Source: Paramacrobiotus metropolitanus (taxonomy: Eukaryota; Tardigrada; Eutardigrada; Parachela; Macrobiotidae). From it: a stretch of 64,000 bases of DNA. The stretch covers positions 1,116,001 through 1,180,000 of the forward strand of contig NW_026570228.1 in NCBI RefSeq assembly GCF_019649055.1, in the 5' to 3' direction. How positions within the stretch are numbered: position 1 is the first letter of the stretch; every line of letters begins with the position of its first letter. Below are positions 1-64,000 of this stretch, one piece after another. The notes below the pieces were generated by a model. That model had not been told where the DNA came from. It searched no databases and was given only the letters and a program-made list of their open reading frames with translations. Made by a program: the position numbers and the translations under genes.

Positions 1-1440
1 TCAATGGGATATTCCGTGATCGTGTTGTGTATAATCTCCATCCCGCCGCTGAAAAAACCCGGCGCCTCCACAATACGTTAGTAAAACAAATCCCTAAAAC
101 AGAAAAAAATCTACCCACAGTTTACTAAGCTTACAACAGACCAGAAAAATTATTGATTAATTATTCGTATAAAATTGGTTAAATGAATTAAGTCAGGTTT
201 TTTTTTCAAAAATTATTGTATCAATGTAAATGTGCGCTACGCCGGCTACGGTGTAATTTTAGTAAATACCCATCAAGCCACTACCAGTAATTTTTTCCTG
301 ACAAATCAACAACATTAAATTAAACCATAATAATTCAAAAATGTTTTGTCAGAAAATTTCAGAACCCTCGAAAACTAAGAATCACAGAAAACCAGCAGAC
401 AAAATGCAATCACGTAAAGTTAAACATGCAGTTTTTGCATAAAACCTGTACAACGGGTGGCGACATCCACTGCCTCTACAGGAAACACACCGCATCCGCC
501 ACAAAACCCGCACCTGTTTTGTACGGAATGTCATTTTCCGTTCCAGCTGTGATAAATACCATCATTCTCAAACAAACTGGACAGATGCCACATGTGGAAG
601 ATGGAGGCCCCCGCAAAAAACAGTGTGGGAAAGCTCCGGGAGGGGCTGCCCGCGAAGAGGGTCGCGGACGGCGAACGCGACGCTCTTCGTCCAGTTTTGG
701 CTGGCGGCGATAAGCGCGACGACGGACTGTGCAGGGATTTCATCAGCAGCGAGGATTTGCCTGGTCAAACGGGCGCGGATGTCGTGACACTCGTGACTCG
801 ATCGTGGATTAGTTGACAATCTGACCCGTGTCCATTTACAAACAACAAACCGCAAGAGATCCGCAAACCAAAAAAGCAACATTGACGATGAGTAAAATGG
901 AAAACGGTAAAAAAAAATGACAATTCACAATTGTCAAATGATAAGCTGAAGCAAGCTGCAAGTCAGTCCGAATCAGATAGCGAAGGAGTGGCGTGGAGAG
1001 GCGGGCTTATGCGCTGAGCCGACGAAATTCGTTATCGTACTTCCTTTGCATAATACCGGCGCAAATAAATTACAGTTGTATTTTCTAATTTATTTTATTT
1101 GAGCTAAATTTGCTACACTACTTTTTCCCGGTGTGCAAAATTGCAAATCATCGTCCAGTTAATTTTCCTTTTTTCTCCTTACCGCTTATCGTATTTTTTT
1201 AATAGTAGGCGGCTGGCCGGGCGCTCTGTGAGTCTTCTGGCTGATGGTAAGTCCAATATTAGTTAGCAGCAGAGAATGAAACAATAAATAACTACTCGTA
1301 GGATTTGGTGTGGCAGTTGTTATTCTACATATATATTGTTAGAGACACAGGATATATTACGTATATGATATTTTCTTGAATTTTAGGTGGATCATACAGG
1401 TGGGCTCAATATTATTTTGAAATATGTATTTGCATTTTCC
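1..1440. other. non-coding, two GC-richer islands
   Basis: I found no convincing gene here. The DNA is AT-rich except for islands at about 560-830 and 960-1250. The first keeps overlapping open frames on the minus strand (about 531-882), but none matches a family I know and none has clear splice partners. The second ends in a good plus-strand donor-like site (GATG then GTAAGT, near 1247), so it could be an untranslated first exon of a plus-strand transcript. That is an inference only. Confidence 0.4.
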
Positions 1441-1499
1441 AAAAATCGGATTTATTTAAAGGAAAGTTGTTGATTAAAGCGAATTTTGAATTATTAAGA

Positions 1500-3500
1500 G
1501 GAAACTCGTTTTACGGACTTAAAAAGAATTTTTGTCGCGGAAAATTGGCAGACTGTTAAAGCTGCTGTAAAGGTCATTGTTTGGTTTATTTGTTTTTTTA
1601 TTGGGGTGAAATTTGTAGTGATGGGTGATACGGAGACTGAATTATGCCGTTAGTGGCAAAACGTATTTCGTGGATTTCTAATTCTTTTTGAGATTTTTCC
1701 TCAGTTTTCCCGAGGAATTAAAAATAGCTGGCCGCTTCAAAAAGCAAGCTGACTTAATTGTGGATCAGTACAGTGACTTAACCGCTTAAACTAATTTTCC
1801 AAATATTTAATAATTATTGTCGGTTGCATTTATTATTATTTTCAAAAGTGCCGAAAATTATTGAATTTATGAGATAGAAAATGGTATTAAAGCAAGGAGT
1901 ATTAATATTTCCTTGTAAATAAACTAATTTAATTTGAATTCGCAACAACTCGATGTCGTGGTACTGACCCGCAGTTCAAAGTTATCGTAGTACGGTGTCT
2001 CTTCGTGATGCTGATTTTTCATATTTTTTCGATTTTTGTTGGAATTTTTACAGCCGCAAAAACAGTGTTGCAACACTTACCTGAGAACCCTATTCACATA
2101 ATTACTGCAAATTGCATAAGTAACAGAAATATCTAAAAATTTAAGTTATATCAGAAAACTATGAAAAAAATTGTTCTTTCTTTGTTCACTTGCAGCAGTG
2201 TTCAGTTGTGTGGGTGTCTTTATAAAAGATTTATTGCTAAAACCACGGCTTGCAATATTTCCGTTAAAAGGGGGAACGCATGTTAAAGACATAAGCAATA
2301 ACTATGTAAATAATTAGCGCATAATTCGCCGGTGCATTTTTCACGTATTCGATGTGCGCAACATGAAAAATTACGCTTACATGAAAATTAATCAAATAAG
2401 CTGTATTCACTCAATCATCGTTTTAATTGCTGGAAAACAAAATTAGCGCAATAAAGCAAAACTGCGCGTTGAGAAAGATATTCTGTGTGAAGCTGAATTT
2501 TGAATTTTCTAGTTTCTTCTCGCAGTATACTTTTCGAGATTTTTTCTCAGTGTTAGCACTTCCCGGGCAATTAAAAATTATTAATTTTGTCCGCTTTGAT
2601 AAGCAAGCTGACTCGTGGATCAGTACAGTGACTCCAATGCGTAAATCAGTTCTGGAAATATTTAATAATTAATGCTGGTTGCATTTATTATATTTTCAAA
2701 AATGCAGAACATTGTTGAATTTATGAGACTGGTATTAAGGCAAAGTGTATTAATATCTTCCTTGTACATAACTAAAATTAATTTAATTAAAATTTCGCCA
2801 GAACTGACCTTGTGGCACTGATCCGCAGTTCAAAGTTATCATAGTCCAGTGGCTATTCTGAATTTCATTTTTCAAATTTTTTCGATCTTCGTTTGAATTT
2901 TTGTAGTCACAAAAACAGCGCTGGCAGTTTGCAACACATAAATACCAGAAAAACATTCACACAATTGCTGTTAAAGGCGTAGTAAACAAAATAAAAAAAA
3001 TATATAATATCTAAAAATTCAAAAATTATCGTCAAATAAACTATGAAAATTGCTGTTTAAATATTTTTTTCTCCACGGTTTAAACTGCCGATGGATTTGC
3101 AGTATTTTTGCAGCAGTGTCCAGTTGTTAAAGTGCCGGAAAAAAACATTAAAAAGCACGGCTTGTTAACATTCCCGTTGAAAATGACCATATGTTGGGTC
3201 AACGCTACGCATGGATTTCAATTTAATTAATACGAGTAGTTCTACGTAAATAATTTACGCGTATAATTCATCGGTTAAATGTAAACATTTTTAGAACTTA
3301 TGAGTTCGGTTTGAAATTCAGGAGATGGGAGATTCGCAACATGGACAATCAGGTTAGGTATTATAATGCCTTAAAATGAAAATTAATTACTTGATTATGC
3401 TTTATATTTCATTAATTATTTGCTTCCGTAGATCGTTTTTCTTTATCGAAAAGTAAAGTTGGGGCATGAAGCAAAACTGCGAGTTTACCAAGATATGTTG
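1500..3500. repeat. diverged ~0.9-1 kb direct duplication
   Basis: Two collinear copies can be followed by eye. Blocks at about 1680-2165 and 2520-3050 share ordered phrases: an AAGCAAGCTGACT segment, then GGATCAGTACAGTGACT, then TTGCATTTATTAT, then CGCAGTTCAAAGTTATC. A second pair of blocks (about 2195-2402 and 3110-3410) follows in the same order, and AAGCAAAACTGCG recurs at about 2455 and 3471. The unit is therefore roughly 0.9-1 kb and present about twice. The copies differ by many substitutions and small indels, so the duplication is old. The open frame at 2427-2672 lies in copy 2, is not preserved in copy 1 and is unlikely to be coding. Positions 3501-3934 hold nothing I can name. Confidence 0.7.
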
Positions 3501-3934
3501 TGTTGATTGCCACGAAAAGTGTTAAAAATCGTAACATGCACGGATTTGATTAAAAACTCGATTCGGTCGTCGTCGTATTAATGTAACGAATAAACAAAAA
3601 ATGACGAAGCTAACTGCTCATGAAGACGTACGTTATAATAAATAAGCGATACAATTTAAATTGATTTATTGTCGCAGCTTTCGAAGAATTTGTAATATTG
3701 TTCTCAATGGCGTTTCATGTGTGCGCGCTAAGAGCCAAATAGTAAGATTTCGTTCTTCTTAACGGCTGGGCCGTTCAACGTAGGTTAGTGGCTAAGGCAG
3801 TAGTTAGCTAGTGTAGAAATACCGTAGATTTGTAGAAAGTAGTTACAGTGCAGTAATAAGTAAAGTAAAATTAATCAGAAGCACTGTAGTACTCGTACTC
3901 CAGTAGAGCGCGCTGCAAAGCCTTCCGTACATAG

Positions 3935-5011
3935 GAGTTTATCAGTCGTACCAGTAGCGGGGGCCGCCAAGCCCGGCTGATATCACATGATCGGCACCGG
4001 CGGCCGGTTGCCGTACATGTGAGTTTATCAGTCGTACCAGTAGCGGGGGCCGCCAAGCCCGGCTGATATATCACATGTGCGGCACCGGCGAAGCCGGTTG
4101 CCGCACATGTGAGTTTATCAGTCGTACCAGTAGCGGGGGCCGCCAGCCCGGCTGATATACTCGCATGTGCGGCACCGGCGAAGCCGGTTGCCGTACATGT
4201 GAGTTTATCAGTCGTACCAGTAGCGGGGGCCGCCAAGCCCGGCTGATATACTCGCATGTGCGGCACCGGCGAAGCCGGTTGCCGTACATGTGAGTTTATC
4301 AGTCGTACCAGTAGCGGGGGCCGCCAAGCCCGGCTGATATACTCGCATGTGCGGCACCGGCGAAGCCGGTTGCCGTACATGAGTTTATCAGTCGTACCAG
4401 TATGGGGGCCGCTAAGCCCGGCTGATATACTCGCATGTGCGGCACCGGCGAAGCCGGTTGCCGTACATGTGAGTTTATCAGTCGTACCAGTAGCGGGGCC
4501 GCTAAGCCCGGCTGATATACTCGCATGTGCGGCACCGGCGAAGCCGGTTGCCGCACATGTGAGTTTATCAGTCGTACCAGTATGGGGGCCGCCAGCCCGG
4601 CTGATATCTCAGATGTGCGGCACCGGCGAAGCCGGTTGCCGTACATGTGAGTTTATCAGTCGTACCAGTAGCGGGGGCCGCCAAGCCCGGCTGATATACT
4701 CGCATGTGCGGCACCGGCGAAGCCGGTTGCCGTACATGTGAGTTTATCAGTCGTACCAGTAGCGGGGCCGCCAAGCCCGGCTGATATACTCGCATGTGCG
4801 GCACCGGCGAAGCCGGTTGCCGTACATGTGAGTTTATCAGTCGTACCAGTAGCGGGGGCCGCCAAGCCCGGCTGATATACTCGCATGTGCGGCACCGGCG
4901 AAGCCGGTTGCCGTACATGTGAGTTTATCAGTCGTACCAGTAGCGGGGGCCGCCAAGCCCGGCTGATATACTCGCATGTGCGGCACCGGCGAAGCCGGTT
5001 GCCGTACATGT
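3935..5011. repeat. 12-copy ~90-bp hairpin satellite
   Basis: Twelve tandem monomers start with GAGTTTATCAGTCG at 3935, 4021, 4111, 4201, 4292, 4381, 4471, 4561, 4649, 4740, 4830 and 4921, and the array ends at 5011. Monomers are 86-91 bp and differ by one-base indels and a few substitutions. Each spans an inverted repeat. For example, 4243-4270 pairs with 4274-4302 around a GAA loop, with only about four mismatches or bulges over 28-29 nt, giving a 60-nt hairpin. The remainder of the unit is a G/C-rich spacer. Because the length is close to a multiple of three, long meaningless open frames run across the array on both strands. The array could be a structural satellite, a source of hairpin RNA or a relic of a foldback element. 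Confidence 0.93.
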
Positions 5012-6734
5012 GAGTTGCTGAATTGAAAGGCCATCTAGGCGGGTTTTGGCAGTTACCGTTTGGTCCCATACGAGAATAATCACTTGAAGTCAAGGAGGAT
5101 ATGCAGTTTCGGTCCTCATTATGTTTGGAAACGGTGGCACGTTTGGTGAATTTAATCCTTGTTTCATTTCCCCGGAACATCATCCCGATATGAACTGAAG
5201 GGAATCTTTAGCAGAAGCTGAGAAACAGAATCTTTTTTTTAAGAAAAGCTAACGATATGAATTCATGGCCTTATCGTTTCTTAAAAAGTTAAGATATCAT
5301 AGGCGTGTGCAAAAGGTGGCGTCTTGTCTCGTTATTAGACAAGTGCCGAGCTGCCGCGGACTGCCATTGCGGCTAATGTATGGTAGAACTACTGTTTTTC
5401 CGCCAACATATGCATAATCCGTATTGCTCACTGGCCGCTGCGGGCGGATGGTCTTACCTTACCGATTTACGTTGTTACCTTACCGATCGTGAATGAAATG
5501 TCAATGAATTTTAGTCAGCGTTTAATGCAAAAAAGGTTCTTGAACAACCTGTGAAACGGTTTCGCTCCGGACTGCTAAGGCACATTACGAGAATTTTTCT
5601 AGTTAAACCTTATTAACCGTAAGTCCGATATGCGATTTCAAATCATGATGTGGATTATTTCAACTCTATACGGAAAACTTCAATCACTATACCACATAAA
5701 ATATTATGCCAGCACATATGCACTCTGTGCACAGTACACTGTATAGTGCAACTTCCTTTACCCTTTTATGCTTGCAGTATTACAAGAAGTTACAACACGC
5801 TTTCATGGTTTTTGCCTTTGGACCAAAGGTTAATATCAAAGGCTTTGGTACTAACGTATTTTTTTGGCAGAGTGCTTTATGGTGCAAACAATTCACTCTA
5901 ATTATTCTAAAAGCGTGTCACCATACTCAATAGTACGGTTTCATGAAAAATTAAATCGAATACAGTCGGTCCAGAACGAGACCATTGTTATACCTATCTA
6001 CCCGTTAACTTGTTTGTTTGGATCTTATCACATCAATTTATACAAATCTTTCGCCACAAATTGCCATAAATAGGGCAAAAAATAATTTAGAGCCCTTGAG
6101 AGCGAACGCTTCCTTGCATGTACACAAATTTAGTAATATGTACCATGTGGTTTGCCTGCAATAGTGAGTTTTCCGACCGAGAATTTCCTTTGGTAGTACA
6201 CAGTACTGGATTTCATGCGTTGGCATAACGCATTCTTCCGTTTGACGAAATGAGCATACACCGATTTCAGTCTTTTTTGCAACGTGTCGAGATTCGCTTT
6301 CATTAATCAGAGGAGTAAATATTACTACTAAATATTATTACTAATAGGAGGAGTAAATATTATTACTAATAGGGGAGCAAATATTATATTAAATATAATT
6401 ATATTAGTGTCTTTACGAGTAGTATAGCTTGTGCTAGCAAGATCTGTCATACGTCCTAATTCTTCAACAACTGGGGATTTTTTCTTTCTAACAATCTTAA
6501 ACAGCCGATCAAACTTCTCCGCCTACCGTCGCCAGCTTAGGAAAAAGGGATACATGGTAGAATCATTAGGGATACACTATAAGCATGAAACGGAATACAC
6601 GACACTAAAGTGGGATACAAAGTGAATACGCTAAGAATAAAGCGGTACAGCAGAGAATACCGTGAGATACACTACGGAATCAGCGGTTGAAGATAGTTTA
6701 CCGTATGATTCGCTACGGATTTCGTTGTGGTAGT
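5012..6734. other. non-coding gap with small repeats
   Basis: No supported gene. At about 6308-6390 a GGAGTAAATATTATTACTA phrase recurs about three times in AT-rich DNA. At about 6545-6690 the words GGATACA, GAATAC and GAGATAC recur about eight times at irregular intervals of roughly 10-35 bp. The segment lies directly downstream of the truncated paralogue at 6735-8339, where its missing last exon would be expected. I see no trace of that exon. Confidence 0.5.
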
Positions 6735-8339
6735 TTAAGGTCCAGCATCAGGTACGGCACGACCGACACTGGCCACCACGGTATAATCAGCAGTACTGTT
6801 CACCATTGCGAAAGGCCACTTGCATACTGGTGCATTTTGATGGAGGAAATCCAAATTAACACGATACACGGGCATCGATTTCAGTATAACCTTATCATCA
6901 CTCCAGTACATCTCCTTGTCCGACCGAATCAACTCATCATAAGCTTGGTTTAACGCCGAGGTTAGTGCTGGATTTGTGCTATTTCCGTAGTCCGCGAACA
7001 TTTTCTGCCGTACCCAAGTACGATTAGTTCCGAAGATACGCTCCAGTCGGTGCGCTTTTTTATCAGGTCGCTCGTTCTCCCAATACGTGGCCGCCCACAT
7101 CTCCGTAGTGAAGTTTCCCGTTGTGGTAGTATTAAACGGGAAAGCATCCGATATCTCCCTAACTAGTCGGTCCATTATGGCGTCGACGACGAAATCGTCC
7201 TCACCCAACACCTTCTCAATGGCTGTCGCAACCAGTGTTTTCGTAAAGTTAGCGTAATCGCTAGGTTGCATAAATATATAATTTCGCCCGGTGGCAAAAC
7301 GCTTCGAAAAGGCATTAACAATTGGGTTATTTGGGAGATGTTTTGTGTCGATGCATATTAGAGCTGATTGAAGAAACCGGTATGATATTGCAAAAGACAC
7401 AAACAGACGCGACGCAAACGTTGCGCTGTCAGACTGTAGCGCGGTCAGCATTTCGTTGCACGCCGCGTCTGTGGGGCAGCGGATGCACGCAGAGGCGGTC
7501 GGATCCCTGTGGTCGATGATTTTCCAGGGGGTTTTCTTCATCGTTCGACTGAACCCGTTCGTGTAGTATCCCACAAGCATATGCTTAAACGGCAGCGGAA
7601 CGACCTTGGAATTTGCCCCACCTGCTGAAGGAACGTGCTTGGAAATATAATCTCGAACAGCGGCAATATAGGATTCATCCCAGAGTTTGAATGAGACGGA
7701 CAGACAGCTTGCATTCGTCGCGGCGTTCACGGAAATAGAAGAGGCATTTGGCAAGAGAGTCACTGCCGGAGCGTAAAACAGTAGTGATCTATTGGCTGAC
7801 GCGTTGAAAACTTGAATTTGGAAGTTGTCATAAGGAAGCGTAAACATCGGCTTAGTCAAATTAATTATTCCTGCAAACACTAGAGGTTAAGAGTGCTGTT
7901 ATTTTCTGGATCATTGCGAAATCGTTCGCAGCTGTACCATAGTCAGTGGATACAGCACTGCTTTTGATAACCGTGACGCTCGGCGATTTCTGTCTTCCTG
8001 AAGCCGGCGAGGATGACATGTTGCCTGGGATACTTCTGCTGAAGATTCTTTCGTCAAATAATGATTTCTTTGGATAAGGGATCTCGTTACTGGCGGTATC
8101 CGCGTCAAGCGTGGTATCCACGGTAGAAGAGAGTGCGTCCTCACCGGCTATTGCGTTATCTGTTGAGTACAAATAAAATAACAATCGATTATTAGCTACT
8201 CCAAAGGCTGGCGTTATGAAACACAGCGCACTTAGCAGCAGCGGATTGTATATATACAGTAATGAACGTGGTACTCACCGCAATTAGCCGCATAAACCAG
8301 CTGAGACAGGAGCAGTACAATGTGCCAAAACCGTCCCAT
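6735..8339 (-). CDS. secreted paralogue 3, C-terminally truncated
   Basis: Third member of a tandem family of secreted glycoproteins of unknown function. Three exons: 8339-8279, 8159-7938 and 7870-6735, with phases 1 and 1, giving 472 aa. Exon 1 is a signal peptide (MGRFWHIVLLLSQLVYAANC) that stops exactly at a GT donor. Exon 2 encodes a Ser/Thr/Asp-rich, low-complexity linker. Exon 3 encodes the large conserved domain with several NxS/T sequons (for example ANFT and NTTTT) and paired cysteines in a CIRCPTDAAC motif. Compared with its two neighbours it stops early: a TAA stands where paralogue 2 has a CAA codon, the following splice donor is damaged (CCGGTAAG became CCGTAG), and no copy of the beta-rich last exon lies downstream. 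It may be a shortened functional gene or an early pseudogene. The preserved reading frame and upstream DNA favour expression. Confidence 0.8.
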
Positions 8340-8535
8340 TGTAGAAATTCCACAAAATAAAGTACTTAATGTTGAATTCGGTTCGGCAACAACTGCCGTT
8401 TACATACAATCTTAAATGCTTTGCAGCATGATTATAAGGCTCTAAGTGCTGAAGCCGCTTGAGGGCTAAACACGGCACACATATATTCTGTAGTCGCCAC
8501 AAATTTTGTAATAGGTGCTACTGAGTAGCTGATTA

Positions 8536-8760
8536 GGTCTGCATCCTGAATACTGTGCATAAACGCGTGATGTGAACATATGTACGTTGCCTAAAGATGT
8601 GAGTATGTGGTGTTCGTTGCTGATTTATGCCATTTTACTTCCGCAACGGCACGTTTCGGCGGGGTGACGGAAAAAATTCTGGCAGGGTCGCCGTATAGTC
8701 ATGCTGTCGTTGCCATGGGCTGTTTTCATCAGCGCACAAGCAAACACGCATCCGTGCTAA
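8536..8760 (-). promoter_or_regulatory. conserved upstream block of paralogue 3
   Basis: About 200-420 bp upstream of the start codon. The block resembles 12741-12952 and 19010-19226 in front of the other two paralogues. The strongest core is 8698-8756, with TGCTGTCGTT and GGGCTGTTTTCA followed by AGCGCA and CATCCGT. It is likely a shared promoter or enhancer segment, though it may simply be recently duplicated DNA. Confidence 0.5.
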
Positions 8761-9521
8761 AATTCCGAGAATGTCTATGAAGGTTGCCTGTTCGGCGCCC
8801 AGAGTAGAGCAAAAAGCAGTTAATCAAGCTCAATTCCGGCATCACTGTGGTCAACAAAACATATATCTTGCCTGTGATTATTTACTTCCTCGAAAGTGAA
8901 AACCGGAATAATCGGCTCAAAATCCGTCGTTGTCACAAACTTTTGGCAAATTTCTCCGATTAAAACGTGCAGACATAATGTGGCATGCATATCGCTAGAT
9001 ACGAGCATCATTTACAAGCTCAACCACGATTCGTTACTGAGCAATTACCTGAAATTTAGTTTAACGCCTGCCATTTCTATGGCCGATGGATACTTCGATG
9101 CCAAACCATTTTACAATATACCAATTACTGCGTGATTTAGTACGGTCCAGAGATTTAATTCATATAATAATCTTTTGTTAGCGCACTGCGCATGTGAACA
9201 CAGTATGTGCAAGTGCAACTGCCTCCCATGCAAGCAGTATTAGAATATTAGTAGCACACCCGCACCTATCGTTATCAGCTTTGAAGCCTTTGGTACCGCT
9301 TTATTATCGAATTTTCTCTCCTTATTGCGGTTTTTACATTCTGTTTATCAGACATTTAAAACTACACAAAACAGCAACCTCCGCAAGCTATTTGATTACT
9401 TCATAGCACAGATATGATACCCGCCGTCTGACTCGTAAACAAGACATTCCTTCAGCTGGCGGGGAAGAAAGCTCAAGCACATTTAAAGCGATGTGAATAC
9501 CTTAGAAGCGCAAACATCAGA
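8761..9521. other. intergenic, no gene seen
   Basis: Between the upstream block of paralogue 3 and the 3' end of paralogue 2. Small open frames here have no family resemblance and no conserved counterpart in the equivalent spacers of the other paralogues. Confidence 0.5.
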
Positions 9522-12500
9522 CTAGATGTCTAGCTTGACTTCATTAATGACATTGAGGCGGAAGTCGTTGAATTCCGCCACAACCCACTTGTTTCCATTA
9601 GAGACTGGTACATAGTACTGCGCCCATAGGTGGTTGCCACGGTAGATCTGCACCGTAGACTGCGAGTTCGCCAAATTCCAATCAGCGTCTGCCTTGTACT
9701 GGCGGTAGTTGTTTTCGTTGACCTGAATGCGATAGACGCCCGGCAATTGTTTCTTGATGAGAACACTGCCGAACATTGTGTCCACATTGTCGTAGACCAT
9801 CCAGCCGTCCGCGCTGATGTTTGCATTAGCTTGTACCACCGCACGTTCTTTGCTGTTTTCCAATGGTCCCGAGACCAGCAGCTTCACGTCATACGCATCA
9901 TATCCTGTGGCTCGCAAGATAATTCGGATTTCATCGTTATCCATCGGTTGGGTCATTACACAATCACGCCATTTATCAGCTTTCGGTACCACCACAACAC
10001 TGAGCGGCGGTGCAGCGTAATCGGTGTCGGGTGCACTGATTGTGACGGTGTAGTGACCGCTCGGCAGTTCGGCTAACCACGTTCCGTTTTCCGCCGTGTA
10101 AGCAGTAGCCGCTACGGGCCCGGTCAAATTGTATCGTCCCGCGCGCAGCTCGACTTGGATGCCTGCTTTGGTCTCATTTTGATTGCCCTTAACCAAATGC
10201 ACGGTTCCTCCTGTTCGGCCGGCCCCAGTTCCCCGGTAAGTGGGAATAAATAGCAACGGTTCCATGTGCAAGAACTCCCCGGTTGAACTGAAGCTGCCGG
10301 AGAAATTCCGCAGCGTGATTGGATAGTACTGGTTGACCTCGAACACAATGCTGTAGCCACTGGTTCGTGGCAAGGTTAGGTAGAACTCGCCGGTAAAGTT
10401 ACTGGTTGTTACGGCGAACTGGTCAAACGGCTCGTCATTGGCGTCCAGAAGGGTGGCGACGATGTTTTCGTTGTTGAACGCCCACAAGTTATCCGCATTG
10501 CGAGCCTGCCAACGAGTGCCCGCTTTCGAGACGGTGAATGTCTTGATCTCTAAAAGGCAAGGTGAAATTTTGTAGAGTGCGACGACGAGCTCCTAACCAC
10601 TAGCGAGTAGCGACATGCAAAATAGGGGAATCGAATGCGAAAATTCGAATGTAAAGCATAATGTGTTTCGTATTGAGAAAAACAGTAAAAATTCTGGTTA
10701 ATAAAAGCAAAATTCGGAAAAATTCTAATATGTGATTACTCGAGGGACCAAAAAACTATCTGGATGTGGTGAGAAACAAACAATCTAGCCGAATATGTGG
10801 CAAAACATTTTTAATAAAATCATAATTACGGGCTTACCGGGTTTCGCTGTAGTAGCTTGAGGTCCATCGTCAGACAAGGCCCCACCGACATTCGCCACCA
10901 CGGTGTAATCGGCACTACTGCTCGTAATAATAGCTTCCCCATTGCAAATCAGTGCATTTGGACGGAGGGCGTCGAGACTGACACGATACATTGGCATCGG
11001 TCTCAGTAGAACCTTATCGTCCCAGTACATCTCCTCGCCAGACTGAATCAACTCGTCATAAGCTTGGTTGAACGCCGAAGAAAGTTTTGTATTTATGGTA
11101 TATCCGTAGTCAGCGTACATCTTCTGGCTCACCCAAGCCCGATTTTGACCTAGGACACTTTCCAGTCGGCTCGCTTTCATATCCGGTCGCTCACTCTTCC
11201 AGTACGTCGCTGCCCACATCTCCGGGGTGAAGTTCTCTGTTGTGGTGGTGTTATACGCGAAAACATTCGACATTTCCCTCGCTAACCGGCCCATTTCCTC
11301 GTCATCGACGAATTCATTCTCAGTCAGCGCCCTCTCAACGGCTGCCGCAACGACCGTTTTAGTAAAATTGGCGTAATCGCTGGGTTGCATAAATATGTAC
11401 TTTTCTCCCTTGGCGAAGCGTTCCGAAAGGGCACTGACAATTTCGTTTTTTGGGAGACGCTCTGCATCGACACACACTGGAGAGGATCGGGCATTTGGGG
11501 CGCTCGTTGCAAACGACAGAAAAAGACGCGACGCAAATTTTGTACTGTCGGTCTGCAGCGCGGTCAGCGTTTCGTTGCACGCCGCGACGGTTGGGCAGTG
11601 GATGCACACAGAGACCGTCGGTGGCATGTTGGCAATAGGTTGCCAAGCTGTGTTTTTAATCGCTCGGCTGAAACCGTTCGTGGAGTATCCCACCAGCATC
11701 CATTTGAACGGCAACGGAAAGACCCGGAAAGACTTAGCTGCTGGAGGAACGTACTTGTTAACATAGTCTCGAACAGCGGCGATGTATGGTTTATCCCAGA
11801 GTTTGAAGGAGACGAACAGACAGTTTGAATTTGTCTCATCATTCACGCCAATGGAAGCGCCATCCGGCAACAGAGTTGCTGCCGGTGCGTAAAACAGCGT
11901 CGACCCATCGGATGTTGTGTTGAAGACTTGGATTTGGAAGCTGTCATACGGGACCGTAAACATCGGCATAGTCAAGTCAATTATTCCTGCAAATGCAACA
12001 TGTCTTATGATTGCCCTTTTCACTGGTATCAAAATCGTTGGGATCTGCTTTACCATTTGGGTTAGACACTGATCTGCTGCTGATTGCTGTTGCGTTTGGG
12101 GATTTTTGGTTCTCGGATACCGAGGTAGATGACGCGCTGTCTGGAGAACTGGTGACTCCTTCGTCAGATGACAATCTCTTCGGAAGAGGAATCTCATTAT
12201 CTGCGGTGTTCGCTTTCGGTGCGGTATCGGTAGCAGATGATATTTCGTCCTCACCGGCTACTGCGTTATCTGCTGAGTCCAGAACATAACAGAAATTACT
12301 GAATAATCCAAAAACTGGCATTAGTACAGATTTGTCCATAAAGCGTTTCTATTGCCATGAATCAAAGACTTATTATTCTTATATAAAAGGTTGAGTACAG
12401 CCCCTTGAAAAGTTGCGTATAACCTTTCGGCAGACTGTACGGTAGTACAGTACACTTTGTGCTTACCGCAGTTAGCCACATAAACGAGCAGAGAAATGAG

Positions 12501-12527
12501 CAGCACGGTGTGCCAAAGCCGGCCCAT
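9522..12527 (-). CDS. secreted paralogue 2, full length
   Basis: Full-length member of the tandem family. Four exons: 12527-12467, 12269-12054, 11986-10838 and 10549-9522. All introns are phase 1, giving about 817 aa. Exon 1 is a signal peptide. Exon 2 is a polar linker starting DNAVAGEDE. Exon 3 is the main unrecognised domain, with conserved PLPFKWMLVGYSTNGFSR, CIHCPTVAACNETL and EMWAATYWKSERPD motifs. Exon 4 (about 342 aa) looks like serial beta-sandwich modules. One has the pattern of a carboxypeptidase-regulatory/transthyretin-like unit (GIQVELRAGRYNLTGPVAAT, then ELPSGHYTVTI). The tail ends in a strand-rich WAQYYVPVSNGNKWVVAEF segment. Many sequons suggest glycosylation. There is no transmembrane segment apart from the signal. 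The first two introns are 197 and 67 bp and the last is 288 bp. The function is unknown. Confidence 0.87.
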
Positions 12528-12740
12528 TTTATGGAGAGGTAATTATAGTGAAAGAATTTTCACAATATAAATCACTTAATAACGTTGAAACCGGTTCTTC
12601 GGTATCCGACGATGTCAGCATAAACAACTGTGCGTTTATATACGATGATCCAGGCTCTGATTGCTCAAGCCGCTTAAGGGTGTGATGACGGCGCGGATGT
12701 ACGAGTATCTAAAATTGTAATCGTTCCAAATTTTGTAACA

Positions 12741-12952
12741 CAGAACTGATCAGTTCTGCATCCTGATTACCATGCATAAACGTGATGTGGTTGTAACGTT
12801 CGTTGGTAATTAATGGCATCTACATCCGCAACGGCACGCTTATGCTGGGTAACGGACAAGATTCTGGCAAGCCAGACGTACGAGTCATGCTGTCGTTACC
12901 GTGGGCTGTTTTCAGCAGCGCAGAAGTAGACATACATCCGTACTGTAATTCA
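12741..12952 (-). promoter_or_regulatory. conserved upstream block of paralogue 2
   Basis: Lies about 215-425 bp upstream of the start codon and aligns with 8536-8760 and 19010-19226. Its core at 12882-12951 carries GAGTCATGCTGTCGTTACC, then GGGCTGTTTTCAGCAGCGCA, then ACATCCGT. The equal placement in front of each gene argues for a retained regulatory role or a promoter duplicated with the gene. Confidence 0.5.
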
Positions 12953-13716
12953 AAGAATGCTTAACGAGTATGTTCGGCACCGCAAGCGGGAAGTCGTCAA
13001 GCTCGATTTACGGCATCGCTGCGGTGAACGATTCCCGGGATTCATTATGCACAACAGTATATAAGTGAAAACCGGAATAATCGGCGCGAAGCCTTTTTAG
13101 CGCGATAACTACAAATATAGCTAATTAAACTCTGCCAACTAAAACATCACACAATGTAATCAAATATATCGCCCGACATTATGTAACAAGCTCAACAGTT
13201 ATTCTTTGTTGAGTGAGCACTTATGTATCTTTAGATGCAATCGAAAGCGTATTTCCGTTTTAACTGATTACCTATCAGTTATTATTAATATTTACCCTAC
13301 AGTAATGACTATTATTGCAGTAGTTGAGTCTAATAACGTAAACTGTATGACAGGACGGTTTCACTCTTTGGGTGGCCGCTTCATTGGATGACTTCGTTTC
13401 GGTTTTTGTTCACATCGTTATTAACTAACGTACAGCGACCAAACACAATTAGCGAAATCATCTTCAAAAAACTAACTAAAGTAACTAAAGGTGTAATAAA
13501 GCCAAAAACAACAACAAAAAGCTTGTGCTTTGTTGATCCTAATGCGCAAAGCAACAACCTCGTAGGGAATGTAAACTGCCCAGAGCTTTCCAAATTCCCA
13601 CCAAGACCCACACGGCACACACAGAATCAACTTAAACCAGGAGTTTTATTCAGCAACAAAATTCACGACGTATTCGGTTGGTATGGTGGCAGGGGTCCTT
13701 CTAAATGCTTTCCAAG
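12953..13716. other. intergenic, no gene seen
   Basis: Spacer between paralogue 2 and the unrelated gene at 13717-15030. A plus-strand open frame at 13388-13720 has no recognisable domain and runs antisense into the 3' end of that gene, so I do not call it. Confidence 0.45.
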
Positions 13717-15030
13717 TTAGGAAATCTCCTTCCTCCGTTTGCCTGCACGCGAAGCGATGGTGTCTTCGTTATCCAGTACTGAAGCGTTTGACGCTGAAAG
13801 CTGCTGTGCTCCGATTTCACCACGCTTTGATCTTTTCGAGCAGTTATTATTGTTGCACCAACGTGTCTTTATGATTACACTCCCATCATCAAGGGGGTGC
13901 GAACGAAAATGCTGGTGCACCGGAACAGCCGCTTTGATAGGTGCCTGTTGAACTTTAACAGTTGCAACACTGGAACTCTGCGTCGGTTGCGTTTCCACTT
14001 TCATAAAACTAGCACCCGCCGATGCACTGGCGTCTTTTCGTCGAGACGCCGCGCTGGTCTGTTTTAGTAAGCACAAATAAGCTGCCGTAATATGGAACAA
14101 CTGGATAATCTGTTATTTCTAAACGCAGTAAGTGGCTACACTACCTGTAATTCTTCACTTTCACCATGGGACTCCTTCAGCGACTGCAGAAACACTTGCA
14201 ACTGCTCGTCGGGTTTTGCCATGAAAAGGCCCAGCTCGGAGAAAGTACGCATCGGGCAGAAATTCTCGACGAATTTCAAATACTGCCATGCCAATTCAGC
14301 AGCTTCGGCTTGTTGCAAGCCATGCAATACCGGGTTCCAGTCGGTCTCCTGACTGTCGATGCAGAAGACGGCAAACCCTGTTGGTTTTTCGCCGACGAGC
14401 ACCGCAGGCGAGAATTCGGGGAACATCAAGGCAGCATGTCGCAGCCAGTCATCAGCACCGTCACGGCTCCATTGGCGCAGGTTCTCGAAAACGTTAGACA
14501 GGACCGTGGGTAAAGGAACCAAGTGCTTTGATCGAAGAGCCAAACCCATCTGGCTTTCCTTGGTCAGCGGTGTCTCTTGCAACTAACAAACAACCAAAAG
14601 GCAAAAACATAAAACACAGACGTTTCGCAGACATCATGATTGCGAATGTGGAACAGTCTACCCGGGTAAGACTAAAAACTGCAAAAGCCAAGCAATCGGT
14701 ATATCACGTAGCAACTGTCACCATAACAGTGATAACACATAAACAAAATTTGACATCTGGTTGGAAAGCCCAGCCTTATTCACCTACCTGAATGCGGACT
14801 TTGGCGTCTTTAACATCGCGCAGTGCTGCAAGAACGTGACTATAGCCGTACACCTGATATCGACTGGGAAGATACGTGGACTTCGTTGCGGGGAGGCAAA
14901 AGGGTAAATCCACGGTTGACGCTTGCACAGCGCGTTGGAAGCGTTCCCATTCTGTGGAGTTCGTCCACGGCAACCACGTGCTGCAGCCGCGAGCTACCAC
15001 CTGGGACGCATCAATGACCAAGACTTCCAT
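13717..15030 (-). CDS. unrecognised three-exon gene
   Basis: A 340-aa protein from exons 15030-14788, 14582-14145 and 14058-13717. Both junctions are phase 0 after CAG codons (CAG|GTAGGT and CAG|GTAGTG). It starts MEVLVIDASQVVARG. The first exon has an alternating hydrophobic strand typical of a Rossmann-like or PIN-like beginning. The middle exon is helical and acidic (AEAAELAWQYLKFVENFC). The last exon is a basic, Ser/Ala-rich disordered tail with a possible nuclear signal (KRSKRGE and GKRRKE). I do not recognise the family. The clean frame and phases make it a likely real gene, cytosolic or nuclear because no signal peptide is present. It interrupts the tandem secreted family and shows no similarity to it. 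A further 5' exon cannot be excluded. Confidence 0.72.
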
Positions 15031-15611
15031 AATAATAAAGAACGCTTATCTGTAATCTGTAGAAATGCACCAGTTGGTTCTTATTACAACGGTAAGATTC
15101 TTAGCACAGGGAACACGAACGGAAGAACTGTCTAAGAAGAGTGTTGCATATCACAGACACAAACTTCAAGAACCGTGCAAGTTAAAACTTGCCAAATGTG
15201 CCCTTCGACGGCAGCGAGCAGTAGTGCACGATAGGGGGCATATCAGACCAACTCAACCGCACTTTACTGGCGGTTACTGTCTACACACGTCCCTAAAGTT
15301 TGCGGCAAACGTTTCATAAATAAATGATAAAAATGCTACATATTATTCCGGCGGCGAATGCGGAAGTGTTGCGCTTCTTGATCAGGCGGTTTATTTCAGT
15401 TACTACTGTAGCCATCGAATCAAAATCGCAAAAGAACAACACGAATTTGATAGTAATCTACAGACCACATTACTTGAGGTCACCTGACATTGTTGCTGGC
15501 TTGTTACCAATTCACAAGAACTGATTCAAAAGATTTCTTATGCTAAACGTTTTTTATGCTAAACCATAAGCAGCGATAAATTGATAGCATGCTGGTATGA
15601 TCCGATCATGA
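15031..15611. other. intergenic, no gene seen
   Basis: Spacer between the unrecognised gene and the 3' end of secreted paralogue 1. It would hold the promoter of the gene at 13717-15030 and the 3' UTR of paralogue 1. No repeats or conserved blocks were noticed. Confidence 0.45.
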
Positions 15612-18600
15612 TCAGGTGTCGTACTTGACATCGTTTATGACATTGAGACGGAAGTCGCTGATTTCCGCCACAATCCACACATTTCCATCCTTGATCGGTA
15701 CATAGTACTGCGCCCACAACCGCTTGCCGCGGTAAATCTGCACCCAGCTCTGCGAGTTACATAGATTCCAGTTTGAATCTGCCTTGTACGGACGGTAGTT
15801 GTTTTCGTACACTTGAATGCGATAGGCGCCCGGCAACTGCTTCTTGATAAGAACACTGCCAAACATCGTATCCACGTTGTCGTACATTATCAAGCCGTCA
15901 GCGCTAACGTTCGCACTCGCTTGCACAATTGCACGACCATCCCTGTTTTCTAACGGTCCAGAGACCAATAACTTGAGGTCGTACAGATCGAAACCGGTTG
16001 CCCGTAAGATAATCCGGATTTCGCCGTTATCCAACGGTTGGGCCATGGCCATATCATGCCAGGTATCAGTTCCCGGTACAACCACCGCACTGAATGGCGG
16101 TGCAGTGTAATCTGCGTCGGGTGTGCTGATTGTGGCAGTGAAGTGACCGCTTGGCAGTTCCGCCAACCACGTCCCATTTTCCGCGGTGAAAGCGGTGGCA
16201 GCCACGGGTCCGGTCAAATTGTAGCGTCCTTCGCGCAGTTCGACTTGGATTCCTGCTTTCGTCACAGTATGATTGCCACTGACCAGATGCACGGTTCCTC
16301 CTGTTCGGCCAGAACCCTTCCCCAGAGAAGTTGGTATAAAAAGCAGCGGTTCCATGAACACCACATCTCCTGGTAAACCGAAATTGTCGGAGAAGTTGCG
16401 CAGTGTGACTGTTCTGTATTGGTTGATCTCGAACACAATGCTGTAGTCACTGGTTCGTGGTAACATTAAGGCGAATTCGCCGGTAAAAGTGGTGGTTGTC
16501 ACGGTGACCTGAGAGAACGGATCGTCGTTGGCGTCCAGCAAAGTGACGGTGATGCTTTGGTTGGACAACGCGTATAAACTGGATGCATCGCGACACTGCC
16601 ACTGAACGGTCGCTTGCGAGACAGTCATTCCTTTGACATCTAGGCGAAACGTAGAAATAGCTTCCGTTAACCAAATTCGTTAATAGTAAATTGTTCCATT
16701 ACCAATCGCAGTACACAGCATCCTTCTTTAGTTCCGTTTGTTAACATAGCTTTATAACAGATGTAAAGGTTACCTTCTTTTTTCGTGACAAATTGTGTTT
16801 TATCGTCCGAGACGCCGCCGCCGACATTTGCAGGCACTGTATAATCAGCAGTGCTACTCGAGATGTGGACGGATCCTTTGCACACGGGCGCCTTTTGACG
16901 GAAGACGTCTAAGTTGACACGATATATTGGCAATTTGTCCAGTACGAGCTGATTATTGTCGTTCCAAAACATTTCCATAGAATTCATCATCTCATGATAA
17001 GCGTGTATTACCTCCGCGGAATAAGGTACAGGATCACTGACAAGAGTGGTTTCATAACCGATGTAGCCGGAATCCACCTGCTGTCTCACCCAGGGACGAT
17101 AGCTTCCCAGAATACTGTCCAGTCGACGTGCTTTGATATCGGGTCGCTCGTTCTTCCAGTACGTTGCTGCCCACATCTCCGGAGTGAGGTTTCTGATTGT
17201 GGTGACATTATACGGGAAAAAGGCCGACATCTCGCTGGCTAATCGATCAATTTCGTCGTCGTCGACGAACTCCCCTTCATCAACCATTTTCTCAACGGCT
17301 GCGGCCAGGAGAGTTTTGGTGAAATTGGCATAATCACTGGTTTTCATGAACATGTAATTTCGTCCGCTAGCGTTTTTCGAAAGAGCACTGATAAACGCAT
17401 TTCGAGGAAGATGTTGCGGGTCAATACACAACGGAACCCTTCGAGAAACCGGTTCCTCAGATTTAAAGGACACAAACACCCGCGATGCAAACTTTGCGCT
17501 GTCATACTGAAGCGTGGCTAAGGCATCGTTGCATGCTGCCGATGTCGAACAGCGAATACACATGGAGATCGACGGTGGCATGTTGGCGATGGACTGCCAA
17601 GCGGTATTTTTCATCGTTCGGGTGAATCCGTTATTTGAGTACCCCACCAGCATCCATTTAAATGGGAGTGGAAAAATCGCTGAAGTAATTATAGGGTTCG
17701 AATTAATGTAGTAAGAGACATAATTCCGGACAGCGTCGTGGTAGGGTTTATCCCAGAGTTTCAATGAAATGAACAAACAGTTTTTATCGGCTTCAGCATT
17801 CAGCGACACGGCAGCGGCATCCGGCAACAGAGTGGCTGCCGGTGCGTAATATATCGCCGACGCATCGGATACTGGATTGGTCGTATTGAAGGCTTGGATC
17901 TGGAAGCTGCCATATTGAACCGCAAACATTGGGACTGACAGGTCGATCACTCCTGCCAGCAAAAAACCTTTGTCACGCAATAGTTTTATACATGTTGCTG
18001 TAATGAGATTAGTGTCTGCAAATGTTTTACCATTCGGACTGGAGATTGTCCTGCTGCTGAAAGCTGGGACATTTGCTGAGCCGCGCTTTCCGGACAGCAC
18101 ATCGGTTGGCGATTTCTTCCGCACCGGAATTTCGTTATCTATTTCGGCAATGAGGATATTAATCTTAAGTAATCGAAACGATACACCACAACGCGAGTCG
18201 TGATGGTTACTGCCCCCTAACGCGACGCACTGATCCACTTACCAAGTTCTGCGCTCTGACTCGCGTTTGCTGATCGCTCGCCATCTTCTGAAATGTCTCC
18301 ATCTGTAATAAAAAAAATCTAAATTTCGGGCATGCTAAGCTGTTGACAACTATAGGAATGTGCACACTTTCTTGCGTGATGTGCATACTGTAATACATTC
18401 TAGCATCTTAACACATTCTATGTCCTTCATCTACCATCCTATCTACCGGACATCCGCGTCGGTATGTACATATTCGTAATACAGTCTACCAAAAGCCCAC
18501 GTTGCAATACACAACAAGAATTAAAAGGAATTGCCATACACACTGAAATAACAACGGACTGGACGTTTAAAATTTTTTTTCGTTTGAACTGTTTGTGATT

Positions 18601-18722
18601 AAAAATTTCGATGTATAGTTACGTCGTCACAAAATCGCATAAACGTTTGTTTGCTTACCACACATAACCGCCCACACGAACAGGGACGAACCGATCAGTA
18701 CAAAGAACCAAAAACTGTGCAT
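15612..18722 (-). CDS. secreted paralogue 1, five exons
   Basis: Family member of about 812 aa. Exons: 18722-18659, 18302-18243, 18138-18031, 17952-16774 and 16639-15612, all introns phase 1. Exon 1 is a signal peptide (starts MHSFWFFVLIGSSLFVW). The linker that is one exon in paralogue 2 is here two small exons: a 60-nt exon encoding DGDISEDGERSANAS and a 108-nt exon encoding DNEIPVRKK onward. Exon 4 is the main domain, with PLPFKWMLVGYSNNGFTR, CIRCSTSAACNDAL, SDYANFTKTLLAAAVEK and EMWAATYWKNERPD. Exon 5 has the same length (1028 nt) as in paralogue 2 and carries the beta-rich modules. N-glycosylation sequons are frequent. Secretion is inferred from the signal peptide and the lack of other membrane segments. 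The biochemical role is unknown. Confidence 0.85.
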
Positions 18723-19009
18723 TTTAAAGAAACCTTGGTGCATCAGCAGTAACTGAGAGAACGCACTGTTCTAAATAATCCAGTCGTAATGGATGGCTCT
18801 AACAGGTTTATTTTCCCATGTTTATATATCACACTTGTTCAAAATATACAGTGCGTTTATATACAGAATAATGCAGTATAAAGTAGGCAATCATTCCAGC
18901 CATGGGTGACAGTAATCACGCTTGTGCCTTACGGCCTACATTACGAGCCATATTAGCTAAGCTAGTGTTAACTATCAACTATTAGATGCTAAAATTTTTA
19001 CACGGACGT

Positions 19010-19226
19010 GAATACTGCCTACATCCTGATTACTATGCACTAACGTGATGCGGTGCAAATTATGGCCTAAAGATTTCCGGTAGCGTAACTGATAAATGGC
19101 ATGGCTTTCCGTAAAGGACACGTTTCTGTGGTACATTGAATACAGTTTTGGCAAAGCAATAGAACGAGTCATACTGTCATTACCGCCGGTTGTTTTTTAA
19201 CTGGCGCAGAAGTAAAGGTACATCCG
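19010..19226 (-). promoter_or_regulatory. conserved upstream block of paralogue 1
   Basis: About 290-500 bp upstream of the start codon. It resembles the blocks in front of paralogues 2 and 3. The core at 19165-19226 has GAGTCATACTGTCATTACCG, then GGCGCAGAAGTAAAGG, then ACATCCGT. It is the most diverged of the three copies, which makes the retained core words more telling. Confidence 0.45.
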
Positions 19227-19302
19227 TATTAACAATTCGCAGAACTGCAGCAATTCCGTGCGTTCTAAATCGTAAGCAAAACGAAGCCGATTTGCGGCTC
19301 AA

Positions 19303-19512
19303 GTAATGCTCAGACTAAGACGCTCTAATATTTCTCCTATGTACAAATTGACGCTTCTTGACACGATCTTGTTATTAATAATATCCTGGTGAGTGGAAGC
19401 TTCAGCTGCTGCCGACTTGAATTGGTCCTCTTCGGTTATGCGGTAATAAAACGCTGCACGAATACCTGCTGAAGAACTGATGAAAAGAGAAAAGAAACAG
19501 CAGGAGTCTCAT
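19303..19512 (-). other. possible small secreted ORF, frame broken
   Basis: An ATG at 19512 begins a hydrophobic, signal-like run (MRLLLFLFSFHQFF) that stops after 36 codons. A different frame, open from about 19482 to a stop at 19303, gives a plausible polar peptide containing RITEEDQFKSAAAEAS. A one-base shift or a missed splice would join them. It could be a small secreted gene, an exon of the neighbouring adhesion gene or chance. I cannot assign it. Confidence 0.2.
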
Positions 19513-20029
19513 TTGTTTATGGGAAACAAAAAGTCCAACACCGGTTGAGCAATCGGTCGAAGGATGTCTGACCTACGAAGACATGTAGCGGTCGGCCAAT
19601 ACCCAACCGTGTGGTTATGTTCCTGTTTTTCGATACGATGTCAGCATGTCTGCAGTCTTGATGCACGAGAATTTGGGCGGTGAAAATAGCGTTAATGAAT
19701 AAATTGTATTGATTGCAAGCACTTGCATTTTTTAAACTGGGAATCTAAGATTTATGGATTTACTAGTGGAAACAAAACAATTGCGCAGGAAGTGCTTTCA
19801 ACCATATTAAAACCAAACCATCAAGTTTCAAATTCCAGTGAAAATAAAAAACGAATTCCGCTCGTAATTGATAGGTCGAAAACATTACTGACATTTACCA
19901 AACATAATAACGCTCTTTTCATCTCAGTACATTTCAGTCCCAACGCAGCCTTCCATTTCCAAAGTCTTTACGAATATCTGAGGACAGAATATCAGCGAAA
20001 AATAGCGGCATTAGTGCAGCAGTGGAAAA
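19513..20029. other. intergenic, no supported gene
   Basis: A 107-codon plus-strand open frame at 19723-20046 has no recognisable domain. The segment may contain the 3' UTR or further 3' exons of the adhesion gene, but I could not identify any. Confidence 0.35.
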
Positions 20030-20274
20030 TCATGCGGCGACCATAAATGTCGGTAGCGTGCTTGATGATGGTTCATCTACTTGACAATTCCAGCACTGCG
20101 CAGGACTGCGTTGGCTCCTGGAGCCATTTCGCCTTCTCGAGCGAGCAATGTTGTTTCTTGTCCAGTCGGCCCCGGTGTCTATAACAGACAGCATTAAAGC
20201 GGGTCGGATAACGAAAAGACAGTGTACCACGGCTTTCGACCACTGCAATAAATCAAACTCATGTAGCCAGAGCT

Positions 20275-23200
20275 TTATACCCGATTTGCGTTCTCCAATA
20301 TAAGCCAGTTGTCGACATCCACATACAAAGAACTACCTATGTCACTCTGTACCTCTTGGCTGGCTTCCACCGCCACAACCCGGATATCATAGGTTGTTGC
20401 AGGCTCCAGAGGTTGTATTTCCGTTTGCAGGCTGTCCATTACCGACCCGCTTGATTTCCATTCCTTGTCACCAGCGCGTTTATATTGCACGTAAAAGTAT
20501 TCTCCTGTACGGTCGCCTTCTGCGGCGGCCGCGTGTGGTTGCCAGGCCAGAATCAGAGAATCATTGGTTTTCCTGATTACCAGATATTCCGGTGTGCCGG
20601 GCGGTGGTAGGAGCGGCAACGCTGCACTCGTCCGATTGGGTTCGGTAGCCGCTTCCACAATTTCGGGCTCGCCTCGTCCCTTATCATTAACGGCGTACAA
20701 ATAAATCCGGTACATGGTGTCAGGTGTCAATCCCGAGAATTTCAGATCGTTGATATGGAGCGGGACATTCTGCGCCTTCCTGATGGGCTGTGAAACCATC
20801 AGTCCTTCCACAGTGTAAGGCACGATTTCGTAATGCGTGAGTCTGCCGTTGGGCTCAGTGGGCTCTTTCCATTGGAGAAAGATAGCGCCACGTCCCATGG
20901 GATAGGCTCTGAAATCAGCCGGTCGGCCCGGGGGCATGGGTCCCGTTTGGATAACTATCTGGAAAAAATGAAAGTGGATATTTTTTACAGTCTACAGTAA
21001 TTGTATGGGACAGTCCATAGTCTCCATACCTCGTCGCTAGCAGGACCATCATATTGTCCATTGTATGCCAGTACCCGAATGGTATTTGCGCTGGCTGGCT
21101 TTAGTACATCCACGACCGCTGAGGAAGCATATGACGCGACGCGTATCTCCCTGTGCGTTTTCTCTCCTTCCGGAGTTACTTTAATTTTATATCCCTTGAA
21201 CTCGCCTACAAGGAAAAGAAAATAAAACATTCTTATTGTGCAATTACTACGGCTTTCACTTGTGGTAATATCGTATTTCGGAGAAAAGGTTTATCTGATT
21301 TTTGTCATCAATAACTATGCGTGGGTAGGAGATTCTAATTCCTCGTCGTTGCTTCTTTTAAGAATGATATGCCATCAGGTACAATAAATATGCCGGTATG
21401 TGCATAGTGTAGAACTTACACTTTCACTCTTGTGTTACCGGTACAACTGTACAAGTACTGTACTTATATAAAATTTTATATAATTCGGGCGGCATTTACC
21501 AAATGTTAAATTAATTTCATTATCAGTTCAGACAACACCGCGCACGGCGTGGAGTACCTGGCTACCTGCGTATTCCCAGTGAACAACAACATCAATAATA
21601 ACAAAAACAGTTATTATTATTCTTACAACAATCACAGCAGTGCGTACGGGGGTACTCTTTTCTTGGAGCAGCAGACTGATTTTACCAAAGTAATCTTCGA
21701 CCTCTTGCATTACATCAGAGCAAAAGAATATTTAAAAAGTGACACAAACAATATGTTTTCGTTTTTAGCCAATGTAAGCCACTGTTGAAAACGCTCTTAG
21801 ACACATGCACGAAAATAATCCTTAATCAATGCTCCACAAATATGTGGAGTTCATTTCTGACAACCCGACCACTAAAAGCAGACAGCGCTGACACTAAAGC
21901 GTGATAACTGATAACACCGGCTACAAAAACAGACGAGGAACTCCAGCCGCAGGTATACGAGCAGCGTTTTCGCATAGGAAGTTAAGTACAAACCTTACGC
22001 ATATGAACCCTACGTAGAAATTTGCATATGAAACTTTAAGTAAAAACACAACTGGAAACAGTTCATGGCTTCTGCCTGGCATTGAAATTATGGATGTTAA
22101 ATACCACGTTCATATATCCTTGTTAAGAGGGGTATATAATTCAGGCACGTCTTTAAGGGGGCGCACTGGCGCACGCCCCCCCCCCTTCCGAAAACAAACT
22201 GGCGCAACTGGTGTCGGACCTTACTTGTTAACAAAATGCGAATTTGGAACTGGCGCAACTGGTGCCATTGTTATTTTTCAAGGAGAACAATGGTGTGCCC
22301 CCCTCCCAAAAAGCTAAAGACGGGCCTGGTTATATTATCTGAAAGCTACAAGTAGAAAGTACTCGTACAGTACTTAGATTAAACCACAAAGACCACAAAG
22401 AAGTATAGTGCCAAGCTTCTTGTTTTTGATAATTAGGTATTCAATTTACTGTTTTGCATTACAAAAAACTTGAATACCTGCATTTCAGTTTTGAGATAGA
22501 TTAAATTGCTCACCGTTAATGGAATCAGCCGGGACCGGTGACCAAGAAATTTCCGCAGTTCGGCCATCCACAAGTTTCTGCACTTGGGGATTGCCCGGAG
22601 CAGTCGTAGGCCGATCCTCACCGGAAAAGCCCCGAACTGGCGGACCGTACCATGCCCGAGAGTGGCCGACAGCATTGTTGGCCATTACCTGCACATCGTA
22701 GGGCACGTACGTTGGCTGATCGACGATGGTCACATTATTTTGACGCCAGTCCTTAATGATGATAATTTCCTCTATCCGCTGGGCATGGGGATCGGGATCT
22801 GCTCTGGTATATTTCACTTCATAATAAAATCCCGGACCATTGTGGTCAATTTCTGGCATGGGCTGCAAATCAATACCAAGCGGTCTGAATATTATTAGCG
22901 TTTTTCGGCTGCGGCTAGGAACCATTAGTGTGGATTAGCAAAATGCTGATGAATAATCAGCGGATGGTTAGCATAAGCTGATGGGATACTGCCAAGTGTC
23001 TGCACTGAATAGGGATTGTATGGAGGCTAAATCATAACTCTAGCAGGTTTGGCTGTTCTAGTCGGTTGGTTACTGTGATCCATCTTACCACGATCGTGTG
23101 TGGAAAAGGCTGGCACAGTCGACAGCGGTGCTGAGCGGAAGCTGACTAGCATTTACATAGGTACAACGGGTGGGATTCACGCTCGTCCCTTTGCGGTTAA

Positions 23201-26200
23201 GTAACGTAACGCAAGATTATCACAAGAGCTTATTAGCAACTATCAAGTACTCAAAGCAAGATTCTGCAATTAACGCTCTTTCTGACAGTAAAGTCTGGTA
23301 TCTGTCGGTATAATTTCATTATGAGCATACATACCGTCCACGAGATGATAAGATTATTCGGAGTATCTCCTCTGCCCTGAATATTATCGGGATTCTTGTA
23401 CGGTACATCCGGCGGCGTGGTGCAGGCCTCTTGGCTGGGAGCACTGGCATTGCTGAGTCCAACTGCACTGAACGCTTTTACACGGAACGTGTAATTGACC
23501 CATCTGTAACCAGCTTTTCGATAATGCCGGCAATTTTCATAAATATAAAAGTTTGTTAGTAGTGTGCGGTTTGCGTTTAGGCATTAGGCTTCAACAAAGG
23601 GAAAACTTAAATATTTCGGATGTGTAAACTGTAAAGCGTACAAAGAAAGTTTCATTAAAGGACGATGTGAGGTAAAACCCAGTGGCCGGAGTCGGCGGAC
23701 ATATGCTGATGAAATTGTAAAGTTTTAGTACAGATTAAAAGCGTAAACAGCCTTTTGGTCTTTACAGTTGATGTATTTCTATCAGCAGTTTTTGTTTAGG
23801 AATTGTACGATGCGATAGTGGTAATACTGTCAGTCTGTCAGTAAAAAAGGTGTATTTTGTAACAGAATGACACATTTATCCTAGTGGCAGCTGTTGCATT
23901 GAATGTGAAGCAACGAACTTACGGGCTGAGTTCTATCGATTCAGAAAAAGTACCAGCATGAATTCCGCTTTTGAGATCATCCCAGACATCGGGCTCAAAT
24001 GATGTACTGTATTGGATTATGTATTCAAAAACTGGATCACGGTTATCTCCACCGTGTTCCCATGAGACAGTTGCGTAACGACGTTCACATTGAGCTTTAA
24101 CGTTCAATGGCGGATTGGGCACATCACGAACCAGCAGGGACGCCGTGGCTTCCACGCGGTCTAACCGCGTCCTTGCAATACATTTGTACAGTCCAGAATC
24201 GACCTCCTGCGCATCAGTTATGATCAAGCTGTTGTCATTGGTCAGGAATATTCGACCACTCTCGCTGGGCTTAATGGGTTCGTCGTCGCGTGCCCACTCG
24301 ATCAGCACTTCCAGATTGGGATCGCTGCTGGCCGAGCAGCGGAACGTCGCTGAATCACCGGCATTCCGTTCGATATCTCCAGGAGGCATAGTTATTTTGG
24401 TTTTCTCTAAACATTCACACCGTTACACAGAATTACCTTCTGCACTACAATAGATGAATGACCTATTTAAGAAGGGGGCTTGTGCTGAACGTTCCTATAA
24501 CGAATGAGGCAAAACACGAAGAAAAGAAGGAAAAAAAGAAAGGTGGGTAATTAATAAGCATTGCATCAGAATGTATGGATAGAAAAATATGGATAGTGGA
24601 CTATTTTCGCGAAATATGGATTTGCACGTTTTGTCGTACCTAGTAGTCTAGTGCCTAAGAACCTGAGCATACTGCATGCACCGTCAGTTGTTGGATGCCA
24701 GCTTCAAATCGATCATTACTGCTACTTCAAGTATACATGAATATGCAACATCCGTACACTTACAAAAGTTGGACAACGTTGGTATTGTCGCCCAAAACAG
24801 TTTAAACTTTGACCGATAAATATAAACTGACTTATTGCAAAAACTTTTAACTGAAAAGAGCTTCCACGTTAACTTTGTCGAAATATTATTGATTTCTTTT
24901 AGTTCCGTGTGTCTTTTGCGACCGATTTAGAAAGCACCCCCTAGTTCCACTTTGACTTTGTCGTCAATTACCAAAGCAGGTGGTTTGAAATTTTCGTAAA
25001 ATTTCCATTTGTGATAAGATTCTCCTGATGGGGTGGCTTACTCTAATGTCCGCGGTGAAAGTGACTGCAGTCGTCAACACAGTTAAAATACAAGGGTCAA
25101 CTACGTACTCTTAATGTCAAGCCGGCCGGAAGCGCGTTGCATGCCGAAGCGATTCCTCGCTTCGCAAGTGAAATATCCACTGTCATCAAAGTGGCTGCCA
25201 TTGATAAGTAGGTCTCCGCTTCTTTGGATCTCATAGCGCGATCCGTTGCCGAGCTGGGCACTGACAAGAATCTGTCCATCCTTGTCCCAGCTGACAATTG
25301 GTTGCGGCGCACCGTAAGGCCGGCAAGTAATTGTGATCAGTGCGCCTTCCACGGCTTCCGAGAGTGCAGCGGGAGGCTCCGTTATGGAAGCCTCCATGGC
25401 TAGAGAACGGGACGGAAATTGATCAAAATAATAACGTTTTGTTTTAGAATAGTATGCACAGTATGACAGTATCATGCACCACTAAGTAGTTTCGACAGGT
25501 TATTAGCAATGCTCTGCAGATACTAGTGCGCTTACCCATGACGTTTATGAAAACATCGGCAAAGATATATCCGTGGGCATTACTGGCGTTACATTGATAG
25601 TTATCCGTATCGACATCCTTCTGGACACGGGTTAGCGTTATGTTGTTTCCATTGATTACTCGATTGGCTGTCCTTGCCACATCTGTAATCGAACGGCATA
25701 GCTGTACGCCACTACACAAGTTCACAAATTAATTCCAAAGTCCCAGTCTGATCGTTAGATCGTAGCTTATTAATATTTTATGTAAGCCATCTTACATACA
25801 GTAAAAGGCCAACGCCATTAAAAACAGCAAAACCAACTGCCTGTGCACGGCAGACTGCTATGTCATATGCCGCATCGTGCAATGCAGTTCGCAACCGGTA
25901 CTTAATGATCGTCATCGTCACTGATCGACCAATACGCACTATATTTCACGCCTGTGCAAATCGAATTCTTTGCAACAGATTTCGCTTACAATGATAATTG
26001 GTTTCTAGTTTACGTTTTATTCCACACTCACTTTCAATGGGCGTTCCGTTGACGAACCATTGGATTCTGGGTTCCGGAATGCCTCCTGCCATGCATACAA
26101 ATTCATGGTTTTCGTCTTCGGCCTTGGTAACTCGCTCGGGTTCAACAATCCAGTACGGCAGAGCTGGAAATAAGTGAAAACAAACACTGTAAGAAGGCAA

Positions 26201-28752
26201 GCAGAAGCAGTGTTCTGGTGGGAGCGGTGCTTGCGGTGGTATTGTGACAGGCTGATTAACGCGGTATTTATTATACAGTGAAACTTCATAGCAGCAGTGA
26301 TTTGAGTAGGCTGAAAACCAAAGTGACACTTATAGCCAGCAATGGCATCACACGTGTGACCCTTGTCAAAATCAAACCCCTCACACATTTAACAATATAT
26401 TGTTAGCAGACCCTTTCCCTGGGCAATCAGAATGCGGCTTTTCTGTGTACAAGTTGACCTAATCAATAAACTCGCAATGCAAAAATTAATATGCACTTGG
26501 CTCAATATATGCTTCAGAAAGGATACCCGTATCTGTGTACGAGAAGATTTATTTACATTCAACGGTTAATGTGAACACATGGCTGGCGATTTCTCCTATC
26601 CCGTTAGAAGCAATGCATTTGTATGTCCCTTGATCTTCGAATGTGAGATGCTTTATTCTAAGCACTTTCCCAAAATCAGTGAGAAAGTGTCGTCTGCGCG
26701 GTAGTGGAGCGTTTTCTCGTTCCCATCGAATCTCTGGCAGTGGTCTGGAATAAGAAAGGATAGATATATAGGCACACATATCAGGATAATCATTGCAGGC
26801 CACTTGAACAAGCAGTTAATATCCATTTAAAAATACCATTTAGCCGTCCATTTAGCCGTCGCAGCTGCACTGCCTTCAGACACATACAAGCCCATCCGGA
26901 AACAAGAGCACACTATACGTGAGAAATCACCGTAGAGAAAAGCCATATACGCGGCATGCGGTCATTTATTTCGTATAGTGGTGCAACTTGTGCTCTTGTT
27001 TCCGAATGGACTTGTACAAGGTACATAGTCTGTACGTGCAGTATTTCAATATGTGTATACGTACGTTCCACCGTAAATGCATGAAATGTCGATGAATCGA
27101 CCCAGCATTCCCGTTAAATTCTTTGGCGATGTGTACTGGAGGACGGGGGAGGCTTTATTCGGTGCAGCTGATCTTGATGGCTTGACAATGAGTTTTTTCC
27201 ATTGGCCGGTTTTATATTCGCGTAAAAAAGGAGAAAAGACTGAGCAACCATAGGTATCTTCACCGCTGGCGTCCCGAAGAGTCACATTAGAGAAATGCAG
27301 AGCACCTTCCGGATCAACCGATATACGGCTGCCGTTCACGGTCGTTATGGCGCCATTCGGGCTTTGCAGTGTCCAAAAAACATTTGGGCGGGGTATTCCG
27401 ACTGGTGGGTAGCATTTAATCGTCAGAGCTTGACCTTCGTCTACCACGATTTCCTCTGTGCTGTCCCCGCCTTGAAATGTATCCAGTCCTGCCACAGCAG
27501 AATACATAATCTGTAAAACTTCTTAACCTTCAGTATAATTCATTGTTGTTTTATAGAGCCTCATAGCTCACAATTCCTTTGCTATCAGAACCCGACCAGG
27601 CCAACTTATATCATTAACTTTTGGTTCTCAAAATATTATTGTATGAATTATTAACAAAACAGTATAAAGCGAAGCTACATTACAGTTATTTTATGTAATA
27701 TGTAAATACAATATGTTATTGTACTCTGTATATACGAATGCATTATACTTATTCCGCAGTACAGTAGCAGGTTATCTAACAAATCGAGCTACAAACACCA
27801 TGTGAATTTGCTTGATTATACAAACCAAAAAAACGTATTTCTAGATCTGTTGATGCTGTTATTGAACTCTTAAGTTGCCGACCGATTCAGCCTTGATCGT
27901 ATGGACAATTTCGTTCACACACAACAAATCTGTCTTAATGGTACAGTTAACATAATATATAACTTTTTCTGTATCATTTCTGCCTGACTGCTTAATGGGT
28001 GAGGAAATAAATACCTGCACGTCGTAGATACACAGCGTTTGACAGTGATATTCCATAGAAATTCTCAGCCCTACACTGGTACAATCCCTCGTCGATATCC
28101 TTTGGTCGATGTATTGTCAAAGTTCCTTTTCCAGGCTCCTGTGCTATACGATCGTCGCTAACCGATACCGAAAACTCCTGTCCATTTTTTATCCATTTGT
28201 ATTCAGGTACAGGATCACCTTTCGCTTCGCAGTCCAACACAATTGGCCTGTCTTCTTGATATGGATTTGATGATTTATACAGAAGTTCCTGAGGTGGCCC
28301 TCGTACCATGTAGGGAGGCGATGTCCCTAGAAGCAGAATTTTACACTGCTACATTACCAGAGAGAACTGGTGGTATTTGTCAACAACAGTTGTTGCAGCT
28401 ACTAATATTACGCAATCACATGTACGTCTAATCTTTTTGGTAATTAATGTTGTTAGTGGTTCTATGCGTTTAATGCGCAAGTTTCGCTTTATTTTTGCCA
28501 CACAATTGTGTTCGGCAGCGCATGCATGCAAAGGACCAAATCAGCATGTACCGATTGCTTTCCTATGGCATAAATTGCCACCACATTATGCTGCCCTTAG
28601 ACTTGGCCGTGGCACGAACTGTCAGTTTACTCACCGGCTCTCGCGGAAGTCCCAGACGAAATGAGAAACAACAGCAGAGGAGCTATAAATTTGGCAAAAA
28701 CTGTCAAGCAGCCGGCATGGAGGCCGGCGCTGGACGGAAGCCGCCTCTGCAT
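20275..28752 (-). CDS. L1CAM/neuroglian-type cell adhesion protein
   Basis: Twelve exons with consistent phases: 28752-28635, 28326-28015, 27488-27065, 26744-26557, 26163-26032, 25682-25536, 25399-25109, 24406-23923, 23503-23335, 22862-22514, 21205-21030 and 20958-20275. They give about 1157 aa. Exon 1 ends in a signal peptide (FIAPLLLFLISSGTSARA). Six Ig domains follow, with typical YxC cores (GLYQCRAEN, GTYKCIASN, NYQCNASN, GYFTCEARN, GLYKCIART). Then come five FN3 domains (for example WVNYTFRVKAFSAVG and MYRIYLYAVNDKG). This 6 Ig + 5 FN3 order is the L1 family ectodomain, which mediates neuronal adhesion at the plasma membrane. The membrane span and ankyrin-binding FIGQY tail are not found. 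The frame stops at 20275 just past a possible GT donor at 20280. A 38-bp intron could lead to 20242-20030, which encodes a weakly hydrophobic then Arg-rich segment, but this is doubtful. Confidence 0.9.
22140..22320. repeat. C-run and CTGGCGCAACTGGTG repeats in an intron
   Basis: Inside the intron between the exons ending 22514 and starting 21205 of the adhesion gene. The segment holds a run of about ten C residues, CTGGCGCA words repeated three times and a second C-rich stretch near 22297. It looks like a small inserted repeat. No element ends could be defined. Confidence 0.35.
26885..27016. repeat. 132-bp inverted repeat in an intron
   Basis: Arms at about 26885-26921 and 26971-27016 are reverse complements with a few differences and a small bulge: GGAAACAAGAGCACACTATACG on one side against CGTATAGTGG...GTGCTCTTGTTTCC on the other. 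The arms enclose about 50 bp. The element sits between the adhesion-gene exons ending 27065 and starting 26744. It is likely a short foldback MITE. Confidence 0.7.
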
Positions 28753-29532
28753 AATGACTTTTTTTCAAAACGTTGCGTCAGGTTGCTTTTTCGGCAGTCA
28801 ACAGCTAAGTACAAATTTTGATCAAGAAATACGGAATCCGTTTGATGGGATATGTGAGGGCTGTCCTCGGCCTGCACAATCCAGTTAAAACATACAGTTC
28901 AGTTAATGGTATTCAGAATCGATAGCCCGCACAATACGGCAAACTGCAAAAAAAAGAGCATATTGGTTGCAAACTTGCACTGCATATGGCTGTTGAAGAC
29001 AGAAGACTAACATCGGGCCAACGTGATTTGGTTTCCAAAGCCTGCGAATTTTAATTACGCTGGTTTTTCAAGTGCTTCAAATGCAAGGCATACACCATAT
29101 TCAGGTACTTAAATTAATTCTGTCCGATGATAATACTCTTCATTAAATATCACAATAATGTATAGCTTTGCATTAACAATTTTCAAGGCATATACCGGTA
29201 TTTAGTTTAAAAAATAGCAGTAGTTTAGAAAATACTGGTACTCCATGCCTGCTTTCACTGTCACATAAAGATTTTTACGTAGATATTGTAGCCGCTGGAT
29301 TGTCTGGATTCACACATGATATGCTTGCTCGCTACTGATTCATAAGGGCGATATGCCCGCTCAATTTTATCTGATACTACATAGTAATAAAATTATACTT
29401 ACACACTTGTTGCTCAAGTGCTGTACTGCTGTTTTTCGCTTTCTTGAACACATTCGATCACTTTGCCTTACTAATCATTTTCAGCAACATAGTTCACCTG
29501 CTTTTTTCATCTTTCCGCTTTTCTTCCCAATA
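28753..29532. other. upstream region of the adhesion gene
   Basis: No gene seen. It should contain the promoter and 5' UTR of the minus-strand adhesion gene, whose start codon is at 28752. I could not place a core promoter. Confidence 0.4.
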
Positions 29533-29855
29533 GTGCATGTGCGTTGGTTACTTGTACAATGTAGGACTAAATGGTCGCATAGCCCCATACCCAGCATTCT
29601 GTACGCAAGCGGTGCAGTGCACTTGTACGAAACGGATATTTTGAACTCAGTCGTACAGTGCACTGCGCTGCATGCGTACTGAATGTGGAGATGTTGGGTA
29701 TGCGACCATTTCGTCCTGAGCTGTATGTGTAAAAATCACGCATACATCTATACAAGTACAATATCGCTGGCCAGCCAATGGCAATTGCGAAATAGCCTTA
29801 GCTGTATAGACTTATGCGTGATTTGTACACATACAACTAACCAACGCAAATGCAC
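29533..29855. mobile_element. 323-bp foldback MITE with TA target
   Basis: The terminal inverted repeats are 25 bp with two mismatches (start GTGCATGTGCGTTGGTTA on the left). They are flanked by TA on both sides (29531-29532 and 29856-29857), the signature of Tc1/mariner-type insertion. Inside are two further hairpins. One pairs 29563-29630 with 29653-29719. The other pairs about 29727-29756 with 29797-29833. There is no coding capacity. Confidence 0.75.
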
Positions 29856-30428
29856 TAATATATACACACACGTTTACGCCGTACATGTACTCGTACTGGC
29901 TTATTAAATCGGCCAGTCTGATGATCTTTCGTTTATTTATGCTCTGTCAAATTATTCTGTAACACTGCTTTACGCGCAAATTCAATGAAGACCGTACAAT
30001 ACCTCATACGGATTGCACATTTTCAGGTTTGAGCAGCAGAATAAAATGGCAACAACACTTTCCTTGAAAGTAATAGAACAGCATAACATACCTACTGTTG
30101 TCTCCAATATCTATACCCATGCACAACAAAACAGTATAAAATTACTACGACAGTTCACTTTCAATTTTCAAAAACGAAAGGGAACGCAGAAAGGGGAGAG
30201 AACTTTCTCTCGGATACGATGATGGTTTCCGCCCGTAGTTCCCAATCCATTTTTTCTCTGCGTGTGTGCTAGAAAGGCTACAGCAAACTAATATCATCGT
30301 ATGATCGTACGCATGCTACTGTATATTCTGTATTCTGCATATAAAGATCCATCTTCTCCCCTTTCATCTTCATGTGGTTTCGACCCCAGCACCCGACAAG
30401 CGCAGGATTATGTAATCCGCTCGAGCGC

Positions 30429-31146
30429 GTACAAGCTTGTCCGGTAATTTCTGCCGGTTCAATACAGCGAAATACACAAATTTGCTTGTTACGCCAAACG
30501 TAGTGTAGTGGCAATCGCCACAGCGCAAACTTCGCGCTAAATATGTGCTATCTGTACTGTAGTGGCTCGCACATCTTGTACCACAGAGTTGGTGTACGGG
30601 AAAAATGTGCATCCAATATACACACTCTAACCGGGCAAAACGCACGATTCCCAGTTGGCGTGCATTGATAAATTTCTGATGTTTCTCAACTTCTGGTCTG
30701 GAGAACCTTCTTGAATATTAAAAAAATTAGAGCTCTAATAATTATTAATTAAATTTATGCTCAAAAGCAGCCATTAACTTAAATCTTTGCTGTCAGCTCG
30801 AATTCAAACACTGATTTGTTGTGGTTTTTGGGGTGCCCCTGCAGAGTGAGGGGTACGTTCAGCAATCAGCGTCAACATTCTACAGCTACAGAACAATTCG
30901 AGTTCTCAGATACAGAGCTTCTTTTCTAAGGTGAATTACAATTTTAAAGAAAATGTTTGATTCTGGACAGATTCAGAAGGAGAGTTCATCTTGAAGTCAA
31001 ATCAAGCATTATTTCGTAGGCGTGCATTTTGCCCGGTTAGAGTGTGTATATTGGATGCACATTTTTCCCGTACACCAACTCTGTGGTACAAGATGTGCGA
31101 GCCACTACAGTACCTTTACGACAGAATTTACCGGACAAGCTTGTAC
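30429..31146. repeat. large inverted repeat, 93-bp arms
   Basis: The 93 bp at 30554-30646 and 31021-31113 are reverse complements with a single visible mismatch (C against T near 30641). A further paired stretch lies outside (30429-30447 with 31128-31146, core ACAAGCTTGTCCGGTAA). It is separated from the first by about 106 bp on the left but only 14 bp on the right, so the left side has an insertion or the right a deletion. The centre of about 374 bp has no gene. The near identity implies a young or conversion-maintained structure. Confidence 0.85.
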
Positions 31147-31515
31147 ACCGCACCAACGTATACGAGTAAGTATATACACAAGATGCGCTCTGCCGCGTGA
31201 ACAAGTAGCCGGTAAAAAAGGCTGGCTGGGCTTTCAAACAGGATATTGGCATTCTAAGAAAAACAGGACAGGAAAGAAGCTGTCTGTTGATTCTGGTCGA
31301 CAACGGAAATGCACAGTGGTCAGCGGTTGATAGCTCAACCACTATCACAAAATACGTCCGTAACGGTCCGTTTACCGAGGATCGATAACACCTGATACGT
31401 ACGCTCGGCGGAAAGAAGAAATTACATAAGTATTGTTCGGTTTATTTGTCATCCATCGTCATCAGATTAACCTTTTGATCATTATTATTTTGATAATTGA
31501 TGGCTTACTTTTGTA

Positions 31516-31900
31516 GATGGTCGGGTCATGCGCGCCAGGATGATAGAATTGCTCCATCCAGCAACAAACGTTACAAACCGACGGCATAAGTTGGGAACGG
31601 CTATCTTCTTCATCCGCTTCCCCTTGATGACGGACGTTCCCGAATGGACCGAACGAGAAAATGGCAATCTGCGGTTTTGTAACCTTTTGTGCATGATCAA
31701 GGGTTTTCAAAGTTTTTAAATGTATCGATTTCTAATGAAATATTACTACACTGTGCACACAAACTCTGGATGCTATTCCAGGTCGACACGCTATCTTTTG
31801 TACTTTCCCATTTTGCGAATGCTTTTCAGTGGTTTTTTGGACAAAAATTTTAAAATCAGTTATTGGTCTGCCGATATTGCGTTTGCAAGGCAAACTGTCA
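31516..31900 (+). pseudogene. fossil of BTB-BACK exon 5 plus 3' region
   Basis: Copy of exon 5 of the BTBD-type genes at 51263-53743. The acceptor TTTTGTAG is preserved just before 31517. Peptide pieces HARQ and then RRHKLGTA..IRFPLMTDV match gene D (HACQ and RRLKLGTA..IRFPLMTDV). One extra base near 31579 shifts the frame. The sequence after about 31715 (TATCGATTTCTAATGAAA) matches the 3' flank of gene D near 53909. The final exon is not recognisable. It is a dead remnant of a fourth BTBD copy. Confidence 0.75.
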
Positions 31901-33202
31901 AAGGCGTTGCATCTGACGTCTACAAAATACAGATACGGGAGCGCTGCTGCTGTAATAAAATCAATTTTCTGTCATCTATCTGTACTTCTTTGAACATCTT
32001 TTACTTTTTTTTGTGCTAAGCGGTATTTTAGCCGCAAAAATTCCATGTACATAATACTGTAGTTACGTTGCAATCGGCAAACGACAGCCGACAAACGTAC
32101 AGACCAAATGCACACAGACCAGGTGTGCGCTACGCTCACAAGTCAGCCCGATGTTCGCTTTGATTCACTAGAAAAGAGCATAAGATTAATATGTATGTGT
32201 AGCATATGCACAAGTACTAATACAACAGAGCATATGTACAAGTACATATTGTACGTGAATCCCACGAGTCGCATCTTTGACAGCGTCCTGCTAATCTTTG
32301 CACCCAAGCACCGTCCGACGCCGGTCCGGACTGCGGGTATAGTATTTTCTGACATGACAAGTTCATCAAAAGTTAATGTACTTATTGGAATAATGCAAAG
32401 ATTACTGGACATGCTTAACGAAATACGAATACGGAACGCTGACACGTCTGTTTGATAAATAACCATCGCACCGAAAGGCGCGATTGCAGTACAGCATCTT
32501 CTAGCAAGTAACGAAAAGGTAAAACATATCAATGTTGTTATTACGGCTCTGTGTTATTACGGTTTCGATTTTGGATCAAAAACCGATTAATAGTGCTCTT
32601 TCCAGCCATCAAGGAGTAAGAGGAACTGCTTTCGTGCGTGAAGCCTATTTTTGCGCACGACTATGGTTATCAAGCAGTTAACCGAACCCAGAGTATCCGG
32701 CCAAGCACGAGATGCACGCAGCAGGTGGGTCAACGAAAAGCTGCTACTACGGCGCTAATATTACTCTGCATCTGAATTCAGACATCCGGTGCAGGAAAAT
32801 TTTAACGGTACTCGTAGCCATTGCGTGGATGGACTGTCTTCCATCTCTTTTTAAACAAGTAGATGACCTCACAAACGGGAGCAGACCAACAGAACATTCC
32901 GACATCAATATTTTAGCCTGAACAACAAATTTGTTAGAAGATTATTCAAACATTTTACAATTGTAACAAACATAATGAAAACACTCTCGATATACAGAAT
33001 ACAGATATTGTGCAGATACCAATGTCTCAGAATACAGGTATTGTTCTAGGTTTCTACGTGCCGTCATACCCCTATGCGCAAGGTCCTGATGACATTTAGG
33101 GAAACGAGTGCGATATAGAAGCGTCGCCGGACAGAGCGGATCGATGCCACCGAGCGGCTTTGCATTGAAAATTCAACCCAAAAGACGAGACTAAAGCAAT
33201 TA
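31901..33202. other. intergenic, no gene seen
   Basis: Overlapping open frames on both strands around 32108-32532 lack recognisable domains and splice structure. Nothing else was noted before the left end of the mariner element. Confidence 0.4.
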
Positions 33203-34510
33203 CGAGGGTCACTCAGAAAGTAATGATAACTATCGCACGATTTTTTATTGCATCAGCGCTTTCCTCGTATTTTCTCAAAATACTGCCCCTTCATCTCTAT
33301 GCAACGCAAACATCTAGTCTGCCACTCATCAAACATTTTCGAAAAGAAATTAGGTGGTAAATTAGAGATCGCTGTATTGATATTTTCTTCCAGTTCTTCA
33401 TCATTTTCAAACTTTTTACCACGTAACAATTTCTTCAACGTTGGGAAAATCTTGAAGTCGTGAGGTGCCAGGTCAGGCGAGTATGGTGGATGTGGGAGGA
33501 TTTTCATTCGCGATGCCGAGATAAAATTCATTGTGGCATTCGATGTATGGGGACGTGCATTATCATGGTGATAAATGATCTTCCTTACGCGGCTTTGGGG
33601 TCTCTTTTTTCTGAACTTATCAAAGAAAGGCTGAAGAACATTTGCGCAGTACCACTGTGAATTCAATGTTGTGCCACGCCGTAGAGCCGATTTCAGAAAA
33701 ACGCCACGCCTGCTGGAAATAAAAGCGTACATCAGCTTACGGGTACTCCTGGAACGCTTGACACTAGTGGGGGTGGGGTCGTCGTTTCCGATCCAAACTT
33801 GATTCTGCTGCTTCGTTAGGGGATCATAGTATGAAAACCAGGATTCATCCTCTGTGTACACGTCATATTTGCGTTCGGTCGAAATAACGTCAAAGATGTT
33901 CTGGGCCAATTCGACGCGGACTTCCATCTGGGCAGGAGTTAATAAATGAGGACCCATCGCTGACAAACCTTGCGCAGACCAAGCTCACTGCGGACTATCC
34001 CACAAACCGTTCCCTCCGATATCTGCAGTTCTTCTGCTATCTGTCTGACGGTAATATGGGGATCGTGTTCGATCAGCTCTCTCACTGCGTCCGAGTTCTT
34101 CGCCGTGGTCGCTGTAGGAGGTCTTCCAGTTCTGGCACCATCGTCGAGGTCAAAATGCTCAGTGCGAAATCGCTGGAACCAACGCGCAACAGTAGGATAA
34201 GAAGGAGAAGAATCAGGGTGCAAACTTTTCAACTCAGCATGACAACTGCGCGCGCTTTTCTTTTCTAAAATTTTTCTAAGATGATAGCACGAAAGTCGCG
34301 CTTCGTTAAATTAGCCATGTTTAATGACTAGTGCAGTGAACAGCTCGACTCGACTGCGCATAGATGCATGCCAGTCGCCAGCCGTAGGCGGTATGGCCAC
34401 GGCCATTGCCCTATGATCTAGTTATGAATGCTACAGTTTTTAAAAAATTAGTTCATAATTATATGATTATTTGCTGATACCGATTATCATTACTTTCTGA
34501 GTGACCCTCG
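33203..34510 (-). mobile_element. mariner-type transposon, 1308 bp
   Basis: The 27-bp terminal inverted repeats (start CGAGGGTCACTCAGAAAG) at 33203-33229 and 34484-34510 are identical. They are flanked by TA duplications at 33201-33202 and 34511-34512. Size and TA target are typical of mariner. The element encodes one transposase on the minus strand, which is disrupted. Perfect ends next to a damaged gene suggest fairly recent insertion, perhaps mobilised in trans. Confidence 0.95.
33253..34318 (-). pseudogene. mariner transposase, frameshifted
   Basis: The ATG at 34318 opens MANLTKRDFRAIILEKF and then hits an in-frame stop near 34266. A second frame (34232 down to about 33950) carries the helix-turn-helix DNA-binding region (HITVRQIAEELQISEGTVCG). 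A one-base deletion near 33950 moves the frame again, and the catalytic domain continues to 33253. The DDD residues of a DD34D mariner are present: Asp in YTEDESW, Asp in HHDNARPH and Asp 35 residues later in LAPHDF. The catalytic core therefore survives while the reading frame is broken at two places or more. Confidence 0.92.
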
Positions 34511-34512
34511 TA

Positions 34513-35082
34513 TTTGATAACAACGCGAAAAGTGTTTACTAAAACTAGTTTTACTGATGGTGTTGTTGAAAAACTACGTGGGGAAGAAGAGTTCGGCCGT
34601 GGCTCTATTGATTTATACGAGACATTTATACAAGTTACATTCAAATATTCTTCTGTGGCTGTCCAGTATCTGGACCCTTCTCTCATCTGGGTGTTTCCTT
34701 TGTACTCGTACGTTTTATTTACATTCTGACCAAATTAGCGCGTACCTCACGGTTTGTTTGCCCTTGACTAAACTAATGTAATCAAAATTTGCAGTTTCAA
34801 AATCTACAGCAAACGTGCACTGCTACAGTAAGCAAATACAGATATGTAGGTAGTAAAGAAACAACCCCAGCAGTGAACAGTCTTAATTGTTGTGGAAGAT
34901 CTTATTACGGTCGTTAAAATGCTGTTGTCGCATATCCACTTGAAAATCCGCTAAACCATTAGCCTGATTTCGATACCAAATGCAGATTTGCTCCTATAAA
35001 ATGAAAAGCAACCAAAAACAATCACTGGCACATATCACGGGCATCATATCACATATCACAATTACTGGCACATATCACGTTA
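34513..35082. other. intergenic with CACATATCAC repeats
   Basis: No gene seen. At about 35015-35080 the phrase ACTGGCACATATCACG occurs twice, with two more ATATCAC words between. This is the 3' side of Kelch gene A. Confidence 0.4.
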
Positions 35083-37806
35083 TCAACCTGCCGTTAATTT
35101 AGACGAATACGTGTATTGAGAGGCTGTTGCCCGCTTACTTTTCTGCGCCCTTTTCACTGCACAACCAAAGCTTCGGATGGCCTTGGGCAATCGGCATTCA
35201 TGCATGGTCCAAGAGTCAGTATTCTCATCGTACACCTCTATGGAACTCTCACCGACTCCCCCGTTATCGGACAAACCACCGAGAACGTAAATCTTCCCAT
35301 CCACATATCCACACCCCGCTACATTGCGTTTCGTAATCATATCACCTAATTTGCCGCACAGTTGCTCTCAGCATGTACATAGATATTGGCTTCAACGCTC
35401 ATAAAAAGTAACTCAAAAACCTAAGTACTTTCAAATTACATACTTCTTTTCAGCCATGCATTCGTCGGTGGGTCATAAGCCTCCACGCAACTTAAAGGTT
35501 CCTGCGCTTTTCCACCTACACACATTTAGACAGAAAATATATTACTGACAAAAACGTACAGACGGAAATCACTGGTTCAAGCAAACGAACTATTCGTACC
35601 GATCACATACACCAATCCGTTGGCTCCGACACATGCGCAACATCCCACCCGAGCCGTAGGCATGTCGGCCAGTTTGTTCCAGATATTGCTGTTTGGATCA
35701 TAGCAAAATGCAGCGTTCGTCGAAGTTCCTTGGGATTGTCCGCCAAATATATAAAGCCGATCCTTCGCTGCCACCATGGCGGGGCCCAGCAAACCATTAA
35801 GAGGCAAATCAGCCACAAACTGCCACGAATTCGTTTGAGGGTCATAGCGTTCCACGGAACGTATTGGTTCCCAATTTGGATTCACATAAATTCCCCCTCC
35901 AGCAGCATAGATATAACCCCCCAGCGCTGCCACGCCGGGTCTTATCCGTCCTGTCTGCATTGACGCAACATGTTTCCACACGTTACGAACTGCATCATGT
36001 TGACTGATGCGCTGGTTTTCCTTCCGGGTATCGCTTAAAAATCCGCCGCAAACGAAAGCTGAATTCTTGTTCATCACAGTTAGGCCGCAGCAAGATATGC
36101 CGTATGGCAGTTCGCCCAGGTGCCAGAAAGCGGACATTGAAGGACAAAACATGTACGTAGCTTTGCTGTTCGCGCCGTCGTAGCCACCAACACAGAGAAT
36201 TACTTTCGGCAAGCCTAGAATGCGAACAACTGACCGTAATCTGAAATGTCGAATTCGAAAACAGATAAAAGTCTACCTGAATATGAGTAGTCTGCAAATT
36301 TAGTTGATCAGACAGTAGTAAAATCAGCGGATATAAACAGGCCATGGCGAAGTCGAGTACACTTAATCAAACAATTTTAAAAATCAGAAGTTTTTTCGAA
36401 ATTCTGACCTCCTGAGATATGTTATAATGCTATCATTCATAATAGACTACCAATCCGCATCGCTTCGTTAACTACTTGAATTCCATGAGGACCATGACCT
36501 TAGCCAAGCAGCGAGACAAAAAGATGGGAATTAAGAGTGAGAAATGCAATTTGCAATAGTACTCTAGTTACTAGTAACGCTTAATAATGCCTGGGAAGCA
36601 GCACAGTACCATAGGACTCCCGTGGTCGGCATCTCGATACCACTGCATCCGGCCTGCGGCCCGGTAATTCACTGATATCTCCAGACAGATTTTGCGGATT
36701 ACCACCAGTCGCTGTACTGTGGAAGCCATTTAGAAAGGCCAGGAAGTAAAGCTCAAGACCTCGAGGACTAAGAAACGGAACCCGAATAAACTGCAACACG
36801 TCCGACAAATGCGCTTTGCGTACACCTTTGTCGTGATCAAACCAATGCATCACAGCATCGAACACCTCGTCTTCCGTTTCAACTTCCAGACTATCGGAAG
36901 CACACAAGTAAATTATCTAAAAAGAAGAAAAACATTAACTCACAACCACATTTAGCGCTCCCTTCATTCTCGCGAACACTACTGGGAATTCAGCATATGA
37001 ATACACTCACGACTCACAAATAATTACAACTGCATTTCAGTTCAGCATTTCTACCTTTTCGGCATCCAGCAGCAGAAAATCGCTGCTTTGAGCGATTTGC
37101 ACAAAATGTTGAAGAACGGAAATCCTTGTCTCCTCTGCCAGCCGCGAATTTTTATGCAGCTCAGCCAGACAGTGCACCATCAGACAATTCGATACACTCA
37201 TATGGCGCTCGATAAAATTCCAGCAGATTTTGGCGATGGAAGAAATGTTCAGGAAGAGCGCAGCAACCAAAACTGACTGCACATTCTCCGCATCAATCGT
37301 AATTTCCATGGAATACGCATAACGTACTATCCTGAACGAACACAAAATTATCGATCAGAAGAATAAAATTAAAAATCATCAATTACAGAAGTTATAAATG
37401 TGACAACGAAAATACTGCGAAATACTGTATATGACACAGCGCAAAAAGGGACTCTCGTGTACCGAAATTCCTAACCTAGCCTAAGCAGATCCATGCTGTA
37501 CAAATACCGTACTTACTCCTTCAGTGTGTTCGTCTGGATGTTCTTCAACCGAATGTCTGACTGCGAAGTTTCTTTCCACTCCGACGTGAACATGGCACGA
37601 AAGTAGCTGCTGCACGCGCAGAGGACCAGACGATGACAGGGAATCCCATCACAATCATTTTCACAGCCTTTGAGCACCACATCGCAAAAGCTGCCTGCCA
37701 TCCGCAGATCCCGTAACTCGCTGAAGAAGTCCTTGCTCAAGTCTGCATAATTCGGATCCTCCAGGAGAGCCGCATCAAGTTCCATCGCGGGGGCTTCCAG
37801 TGACAT
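35083..37806 (-). CDS. BTB-BACK-Kelch protein A
   Basis: Intact 607-aa Kelch-like protein. Exons: 37806-37517, 37331-37055, 36916-36610, 36214-35600, 35515-35444 and 35345-35083, with intron phases 2, 0, 1, 1, 1. The start was chosen at the Met of MSLEAPAMEL because paralogue B begins MSLDEL at the same place. The BTB domain covers roughly residues 20-135 (CDVVLKGCE, CHRLVLCACSSYFRAMF). BACK follows to about 290 (DEVFDAVMHWFDHDKGVR, DVLQFIRVPFLSP). Six Kelch blades follow, with GG signatures (CVGGYDG, CGGFLSD, AAGGG, FGGQSQG, VLGGLSD). Such proteins usually recruit substrates to CUL3 ubiquitin ligase in the cytosol. The last exon reads past a possible donor (AAAA|GTAAGC near 35136), so another 3' exon is possible. 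Confidence 0.92.
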
Positions 37807-38889
37807 GATGAAGCAGAAAAGCGGGAAGTTACAAAAATAGCAAAACTGCAAAGTGATGCAGTCGTATGCTGATGGTGAGTGGATCCTTCAGATTAAAGAA
37901 CATTGCGATCTACCTGACCTGGTTATAGTATAAACAGACAACCGAATTTAGGTGGTAAATAATTATTGGTAACGACTAACGAGACACGAATGGATAACGT
38001 AATTGCACACGTGGACGTTGCAAACGATAAGAGAACTAAAAGAAAACTTAAAATTGGTATATGCACCCCCGCTTTCACCAATTTTTACTTCTTATCGCAA
38101 ACTGTGCGTGGGTGATCAACGCTGCAAGAGCTCATTGCGCATGCGGAGTTTGGACTATTCTGGCACCGACGCCGATGACTCATGTTCTCAGTCATCTGCC
38201 GAGTGCCGACTGCTCACTGCGCGAGTTCGAAGCCATTTCCGGGACTTGCCTTTACTAGTAAAAAGGTCGTAACCGCCCTTAGTGCAAGCGAGCGAGCGTG
38301 TAAACCTTCTTCTTGTAAAGACGCGGTTAGGTAAGACTGCAACAGAAGTAGTTGAGAGTCTACTCGCTATTTGTAGCTGTTTCATATCCTGTGGAAGGCT
38401 TATCAGCAGAGCTGCTCAAATATCAGTTTTTGCCACCGCTACGATGCCGATATGGTATCATTAGTTTTATGCCGTTTTTCGGAATTATGCCGATACAATA
38501 GGCCCAATCAATGCTATGTTAAACATTTTGAGTATGATAAGGCGAAACAAAATATGAATGCGTTATGCGTCACGTAACAGTGACACATACAAAAAAATGT
38601 AAACGCGCTCATCCAATAATAAGCGATTCATTGAACCCAGATATGCAAACGTTGACTGCAAAATGAATCGTGATTCGTGATGTTTATGAAAGTCCTCAGC
38701 TGTGAATCTACGATAAAATGTAAGAAACGAAAACACTTCATTTACCGCCCTTCCCAAGAACAATTCATTGCTTAAAATTTTGTTGCCGGTCGTTAACTCG
38801 TCTATCGCGTAAAGATGTATCCGTCGGTATATTCAGTTCTTCTTGGTTAATATACAGTATACAGTGCAGCGCTTCTTGGTCAATATACA
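37807..38889. other. intergenic, Kelch A promoter side
   Basis: No gene seen. It separates the start of Kelch A from the Harbinger transposase. Just before the transposase ATG the phrase CTTCTTGGTTAATATACAG is repeated in near-identical form (about 38838 and 38873). Confidence 0.4.
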
Positions 38890-40139
38890 ATGAGTGCCAG
38901 ACAGAGAGCAATTAAGGACGTGGAAATGGCAATGGTGGTAGAGGCAGTTGACCAGCTATTGTCTTCCTCTGACAGTAATTTCTCAGACGACGAAGATTCT
39001 TCCTCTGACCGCGACGATTTGCTTTCTCCGCTCAGTATACGAGCTTACTTGGAGGGAACACGATATGCCGCTGCGAGAGAAAGCTTGCCGAAGAGTAAAG
39101 ATTTCATCGATAATATCCTGCCATATTATCCTGAAGCCAGATTTCGCCAGCACACGCGGATGAGCAAGAGTGGGTTCAACAAGATTTATATGCTTATTAA
39201 GGACGAAGAGATATTCACCAACAATTCAACATGTCCTCAAGCGGATCCACGATTTCAGTTATTTGTTACGCTATACCGCTTTGGATTTTACGGTAATGCC
39301 GCTGGACTGGGGCCAGTGTCCAGTCACTGCGGTATTGGATACGGCACTGTGAACTTGTACACAGCGCGTGTAATCTACGCCCTTCTCGGTCTTGAACCAG
39401 ACGTCGTGAAGTGGCCGGACGCAGAGGAGCGGCGAGAGATCAGCCGACGCATAAGAGAGAAACACGGCTTTCCTTCATGTGTAGGCTTTTTGGACGGAAC
39501 AATCGTTCCCCTCCATCAAAAGCCGGCAGTTCACGGTGAGGCATACTTTACAAGAAAGTACAATTATGGATTAAATGCAACAATTATCTGCGACGATCGA
39601 AAACGCATTCGATACGTTCTCTGTGGCTTTACCGGCTCAGCCCACGACAGCCGTGTGTATGGAAGCTCGAAGATGGCAATAAACCCGGCTAATTACTTCA
39701 GCGATGATGAGTATTTACTTGCCGACAGCGCTTAGCTTTGACATCTACAGTAATCGTTCCATATAAATCCCATCGTGCCGACACCCGGGAAAATGCGGAT
39801 TTTAATGTGTCTCATTCACAATGTCGCGTTGTGATTGAAAACACAATCGGTATGACAAAAAATCGCTTTCAAAGTTTAAAAGATTTAAGAATCAATATTC
39901 GTACTGAATCCGACCAAGCTCGTGCCAATTACTACATACGTGTTTGCTGCGTGCTCCATAATTTGTTACTCGAGGATTATTATGATCCGGCCTGGGGTGA
40001 TATAGATAAAGACCATGCAGACGAAGAGGAAGAAAGCGACTTTAACATGGACTACGATCCCGGTCAGCCAGAAAGGACAAAAGGCGAAGTAAAACGTGAG
40101 CGAATAAAAGATTTCGTTCGCATGTATAAGAATGGCTGA
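38890..40139 (+). pseudogene. PIF/Harbinger transposase, one frameshift
   Basis: DDE_4/HARBI1-like transposase in two frames: 38890-39735 (281 codons) and 39738-40139. It opens with an acidic Ser/Asp tract, then a helical region, then the nuclease core. Candidate catalytic residues are Asp in FLDGTIVPLH, Asp in GSAHDSRVYGS and Glu in RVVIENTIGMTK. The frame is lost in a DSA-Y-ALTS segment, where GCTTA runs directly into GCTTTGACATC. One missing base at about 39734 explains everything, so a sequencing error is possible. No other damage is visible. It converges with its probable partner gene at 40816-42288. No clear terminal repeats were found by eye. Confidence 0.88.
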
Positions 40140-40815
40140 AAGAATAGTTGTGTCAGTGTGCGCCATTGTGTAAGATACGAGTACATAATCATGTTAGTAC
40201 TTGTTTAATTGCTGGTTAACATTTTATTGATCTGTTAAGTACTGTACAGCGTACGTTTATATCATTTTAGCTGTAATTACAGTACAATGTACATATTAAC
40301 GGTAATTACTGTATATTATACGTATCAGCGCTCCTATAATTATGACATGTGTTAATGCCGCATTGTGTTTGCAAGATTTGTAACCCGATTTTATCATAAA
40401 TACATTTTATCATAATTTATTATTTTTATTTTAATAACAGTTTGCACCGAAAAATTATGTTATAAAATGCTGAGAAAAATGCAAAAAATTAATCAGTTTT
40501 GTGTACTCGTATGCTAGTTCAGTAATTAAGGTTATCAAAAAAACACAAAAAATGTAATACAAAGAAATGTGAGATAGTGAAAGCAAACACACAGCTACAA
40601 ACTAAAAAGTCTTAACTCGATCGCTTACAGGATAGAAATGAAGCGCGCCAAGTAACTCAATTATAATGTACATACAAATTGCGCATAAGAAAGCAGTCAT
40701 AATGCCGATACAAGTACTCACTAATTTGCCGGCGGAAGATTCTGCGGCCTGTTGAACAAAATTGAGAACTGGTTGCGTTGGTTTTGCGCTTCCATCAAAC
40801 GTACATCCAGTTCCT
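40140..40815. other. spacer between convergent Harbinger genes
   Basis: AT-rich, no gene. It contains poly(A)-like and TTTTAT-rich stretches suitable for the 3' ends of both genes. Confidence 0.5.
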
Positions 40816-42288
40816 TCATGCGCAGCTCAAAATCCTTTTTCGCTCTTCTTTACGCATTTCCATTTCTTCCTTTCTCTCTTCGCGACGAGCTTCCATTTCT
40901 TCCTTTCTCTCTTCACGACGATCTTTTATTTCCTGCTTGCGTAACTCCAGCTTAACCGCGTCGGTTTTTTCTTTGTTGTGGTAAATGTTTTGAAGAATTT
41001 CCGGCATTGTTGGTGGCTTTTCTTTCTTTTTATTGTTGCCTTTCTTCTGCTTGCCGAGATTTTCCTCCTCGTCGCTGTCTATCGCCAGTCCCGCACGATA
41101 CCGGTCCAAGCGGTCCATGCTCTGCAGGTCGTTCTGTGTGTACTTTGTAGCCGGTTTGGGTAGCTTGCGTTTACTGCCCGACGTCGAAGCGCTGTCCGGT
41201 GCGCCGTCCGTGAGTGTTTCCGCTGAACGCTCTACAGCTTCCAGTGCTGGTTGCTCTTTGCCCACCGTGCCGCCCGCTTCCAGCGCATCACCGGTGGTGT
41301 CGTCTACCGTATCCAGATCCACTGTGTCCACGTTCTTCAGCAAATTGCCAAGTGCTCCAGCCCTTCCGTCTGCCGAGTCGCACAAATGAAGCGGATTAAA
41401 GTTCGGACGGTCTCCCATAATCTTGTCAAGACGGTCGAAATGGCGGCATTTTTTGTTGATCACAGCTAAATTAAAACATATACCGCTAATAATACACACA
41501 GTATTGCATAATTTTAAAATTTAAAAATTTCAAGTATTTTCAGTTTTTTCCGTGACTTCCAACTTTTATTATAAACTAAAACGAACTGCCGTTGCCAAAT
41601 TTCAAAATTTTAAAGTTGGTGCAAACTTTAAAATTGAAACTTTAATGTGGTTTCTCTTACAGCCTGGTGTGCAACAAATACAAGAACAACAAAAACTGAC
41701 CAACAGACCTTTTTATAATCGATTTTAAAGTTTTTTTGATTTTTAAAATTTTCTTATTTAATTTATTTTTCTTATAAGTAACAACTACACACCTCTTATG
41801 GTGCTATTGTTGAGCTTTTCCATACGGGTCATTCCACTTTCCGCTTCAACACCGGTCCCCGTTTTTCCCAGCCAGTCACTGGTCTTGCGGTAAGATTTCT
41901 CGATGTGGCCAATTTTATCCAGAATTTTCTTTTCGGTCCTTTCTGTTTGGATGCCATTTTCTTGCAGGTAACGTTGAATTTCGACGGCCAGGTTGGCTTT
42001 TCCAACTTTGCTCGCACTTTTGTTGTCATTCCGAAGACGGTGATAGTTGTCTTCCAACCACGATATCAAAACGTCTTCATCCTTAATTGGCCATTTGAAG
42101 TAATCTCGCTTTTCTCGCTTGGCAGCGGCTCCAGTTGCTGCAATTTCCTCAATTTCGTCGTTATCCGCGACCACAGGCTTGGATCCATTTGCATTTGCTG
42201 ATGTACTGGCAGCAGAAACGACTTTCTTCCTGATTATAACGCGCTTGAGTGCCTTATTGACTGCAGTGGCTACTTGATTAGTCGACAT
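40816..42288 (-). CDS. Harbinger Myb/SANT-like partner protein
   Basis: 381-aa protein from exons 42288-41793 and 41465-40816. The intron is phase 1 (AGAG|GTGTGT ... TTTAG|CTGTG). The N-terminal half carries a Myb/SANT/MADF-like DNA-binding region (FKWPIKDEDVLISWLEDNY, then KIGHIEKSYRKTSDWLG). A conserved joint follows (KIMGDRPNFNP). The C-terminus is a Glu/Arg/Lys coiled coil with EERKEEMEARR-type repeats. PIF/Harbinger transposons normally carry such a second protein, which binds the element ends and brings the transposase into the nucleus. Unlike the transposase, this frame is intact. It could have been kept by the element or taken over by the host. Confidence 0.85.
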
Positions 42289-44465
42289 TTTGAAGTTAAC
42301 AAAAAATTAGCAGCAAAAAATAAGGAGCACAAAAAAGTTGTAAATTCTGTTATGGCCGTAGCCGTTATGGAAATTGAAATGACCGCCAAATTTTATATCA
42401 GCTATCGAAGGAAGCGTTATGCCGGTTATGGGAATGTGCATGTGAAATAGAAAACGCAGCCTCGAGGCTGCGTTTTGCAATTCATCTGTGGATCACGTTC
42501 TCAACCAATCGGCATAGCTTTTATCTTTCGAGATATGAATTCAGCGATGACTAAGTTACATAATCTTTCATGTGCGCGCAACCGAGCGTTGTGCCCCACT
42601 TCCGAAAAAACATCTGCCAGATCTTTCTACAAGGTCTGATTACCCTTAATATATTATTTTTGAATGTTTTTACTTTTAATTCCGTTAAAAAAAAGTATAA
42701 TATTACTTGAGCTTCGTACTGATACATCACCGTACATGCGTTCCAAGAAACTATATTCTGAATTTCGTAAGATGAAATGGTTTATTGTTGGCTGGAAATT
42801 GCGTGAAAAAGATAAACGATGTCTTGAGGCCCTTGAGCTAACCAAGCTCAAGGAATTACTGATCTGTGTATTGGCCAAAATATTGTTTGCGGTTACGCTC
42901 GACATTGTAGAGCCGAGTTTTTGGCCGATAAGCAGCTTAAGCGGTTACTTATAATAGCTGAATGCTGAGTGGAAAGTCGGCGTGATTGACTGGCATGAGT
43001 TTTAGCAGGCTGGTGGATAGCGGTAGTCTCTCCATACTCCCGCACGCGGCGCAACGCGATACGAGCATGCCGCCACCTCGGGACATCTCATTCCGTGACA
43101 TGGATGGTAATACTGATATAAATGATAATAACGACCCCGCTGGTGATACAAATGGACTGCTACACGATTAAATGTGACCACGCAAGCAACTGCGACGCGG
43201 CATTACTAATATAAATACCATACCGCACATTGCCGTCAATTTCGCACCAAATTCTTTACTTAAGGATGCCGGTCATTGCTTTCAAGTTGTTAGGCGCATG
43301 GAAGCCATTTAAATTCCAGTATTTTCAAATTTACGGAAAGATTGTCTTTGCTGCGGATAAATTGGCACACTTATTCACACAAACCGCGTATGCCGATGTA
43401 ACCACACAGGATCTGAGAAGCGCCGGCGCAGATTTCTGTTTTAGAGACCACAATGTTTTTCGTAAAGCTTGGTTTGGCTTGATTTATTGCGCAAACGATT
43501 TTTCGTTTCAACACCTTATTCGATGTCTGGGGGCAGTAACAACGTAGGTAACTATAACGCAGTGACGATTCCCAACTGGATCACTTTCTTGGGTAAAGGG
43601 TACCATGTTTCTTTATGACTTTCAGTTTTAATTCGGGTGATTTTGTTCTGAAGCAAAACGGTCGAGTAACTCAAATTTATCATGGTGTTGAAAACCTAGT
43701 GACCGTTTCCAACATAAAACAATGGTTAGCCGCTTTTGGTCTTGACGTGCTAACTCAACTCGACCTGGTGCAAAAGTGTTTTGGTGCTTGGATGTTGATT
43801 CGATTAATCTTGCCAGAATCCGCGGTTTACAATAAAGTTCATGAATCGCGTAATTTTCTAAAAAGTATGTTGACAACAATTTATGAAAGTTTTAAAAATT
43901 TGTGAATTTTTGTAAAAGTCGTTTCAAAAAGGGAAAATTTCACAATTCTACCTACCATGTTGAAAGTTACCTATTATACGCAATGCTCGTGAGGGCAAGG
44001 CCACGTCATTATATCTCTGTGAACACCTGCGTATTTAATAGTAATAACCTTTAACGCAGATCTCCTTTCTTTTCTCCGCAAAAGAAACAAAAACTATAAT
44101 CGCTGAGGTTTATTTTATTTGTACTTACGTATTCAGATTTATGCAAACCTTTAAGAATGAGACTGTTTTGAAGTTTGAAATAGGGTGTTGTCGCACAAGG
44201 CGAGAAACTTCGATCAAGCAATCAAATAATTCGTTTTTCATTTGCAAGAATTATATCTCCGTTTCATGCAGATTTCATTTAAATTTTGTTGCATTTATAG
44301 AAACAAAAGTTTGAAATAGAAAAAATGAATCTTTCGTTCTACATGATGCTTCAATTGCGACGCCGCTCGGATTTGCCTTCGGTTTTCCTCGAAACAATAG
44401 TTCGCTACCGAATTTCGAAATTGCAACGGAAATTTCGTCCATGAAAATTATTTTTTTAATGAAAG
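42289..44465. other. non-coding, probable TE debris
   Basis: Open frames at 42664-42954, 42986-43171, 43230-43547 and 43615-43905 read on the plus strand without recognisable domains or splice sites. The interval lies where a plus-strand BTBD partner of Kelch A would be expected. I found no clear exons of it. Confidence 0.35.
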
Positions 44466-44935
44466 GGATAATGGAATGCTTTTGTTTTATTTTCTGCTAG
44501 CTGCGCTGCGCTTGCTCGCGCCGCAGCTCGGCATAGCTGTTGCCTCCGCCTCCGGTTTCCACTCCCGTATCATCACGGTAAAAAAAAGTTAAGCTGAACT
44601 GTAAGAAGAATCTCTTCAGAATAGCAGGACAATAGAATCTTCTCGTTTTACTTGCTGCTTCGCTCGCTGCGGTGCGCTTGCTCGCGCCGCAGCTCGGCGT
44701 TGCCTTTGGCCTCGCCTTCGGTTTGTGGAACCGTATCATTACAGTAACAAAAAGTTTAAGTGGAACTGCAAGAAAAATCTGTTCAGGTTAACAAAACAAT
44801 AGAACCCTTTTGTTTTACTTGCAGCTTCGCTTGTTTTGCTGTGCTCGCCAGCGCCACGTTTTGGCGTCGCCTTTGGCTACGCCTTTAGTTTCCACAGTAA
44901 ATAGACATGATACACTACCAAAAACTGACACAGTT
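44466..44935. repeat. 167-bp tandem repeat, about 2.8 copies
   Basis: The AATAGAA word starts units at 44631 and 44798, and a related unit begins near 44466. Shared parts include TTGTTTTACTTGC, GCTTGCTCGCGCCGCAGCTC, CGTATCAT.AC.GTAA and AAAGTT.AAG.TGAACTG. Copy 3 is the most diverged. A piece (GCGCTGCAGCTCGGCGGCGC) reappears near 45409. Confidence 0.8.
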
Positions 44936-45834
44936 ACGGTACCTTGTTACAGTTAGGCAAACGTAACATTTATTAATGGTAACGCTTGGTTTGAGTGGTA
45001 ACGCTGGTAGCGGTAACGCGCAACGATGAACCATCATAATATCAAAAACAACAGTGGCAATGCAGGTGATAGTGTTAACGTTAGTAACGGTAGTAATGAC
45101 TCCTGACTTCGCTGGGTTTCCTAAATAGATGTTTCGCTATGGTAACGCTTCAAAACCATTTCGAACAATTGCTCAGAAGCTTTAGAATCCTTTTGATTTT
45201 GTTTAAAATTTTACATCTTCTCGAATGTACGCTTCCTAAGCGTACCTCTTCAAACAAATTATTTGTAACTTGCAAGCCTCGTGAGCGCAAATTTTTGTAG
45301 TTCATTTTCGATGAATACCGGTGTTAGTCATTCTGAATCCATTTCAGGTTATCTTTTTTCAGGATTTTTACATTCAGTTTATTTAAGCAACAATCAAATG
45401 ATTGTTCGCGCTGCAGCTCGGCGGCGCCCTCAGCTCATTTATAAAAGCAGTTAATCATTAAAGTAAAAGCGTTTCATTAAGGCAGCTGTTTATGAAAAAG
45501 GTAGCAACGGTTGCAGAAACCCGAAACGGTGACAAAAACATGCACGGTTATCCATTACGGTAACGGTTACAATGACGGTATCCCGCCATAGTAATCCATT
45601 TCAAAACTGGTTGCGGTAACGGTACCCCGTTACCTTAAGAATTAATCATTATAGAAATTCAGTAATGATCACCCGCTGCATAGAAAGTAATCTGTTATGG
45701 TAACAGTAATCCTCATCTAAGGTAACTTATTACGGTTACGGTAGTTTTTCTGATAGCATTTCGAAATGGTTGCGAGAGCTTTTCACGGTAAAAGTTACCT
45801 GTTACGGGACCCGTAAACATAAAACACCCCACCA
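44936..45834. repeat. segment dense in GGTAAC/GTTACC words
   Basis: GGTAACG, TAACGGT and their complements recur about two dozen times over 900 bp (for example 44990-45020, 45550-45580, 45615-45640 and 45700-45740), without a fixed period. Similar clusters occur at 55405-55460 and near 50550. It could be a decayed short-period satellite or binding-site cluster. No gene. Confidence 0.65.
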
Positions 45835-46445
45835 CCTACACCGGGCAAAATTTTCGGACCGGGTCCATAAAACGAGCTACTTCTACTATTGTACGGCGGA
45901 CTCTGCATAAAAATGCATAAGTATGTAAGATTGAAAAACAATAAGTATTTTCGCAAACGTCAATTCCCTAAAAGGACACGCACCAAGGGCCGCAAAAAAC
46001 CCTTCCCGGGTCCAAATTTTACGACCGCCCTAATATCACTGCTAGTTTGTCAATAATGACCGGGTTATAATTTACGTCACGGTTCCCAAAAAACAATCCA
46101 CCCGGGGGTCGCTAAAAAAATCCGGCCCGGGTTCAAATTTCCGGACCGCCTTTACATTATTACGGCGGGTTCGTCAATAATGACCGGGTTATAATTTACG
46201 TCACGGTCCCCGAAGAACGCTCCACCCGGGGGTCGCTAAAAAAATCCGGCCCGGGTCCAAATTTCCGGACCGCCTTCAAATTATTACGGCGGGTTCGTCA
46301 ATAATGACCGGGTTATAATTTACGTCACGGTCCCCCAAAAACGCTCCACCCGGGGGTCGCTAAAAAAGTCCGGCCCGGGTCCAAATTTCCGGACCCCCCG
46401 TACATTATTACGGCGGGTTCGTCAAAAATGACCGGGTTAGGATTT
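45835..46445. repeat. 124-bp tandem repeat, about 4-5 copies
   Basis: The phrase AATGACCGGGTT recurs at an exact spacing of 124 bp (units anchored at 46051, 46175, 46299 and 46423). Other constant words are CACCCGGGGGTCGCTAAAAAA, CCGGCCCGGGT and ATTATTACGGCGGGTTCG. The first units (45835-46050) are more diverged. It is GC-richer than the surroundings. Confidence 0.9.
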
Positions 46446-46640
46446 GAATTTTAAACTACCTTCTCAATTGTTTCAGCGGGGAACTGCGCCCCCCGCATCC
46501 CCTGCTTATTGGGGCTCCGCCCCAAACCCCGGCCAGGGGCTTCGCCCCTGGACCCCGGGAACCCGGCTCTCCGGTTCGTCACGTCACACATTTTAAATTA
46601 AAAACGCTCGCTCGCTTGATTAAACTTTATTTCCTTTTTT
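46446..46640. repeat. GC-rich hairpin cluster
   Basis: Follows the 124-bp array. Short perfect palindromes include TTGGGGCTCCGCCCCAA (46509-46525) and CCAGGGGCTTCGCCCCTGG (46533-46551), then CCCCGGG and CCCGG words. These may be the end of the element that carries the array. Confidence 0.6.
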
Positions 46641-46815
46641 TGCCTTTATTCGCCGTTATTAAAACTTAATATGGCAACATTATTTACTTATTCTAAAGGT
46701 GTACCAGCCTGTACGGTATGTACCGTGTACCAGCCTGTAAAATTTGTCCTTAAGTTCCACGTCCCAAGAAATTTCTGTAAGCTTTTTGGGTTGTACGAGT
46801 ATCTATACTTTGCAG

Positions 46816-47015
46816 ATGGGATATTGCTGATCAAGCGGCGCGTTTTTCGTTTCAATCACGCCACCGCTAAACCCTTCATGCCTTTCCGCGCAACGCCCAG
46901 CTCGGCGCCGACTCGGCGCATCGCTCCGTATCGTGATCCCAACATCAACAGTTCAACTGCTGAACCGGACGCTGAACAACCAGCAGAATGCGCCGCGCTA
47001 TCGCTGTCTGATTAA
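46816..47015 (+). pseudogene. orphan last exon of a BTBD-type gene
   Basis: After an acceptor-like TTTGCAG (46809-46815) the sequence matches the last exon of gene D at 53555. It encodes GILLIK and then NHATAKPFMPFRATP, then TRRIAPYRDP, against D's HATAKRCIPFRTTP and TRRMAPYRAP. Two extra bases early in the exon shift the frame. Some 3' flank also matches (AAATAAAGCGA.TGCT near 47110). No upstream exons were found. It is probably the remains of the partner of Kelch A, broken by the intervening insertions. Confidence 0.75.
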
Positions 47016-47479
47016 TGATTTACTGCACTCATTCATAAACAAAAATCTGCGTGTGCTCTTCCGTCATTTTAGTTTCATAAAAATTTTCGATTTAATACGA
47101 GTACTGAAATAAAGCGAGTGCTCGCTAAATGCGGGGTTATATTTAAACCAGTTTCATGGTAAACAGCTCTCTTCGGTTATTTAATACTGTCTGTTGTTCA
47201 ATGAGAGTATACTGCAGCATAATTATACTGCAACTGACTTTATTGCAGTTTGCAATATAACGTCAAAATCAATATCGAAAGTATAACCACGAAATGAAAC
47301 CTGCTCGCGAACGTTGAAAGTCGGTGGAGTGTTTTCTTTGATAGTCAAATAAAGCGATCAACACAGAAGCGTGGTTAGCGTCTGCATATTAAAATCTGCG
47401 AAAGATAGCGTACACAAATGCTTCACATTTCACATTAGTGGTAGTCTAAACAAAACCCGTTCATGAACTGCCCCTCGCA
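47016..47479. other. spacer, no gene seen
   Basis: Contains BTBD-like 3' flank at its left (about 47060-47160) and the 3' side of Kelch gene B at its right. Confidence 0.4.
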
Positions 47480-50311
47480 CTAATCTTTCTGCATCTTCAT
47501 CACTGCACAACCAAAACCTCTGATGGCCTTTGGCAATCGACATTCGTGCATAGTCCAAGTGTCTGTATTCTCATCGTAAAACTCTATGGAATCCAAACAT
47601 TCTTCCTCTGTGGACGCTCCACCAAGAACGTAAATCTTGCCGTCCACACAACCGCATCCGGCCATACTACGTTTGGTAATCATCCCGCCTAATTCGACAA
47701 GCGAGCACATTATGTACCGGTGGCTCAAGTGATCAGAAGACTGTCACTAAAGTTTACTAAACAGTAAACATGGTTCGGTACTTAAGTAAGCAGAATACAG
47801 CGCCTCAGTCATAGTCTAGAAGTAAGTACACGTACTGGAACTCACGTTTCTTCAACCATACATTCGTGGTCGTGTCATAAGCCTCCACACAGTTTAAATA
47901 TTTAGCTCCACTCCTCCTTCCGCCTAAAGGGTGCGAGATACCACAGGATAATCATTAATTTTACATAACAAATACGACTGATAAATGAGCATATATTACG
48001 AAACTTTGTCACGTTCAGCCGTACCGATGACATAGACCAATCCGCGAGGACCGACACACGCACAACACCAGTTTCGAGCAGTGGGCATGTCAGCTAGTCT
48101 ACTCCCAGTGTCGCTTGTTGGATCGTAGCAGAATACTGCGTTCGTCTTCCTCTGTTGCGAAATACCGCCAAACATATAAACCCGATCATCAACAGCAACC
48201 ATACTGCAGCCCCACAGATCGTCAACCGGTAATTGAGCCACACGCTGCCAGGAATCGGTCAGCACATCATAACACTCGACAGAACGTAAGGGCTCCCAAT
48301 TATCATTCACATAATAATACCCTCCAGCAACGTAAACGCGACCGCCCAAAGCAGCCACGCCGGACCCAGCCCACCGATGTTGCAGTGGTGCAACGCTTTC
48401 CCATGTATTATGAACTGGATAATAGCGGCTGACTCGATTAGTTTCGTCGGTCGTCGTTAATCCGCCACATACAAAAACGGAATTATCCTCCATTACCACC
48501 GAACCGCACAAAGCAATGCTATAAGACATCTTCTCAAGACACCAGAAAGTGGACGTCGATGGACTGAATACAGTCACTGCTGCTTGCGGGATCTTGTGGT
48601 CATCACACCCACCAACGCAAACGATGACGTTTGGCAACCCTAAAAACACTTTAAATAATTAAATTTACTGACTATGTAATCATATGGGCAGCCGCACTGT
48701 AATTGCAGCTGTGCAGTAACGTTATGCTGCTTTGAAGTTGCTACTATACAGCAATACCCATTGTGTTTTCGAATTACGTCCGTGGTCGACACCGTAGCGA
48801 AACTGCCTCCGCGCTTCGCCCAGGCAACTCGCTAATGATCCCTGCTTCGTTCCGTGCGATACCAGCCGTTGCACTAATCAATCCGTTAAAATGGGCTAAA
48901 AAATACTGTTCGAGACACTTCGGTCCCAGAAACGGCACCCGGATGAACTGCAGCACTTCCGCCAATCGGGTCTTCCGTCCAGCCTGGTCATGATTGAACC
49001 AGCGCATTACAGCAGCAAACACTTGATCTTCCGTCTGCACGCGGAGACCATCGAACTTGCATAATTCAGCTATCTGAAATGTTACCAGCAAAATTTTAAT
49101 GTAAGTACGACACAGTACGAGGTACTCCCCTATTCTCGAGCCGCAGCCATCGGCAATGGAACACATACTCTGTCGGCATCCAGTTGCAGGAAATCCTGTC
49201 TCTGGCTAATTCGGATAAAATGTTGAAGATGCCAGCTGTGGATTGTTGTGCAAGTCAGCCAGACAGTACACCGTCAGACAATTCGTTATGGTCATGTGAT
49301 TTTCCACGAATCGCCAGCACAATTTGGAGACGGAAGAGATATCCAGGAAGAGCGCAGCAGTCAGAACCGGGTATACATTCTCCTCGTTGATGGTGATTTC
49401 CATCGAATACGCATATCGCACCAGTCTAGAATGTGCACTGTCAGTAAAGTGTCAAAGTACAGGTACAAGACCGTTACAGCTCCTGTACGTCTTTATACCT
49501 GTGCATGTACACGTACGTGTACAGTAAATGTACGTACTTACAAAGTTATACGCACATAATGTGCTTGTACAGATCTGTACATCATGTACCTACATTAAAT
49601 CAGAGAAAAACATGTATTGTACTTACATACAGTACTTATTGTGCAAGTACCGGCCTACATTATCCAACCGAAAGCACAGTCATAGAAGTACAATGCACAT
49701 TCAAATGCACATTCAGTACACCTACAGTGTCAAAGTACATACGATCTGCATGCGCTACGCGTGATAAAAATTTTTATGGATATGATTTTTTTTCGGCCAT
49801 TTATTGTAAGTAAGGGGCATGCACGGTACGTCGTTCTATAACGCATGACTGCATTTATTTTAGTTAACTGCTGTCTACAACGTACGTATGTACAAGTACG
49901 TTGTGTAATATAAAGTAGTCAATAATCATGATTAATGTCATGATCAAAGGATGCAAAGCTCCTCACAATTTCGCACACAGATTAATGCATTGGATCATTA
50001 CGAAAAGCCCTTAGCACTCATCCACAGGTCACTTACTCCTGCAGCGTGTTTGATTGAATGTTGTTCAGTTGGATCCCTGTCGGGGGGGATTCTCTCCAGT
50101 CCGAAGTGAACATGCTCCGGAAGTAGCTGCTGCACGCGCAAAGTACCAAACGATGACAGGGAATGCCAGTACAAGTATCCTCGCAGCCTTTGAGCACTAC
50201 ATCGCACAGATGGCCCGCCATCTGCACATCGCGAAGCTGGCCGAAGAAGTCCTTCGTCAAATCGACGTAGGTCTTGTCGTTCTCAGGTAGGCTCAATTCG
50301 TCTAGCGACAT
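47480..50311 (-). pseudogene. BTB-BACK-Kelch gene B, damaged
   Basis: Same architecture as Kelch A. Exons: 50311-50037, 49425-49169, 49073 to about 48778, 48639-48025, 47923-47846 and 47688-47480. BTB, BACK and six Kelch blades are all recognisable. Exons 4 and 5 are fully open, and exon 4 has the same length as in A (615 nt). Two lesions break the model. Exon 2 is 257 nt against 277 in A: a 20-nt deletion after the codons for PQLA (about 49230), which shifts the frame to an early stop. The donor of exon 3 is also lost: A has GAGTCCTATG|GTACTG, B has GACGTAATT. The nearest GT gives the wrong phase. It could be a young pseudogene, a gene using altered splicing or an assembly fault. Confidence 0.78.
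49440..49760. repeat. GTAC-saturated intron segment
   Basis: Within intron 1 of Kelch gene B. I count about 17 GTAC words in some 320 bp, where about one is expected by chance, mostly as TGTAC, GTACA or GTACGTAC. The spacing is irregular. It may be a decayed short repeat or a foldback-prone tract. Confidence 0.75.
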
Positions 50312-51262
50312 AACTAGTAATGTGTTGTCCCGAATATTCGGGAAATCCGATGTATCGGTGAGCGGACAGCGCCGTAAACTGGGCCACTGGGCAGCAAATT
50401 ATAACTGTACAATGTGCAGATGATGTAGTAAAAAAACCGTAAGACAATCTCCTGGAGAAAACGGCACGAATCTTCTTCTCATCGGAGTGAATTGAGAAGT
50501 ACACAGTTTGCGCAGCAAGAAATGATTTTCCCCGTAAAACGACGCCCGGTTACGGGCACAGGAAGATGCGGTAACGCCGGTAACCCTTTACTGCCTGCGC
50601 CTTCGTACTATTCCATTTTTAATTTTGTTCGTCCCGGCGCAACATTTCTGTTTTCTGTGCACCAACCAATAAAAGAGAAAAGCAAAAAAATAATACATGA
50701 AGTATAACACTTGCGAGTTTGAAAAGATGTTATCGAAATAATCGAACTCACCACCTGACAGAAGTGAAGGATAAATAGCACAGTGCATTCTGCCCTGGCA
50801 GCAAAGTCCATCCGGCACCGACGCAGATGACTACGGGTAGTTTGCGGCTTGCTACTGTCACAATGGCAGTTACATCACAGCGGCAGCTACATTACAAGGC
50901 TGCAACGAACCCATTCTGAAATCTCAAATCGTTAGTACTTACTCGTATCAGTCGTATGGTAGAAATGGATTTTTATCAGTCTGCCTCACTCTGCCATTAC
51001 CATTTTGATTATTTTGTTCTTCTTTTCGTAAAATTATAATCTGAGATAGTATTGGCCAGACATTTTAATAACACTTTGAGTAGATTTTGGTTTCTCTCGT
51101 TTCTCTCGAAGCCGTGGAAGCAGATTTTGTTTGTTGTGCAGTGTGGTGGATCTCGTGATTCTCGTCCAAAGACCTGATCTATCATTCCTTCGTAATTTGC
51201 GTTATTGGGGGCGCTGAAGACTGGCCGCTCCCGTTTCATTCGACAGTTTGGCTCTTCCCACC
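50312..51262. promoter_or_regulatory. shared upstream region of Kelch B and gene D
   Basis: 951 bp separate the start codons of the divergent genes Kelch B (minus) and D (plus), so both promoters must lie here or share elements. A GGTAACGCCGGTAACCC motif occurs near 50571-50587. Core promoter positions could not be set. Confidence 0.5.
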
Positions 51263-53743
51263 ATGTCGCAGTTGTCAGCATCCCCGTCTGCATTATCCCT
51301 CACCCAGAGTGACTGGGGCTGGCAGGGTCGTACCGCGGGCATCGCCAATCGCACTAAGCATCTGCTGGCCAGCGGGGAACATAGCGATATCCAGTTTGTC
51401 GTCGGGCGCTACCGTGGAACGATCCAGACATTCCGTGCACACAAGTACGATTCATTTGCGGTGGTACTTCACATTTCACAACCACTGTCAGAAAAACTGA
51501 TAACCGTGCGCACATCACTCGGTAGCATTTTTGTGTAGGTTTGTGCTGCGCATTGGCAGCCAGGTGTTTGATCAGCTCTTCTACGGTGAACCACCATCGC
51601 CGAGCCACACTAATCTCGAAGTTCCTGACGCGACGCCCGAAGCCTTCCACAATTTGCTGAGGTGAGCGTTATTTTGCCACATGAAAATCTTAAAAAAATA
51701 ATGGATAATTTTGTAATTTTTAATAAATCTATACAGTACAAAGTATAACGCCGAGCGCAATCTAGAATTTATTTACATTCATTTAGTAATTCATTTAATT
51801 ACACGAATTATTAATTGGCAAATTTTTTGGCAGGTTTTTCAGTATAATAAGTACTTGCTTCATTACTAACGAAATAGTTACTTTTTTTATTGTTCCGTTT
51901 TTTATTTATTTACTGTTCTTTTCAGCTCACGTGTTGCATCGCTGTTTTTTATAAATAATTTCACTCGCAACAATTAATATTTTATGCACTTTTAAATATC
52001 GTATTTGTTGTTTTTCCTTTTGATTTCACTTTTATCTTCGAGCATAGAAAAATATCAGATAAATTTCTTTGCAAAATTATCGCATTTTTTCCCTAACAAA
52101 CTGAAATCTGATATTTTTCCGAGTTTTCTGTTATCCATGAATTTGTATTTCATCGCACACATGCTTCTTTTCTCCCACGTCAGTTATCTGTACACGGACA
52201 GCGTGGAGAATCTGACTTCGCAGAATGTCTTCGACACACTGTCCTGCGCGTCAAAATACAAAATCCAGCTGCTGTTTGATCTGTGCTCGGATTTCATCAT
52301 CGCCAGCCTGAACATGGACAACTGCTTGACAATGCTGGAAAAAGTAAGCATCGGGATATTGCGTTCATATGACAGTGTCCAGTTTTTCTAAATCCGTTGT
52401 TGCTTCCATTGTGCACAGGCCGAGGAATTGAACGCCCAGCGTGTGATCGGAAAATGTCTGGAAATGTTGGATGCCTCCAGCGGCGAGATTCTGCAATCGG
52501 ACAGTTTTCTCACGGTCAAAAAGACGACATTGGAGACCGTTCTGCAGCGTAGCACACTGACTGCGGATGAATACAGCGTCTACAAAGCCGCAGAACGGTA
52601 CGTTTGTATTTAATTTTGGTATCGTATGTGCATTTTCGCGGCTTTCAACTGTAAATTGACAGCAATTTTCGGTTTTATTTTTGTGGCTGCAAAAGTTATG
52701 ACAACAATTCCCAGCGACAAATGTCGGCAATGACTTGATAATGCAGTACATTAATCAGCGATTTTCTTGAACAGCACTTTCGTTGTTTTATGCCTGCATG
52801 CTTGATAATTCACTAAATTTTGTCCTGAACAGTTTTTCCTTTATTTTCGCACCAGTAATTTGATTACTCAGGAATCGATATTATTCTAATTATTACTAGT
52901 GTTTGTTTCGTTATTTAAGAATTTGTTCTTAAATACTAAAACAGGATATTCTTGCAGCTGGGCGAATCATGCGTGCCAGATGGATAAAATGGCTCCTTCG
53001 AGTCACAACCGGCGCCTTAAGTTGGGAACGGCCCTCTCTCTTATCCGCTTTCCCTTGATGACGGACGTTCAGCTGGCCGATGGGCCGGGCGAGGTAATGA
53101 AGCGCATCCCTGAATCCTGAATACATTAGGGCGATCGCTAATTTTCTGTGCAGTTCTCAGAATTTTTTCATTTTATGTTAATAATAGTTACGATTTCTGG
53201 CAGAAATTTCCAATATTGGTAAATTGTAATTCAGAAATATCTAATGATTATTTTACTTTTTTATTATTTGACGGTGTGCCGGGGAAGTTTCCAGTTTAAA
53301 AAATTATGATTTGTTTCTTACTTAATTGCAAGCATTTTGTTTTCTTAAAAATAATTTTGGTTGTTATTTCCAGGAGTTTTTTCGTTTCGACAGTTTTACT
53401 TTTTTTCAGTTGTTTTATTATGTCCACTGCTTTTACGATTTATTGCCAGGACTTCCTACTTGTAGAGATTTAACAGTATTTACGAATATGTTCTTACTAA
53501 TTTTACGATATGCTCTGGGGATTTTGGTACAAATCGGTGAGTTCTGCTTGGCAGACGGGATTGCTGACCAAGGACGAGCTGTGTGATATCTTCCGCTACA
53601 AGCATGCAACCGCCAAACGTTGCATCCCCTTTCGCACCACGCCCCGCGCGGCGCAAACCCGCCGCATGGCCCCGTATCGCGCTCCTCAGTTTTCCACTCG
53701 GCTCTCGCGAACGCAGCCGTATACGCCGCGCTACTCACCTTGA
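51263..53743 (+). CDS. BTB-BACK protein D, BTBD3/6-like
   Basis: 322-aa protein from exons 51263-51444, 51539-51661, 52184-52343, 52419-52597, 52958-53093 and 53555-53743, with intron phases 2, 2, 0, 2, 0. It begins MSQLSASPSALSLTQSDWGW. The BTB domain follows (SDIQFVVG, FRAHK then FVLRIGSQVFDQLFYGE, VPDATPEAFHNLL, YLYTD). BACK follows (VYKAAERWANHAC, LGTALSLIRFPLMTD, TGLLTKDELCDIF). The end (HATAKRCIPFRTTP) corresponds to the point where BTBD1/2/3/6 proteins continue into a PHR domain. Here the protein stops, so the PHR domain is absent. It is probably a CUL3 adaptor or dominant-acting partner in the cytosol. It is divergent from Kelch B and a paralogue of E at 61733. Confidence 0.92.
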
Positions 53744-55749
53744 AATCGCTTTTAATTAGTCGGCAGAATGTTTTTTTCTAAGCTTTCTAATCAGTGTCGA
53801 TTTAACTGAAGTGTGTGGAATTGCTGGTTTGCTATCTTCTGTGTGTGGTATTGACCGATGGTTTCGTACCTTCTGTTCACAATGAAGGCTCTTTGAACGC
53901 TTTGAATTTATCGATTTCTAATGAAAAGTTACTAATTTTTGCATACAACATCTGATTTCTGAACGATGCTGTAGGTCGAGATGATACCTTCTATACATGC
54001 GGAATTCTGTTTGTGTTCTTCGGTGGTAAGATTTGACAAAAATTTTGAAATAAAGCGACTGCTTGGCAGATGCGGCGTTACACAGACATCTCCAAATTAG
54101 CTGTGCTAAAATAAGAATGTTTCTTTCGCGTATTTGCTTATTTCGCTCTGCATAAAACCAAAAACTGTATTTTGCCGGTCGCCTTCATATGTACGTCACT
54201 AACGTCAGTATGTACTGTACGCACTCTGTAGCAACGAAACCACAGTATCTGTAGACTAAATACTTATTTTCCTAATGGTATGTCCAGGTCATGGTATGCG
54301 CTGGCGCAGCGAGATACCTATTCGTTCAGGGCACTATAAAAGTAAAAGAGCTCTTGCAGTTTCCTCACTTGTGTCGCGTCCTGCATCCTACGTATAAGAG
54401 CACTAGTATTGTATGTGCAGTCAGGCACCACCGGGGCACCGCATTGTCAGACAATATTCTGTAAGTGCATTAAAAATTTCTGTACAGGTAATGCTAATGT
54501 CTATTACTGTATTAAAATGTTTTGCACTGTGACGCGTCACCGCGTTAATATGACTTCGGCGGAATAAATCCGGTTTATGTACGACTCTCTAAGAAAAAGA
54601 AATGAAAACCGTACTCTGTACACGAAAGACGATAATCAGTTTATTCTCATACGACTAGGTTGTGCTGTACTGTACTGATGGTCTGTTTTGCGCTTGTAAG
54701 ACCATGTATTTCACATTTTCTATCAGCAATTACGCAGATATTACTATCAAAATCCTGATGTATCGGAAATTTTGATTCTTCTCTGTCTCTGAAGGGTGAT
54801 GATTAGCATCATATCAAGAAACTAGAAGCTTCGCCACACGAACAGCCATTTTATGCCAAGAGTATTATGGAAGAAGTGACTACTTCCAGGTCTTAATACT
54901 GTGTACTTGTGTATCCTTGGTCCTGCTTGTCCAGTTTGGCATGTTTAGGTGCTTGCTTTATCATTGTATAAAAGGCGCTATACAAGCGGCTTTTCCTATT
55001 TCCTGCTGTGGAGTACCTGCTGTGGAGTACCTGTGGAGTGCTTGTTCACCTTGTTGGTTCGCGAAAGCATTCCTTATCGATCTTTAACCGAAATCGGAGC
55101 TACAATAACGCCGCACGTGTGGGGATGATTTTCGATGATATCTATACTTCTATGATATTTTCCTAATGTTTGGGGGCCTAACGTGTAAGATAAGCATGGC
55201 TGTACCCGCGACGGGCGTGATTTGCTTACGAAAAAAATGTTTTCTGCTCTCTTTCTTCCTTATTTTGTCTTACATCATTTAATTATTTCATTATTCTCAC
55301 AGTAACAAAACATTTTTGATGTTCTGCAGATACATACGATGTTTAGGCTGAAATACCAATGTATCAACGCGAAATGTGTTCCTTTCGTTAGAGAACAAAA
55401 TCAAACATCATTAACGGTAACAGGTTAACGGTTAACGGTAACATTAACGGTAACACTCTCAACATAATGAGTGGTATGGAAACGGCTTTATATGGAAATC
55501 TGTAAAATGCGCATAGATGAGTATACAAACAATCAGCAATAAGCAAAGACAAAAACCATTTTATTGAAAAAGTGTTTCCTGTTGTGAAGATCGTGGAGCT
55601 ACCATTAAAATATCGGTGGGGTACATGTCCATGACAGTTCGGTTAAACCATCAACCAGACGGCGACACAAAAGAGAGAATCGCTCCTGTAAAATGATTCG
55701 AAATGAAAAGAAACACAAAATAGCAAACAAACATTATGCAACTTTTTCG
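53744..55749. other. intergenic between D and Kelch C
   Basis: Holds the 3' UTR of D (its TCGATTTCTAATGAAA phrase near 53910 reappears in the fossils). It also has a triplicated GCTGTGGAGTACCT-type phrase at 55005-55045 and a TTAACGGTAAC cluster at 55405-55460. No gene seen. Confidence 0.5.
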
Positions 55750-57828
55750 TTAATTTTTTAGACCAAAACGGTTATTTACATGCCACTGCCAGATGCGCTC
55801 ACCTTTCTTAGCCCTCATTACTGCACAAGCGAGGCCTCGGATGGCCTTGGGCAGTCGGCATTCGTGCATGGTCCATGTATCCGTAGTCTCATCGTAAACC
55901 TCGATGGAACTCTCATAATGATCTCCGTTGGCCGACAAACCACCGAGAACATAAATCTTGCCATCCACATATCCACATCCAGCCAAACTGCGTTTCATAA
56001 TCATATCACCTAATTTGCCACACAGTTGCTGTACATACAGTACGTACGAACTGATTCATATTTTTTTATCATTATCACGGCTAATACGAGAGAAGTACTT
56101 CGAAATTAGGATGGTGTTGTAATATACAGTCAGTATGTAATTGTGTTGTACGATCACAATAATACCCCTTTTCACTCACTTTTCCTCAGCCATGCATCCG
56201 TGGTTGCGTCATACGCCTCCACGCACTTTAAATGTTCCTGAGCTCTTCCGCCTGTACATGTACACAGAGAAACTACATCAAGCGCACAGTAATCAGCACT
56301 AGACCGAAGACATCTTGTTTCTCCAACTGTGCTAGTCTTACCGATGACATAAATCAATCCGTTGGATCCGACACACGCGCAACTCCCTAGTCTAGCAGTG
56401 GGCATATTCGCCAGCCTACTCCAGCTATCGCTTGCTGGAGTGTAGCAAAATGCAGTGGTGCCGGTACTCGCAGTTTTCTGCTTTCCGCCAAATATATAAA
56501 ACCGATCCTTAGTTGCCACCACGGCGGAACCAAACCGTCCACCGGTAAATCAGCCACAAACTGCCAGGAATTTGTCTGTGGATCGTAGCGTTCCACAGAA
56601 CGTATTGGTTAACAGTTTGGGGCCACATGAATACCCCCTCCAGCAGCATGATATAACCTCCCAACGCAGCCACGCCGGGACTTATCCGCGCTGTCTGCAT
56701 TGGAATTTGGCACAACATCCTTCCACACATTACGAGCAGTATCATACTGACTGACGCGCCGGTCTTCTTTCCGGGCATCGCTTGTGAATCCGCCGCATAC
56801 CATTGCTAAATTTTTGCCTATGACAGCTAAATTGCAGCTAGATACGCCATACGGAATTTCGTCCAGATGCCAAATAGCGGACACTGAAGGACAGAACATA
56901 TACGCAGCCTTGCTGTTCTTGCCGTCGTAGCCACCAACACAGAGAATTACTTTCGGCAAGCCTAAGAGCAAAGTAATTAACCGTTTTCACAAATTTTATT
57001 AACTGCCATTTGCTAAATTAGTGGATGAGCGGGCTGTAGCAAAGCTAAGTACTGTACTTACTCCAATCCTTAATTAATATTGAGCAATTTGACAAATTTT
57101 GCGTTTTATCGAATCCGCAGTACGTTGTGCCATCCTTTATAATCGGCTACCTATCCGCACCATTTCGATAGCTATGAATTCAGTTATGCTAGGCAAACAC
57201 TTATACTTTGAAACAAAATAAAATGAGAACTGAAATCAGAAAACAATAGCGCACTAGTAGTATAGTGAGGCTTAATAATGTTGTCGGCAGCAGTACGAGA
57301 CTACGAGTACAGCGTGGTAGCGCCAAGTTGAAGACAGCGCATATTTAATTCGCCCCCTCACTTCCCTGTTCTTGTTGGTCCTGCTCAATTATTATGGATA
57401 AGACTATGGTTCATGGTACACCTATTCGAAAAAAAATTTTTGCTGTCGTATGTATAGATCTCATATTATTTATATTTTAATTTCATTTCCGGTGAAATTT
57501 CGACTGACCAGCGTTTTCAGGATATTTTGGCTTGCAACTTTTTAACGGTCTTCGTAATTTTCAGTGTTTGTTTTTTTTTCTCATGTACTTTGTACAGTGT
57601 CATAGGACTCCCGTGGTCGGCATCTCGACGCCACTGCCTCCAACGTACGCCCCGGTAATTCGCTGATAATTCCTGACAGATCCTGCGTACTGCCAACCGG
57701 TGTAGTGTGGAAGCCATTGAGAAGAGCCAGAAAGTACCGCTCTAGACACTGAGGGCCAAGAAACGGAACTCGAATGAACTGCAACACGTCCGATAAGTGC
57801 CCCTTCCGTCCAGTTATCGGACGTGTTT
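55750..57828 (-). pseudogene. BTB-BACK-Kelch gene C, decayed
   Basis: Very similar to Kelch A but clearly dead. BTB and the first part of BACK are missing. Similarity begins inside exon 3 near 57828 (GRKGHLSDVLQFIRVPFLGP) and runs to 57601, where the donor GT has become AC. The Kelch exon (56961-56342) has several indels (about 56715, 56640, 56600 and 56525), splitting it over three frames. The small exon (56251-56180) and last exon (56009-55750) are intact, with the same phases as in A. It arose by duplication of A or of its ancestor. Confidence 0.9.
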
Positions 57829-57949
57829 ACTAATTGGTTTACGTTTTTAATAGGCTATGATTTGCCATAAAGAATTTATGGGTAGTGCTTTGCAACGGTG
57901 TTGCTGATTAGTGGTAAGGACAGTTGTGCGTAATCTTCCGCTTCCTGCA

Positions 57950-58960
57950 GGCACTGACCCTTATTGTTGCTGCTGAATGTTGCATACCTTCCCACGCCAC
58001 CCGTTCTTCCTCGGATGCCGGAGCCAGTCCTATGCCGATTAGTTCTTTTCGTCCGGAGAAGATGGCTGCTTGTGGTGCTAATCGGCAAATTTAGCGTATA
58101 GAATTGGTGGTTTACTGTCTGGACTTTGAGGAAGTGTGCCTGTGATGTGTATAGGATACACCAAGAGCTGTAATACCGTCATACACCGTCATACACCCAG
58201 AGTTGTAATACCAACAAGCTAGAGGCTTGATCTCGATGTGATTAACTTTACGGACTGCTCTCGTTTTCTCTTTCGAGCGAGGAACGGCTTGAGACCTCTT
58301 GGTTAACTTTCACCTACGTCTTCGGTTCTTTTCTACTTTACGGGCTTGCGCAGTCATCTTCTGATTGTCTGGGCGTCTTAGGTGTAATGAGGTGACCGTT
58401 CTGCTTCTCACTTATCCAGTGACCTTTGGTCTTTTTGTTCTGCATGCCCAGTATCGCCTAATTGATGGATCTTTCTGTCGCTTCTGCAACCATCTAGCTT
58501 GAAAACAGGCAAAGTATAATATGTATTCTAGTATATTTCTCGTGTTTGTAGCAAGGACTCCTGGTTCCGGTCTCCTTCGTCGTAGTTAGGCCATCTAACT
58601 TCCATCCGGCCATCATTCCCCGATAACAGTTTCAGATAGAGAGTTCTCTTACCGCTTGACTGTGTGTCCTTATGACTGTGATAAAGGGGCAAGCAACGTG
58701 CAACGTCTTTTCTTTGCATCGCAACAACTTCGGTATGATATTTTCCGGCGGTTTTGTAGACTTTGTAGTCTTTTGTAAATCTTGGCGTCTTTAATCGTTC
58801 TGCATGTATTTTTCGATTTCTGATGGAAGTTAACAAGTTACTTTGTTTTGCATGCAAGCATCGGAATGGTAGTCAGACAAACTTTCTTTTACATGCGAAA
58901 TTTTGCAAATGCTCTTTAGTCATTCTTTTGCTCATTAGAAGAATTACGATTTTTTGGATA
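57950..58960 (+). pseudogene. fossil 3' end of a BTBD-type gene
   Basis: Faint copy of the D-type last exon (GTTGCATACC.TTCCCACGCCACCCG near 57980, against D's GTTGCATCCCCTTTCGCACCACGCCCC). The 3' flank follows at 58098-58140 (GAATTGGTGGTTTACT against D's GAATTGCTGGTTTGCT). After about 650 unrelated bases, further 3' flank resumes at about 58808 (TTTCGATTTCTGATGGAA). No reading frame survives. The alignment is weak, and I rely on the collinear order. Confidence 0.45.
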
Positions 58961-60065
58961 TTAATAGTACAGAAATAAGGCATACGCCTTATTTGTGGAC
59001 ATATGCGGTGTCAGTTTTAGATCGGCGGAATAGCTGTAGCAGTTCTTCCTTAATCATTTTCGTAATCGAATCGTCGACAATCTTGTTCTGCAATAAGCCG
59101 TACGTTGCCGGGGCAAACGTCAACGAACACGGTAGCGCGTTTAACTGACAACAGAGCAAGTGCGCCCGCCGTCGGCGCGCGCCCGAATAAGGGATGTTCT
59201 CGTGCAGTCGCGCTTCGTTAATTCCCTGTACACCTCATGCGCAGCTAGTATTTCAGGGTCAGAGCATTGCGGATTTTACATAGGCGTATGCAGTGGCTAT
59301 AGCTTTTTACCCTTGTAGTTTGTACTGCGTTTTCTCAAGTTACTTCACCTTTTACCTTCACACTAGAATGTAGGAAATTAATTTCTCTACAATTTGGTAT
59401 TTAACATGCCCAAGAAAACCTAAAGTGAGAGTTTCAAGAAGAGATTTACCAGAAGTTAAGATTTTATTTTTCAATATGTACGGCAACGAGCACCACTCAG
59501 TCTAATACAATCAAATGAAGAATTTGTCCCAGTTAACACGAGAAGGGACTGTGCATAATATTTACCAGAATGATCCAAATCCCATCTGCCATATCACCTT
59601 GCGAACGCCCTCGTTCGGCAGTACAATGCAAAAGAACAACTAAAGACTTCTTTGTTCAAACGCTTTTAAAATTGTTCCATAAAGTTTTACTTGACTCAAG
59701 ATGCATCAAAATGTAGAGGAATGAATTCTCTACATTTCACTTTCTGTCTGACAGTTATGAGCTTTCCGTAACGCCTTAAAACAAAAAGATAGCTGATTCC
59801 GGCCATAGAGCCAATGCTATCCATGACTCTGAAATACTTTGTGCACTTGCGCACTTGAATGCCCGTCTGCACGCGAGCATCCCTCATTGACGATTCTCGC
59901 CAGGATGGCGCCCCGTGGCGGTTGGGAGCCCTACGCCCACGCTACGCCCAGAAGTCATCGTAGGCCCATAGCAACACGTGCTTTTCCAGGCATTGTTTAA
60001 ACAGCGCGAGTTCGCACATTATTCTGCTTACTAATGCGGCAATCACATAAAAATTAATATAACAC
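58961..60065. other. intergenic, no gene seen
   Basis: Short open frames only. No repeats were recognised apart from the left target site of the next element. Confidence 0.4.
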
Positions 60066-60068
60066 TAA

Positions 60069-61173
60069 AGCATGAGGTATACTCCATCTGGAGCGCTTCC
60101 AGTTTGCTAACTGGCCCCAGTTAGCTGAAGGTTGTTTATACTTTCGAGCTCCAGTTTCCTTCCAGCTTCGGTTGTAGTATAAACGACCCCCAGCTTGTCT
60201 GTAACCGAGGGCTACTGGACTAGCTCCGGTTCGAAACTGTCGTCAAAACTGCGGAATTGAACGAGTTCAATTTTTACTGTGGACTGGAGCCTGCGCTCAA
60301 TTTCTGTTTGTTGCACTTCGTTTATTTTGATCGCGTTCGCGTGGTTCTACGCCAAGTTTTTCTTGTGAGCTTCTATTGTGACCTTATTTCTGGACTCGAA
60401 TCTCTTAAAATTTCATTTATTCGTTTTGTGTTTTTGGCTTTTCTCAACGATATCGGAGTCGTTTTTATTAATACGTGTTCAAAATGCCACGAGCGCCCAC
60501 CCAACCAATTCCTCAGGCATCCGAAGATGCTGTAAATCATCAGTAATTGTAGTTCCTCGTCCACCTCGCGCATCTGTTTTACAGCATTCGAAAATTCCCC
60601 ATAATCACGCTTATGTGCATGAACAAACCAGCGACGTTGACAGAATAATTTGATCGTAATAAATCGTAATTAGCAAACGAACTGTTTGACGCAGTTATGA
60701 AGTACGAAGAACACTCTAGCGCAGGCGATCCAGATGTACTAACAACGCAAGTTTTAAGCAAGCAAGCTCGCTGCAGATTGAAAAACTGTCTCAAAGGAGA
60801 AGATGCAAGATTCAGCAAGAAGATGCACAACGGAGAAAACGCAAATTAAAAGATTTATCTAAAGTGATCGCACAGAACAATCAATGAAATTATAAATGTT
60901 TAAAACAACTATAAGAAGAGTATAAAGCTAAAGTCGCTAAAGTACTAGTAAGTTCTTTAAAAGTGCCATTTATTATTGTAATAATTCGTAAAATTAATCC
61001 GTACTGATATTTGTGTTTATACTGCATTGGCAGTTTGCGCTTCAGGCAATCTGCTTAAATTTCTGAATTTGCCATACAGTGTTGGCTACCGCCAACTGTG
61101 CTGGCCAGTCTCTGTATCGGTTTTGAATTTATCTGGATCTGGAGCCGTCTCCCGACGGAGTATACCCCATGCT
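60069..61173. mobile_element. non-autonomous Harbinger-like element
   Basis: The ends are inverted copies: AGCATGAGGTATACTCCATC at 60069 and, on the other strand from 61173, AGCATGGGGTATACTCCGTC. They are flanked by TAA at 60066-60068 and 61174-61176. A 3-bp TAA/TTA target is typical of PIF/Harbinger. The 1105-bp interior has only short frames, such as MPRAPTQPIPQASEDAV from 60484, so it cannot move by itself. These ends were not recognised around the Harbinger genes at 38.9-42.3 kb, so the two may be different families. Confidence 0.72.
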
Positions 61174-61176
61174 TAA

Positions 61177-61732
61177 GCTCTACCAATTGGGCGGCACATG
61201 CCTGATAAAAAAGTGTAATGTGCCCCGTAAATTGTGCGGCAATGCCGATGGCCGTGGTATTACAGAACGCCTCGCGTGCGACCGTTTTCGCGTGTTACAT
61301 GGCGCATGCGCATTTCCCCTTTTGGCGCACTGCGAAATTCCTGTAGTTTGTGACGTCAAAATGACACACTGCCAGTCTGCAATCCCGGCGAGAATCACGA
61401 ATAAGAAATTAAGAATCGCTTGCTTCTGGGTCTGAACCGCCTACCGGGGGTGTTGCCTAATCCTACAGATGCGGTTCAGTGCACTCTGACGCAGCTGTCG
61501 GTTGTCAGCTGACCTGCCAGCCAGGAATGCAGTCTGTCCGTGACTCCGTGTATCTGAGCTAGTTTGAACACGAAACAGGTTTGCGCAGGTGCAGCGGTTC
61601 TTCACAACCAGCTGGCGTTTTGTTTTTGTTTCCGTTACAACTCTAAGAACTCTTGCAGACTTTTTTACTCCGTCTGTTTGTGCCAATATTCGATCGGACT
61701 AACAGACGTCGAGTTACTTAGCCCGTTATATT
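61177..61732. promoter_or_regulatory. upstream region of gene E
   Basis: Between the Harbinger-like element and the start codon of E. No gene seen. The element has inserted about 560 bp upstream of E and could influence its promoter. Confidence 0.4.
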
Positions 61733-63202
61733 ATGTCTGATTCTACCGCGTGGGGATGGCAGGGCGCCACCACCGGAGTTCGAGACCGTTGGGAGCATGT
61801 CCTGGAATGTGGAAATTTCAGTGACGTGCAGTTTGTCGTCGAACAGAGCCAGGGCGAAGCCAAAATTTTCCGCGCGCACAAGTACTTCCGATGCTGCTGT
61901 GTTTTACTGCAATGATGTTAAACAGTTCCAGAATAGACTCGTTGGATGCTTAGAGCTGTCTAGGTGGTGAATTATTTTGTCGTTGGTAGGCTTCTGCTGT
62001 GCATGGGTAGCGCGGTGTTCGAGACGATGTTCCACGGGAGTATGCCGGAAGCCGGCGACAAACCTATCAAAATTTCCGACGTCACGGCGGAAACATTCGG
62101 CAACGTGTTGAGGCAAGTGGTGCATGTTGTTTTTACTGCAAATCTGAAAATGGTACTGCAGACTGCTATCAAAAACTATGTGAATGTGCTATTGTGAATG
62201 TGCTTCGAAGGCTCTAGGCAAGATGCAGCCAAAGCGTACTGCTGCTTTCCTTTAAATCGACGCAAATTTACCCGTTAATGTTTTCCGAAGATTCCTTTAT
62301 ATAAGACCTCTTCTTTGATGTACGTCAGTAGCTATTTGTACACGGATCGTACGGATGATATGAAAATGGAAAATGCTTTTGAAACTCTGTATTGCGCTGA
62401 AAAATACGGGATTCCATCGCTGTTCACACACTGCTCCCAGTTTATTGTCAGCCGGTTGGACAGCAACAATTGCTTGATCAATCTGGAAAAGGTTCGTACT
62501 TGAAAAAAGCATCACTGAACATTGCCGAACAGGTCCACCGATTATAGCAGTTTTACTTGCATATTTTATAGGCACTGCGCTTCGGTGCCGACAGTGTGAT
62601 CAAGGGTTGCCTGGAATTCATCGACGCCAACTGCAAAGCAGTGCTGGATACCCCAGAGTTCATAGCTGTCCGACACGAGATCCTGGAGAAGATTCTGCAG
62701 CGCAATACGTTAGCTGTTGATGAGAATACGGTTTACAAAGCGGTCGAAAGGTACAAAACAATCAGCATTATCGATGCCTTTTTAAGCGTGTTGCAGTTCG
62801 AAGTTGTAAATGTTTATATAGATGGGCGGCGAACGCTTGCGCCGAGGCCGGAATCGACAGTTCCGCAGACAACCGTCGTCAGGTGTTGGGAACGGCGTTG
62901 TACCTGGTGCGCTTTCCACTGCTGACGGATGGGGAAATCGCCAATGGCCCGTTAAAGGTCAGTCAAATTCGGCATGATACATTCTTCCAAAAAGCGATAA
63001 CATTGGTTTATGAACGTTGCAGAGCGGATTGCTGTTGAAGGAGGAATTCTGCGCCATCTACGAGTATCTGTATAAGCACGGCGCCGATAAGCCGCATATT
63101 CCGTTTCCGGCTACGCCGCGTGTTCATCTTTTGTCAGACCACCCGGTGCGCCATGCCAGACAGCGACCCAGCGCATTTTTTATTCCTCCGCGTCGCCGAT
63201 GA
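61733..63202 (+). CDS. BTB-BACK protein E, BTBD3/6-like
   Basis: 308-aa paralogue of D from exons 61733-61881, 61990-62112, 62332-62491, 62572-62750, 62822-62957 and 63023-63202. Exons 2-5 have exactly the same lengths as in D (123, 160, 179 and 136 nt), which confirms the model. BTB: SDVQFVVE, FRAHK, SAVFETMFHGSMPEAG, YLYTDR. BACK: VYKAVERWAANACAE, LGTALYLVRFPLLTD, SGLLLKEEFCAIYEYL. It ends shortly after IPFPATPR, without a PHR domain. Intron 2 has a GC donor (TTGAG|GCAAGT) instead of GT, and its acceptor is a tandem CAGTAG, so a one-codon alternative is possible. The role is expected to be as for D, a CUL3-type adaptor. Confidence 0.9.
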
Positions 63203-64000
63203 GATAACGTCTGCCTTAATCGTAGCGAGCTGTTTCTCGGGATAACGACCGGACAGTATGTCAAGAATTTCACGTCAGGTTTGCAGCCGCTCTTATGTCT
63301 GGAAATTTCGTTCAGAAGTGTTTGGTGCGGCAGTAAAGTAATAGTTTTTGACGCGTAAAAGCTTATTTACAGATACTTTGTAATTTTGTAATTCTACTTT
63401 CAGTTATTTCAAGTACGTAATTTTTTAAAATTTGTACAGTCAAACTGTGTTGAGCTTGCTGCTGAGTTTGGCAACTGTCTCATACCTACGGTGATTTTTC
63501 ATCTTTGTTCCTGTTAATTTTGGAACTTGTTTTTTTGTGAAACGTAGAGCGGACCAGCGGCGTTGTACGTGGTACCTGCGGTTCGGCTTTTGTATAACTG
63601 GATCTTTGTACCGTTGTATAATAATTTACGCAGTACCAGGGCAGATCTCAATACAGGCAATACCACTGACTCGTTACGTCATCCCTAGAGTAGCTCGCAT
63701 ATTAGCGCGGCTATAGTAAAATGCTGGGGAAAATCGGTTTGCTCCCCTTTTTCTGTTTCTGTTGAATGCGATACGAACTGCAAAATATGCGTATTAACTT
63801 CCTCTATTTTTATAAATAAAAGAATCTTTAAATGTGTAACGTGCATAACTTAAAATCAATTTCCCACTATCCTATATATTAATAAAATAAGCCTTAGCGA
63901 ATTCCATTTCTGTCACCCTTTTTTGAGCGATCCACTGAGCCAAACTTTGATGTCTATATGTCATTTAATAGCCGTGAGTTTGCAGATTTGCAGAAACCAG
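63203..64000. other. 3' flank of gene E
   Basis: AT-rich, no gene seen. It should contain the 3' UTR of E. Possible polyadenylation signals include AATAAA near 63817 and again near 63884. Confidence 0.45.

Follow-up and report, generated by a model that had tools for sequence, protein, structure and literature searches.

Positions 3915-5016 of the 64-kb window, by which we mean the whole stretch of DNA analysed, hold a tandem array of about 1.1 kb in which twelve units of approximately 91 bp lie head-to-tail. Tandem Repeats Finder placed the array at 3925-5016, with a period of 91, 12.2 copies and 95% matches, and segmentation divided it into 12 units, each 86-91 bp long (the last comes out at 96 bp, with five bases of the next repeat attached to it). 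The original prediction of twelve units of about 90 bp, each with a hairpin, was borne out: eleven hairpins of 55-60 nt are complete, and one is cut at the right end. The coordinates first assigned to the array, 3935-5011, begin about 20 bases too late and stop 5 bases too early, as 3915-3976 matches the unit at 89% and the left edge lies nearer 3915 than 3935. The 91-bp monomer comprises a 66-nt quasi-palindrome and a 25-nt GC-rich spacer, and both edges of the array are cut inside a hairpin: it starts within a diverged 3′ arm and ends within the twelfth hairpin (4963-5016), which is without the outer end of its 3′ arm. Head-to-tail copies of one non-coding monomer place the array with minisatellite and satellite DNA, and the inverted segments in each monomer, with their predicted hairpin, place it with satellites of dyad symmetry. 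Stop-to-stop frames of up to 245 aa cross the array, but no reading frame is kept throughout because unit lengths vary from 86 to 91 bp, and a coding repeat was rejected.

Seventeen ORFs were listed in the window, and the ten that were scanned yielded fibronectin III, immunoglobulin and Kelch domains, together with two kinds of transposase. Judged by these domains the window appears to be animal-like; comparison of one fibronectin-type ORF with solved structures narrowed the lineage no further. The ORF at 33253-33966 matches DDE_3/Transposase_1 and is presumably mariner-like; that at 38890-39735 matches DDE_Tnp_4, and we take it to be Harbinger-like. A Myb/SANT match at 41785-42288 fell below the cut-off. 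To the right of the array, three minus-strand ORFs are similar by eye (6735-7880, 10785-12254 and 16667-18238), the first two of which gave no Pfam match. A second type of ORF is found among them at 9522-10487 and 15612-16628, of which 15612-16628 gave a carboxypeptidase-regulatory-like match that did not reach the curated cut-off. The ORFs in 6735-18238 look like a tandem gene family. The AT-rich DNA to the left of the array contains an old tandem duplication of about 0.85-1 kb (1958-2488 and 2812-3503), 70-74% identical over three matched pieces. Located 220 bp to the right of the array is a loop-less quasi-palindrome (5236-5287) with 26-nt arms that are 81% complementary; the fold of 5234-5290 is moderate (z -1.9 on the plus strand and -3.0 on the minus strand). 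No tRNA or tmRNA was found in the window.

Read on the plus strand, the array opens with a partial unit (3915-3976) made up of the diverged 3′ arm and the first spacer. Hairpin 1 (3974-4034) is the most diverged, with a shortened 5′ arm, an altered loop, 25 pairs and a predicted energy of -35.3 kcal/mol. Hairpin 2 (4060-4124; 28 pairs, -49.1 kcal/mol) also has a shortened 5′ arm, and both of its inner wobbles are Watson-Crick pairs. The consensus form is found in hairpins 3 (4149-4214), 4 (4240-4305), 6 (4419-4484), 9 (4688-4753), 10 (4778-4843) and 11 (4869-4934), so that six of the eleven complete hairpins are identical in sequence. Hairpin 5 (4331-4394; 28 pairs, -42.8 kcal/mol) carries a 2-nt deletion in its 3′ arm, and hairpin 7 (4509-4574; 30 pairs), in which an inner G.U wobble has become G-C, is the most stable of the twelve at -54.1 kcal/mol. 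Hairpin 8 (4598-4662; 28 pairs, -46.0 kcal/mol) has a shortened and mismatched 5′ arm; one-arm shortening, originally noted in the first two units, holds for both and extends to this one. Hairpin 12 (4960-5016) is cut at the right array edge and, folded as 4960-5019, retains 21 pairs at -38.2 kcal/mol. The 25-nt spacer between closed 66-nt hairpins, as at 4306-4330, shows no intrinsic structure (z 1.1 on the plus strand and 0.3 on the minus strand).

The hairpin originally given as an example (4243-4302, 60 nt, within hairpin 4) folds into 27 pairs around a GAA loop with one mismatch and one bulge, at a predicted -45.7 kcal/mol; none of 200 dinucleotide shuffles was as stable (z = -11.5). The hairpin and its loop were as described, and the arms, put at 28-29 nt, proved slightly longer in the consensus, where three more pairs (CGG/TCG) close the stem to give a 66-nt hairpin of 30 pairs, 27 of them Watson-Crick and three G.U. 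As RNA, the consensus is predicted to fold at -52.1 kcal/mol on the plus strand and -39.0 kcal/mol on the minus strand, the plus-strand fold being the better because every wobble in the consensus is G.U on that strand. With DNA parameters a hairpin is still predicted for 4240-4305 (-28.3 kcal/mol on the plus strand and -22.8 kcal/mol on the minus strand). When 66-nt windows were folded at 6-base steps, the two-strand mean energy of those outside the array was on average -11.1 kcal/mol (SD 4.4, best -38.5, n = 10461), and by these predicted energies the array stands well above the rest of the window. A review counts about 180,000 near-perfect palindromes of more than 40 bp in the human genome (PMC7999016), and a single hairpin of the size seen in the array is therefore not rare. 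It is the tandem row that is unusual.

Whether the pairing is selected was approached through the variation between copies. Pairing is intact in 97.9% of 195 cells across the 7 distinct rows, so the original statement that it is kept in nearly all copies is true; the uniformity reflects the near-identity of the units, which would be recent copies, and no function is needed to explain it. Among the 30 pairs in these 7 distinct rows of 12, 25 are invariant, two show one-sided changes that preserve pairing (G.U to A-U and G.U to G-C), and three depart from the consensus by broken pairs only. At the two variable wobble sites where pairing stays, the changes are to Watson-Crick pairs only. The excess of compensatory changes proposed as a test did not appear: two-sided changes were found at none of the 30 pairs, and 353 of 500 shuffles did as well in covariation score, in a comparison of twelve close copies that gives little power to see selection. 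One-sided tolerance was also unremarkable, with pairing kept at two of six substituted paired sites by hand count, as against 33/180 by chance (P = 0.30). Nor were the arms less variable than the spacer: after the positions were recounted by hand, 11/63 arm positions and 5/25 spacer positions varied (Fisher P = 0.77; the raw alignment count had been 13/63 and 6/25, P = 0.78), in an alignment that left out the truncated twelfth unit and from which the row named 'left' was removed before counting. Each of the three wobbles in the consensus pairs G with U on the plus strand and sets A against C on the minus strand, a pattern that hints at a role at the RNA level and that has a probability of 0.125 by chance. 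The data neither demand nor exclude selection on folding.

We consider the array to be a local minisatellite in apparently non-coding eukaryotic DNA; its monomer is quasi-palindromic, and slippage or unequal exchange would have spread the units and kept them alike. We give this reading a probability of roughly three in four. The array would have started from one palindrome-bearing unit and grown in tandem by replication slippage, template switching or unequal exchange. The short-loop hairpin probably aided this growth, through fork stalling or template switching when single-stranded, and may also drive changes in copy number. According to a review of palindromes, the risk of recombination through stalling and breaks rises when the arms are longer and more similar and the spacer is short or missing (PMC7999016), and stem-loop models of tandem growth within MITEs have been described (PMC8268682). 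Recent exchange would keep most units alike and leave the left-edge unit to decay. The leftmost unit is the most diverged, at 91% to the consensus; against this reading, the left edge alone is decayed, and the right-edge unit matches the consensus up to the cut (100% over 54 nt). Non-adjacent units 2 and 7 have in common a C at monomer position 43 and the loss of a spacer A, and units 1, 2 and 8 have an A at position 12. These shared variants, the left-edge decay and the cut edges fit a young array that has undergone slippage, conversion or unequal exchange, although the variants shared by non-adjacent units could alternatively be recurrent changes. If the array is a minisatellite alone, it represents a clean natural example of a palindrome-bearing unit expanded in tandem.

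Further copies of the monomer were sought at several scales. There were none elsewhere in the 64-kb window, where the best off-array matches were of 12-14 nt or weak (E 0.59 or more). Monomer patterns, two in each collection, gave 0 matches in IMG/VR and GTDB contigs, which as viral and prokaryote collections are little informative here; a two-unit query matched no phage, and six short monomer pieces used as text queries of the literature found no paper. A decayed thirteenth unit at the left was considered and is not claimed: the BLAST match at 3893-3922 is 77% identical with E 0.59, 40/500 shuffles of 3860-3914 and 345/500 of 3700-3914 scored equally well, the score of 3831-3914 was reached by 961 of 5976 background segments, and the fold of 3880-3948 is no better than that of shuffles (z -0.1). 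An inverted relic of the monomer in the right flank, which scored well against shuffles (reached by 1/500 for 5017-5100 and 13/500 for 5017-5200), was dropped as ordinary against the window background, where 130 of 5976 segments scored as high.

One rival reading is that the array is a tandem hairpin-RNA locus like the Drosophila hp-CG4068, in which a plus-strand precursor with a 30-bp hairpin per unit would yield Dicer siRNA duplexes that silence a target elsewhere. With its 30 predicted pairs, the consensus unit would give a duplex no shorter than a Dicer product. The uniformity of the copies, the fact that all three wobbles favour the plus-strand RNA, and the separate formation of both hairpins when two units are folded together (4243-4424) would also suit such a locus, and the twelve copies resemble the 9-20 tandem copies reported for hp-CG4068 in four Drosophila species (PMC10317233). 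When the whole array is folded as one RNA, however, the minimum-energy structure contains local hairpins, defined by 80% of bases paired within the hairpin, in only 2 of 11 cases on the plus strand and 0 of 11 on the minus strand, because the palindromic units can pair unit to unit. Limiting the pair span to 66 nt gives -674.3 as against -735.1 kcal/mol on the plus strand, a cost of about 61 kcal/mol, and in such models a row of local hairpins would depend on co-transcriptional folding, which could still favour it, or on brief exposure of single-stranded DNA. No Rfam family reached its gathering score in the window, the microRNA families included. Below threshold there were 15 rows up to E 10, nine of them for microRNA hairpins, the best being MIR918 at 63.4 bits (E 3.2e-10) where 268 bits are required; but the matches lie on both strands and several span two or three units, and we therefore read them as hits to generic models of long hairpins. 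The same 15 matches, in 3800-5150, include no ribozyme family, and a self-cleaving ribozyme (hammerhead or other) was rejected. With no excess of compensatory change, and no complementary target in the 64-kb window beyond matches of 12-14 nt or weak ones with E 0.59 or more, we regard it as unlikely that these compact 66-nt hairpins, spaced every 91 nt, form an independently evolved multi-hairpin siRNA locus whose plus strand feeds Dicer. Should small RNAs map to the array, the origin of tandem multi-hairpin siRNA loci would seem not to be confined to Drosophila.

Two further readings were weighed. The array might be the block of tandem repeats inside a non-autonomous transposable element, either a Helitron or Helentron or a tandem-repeat MITE, or a satellite descended from one. 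In Crassostrea gigas, nine of eleven closely inspected satellites are reported to be mainly associated with mobile elements of the Helitron kind, in a study that also discusses stem-loop models for tandem growth (PMC8268682), and two transposase-like ORFs (DDE_3/Transposase_1 and DDE_Tnp_4) lie in the window. The surroundings of the array argue against this origin. Among the 25 longest of 37 inverted-repeat pairs in 1-14000, with a minimum length of 18 nt and a maximum separation of 5000, none brackets the array. At E 0.01 neither flank (2800-3917 or 5017-6700) recurs in the window, save for an old local duplication to the left and a small palindrome to the right, and the weak resemblance of the right flank to the inverted monomer lies at background level (130/5976). 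A transposable-element source is, in our estimation, quite improbable. More doubtful still is a DNA element whose cruciforms are under selection, acting in recombination, as a replication barrier or in a centromere-like manner. The hairpin is predicted with DNA parameters too, as given above for 4240-4305, and dyad symmetry has been proposed to contribute to centromere specification (PMC13081366, PMC8822648). However, the copies number only 12, and gene-like ORFs occur in the same window; each G.U on the plus strand is an A.C mismatch on the minus strand, so cruciform arms would be unequal; and the arms are not constrained relative to the spacer.

Set against published systems, the local minisatellite that we favour is a palindromic minisatellite of a known kind. 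The claim that no named satellite has this design was too strong, as satellites with large intra-monomer dyads have been published, though described as uncommon (PMC13081366), and so has a row of hairpins that feeds Dicer-2, hp-CG4068 (PMC10317233). TmSat2 of Tribolium madens, the major satellite of T. brevicornis and the 385-bp satellite of Trichogramma brassicae are likewise tandem and non-coding with hairpin-capable monomers; the monomers of those satellites are given as 385-1061 bp and their inverted segments as about 80-470 bp, with the Tribolium satellites placed in putative (peri)centromeric regions (PMC13081366), whereas here the monomer is 91 bp, its arms are about 30 nt and the window contains one 1.1-kb array. 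In grasshopper satellites, short inverted repeats are reported to be common and were judged the outcome of stochastic processes (PMC8822648). The layout of a row of hairpins is common to the array and to hp-CG4068, the copy number of which differs between species (20 in D. melanogaster, 9 in D. simulans, 14 in D. mauritiana and 10 in D. sechellia). The Drosophila locus has Dcr-2-dependent siRNAs, which are lost in dcr-2 mutant testes of D. melanogaster and D. simulans, and a target, mus308 (PMC10317233), whereas the hairpins here are predicted from sequence. The satellites of C. gigas associated with Helitrons or MITEs form short arrays, as here, and have been discussed in terms of stem-loop growth (PMC8268682); in contrast to those element-associated arrays, our searches within the window found no element ends or shared flanking boxes around the present array.

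Other repeats and fold-backs occur in the window. The 167-bp unit array at 44496-44885 (2.3 copies) contains a GC-rich inverted repeat; one of its units is moderately structured (z -3.8 on the plus strand and -2.9 on the minus strand) and the other tested is not (z -1.1 and 0.8). Two units tested from a 124-bp array (45994-46439) showed no structure (z between -0.1 and 0.7). As the 124-bp units and one 167-bp unit are unstructured, the tested arrays do not as a rule consist of hairpin monomers. Adjoining the 124-bp array on its right is a GC-rich double hairpin (46470-46575) of the GGGGCTCCGCCCC and GGGGCTTCGCCCC type (z -3.6 on the plus strand and -2.8 on the minus strand). An ungapped fold-back scan, too blunt for a stem with a bulge, was controlled with four Markov resamplings in place of exact shuffles; it picked out one array unit and a single off-array place, 57783-57827, with 17-nt arms, one mismatch and an 11-nt loop. 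Lastly, a single long hairpin at 29600-29672, whose stem around GTGCAGTGCACT has about 21 pairs (z -5.4 on the plus strand and -3.5 on the minus strand), could be the remnant of a MITE or a lone hairpin RNA.
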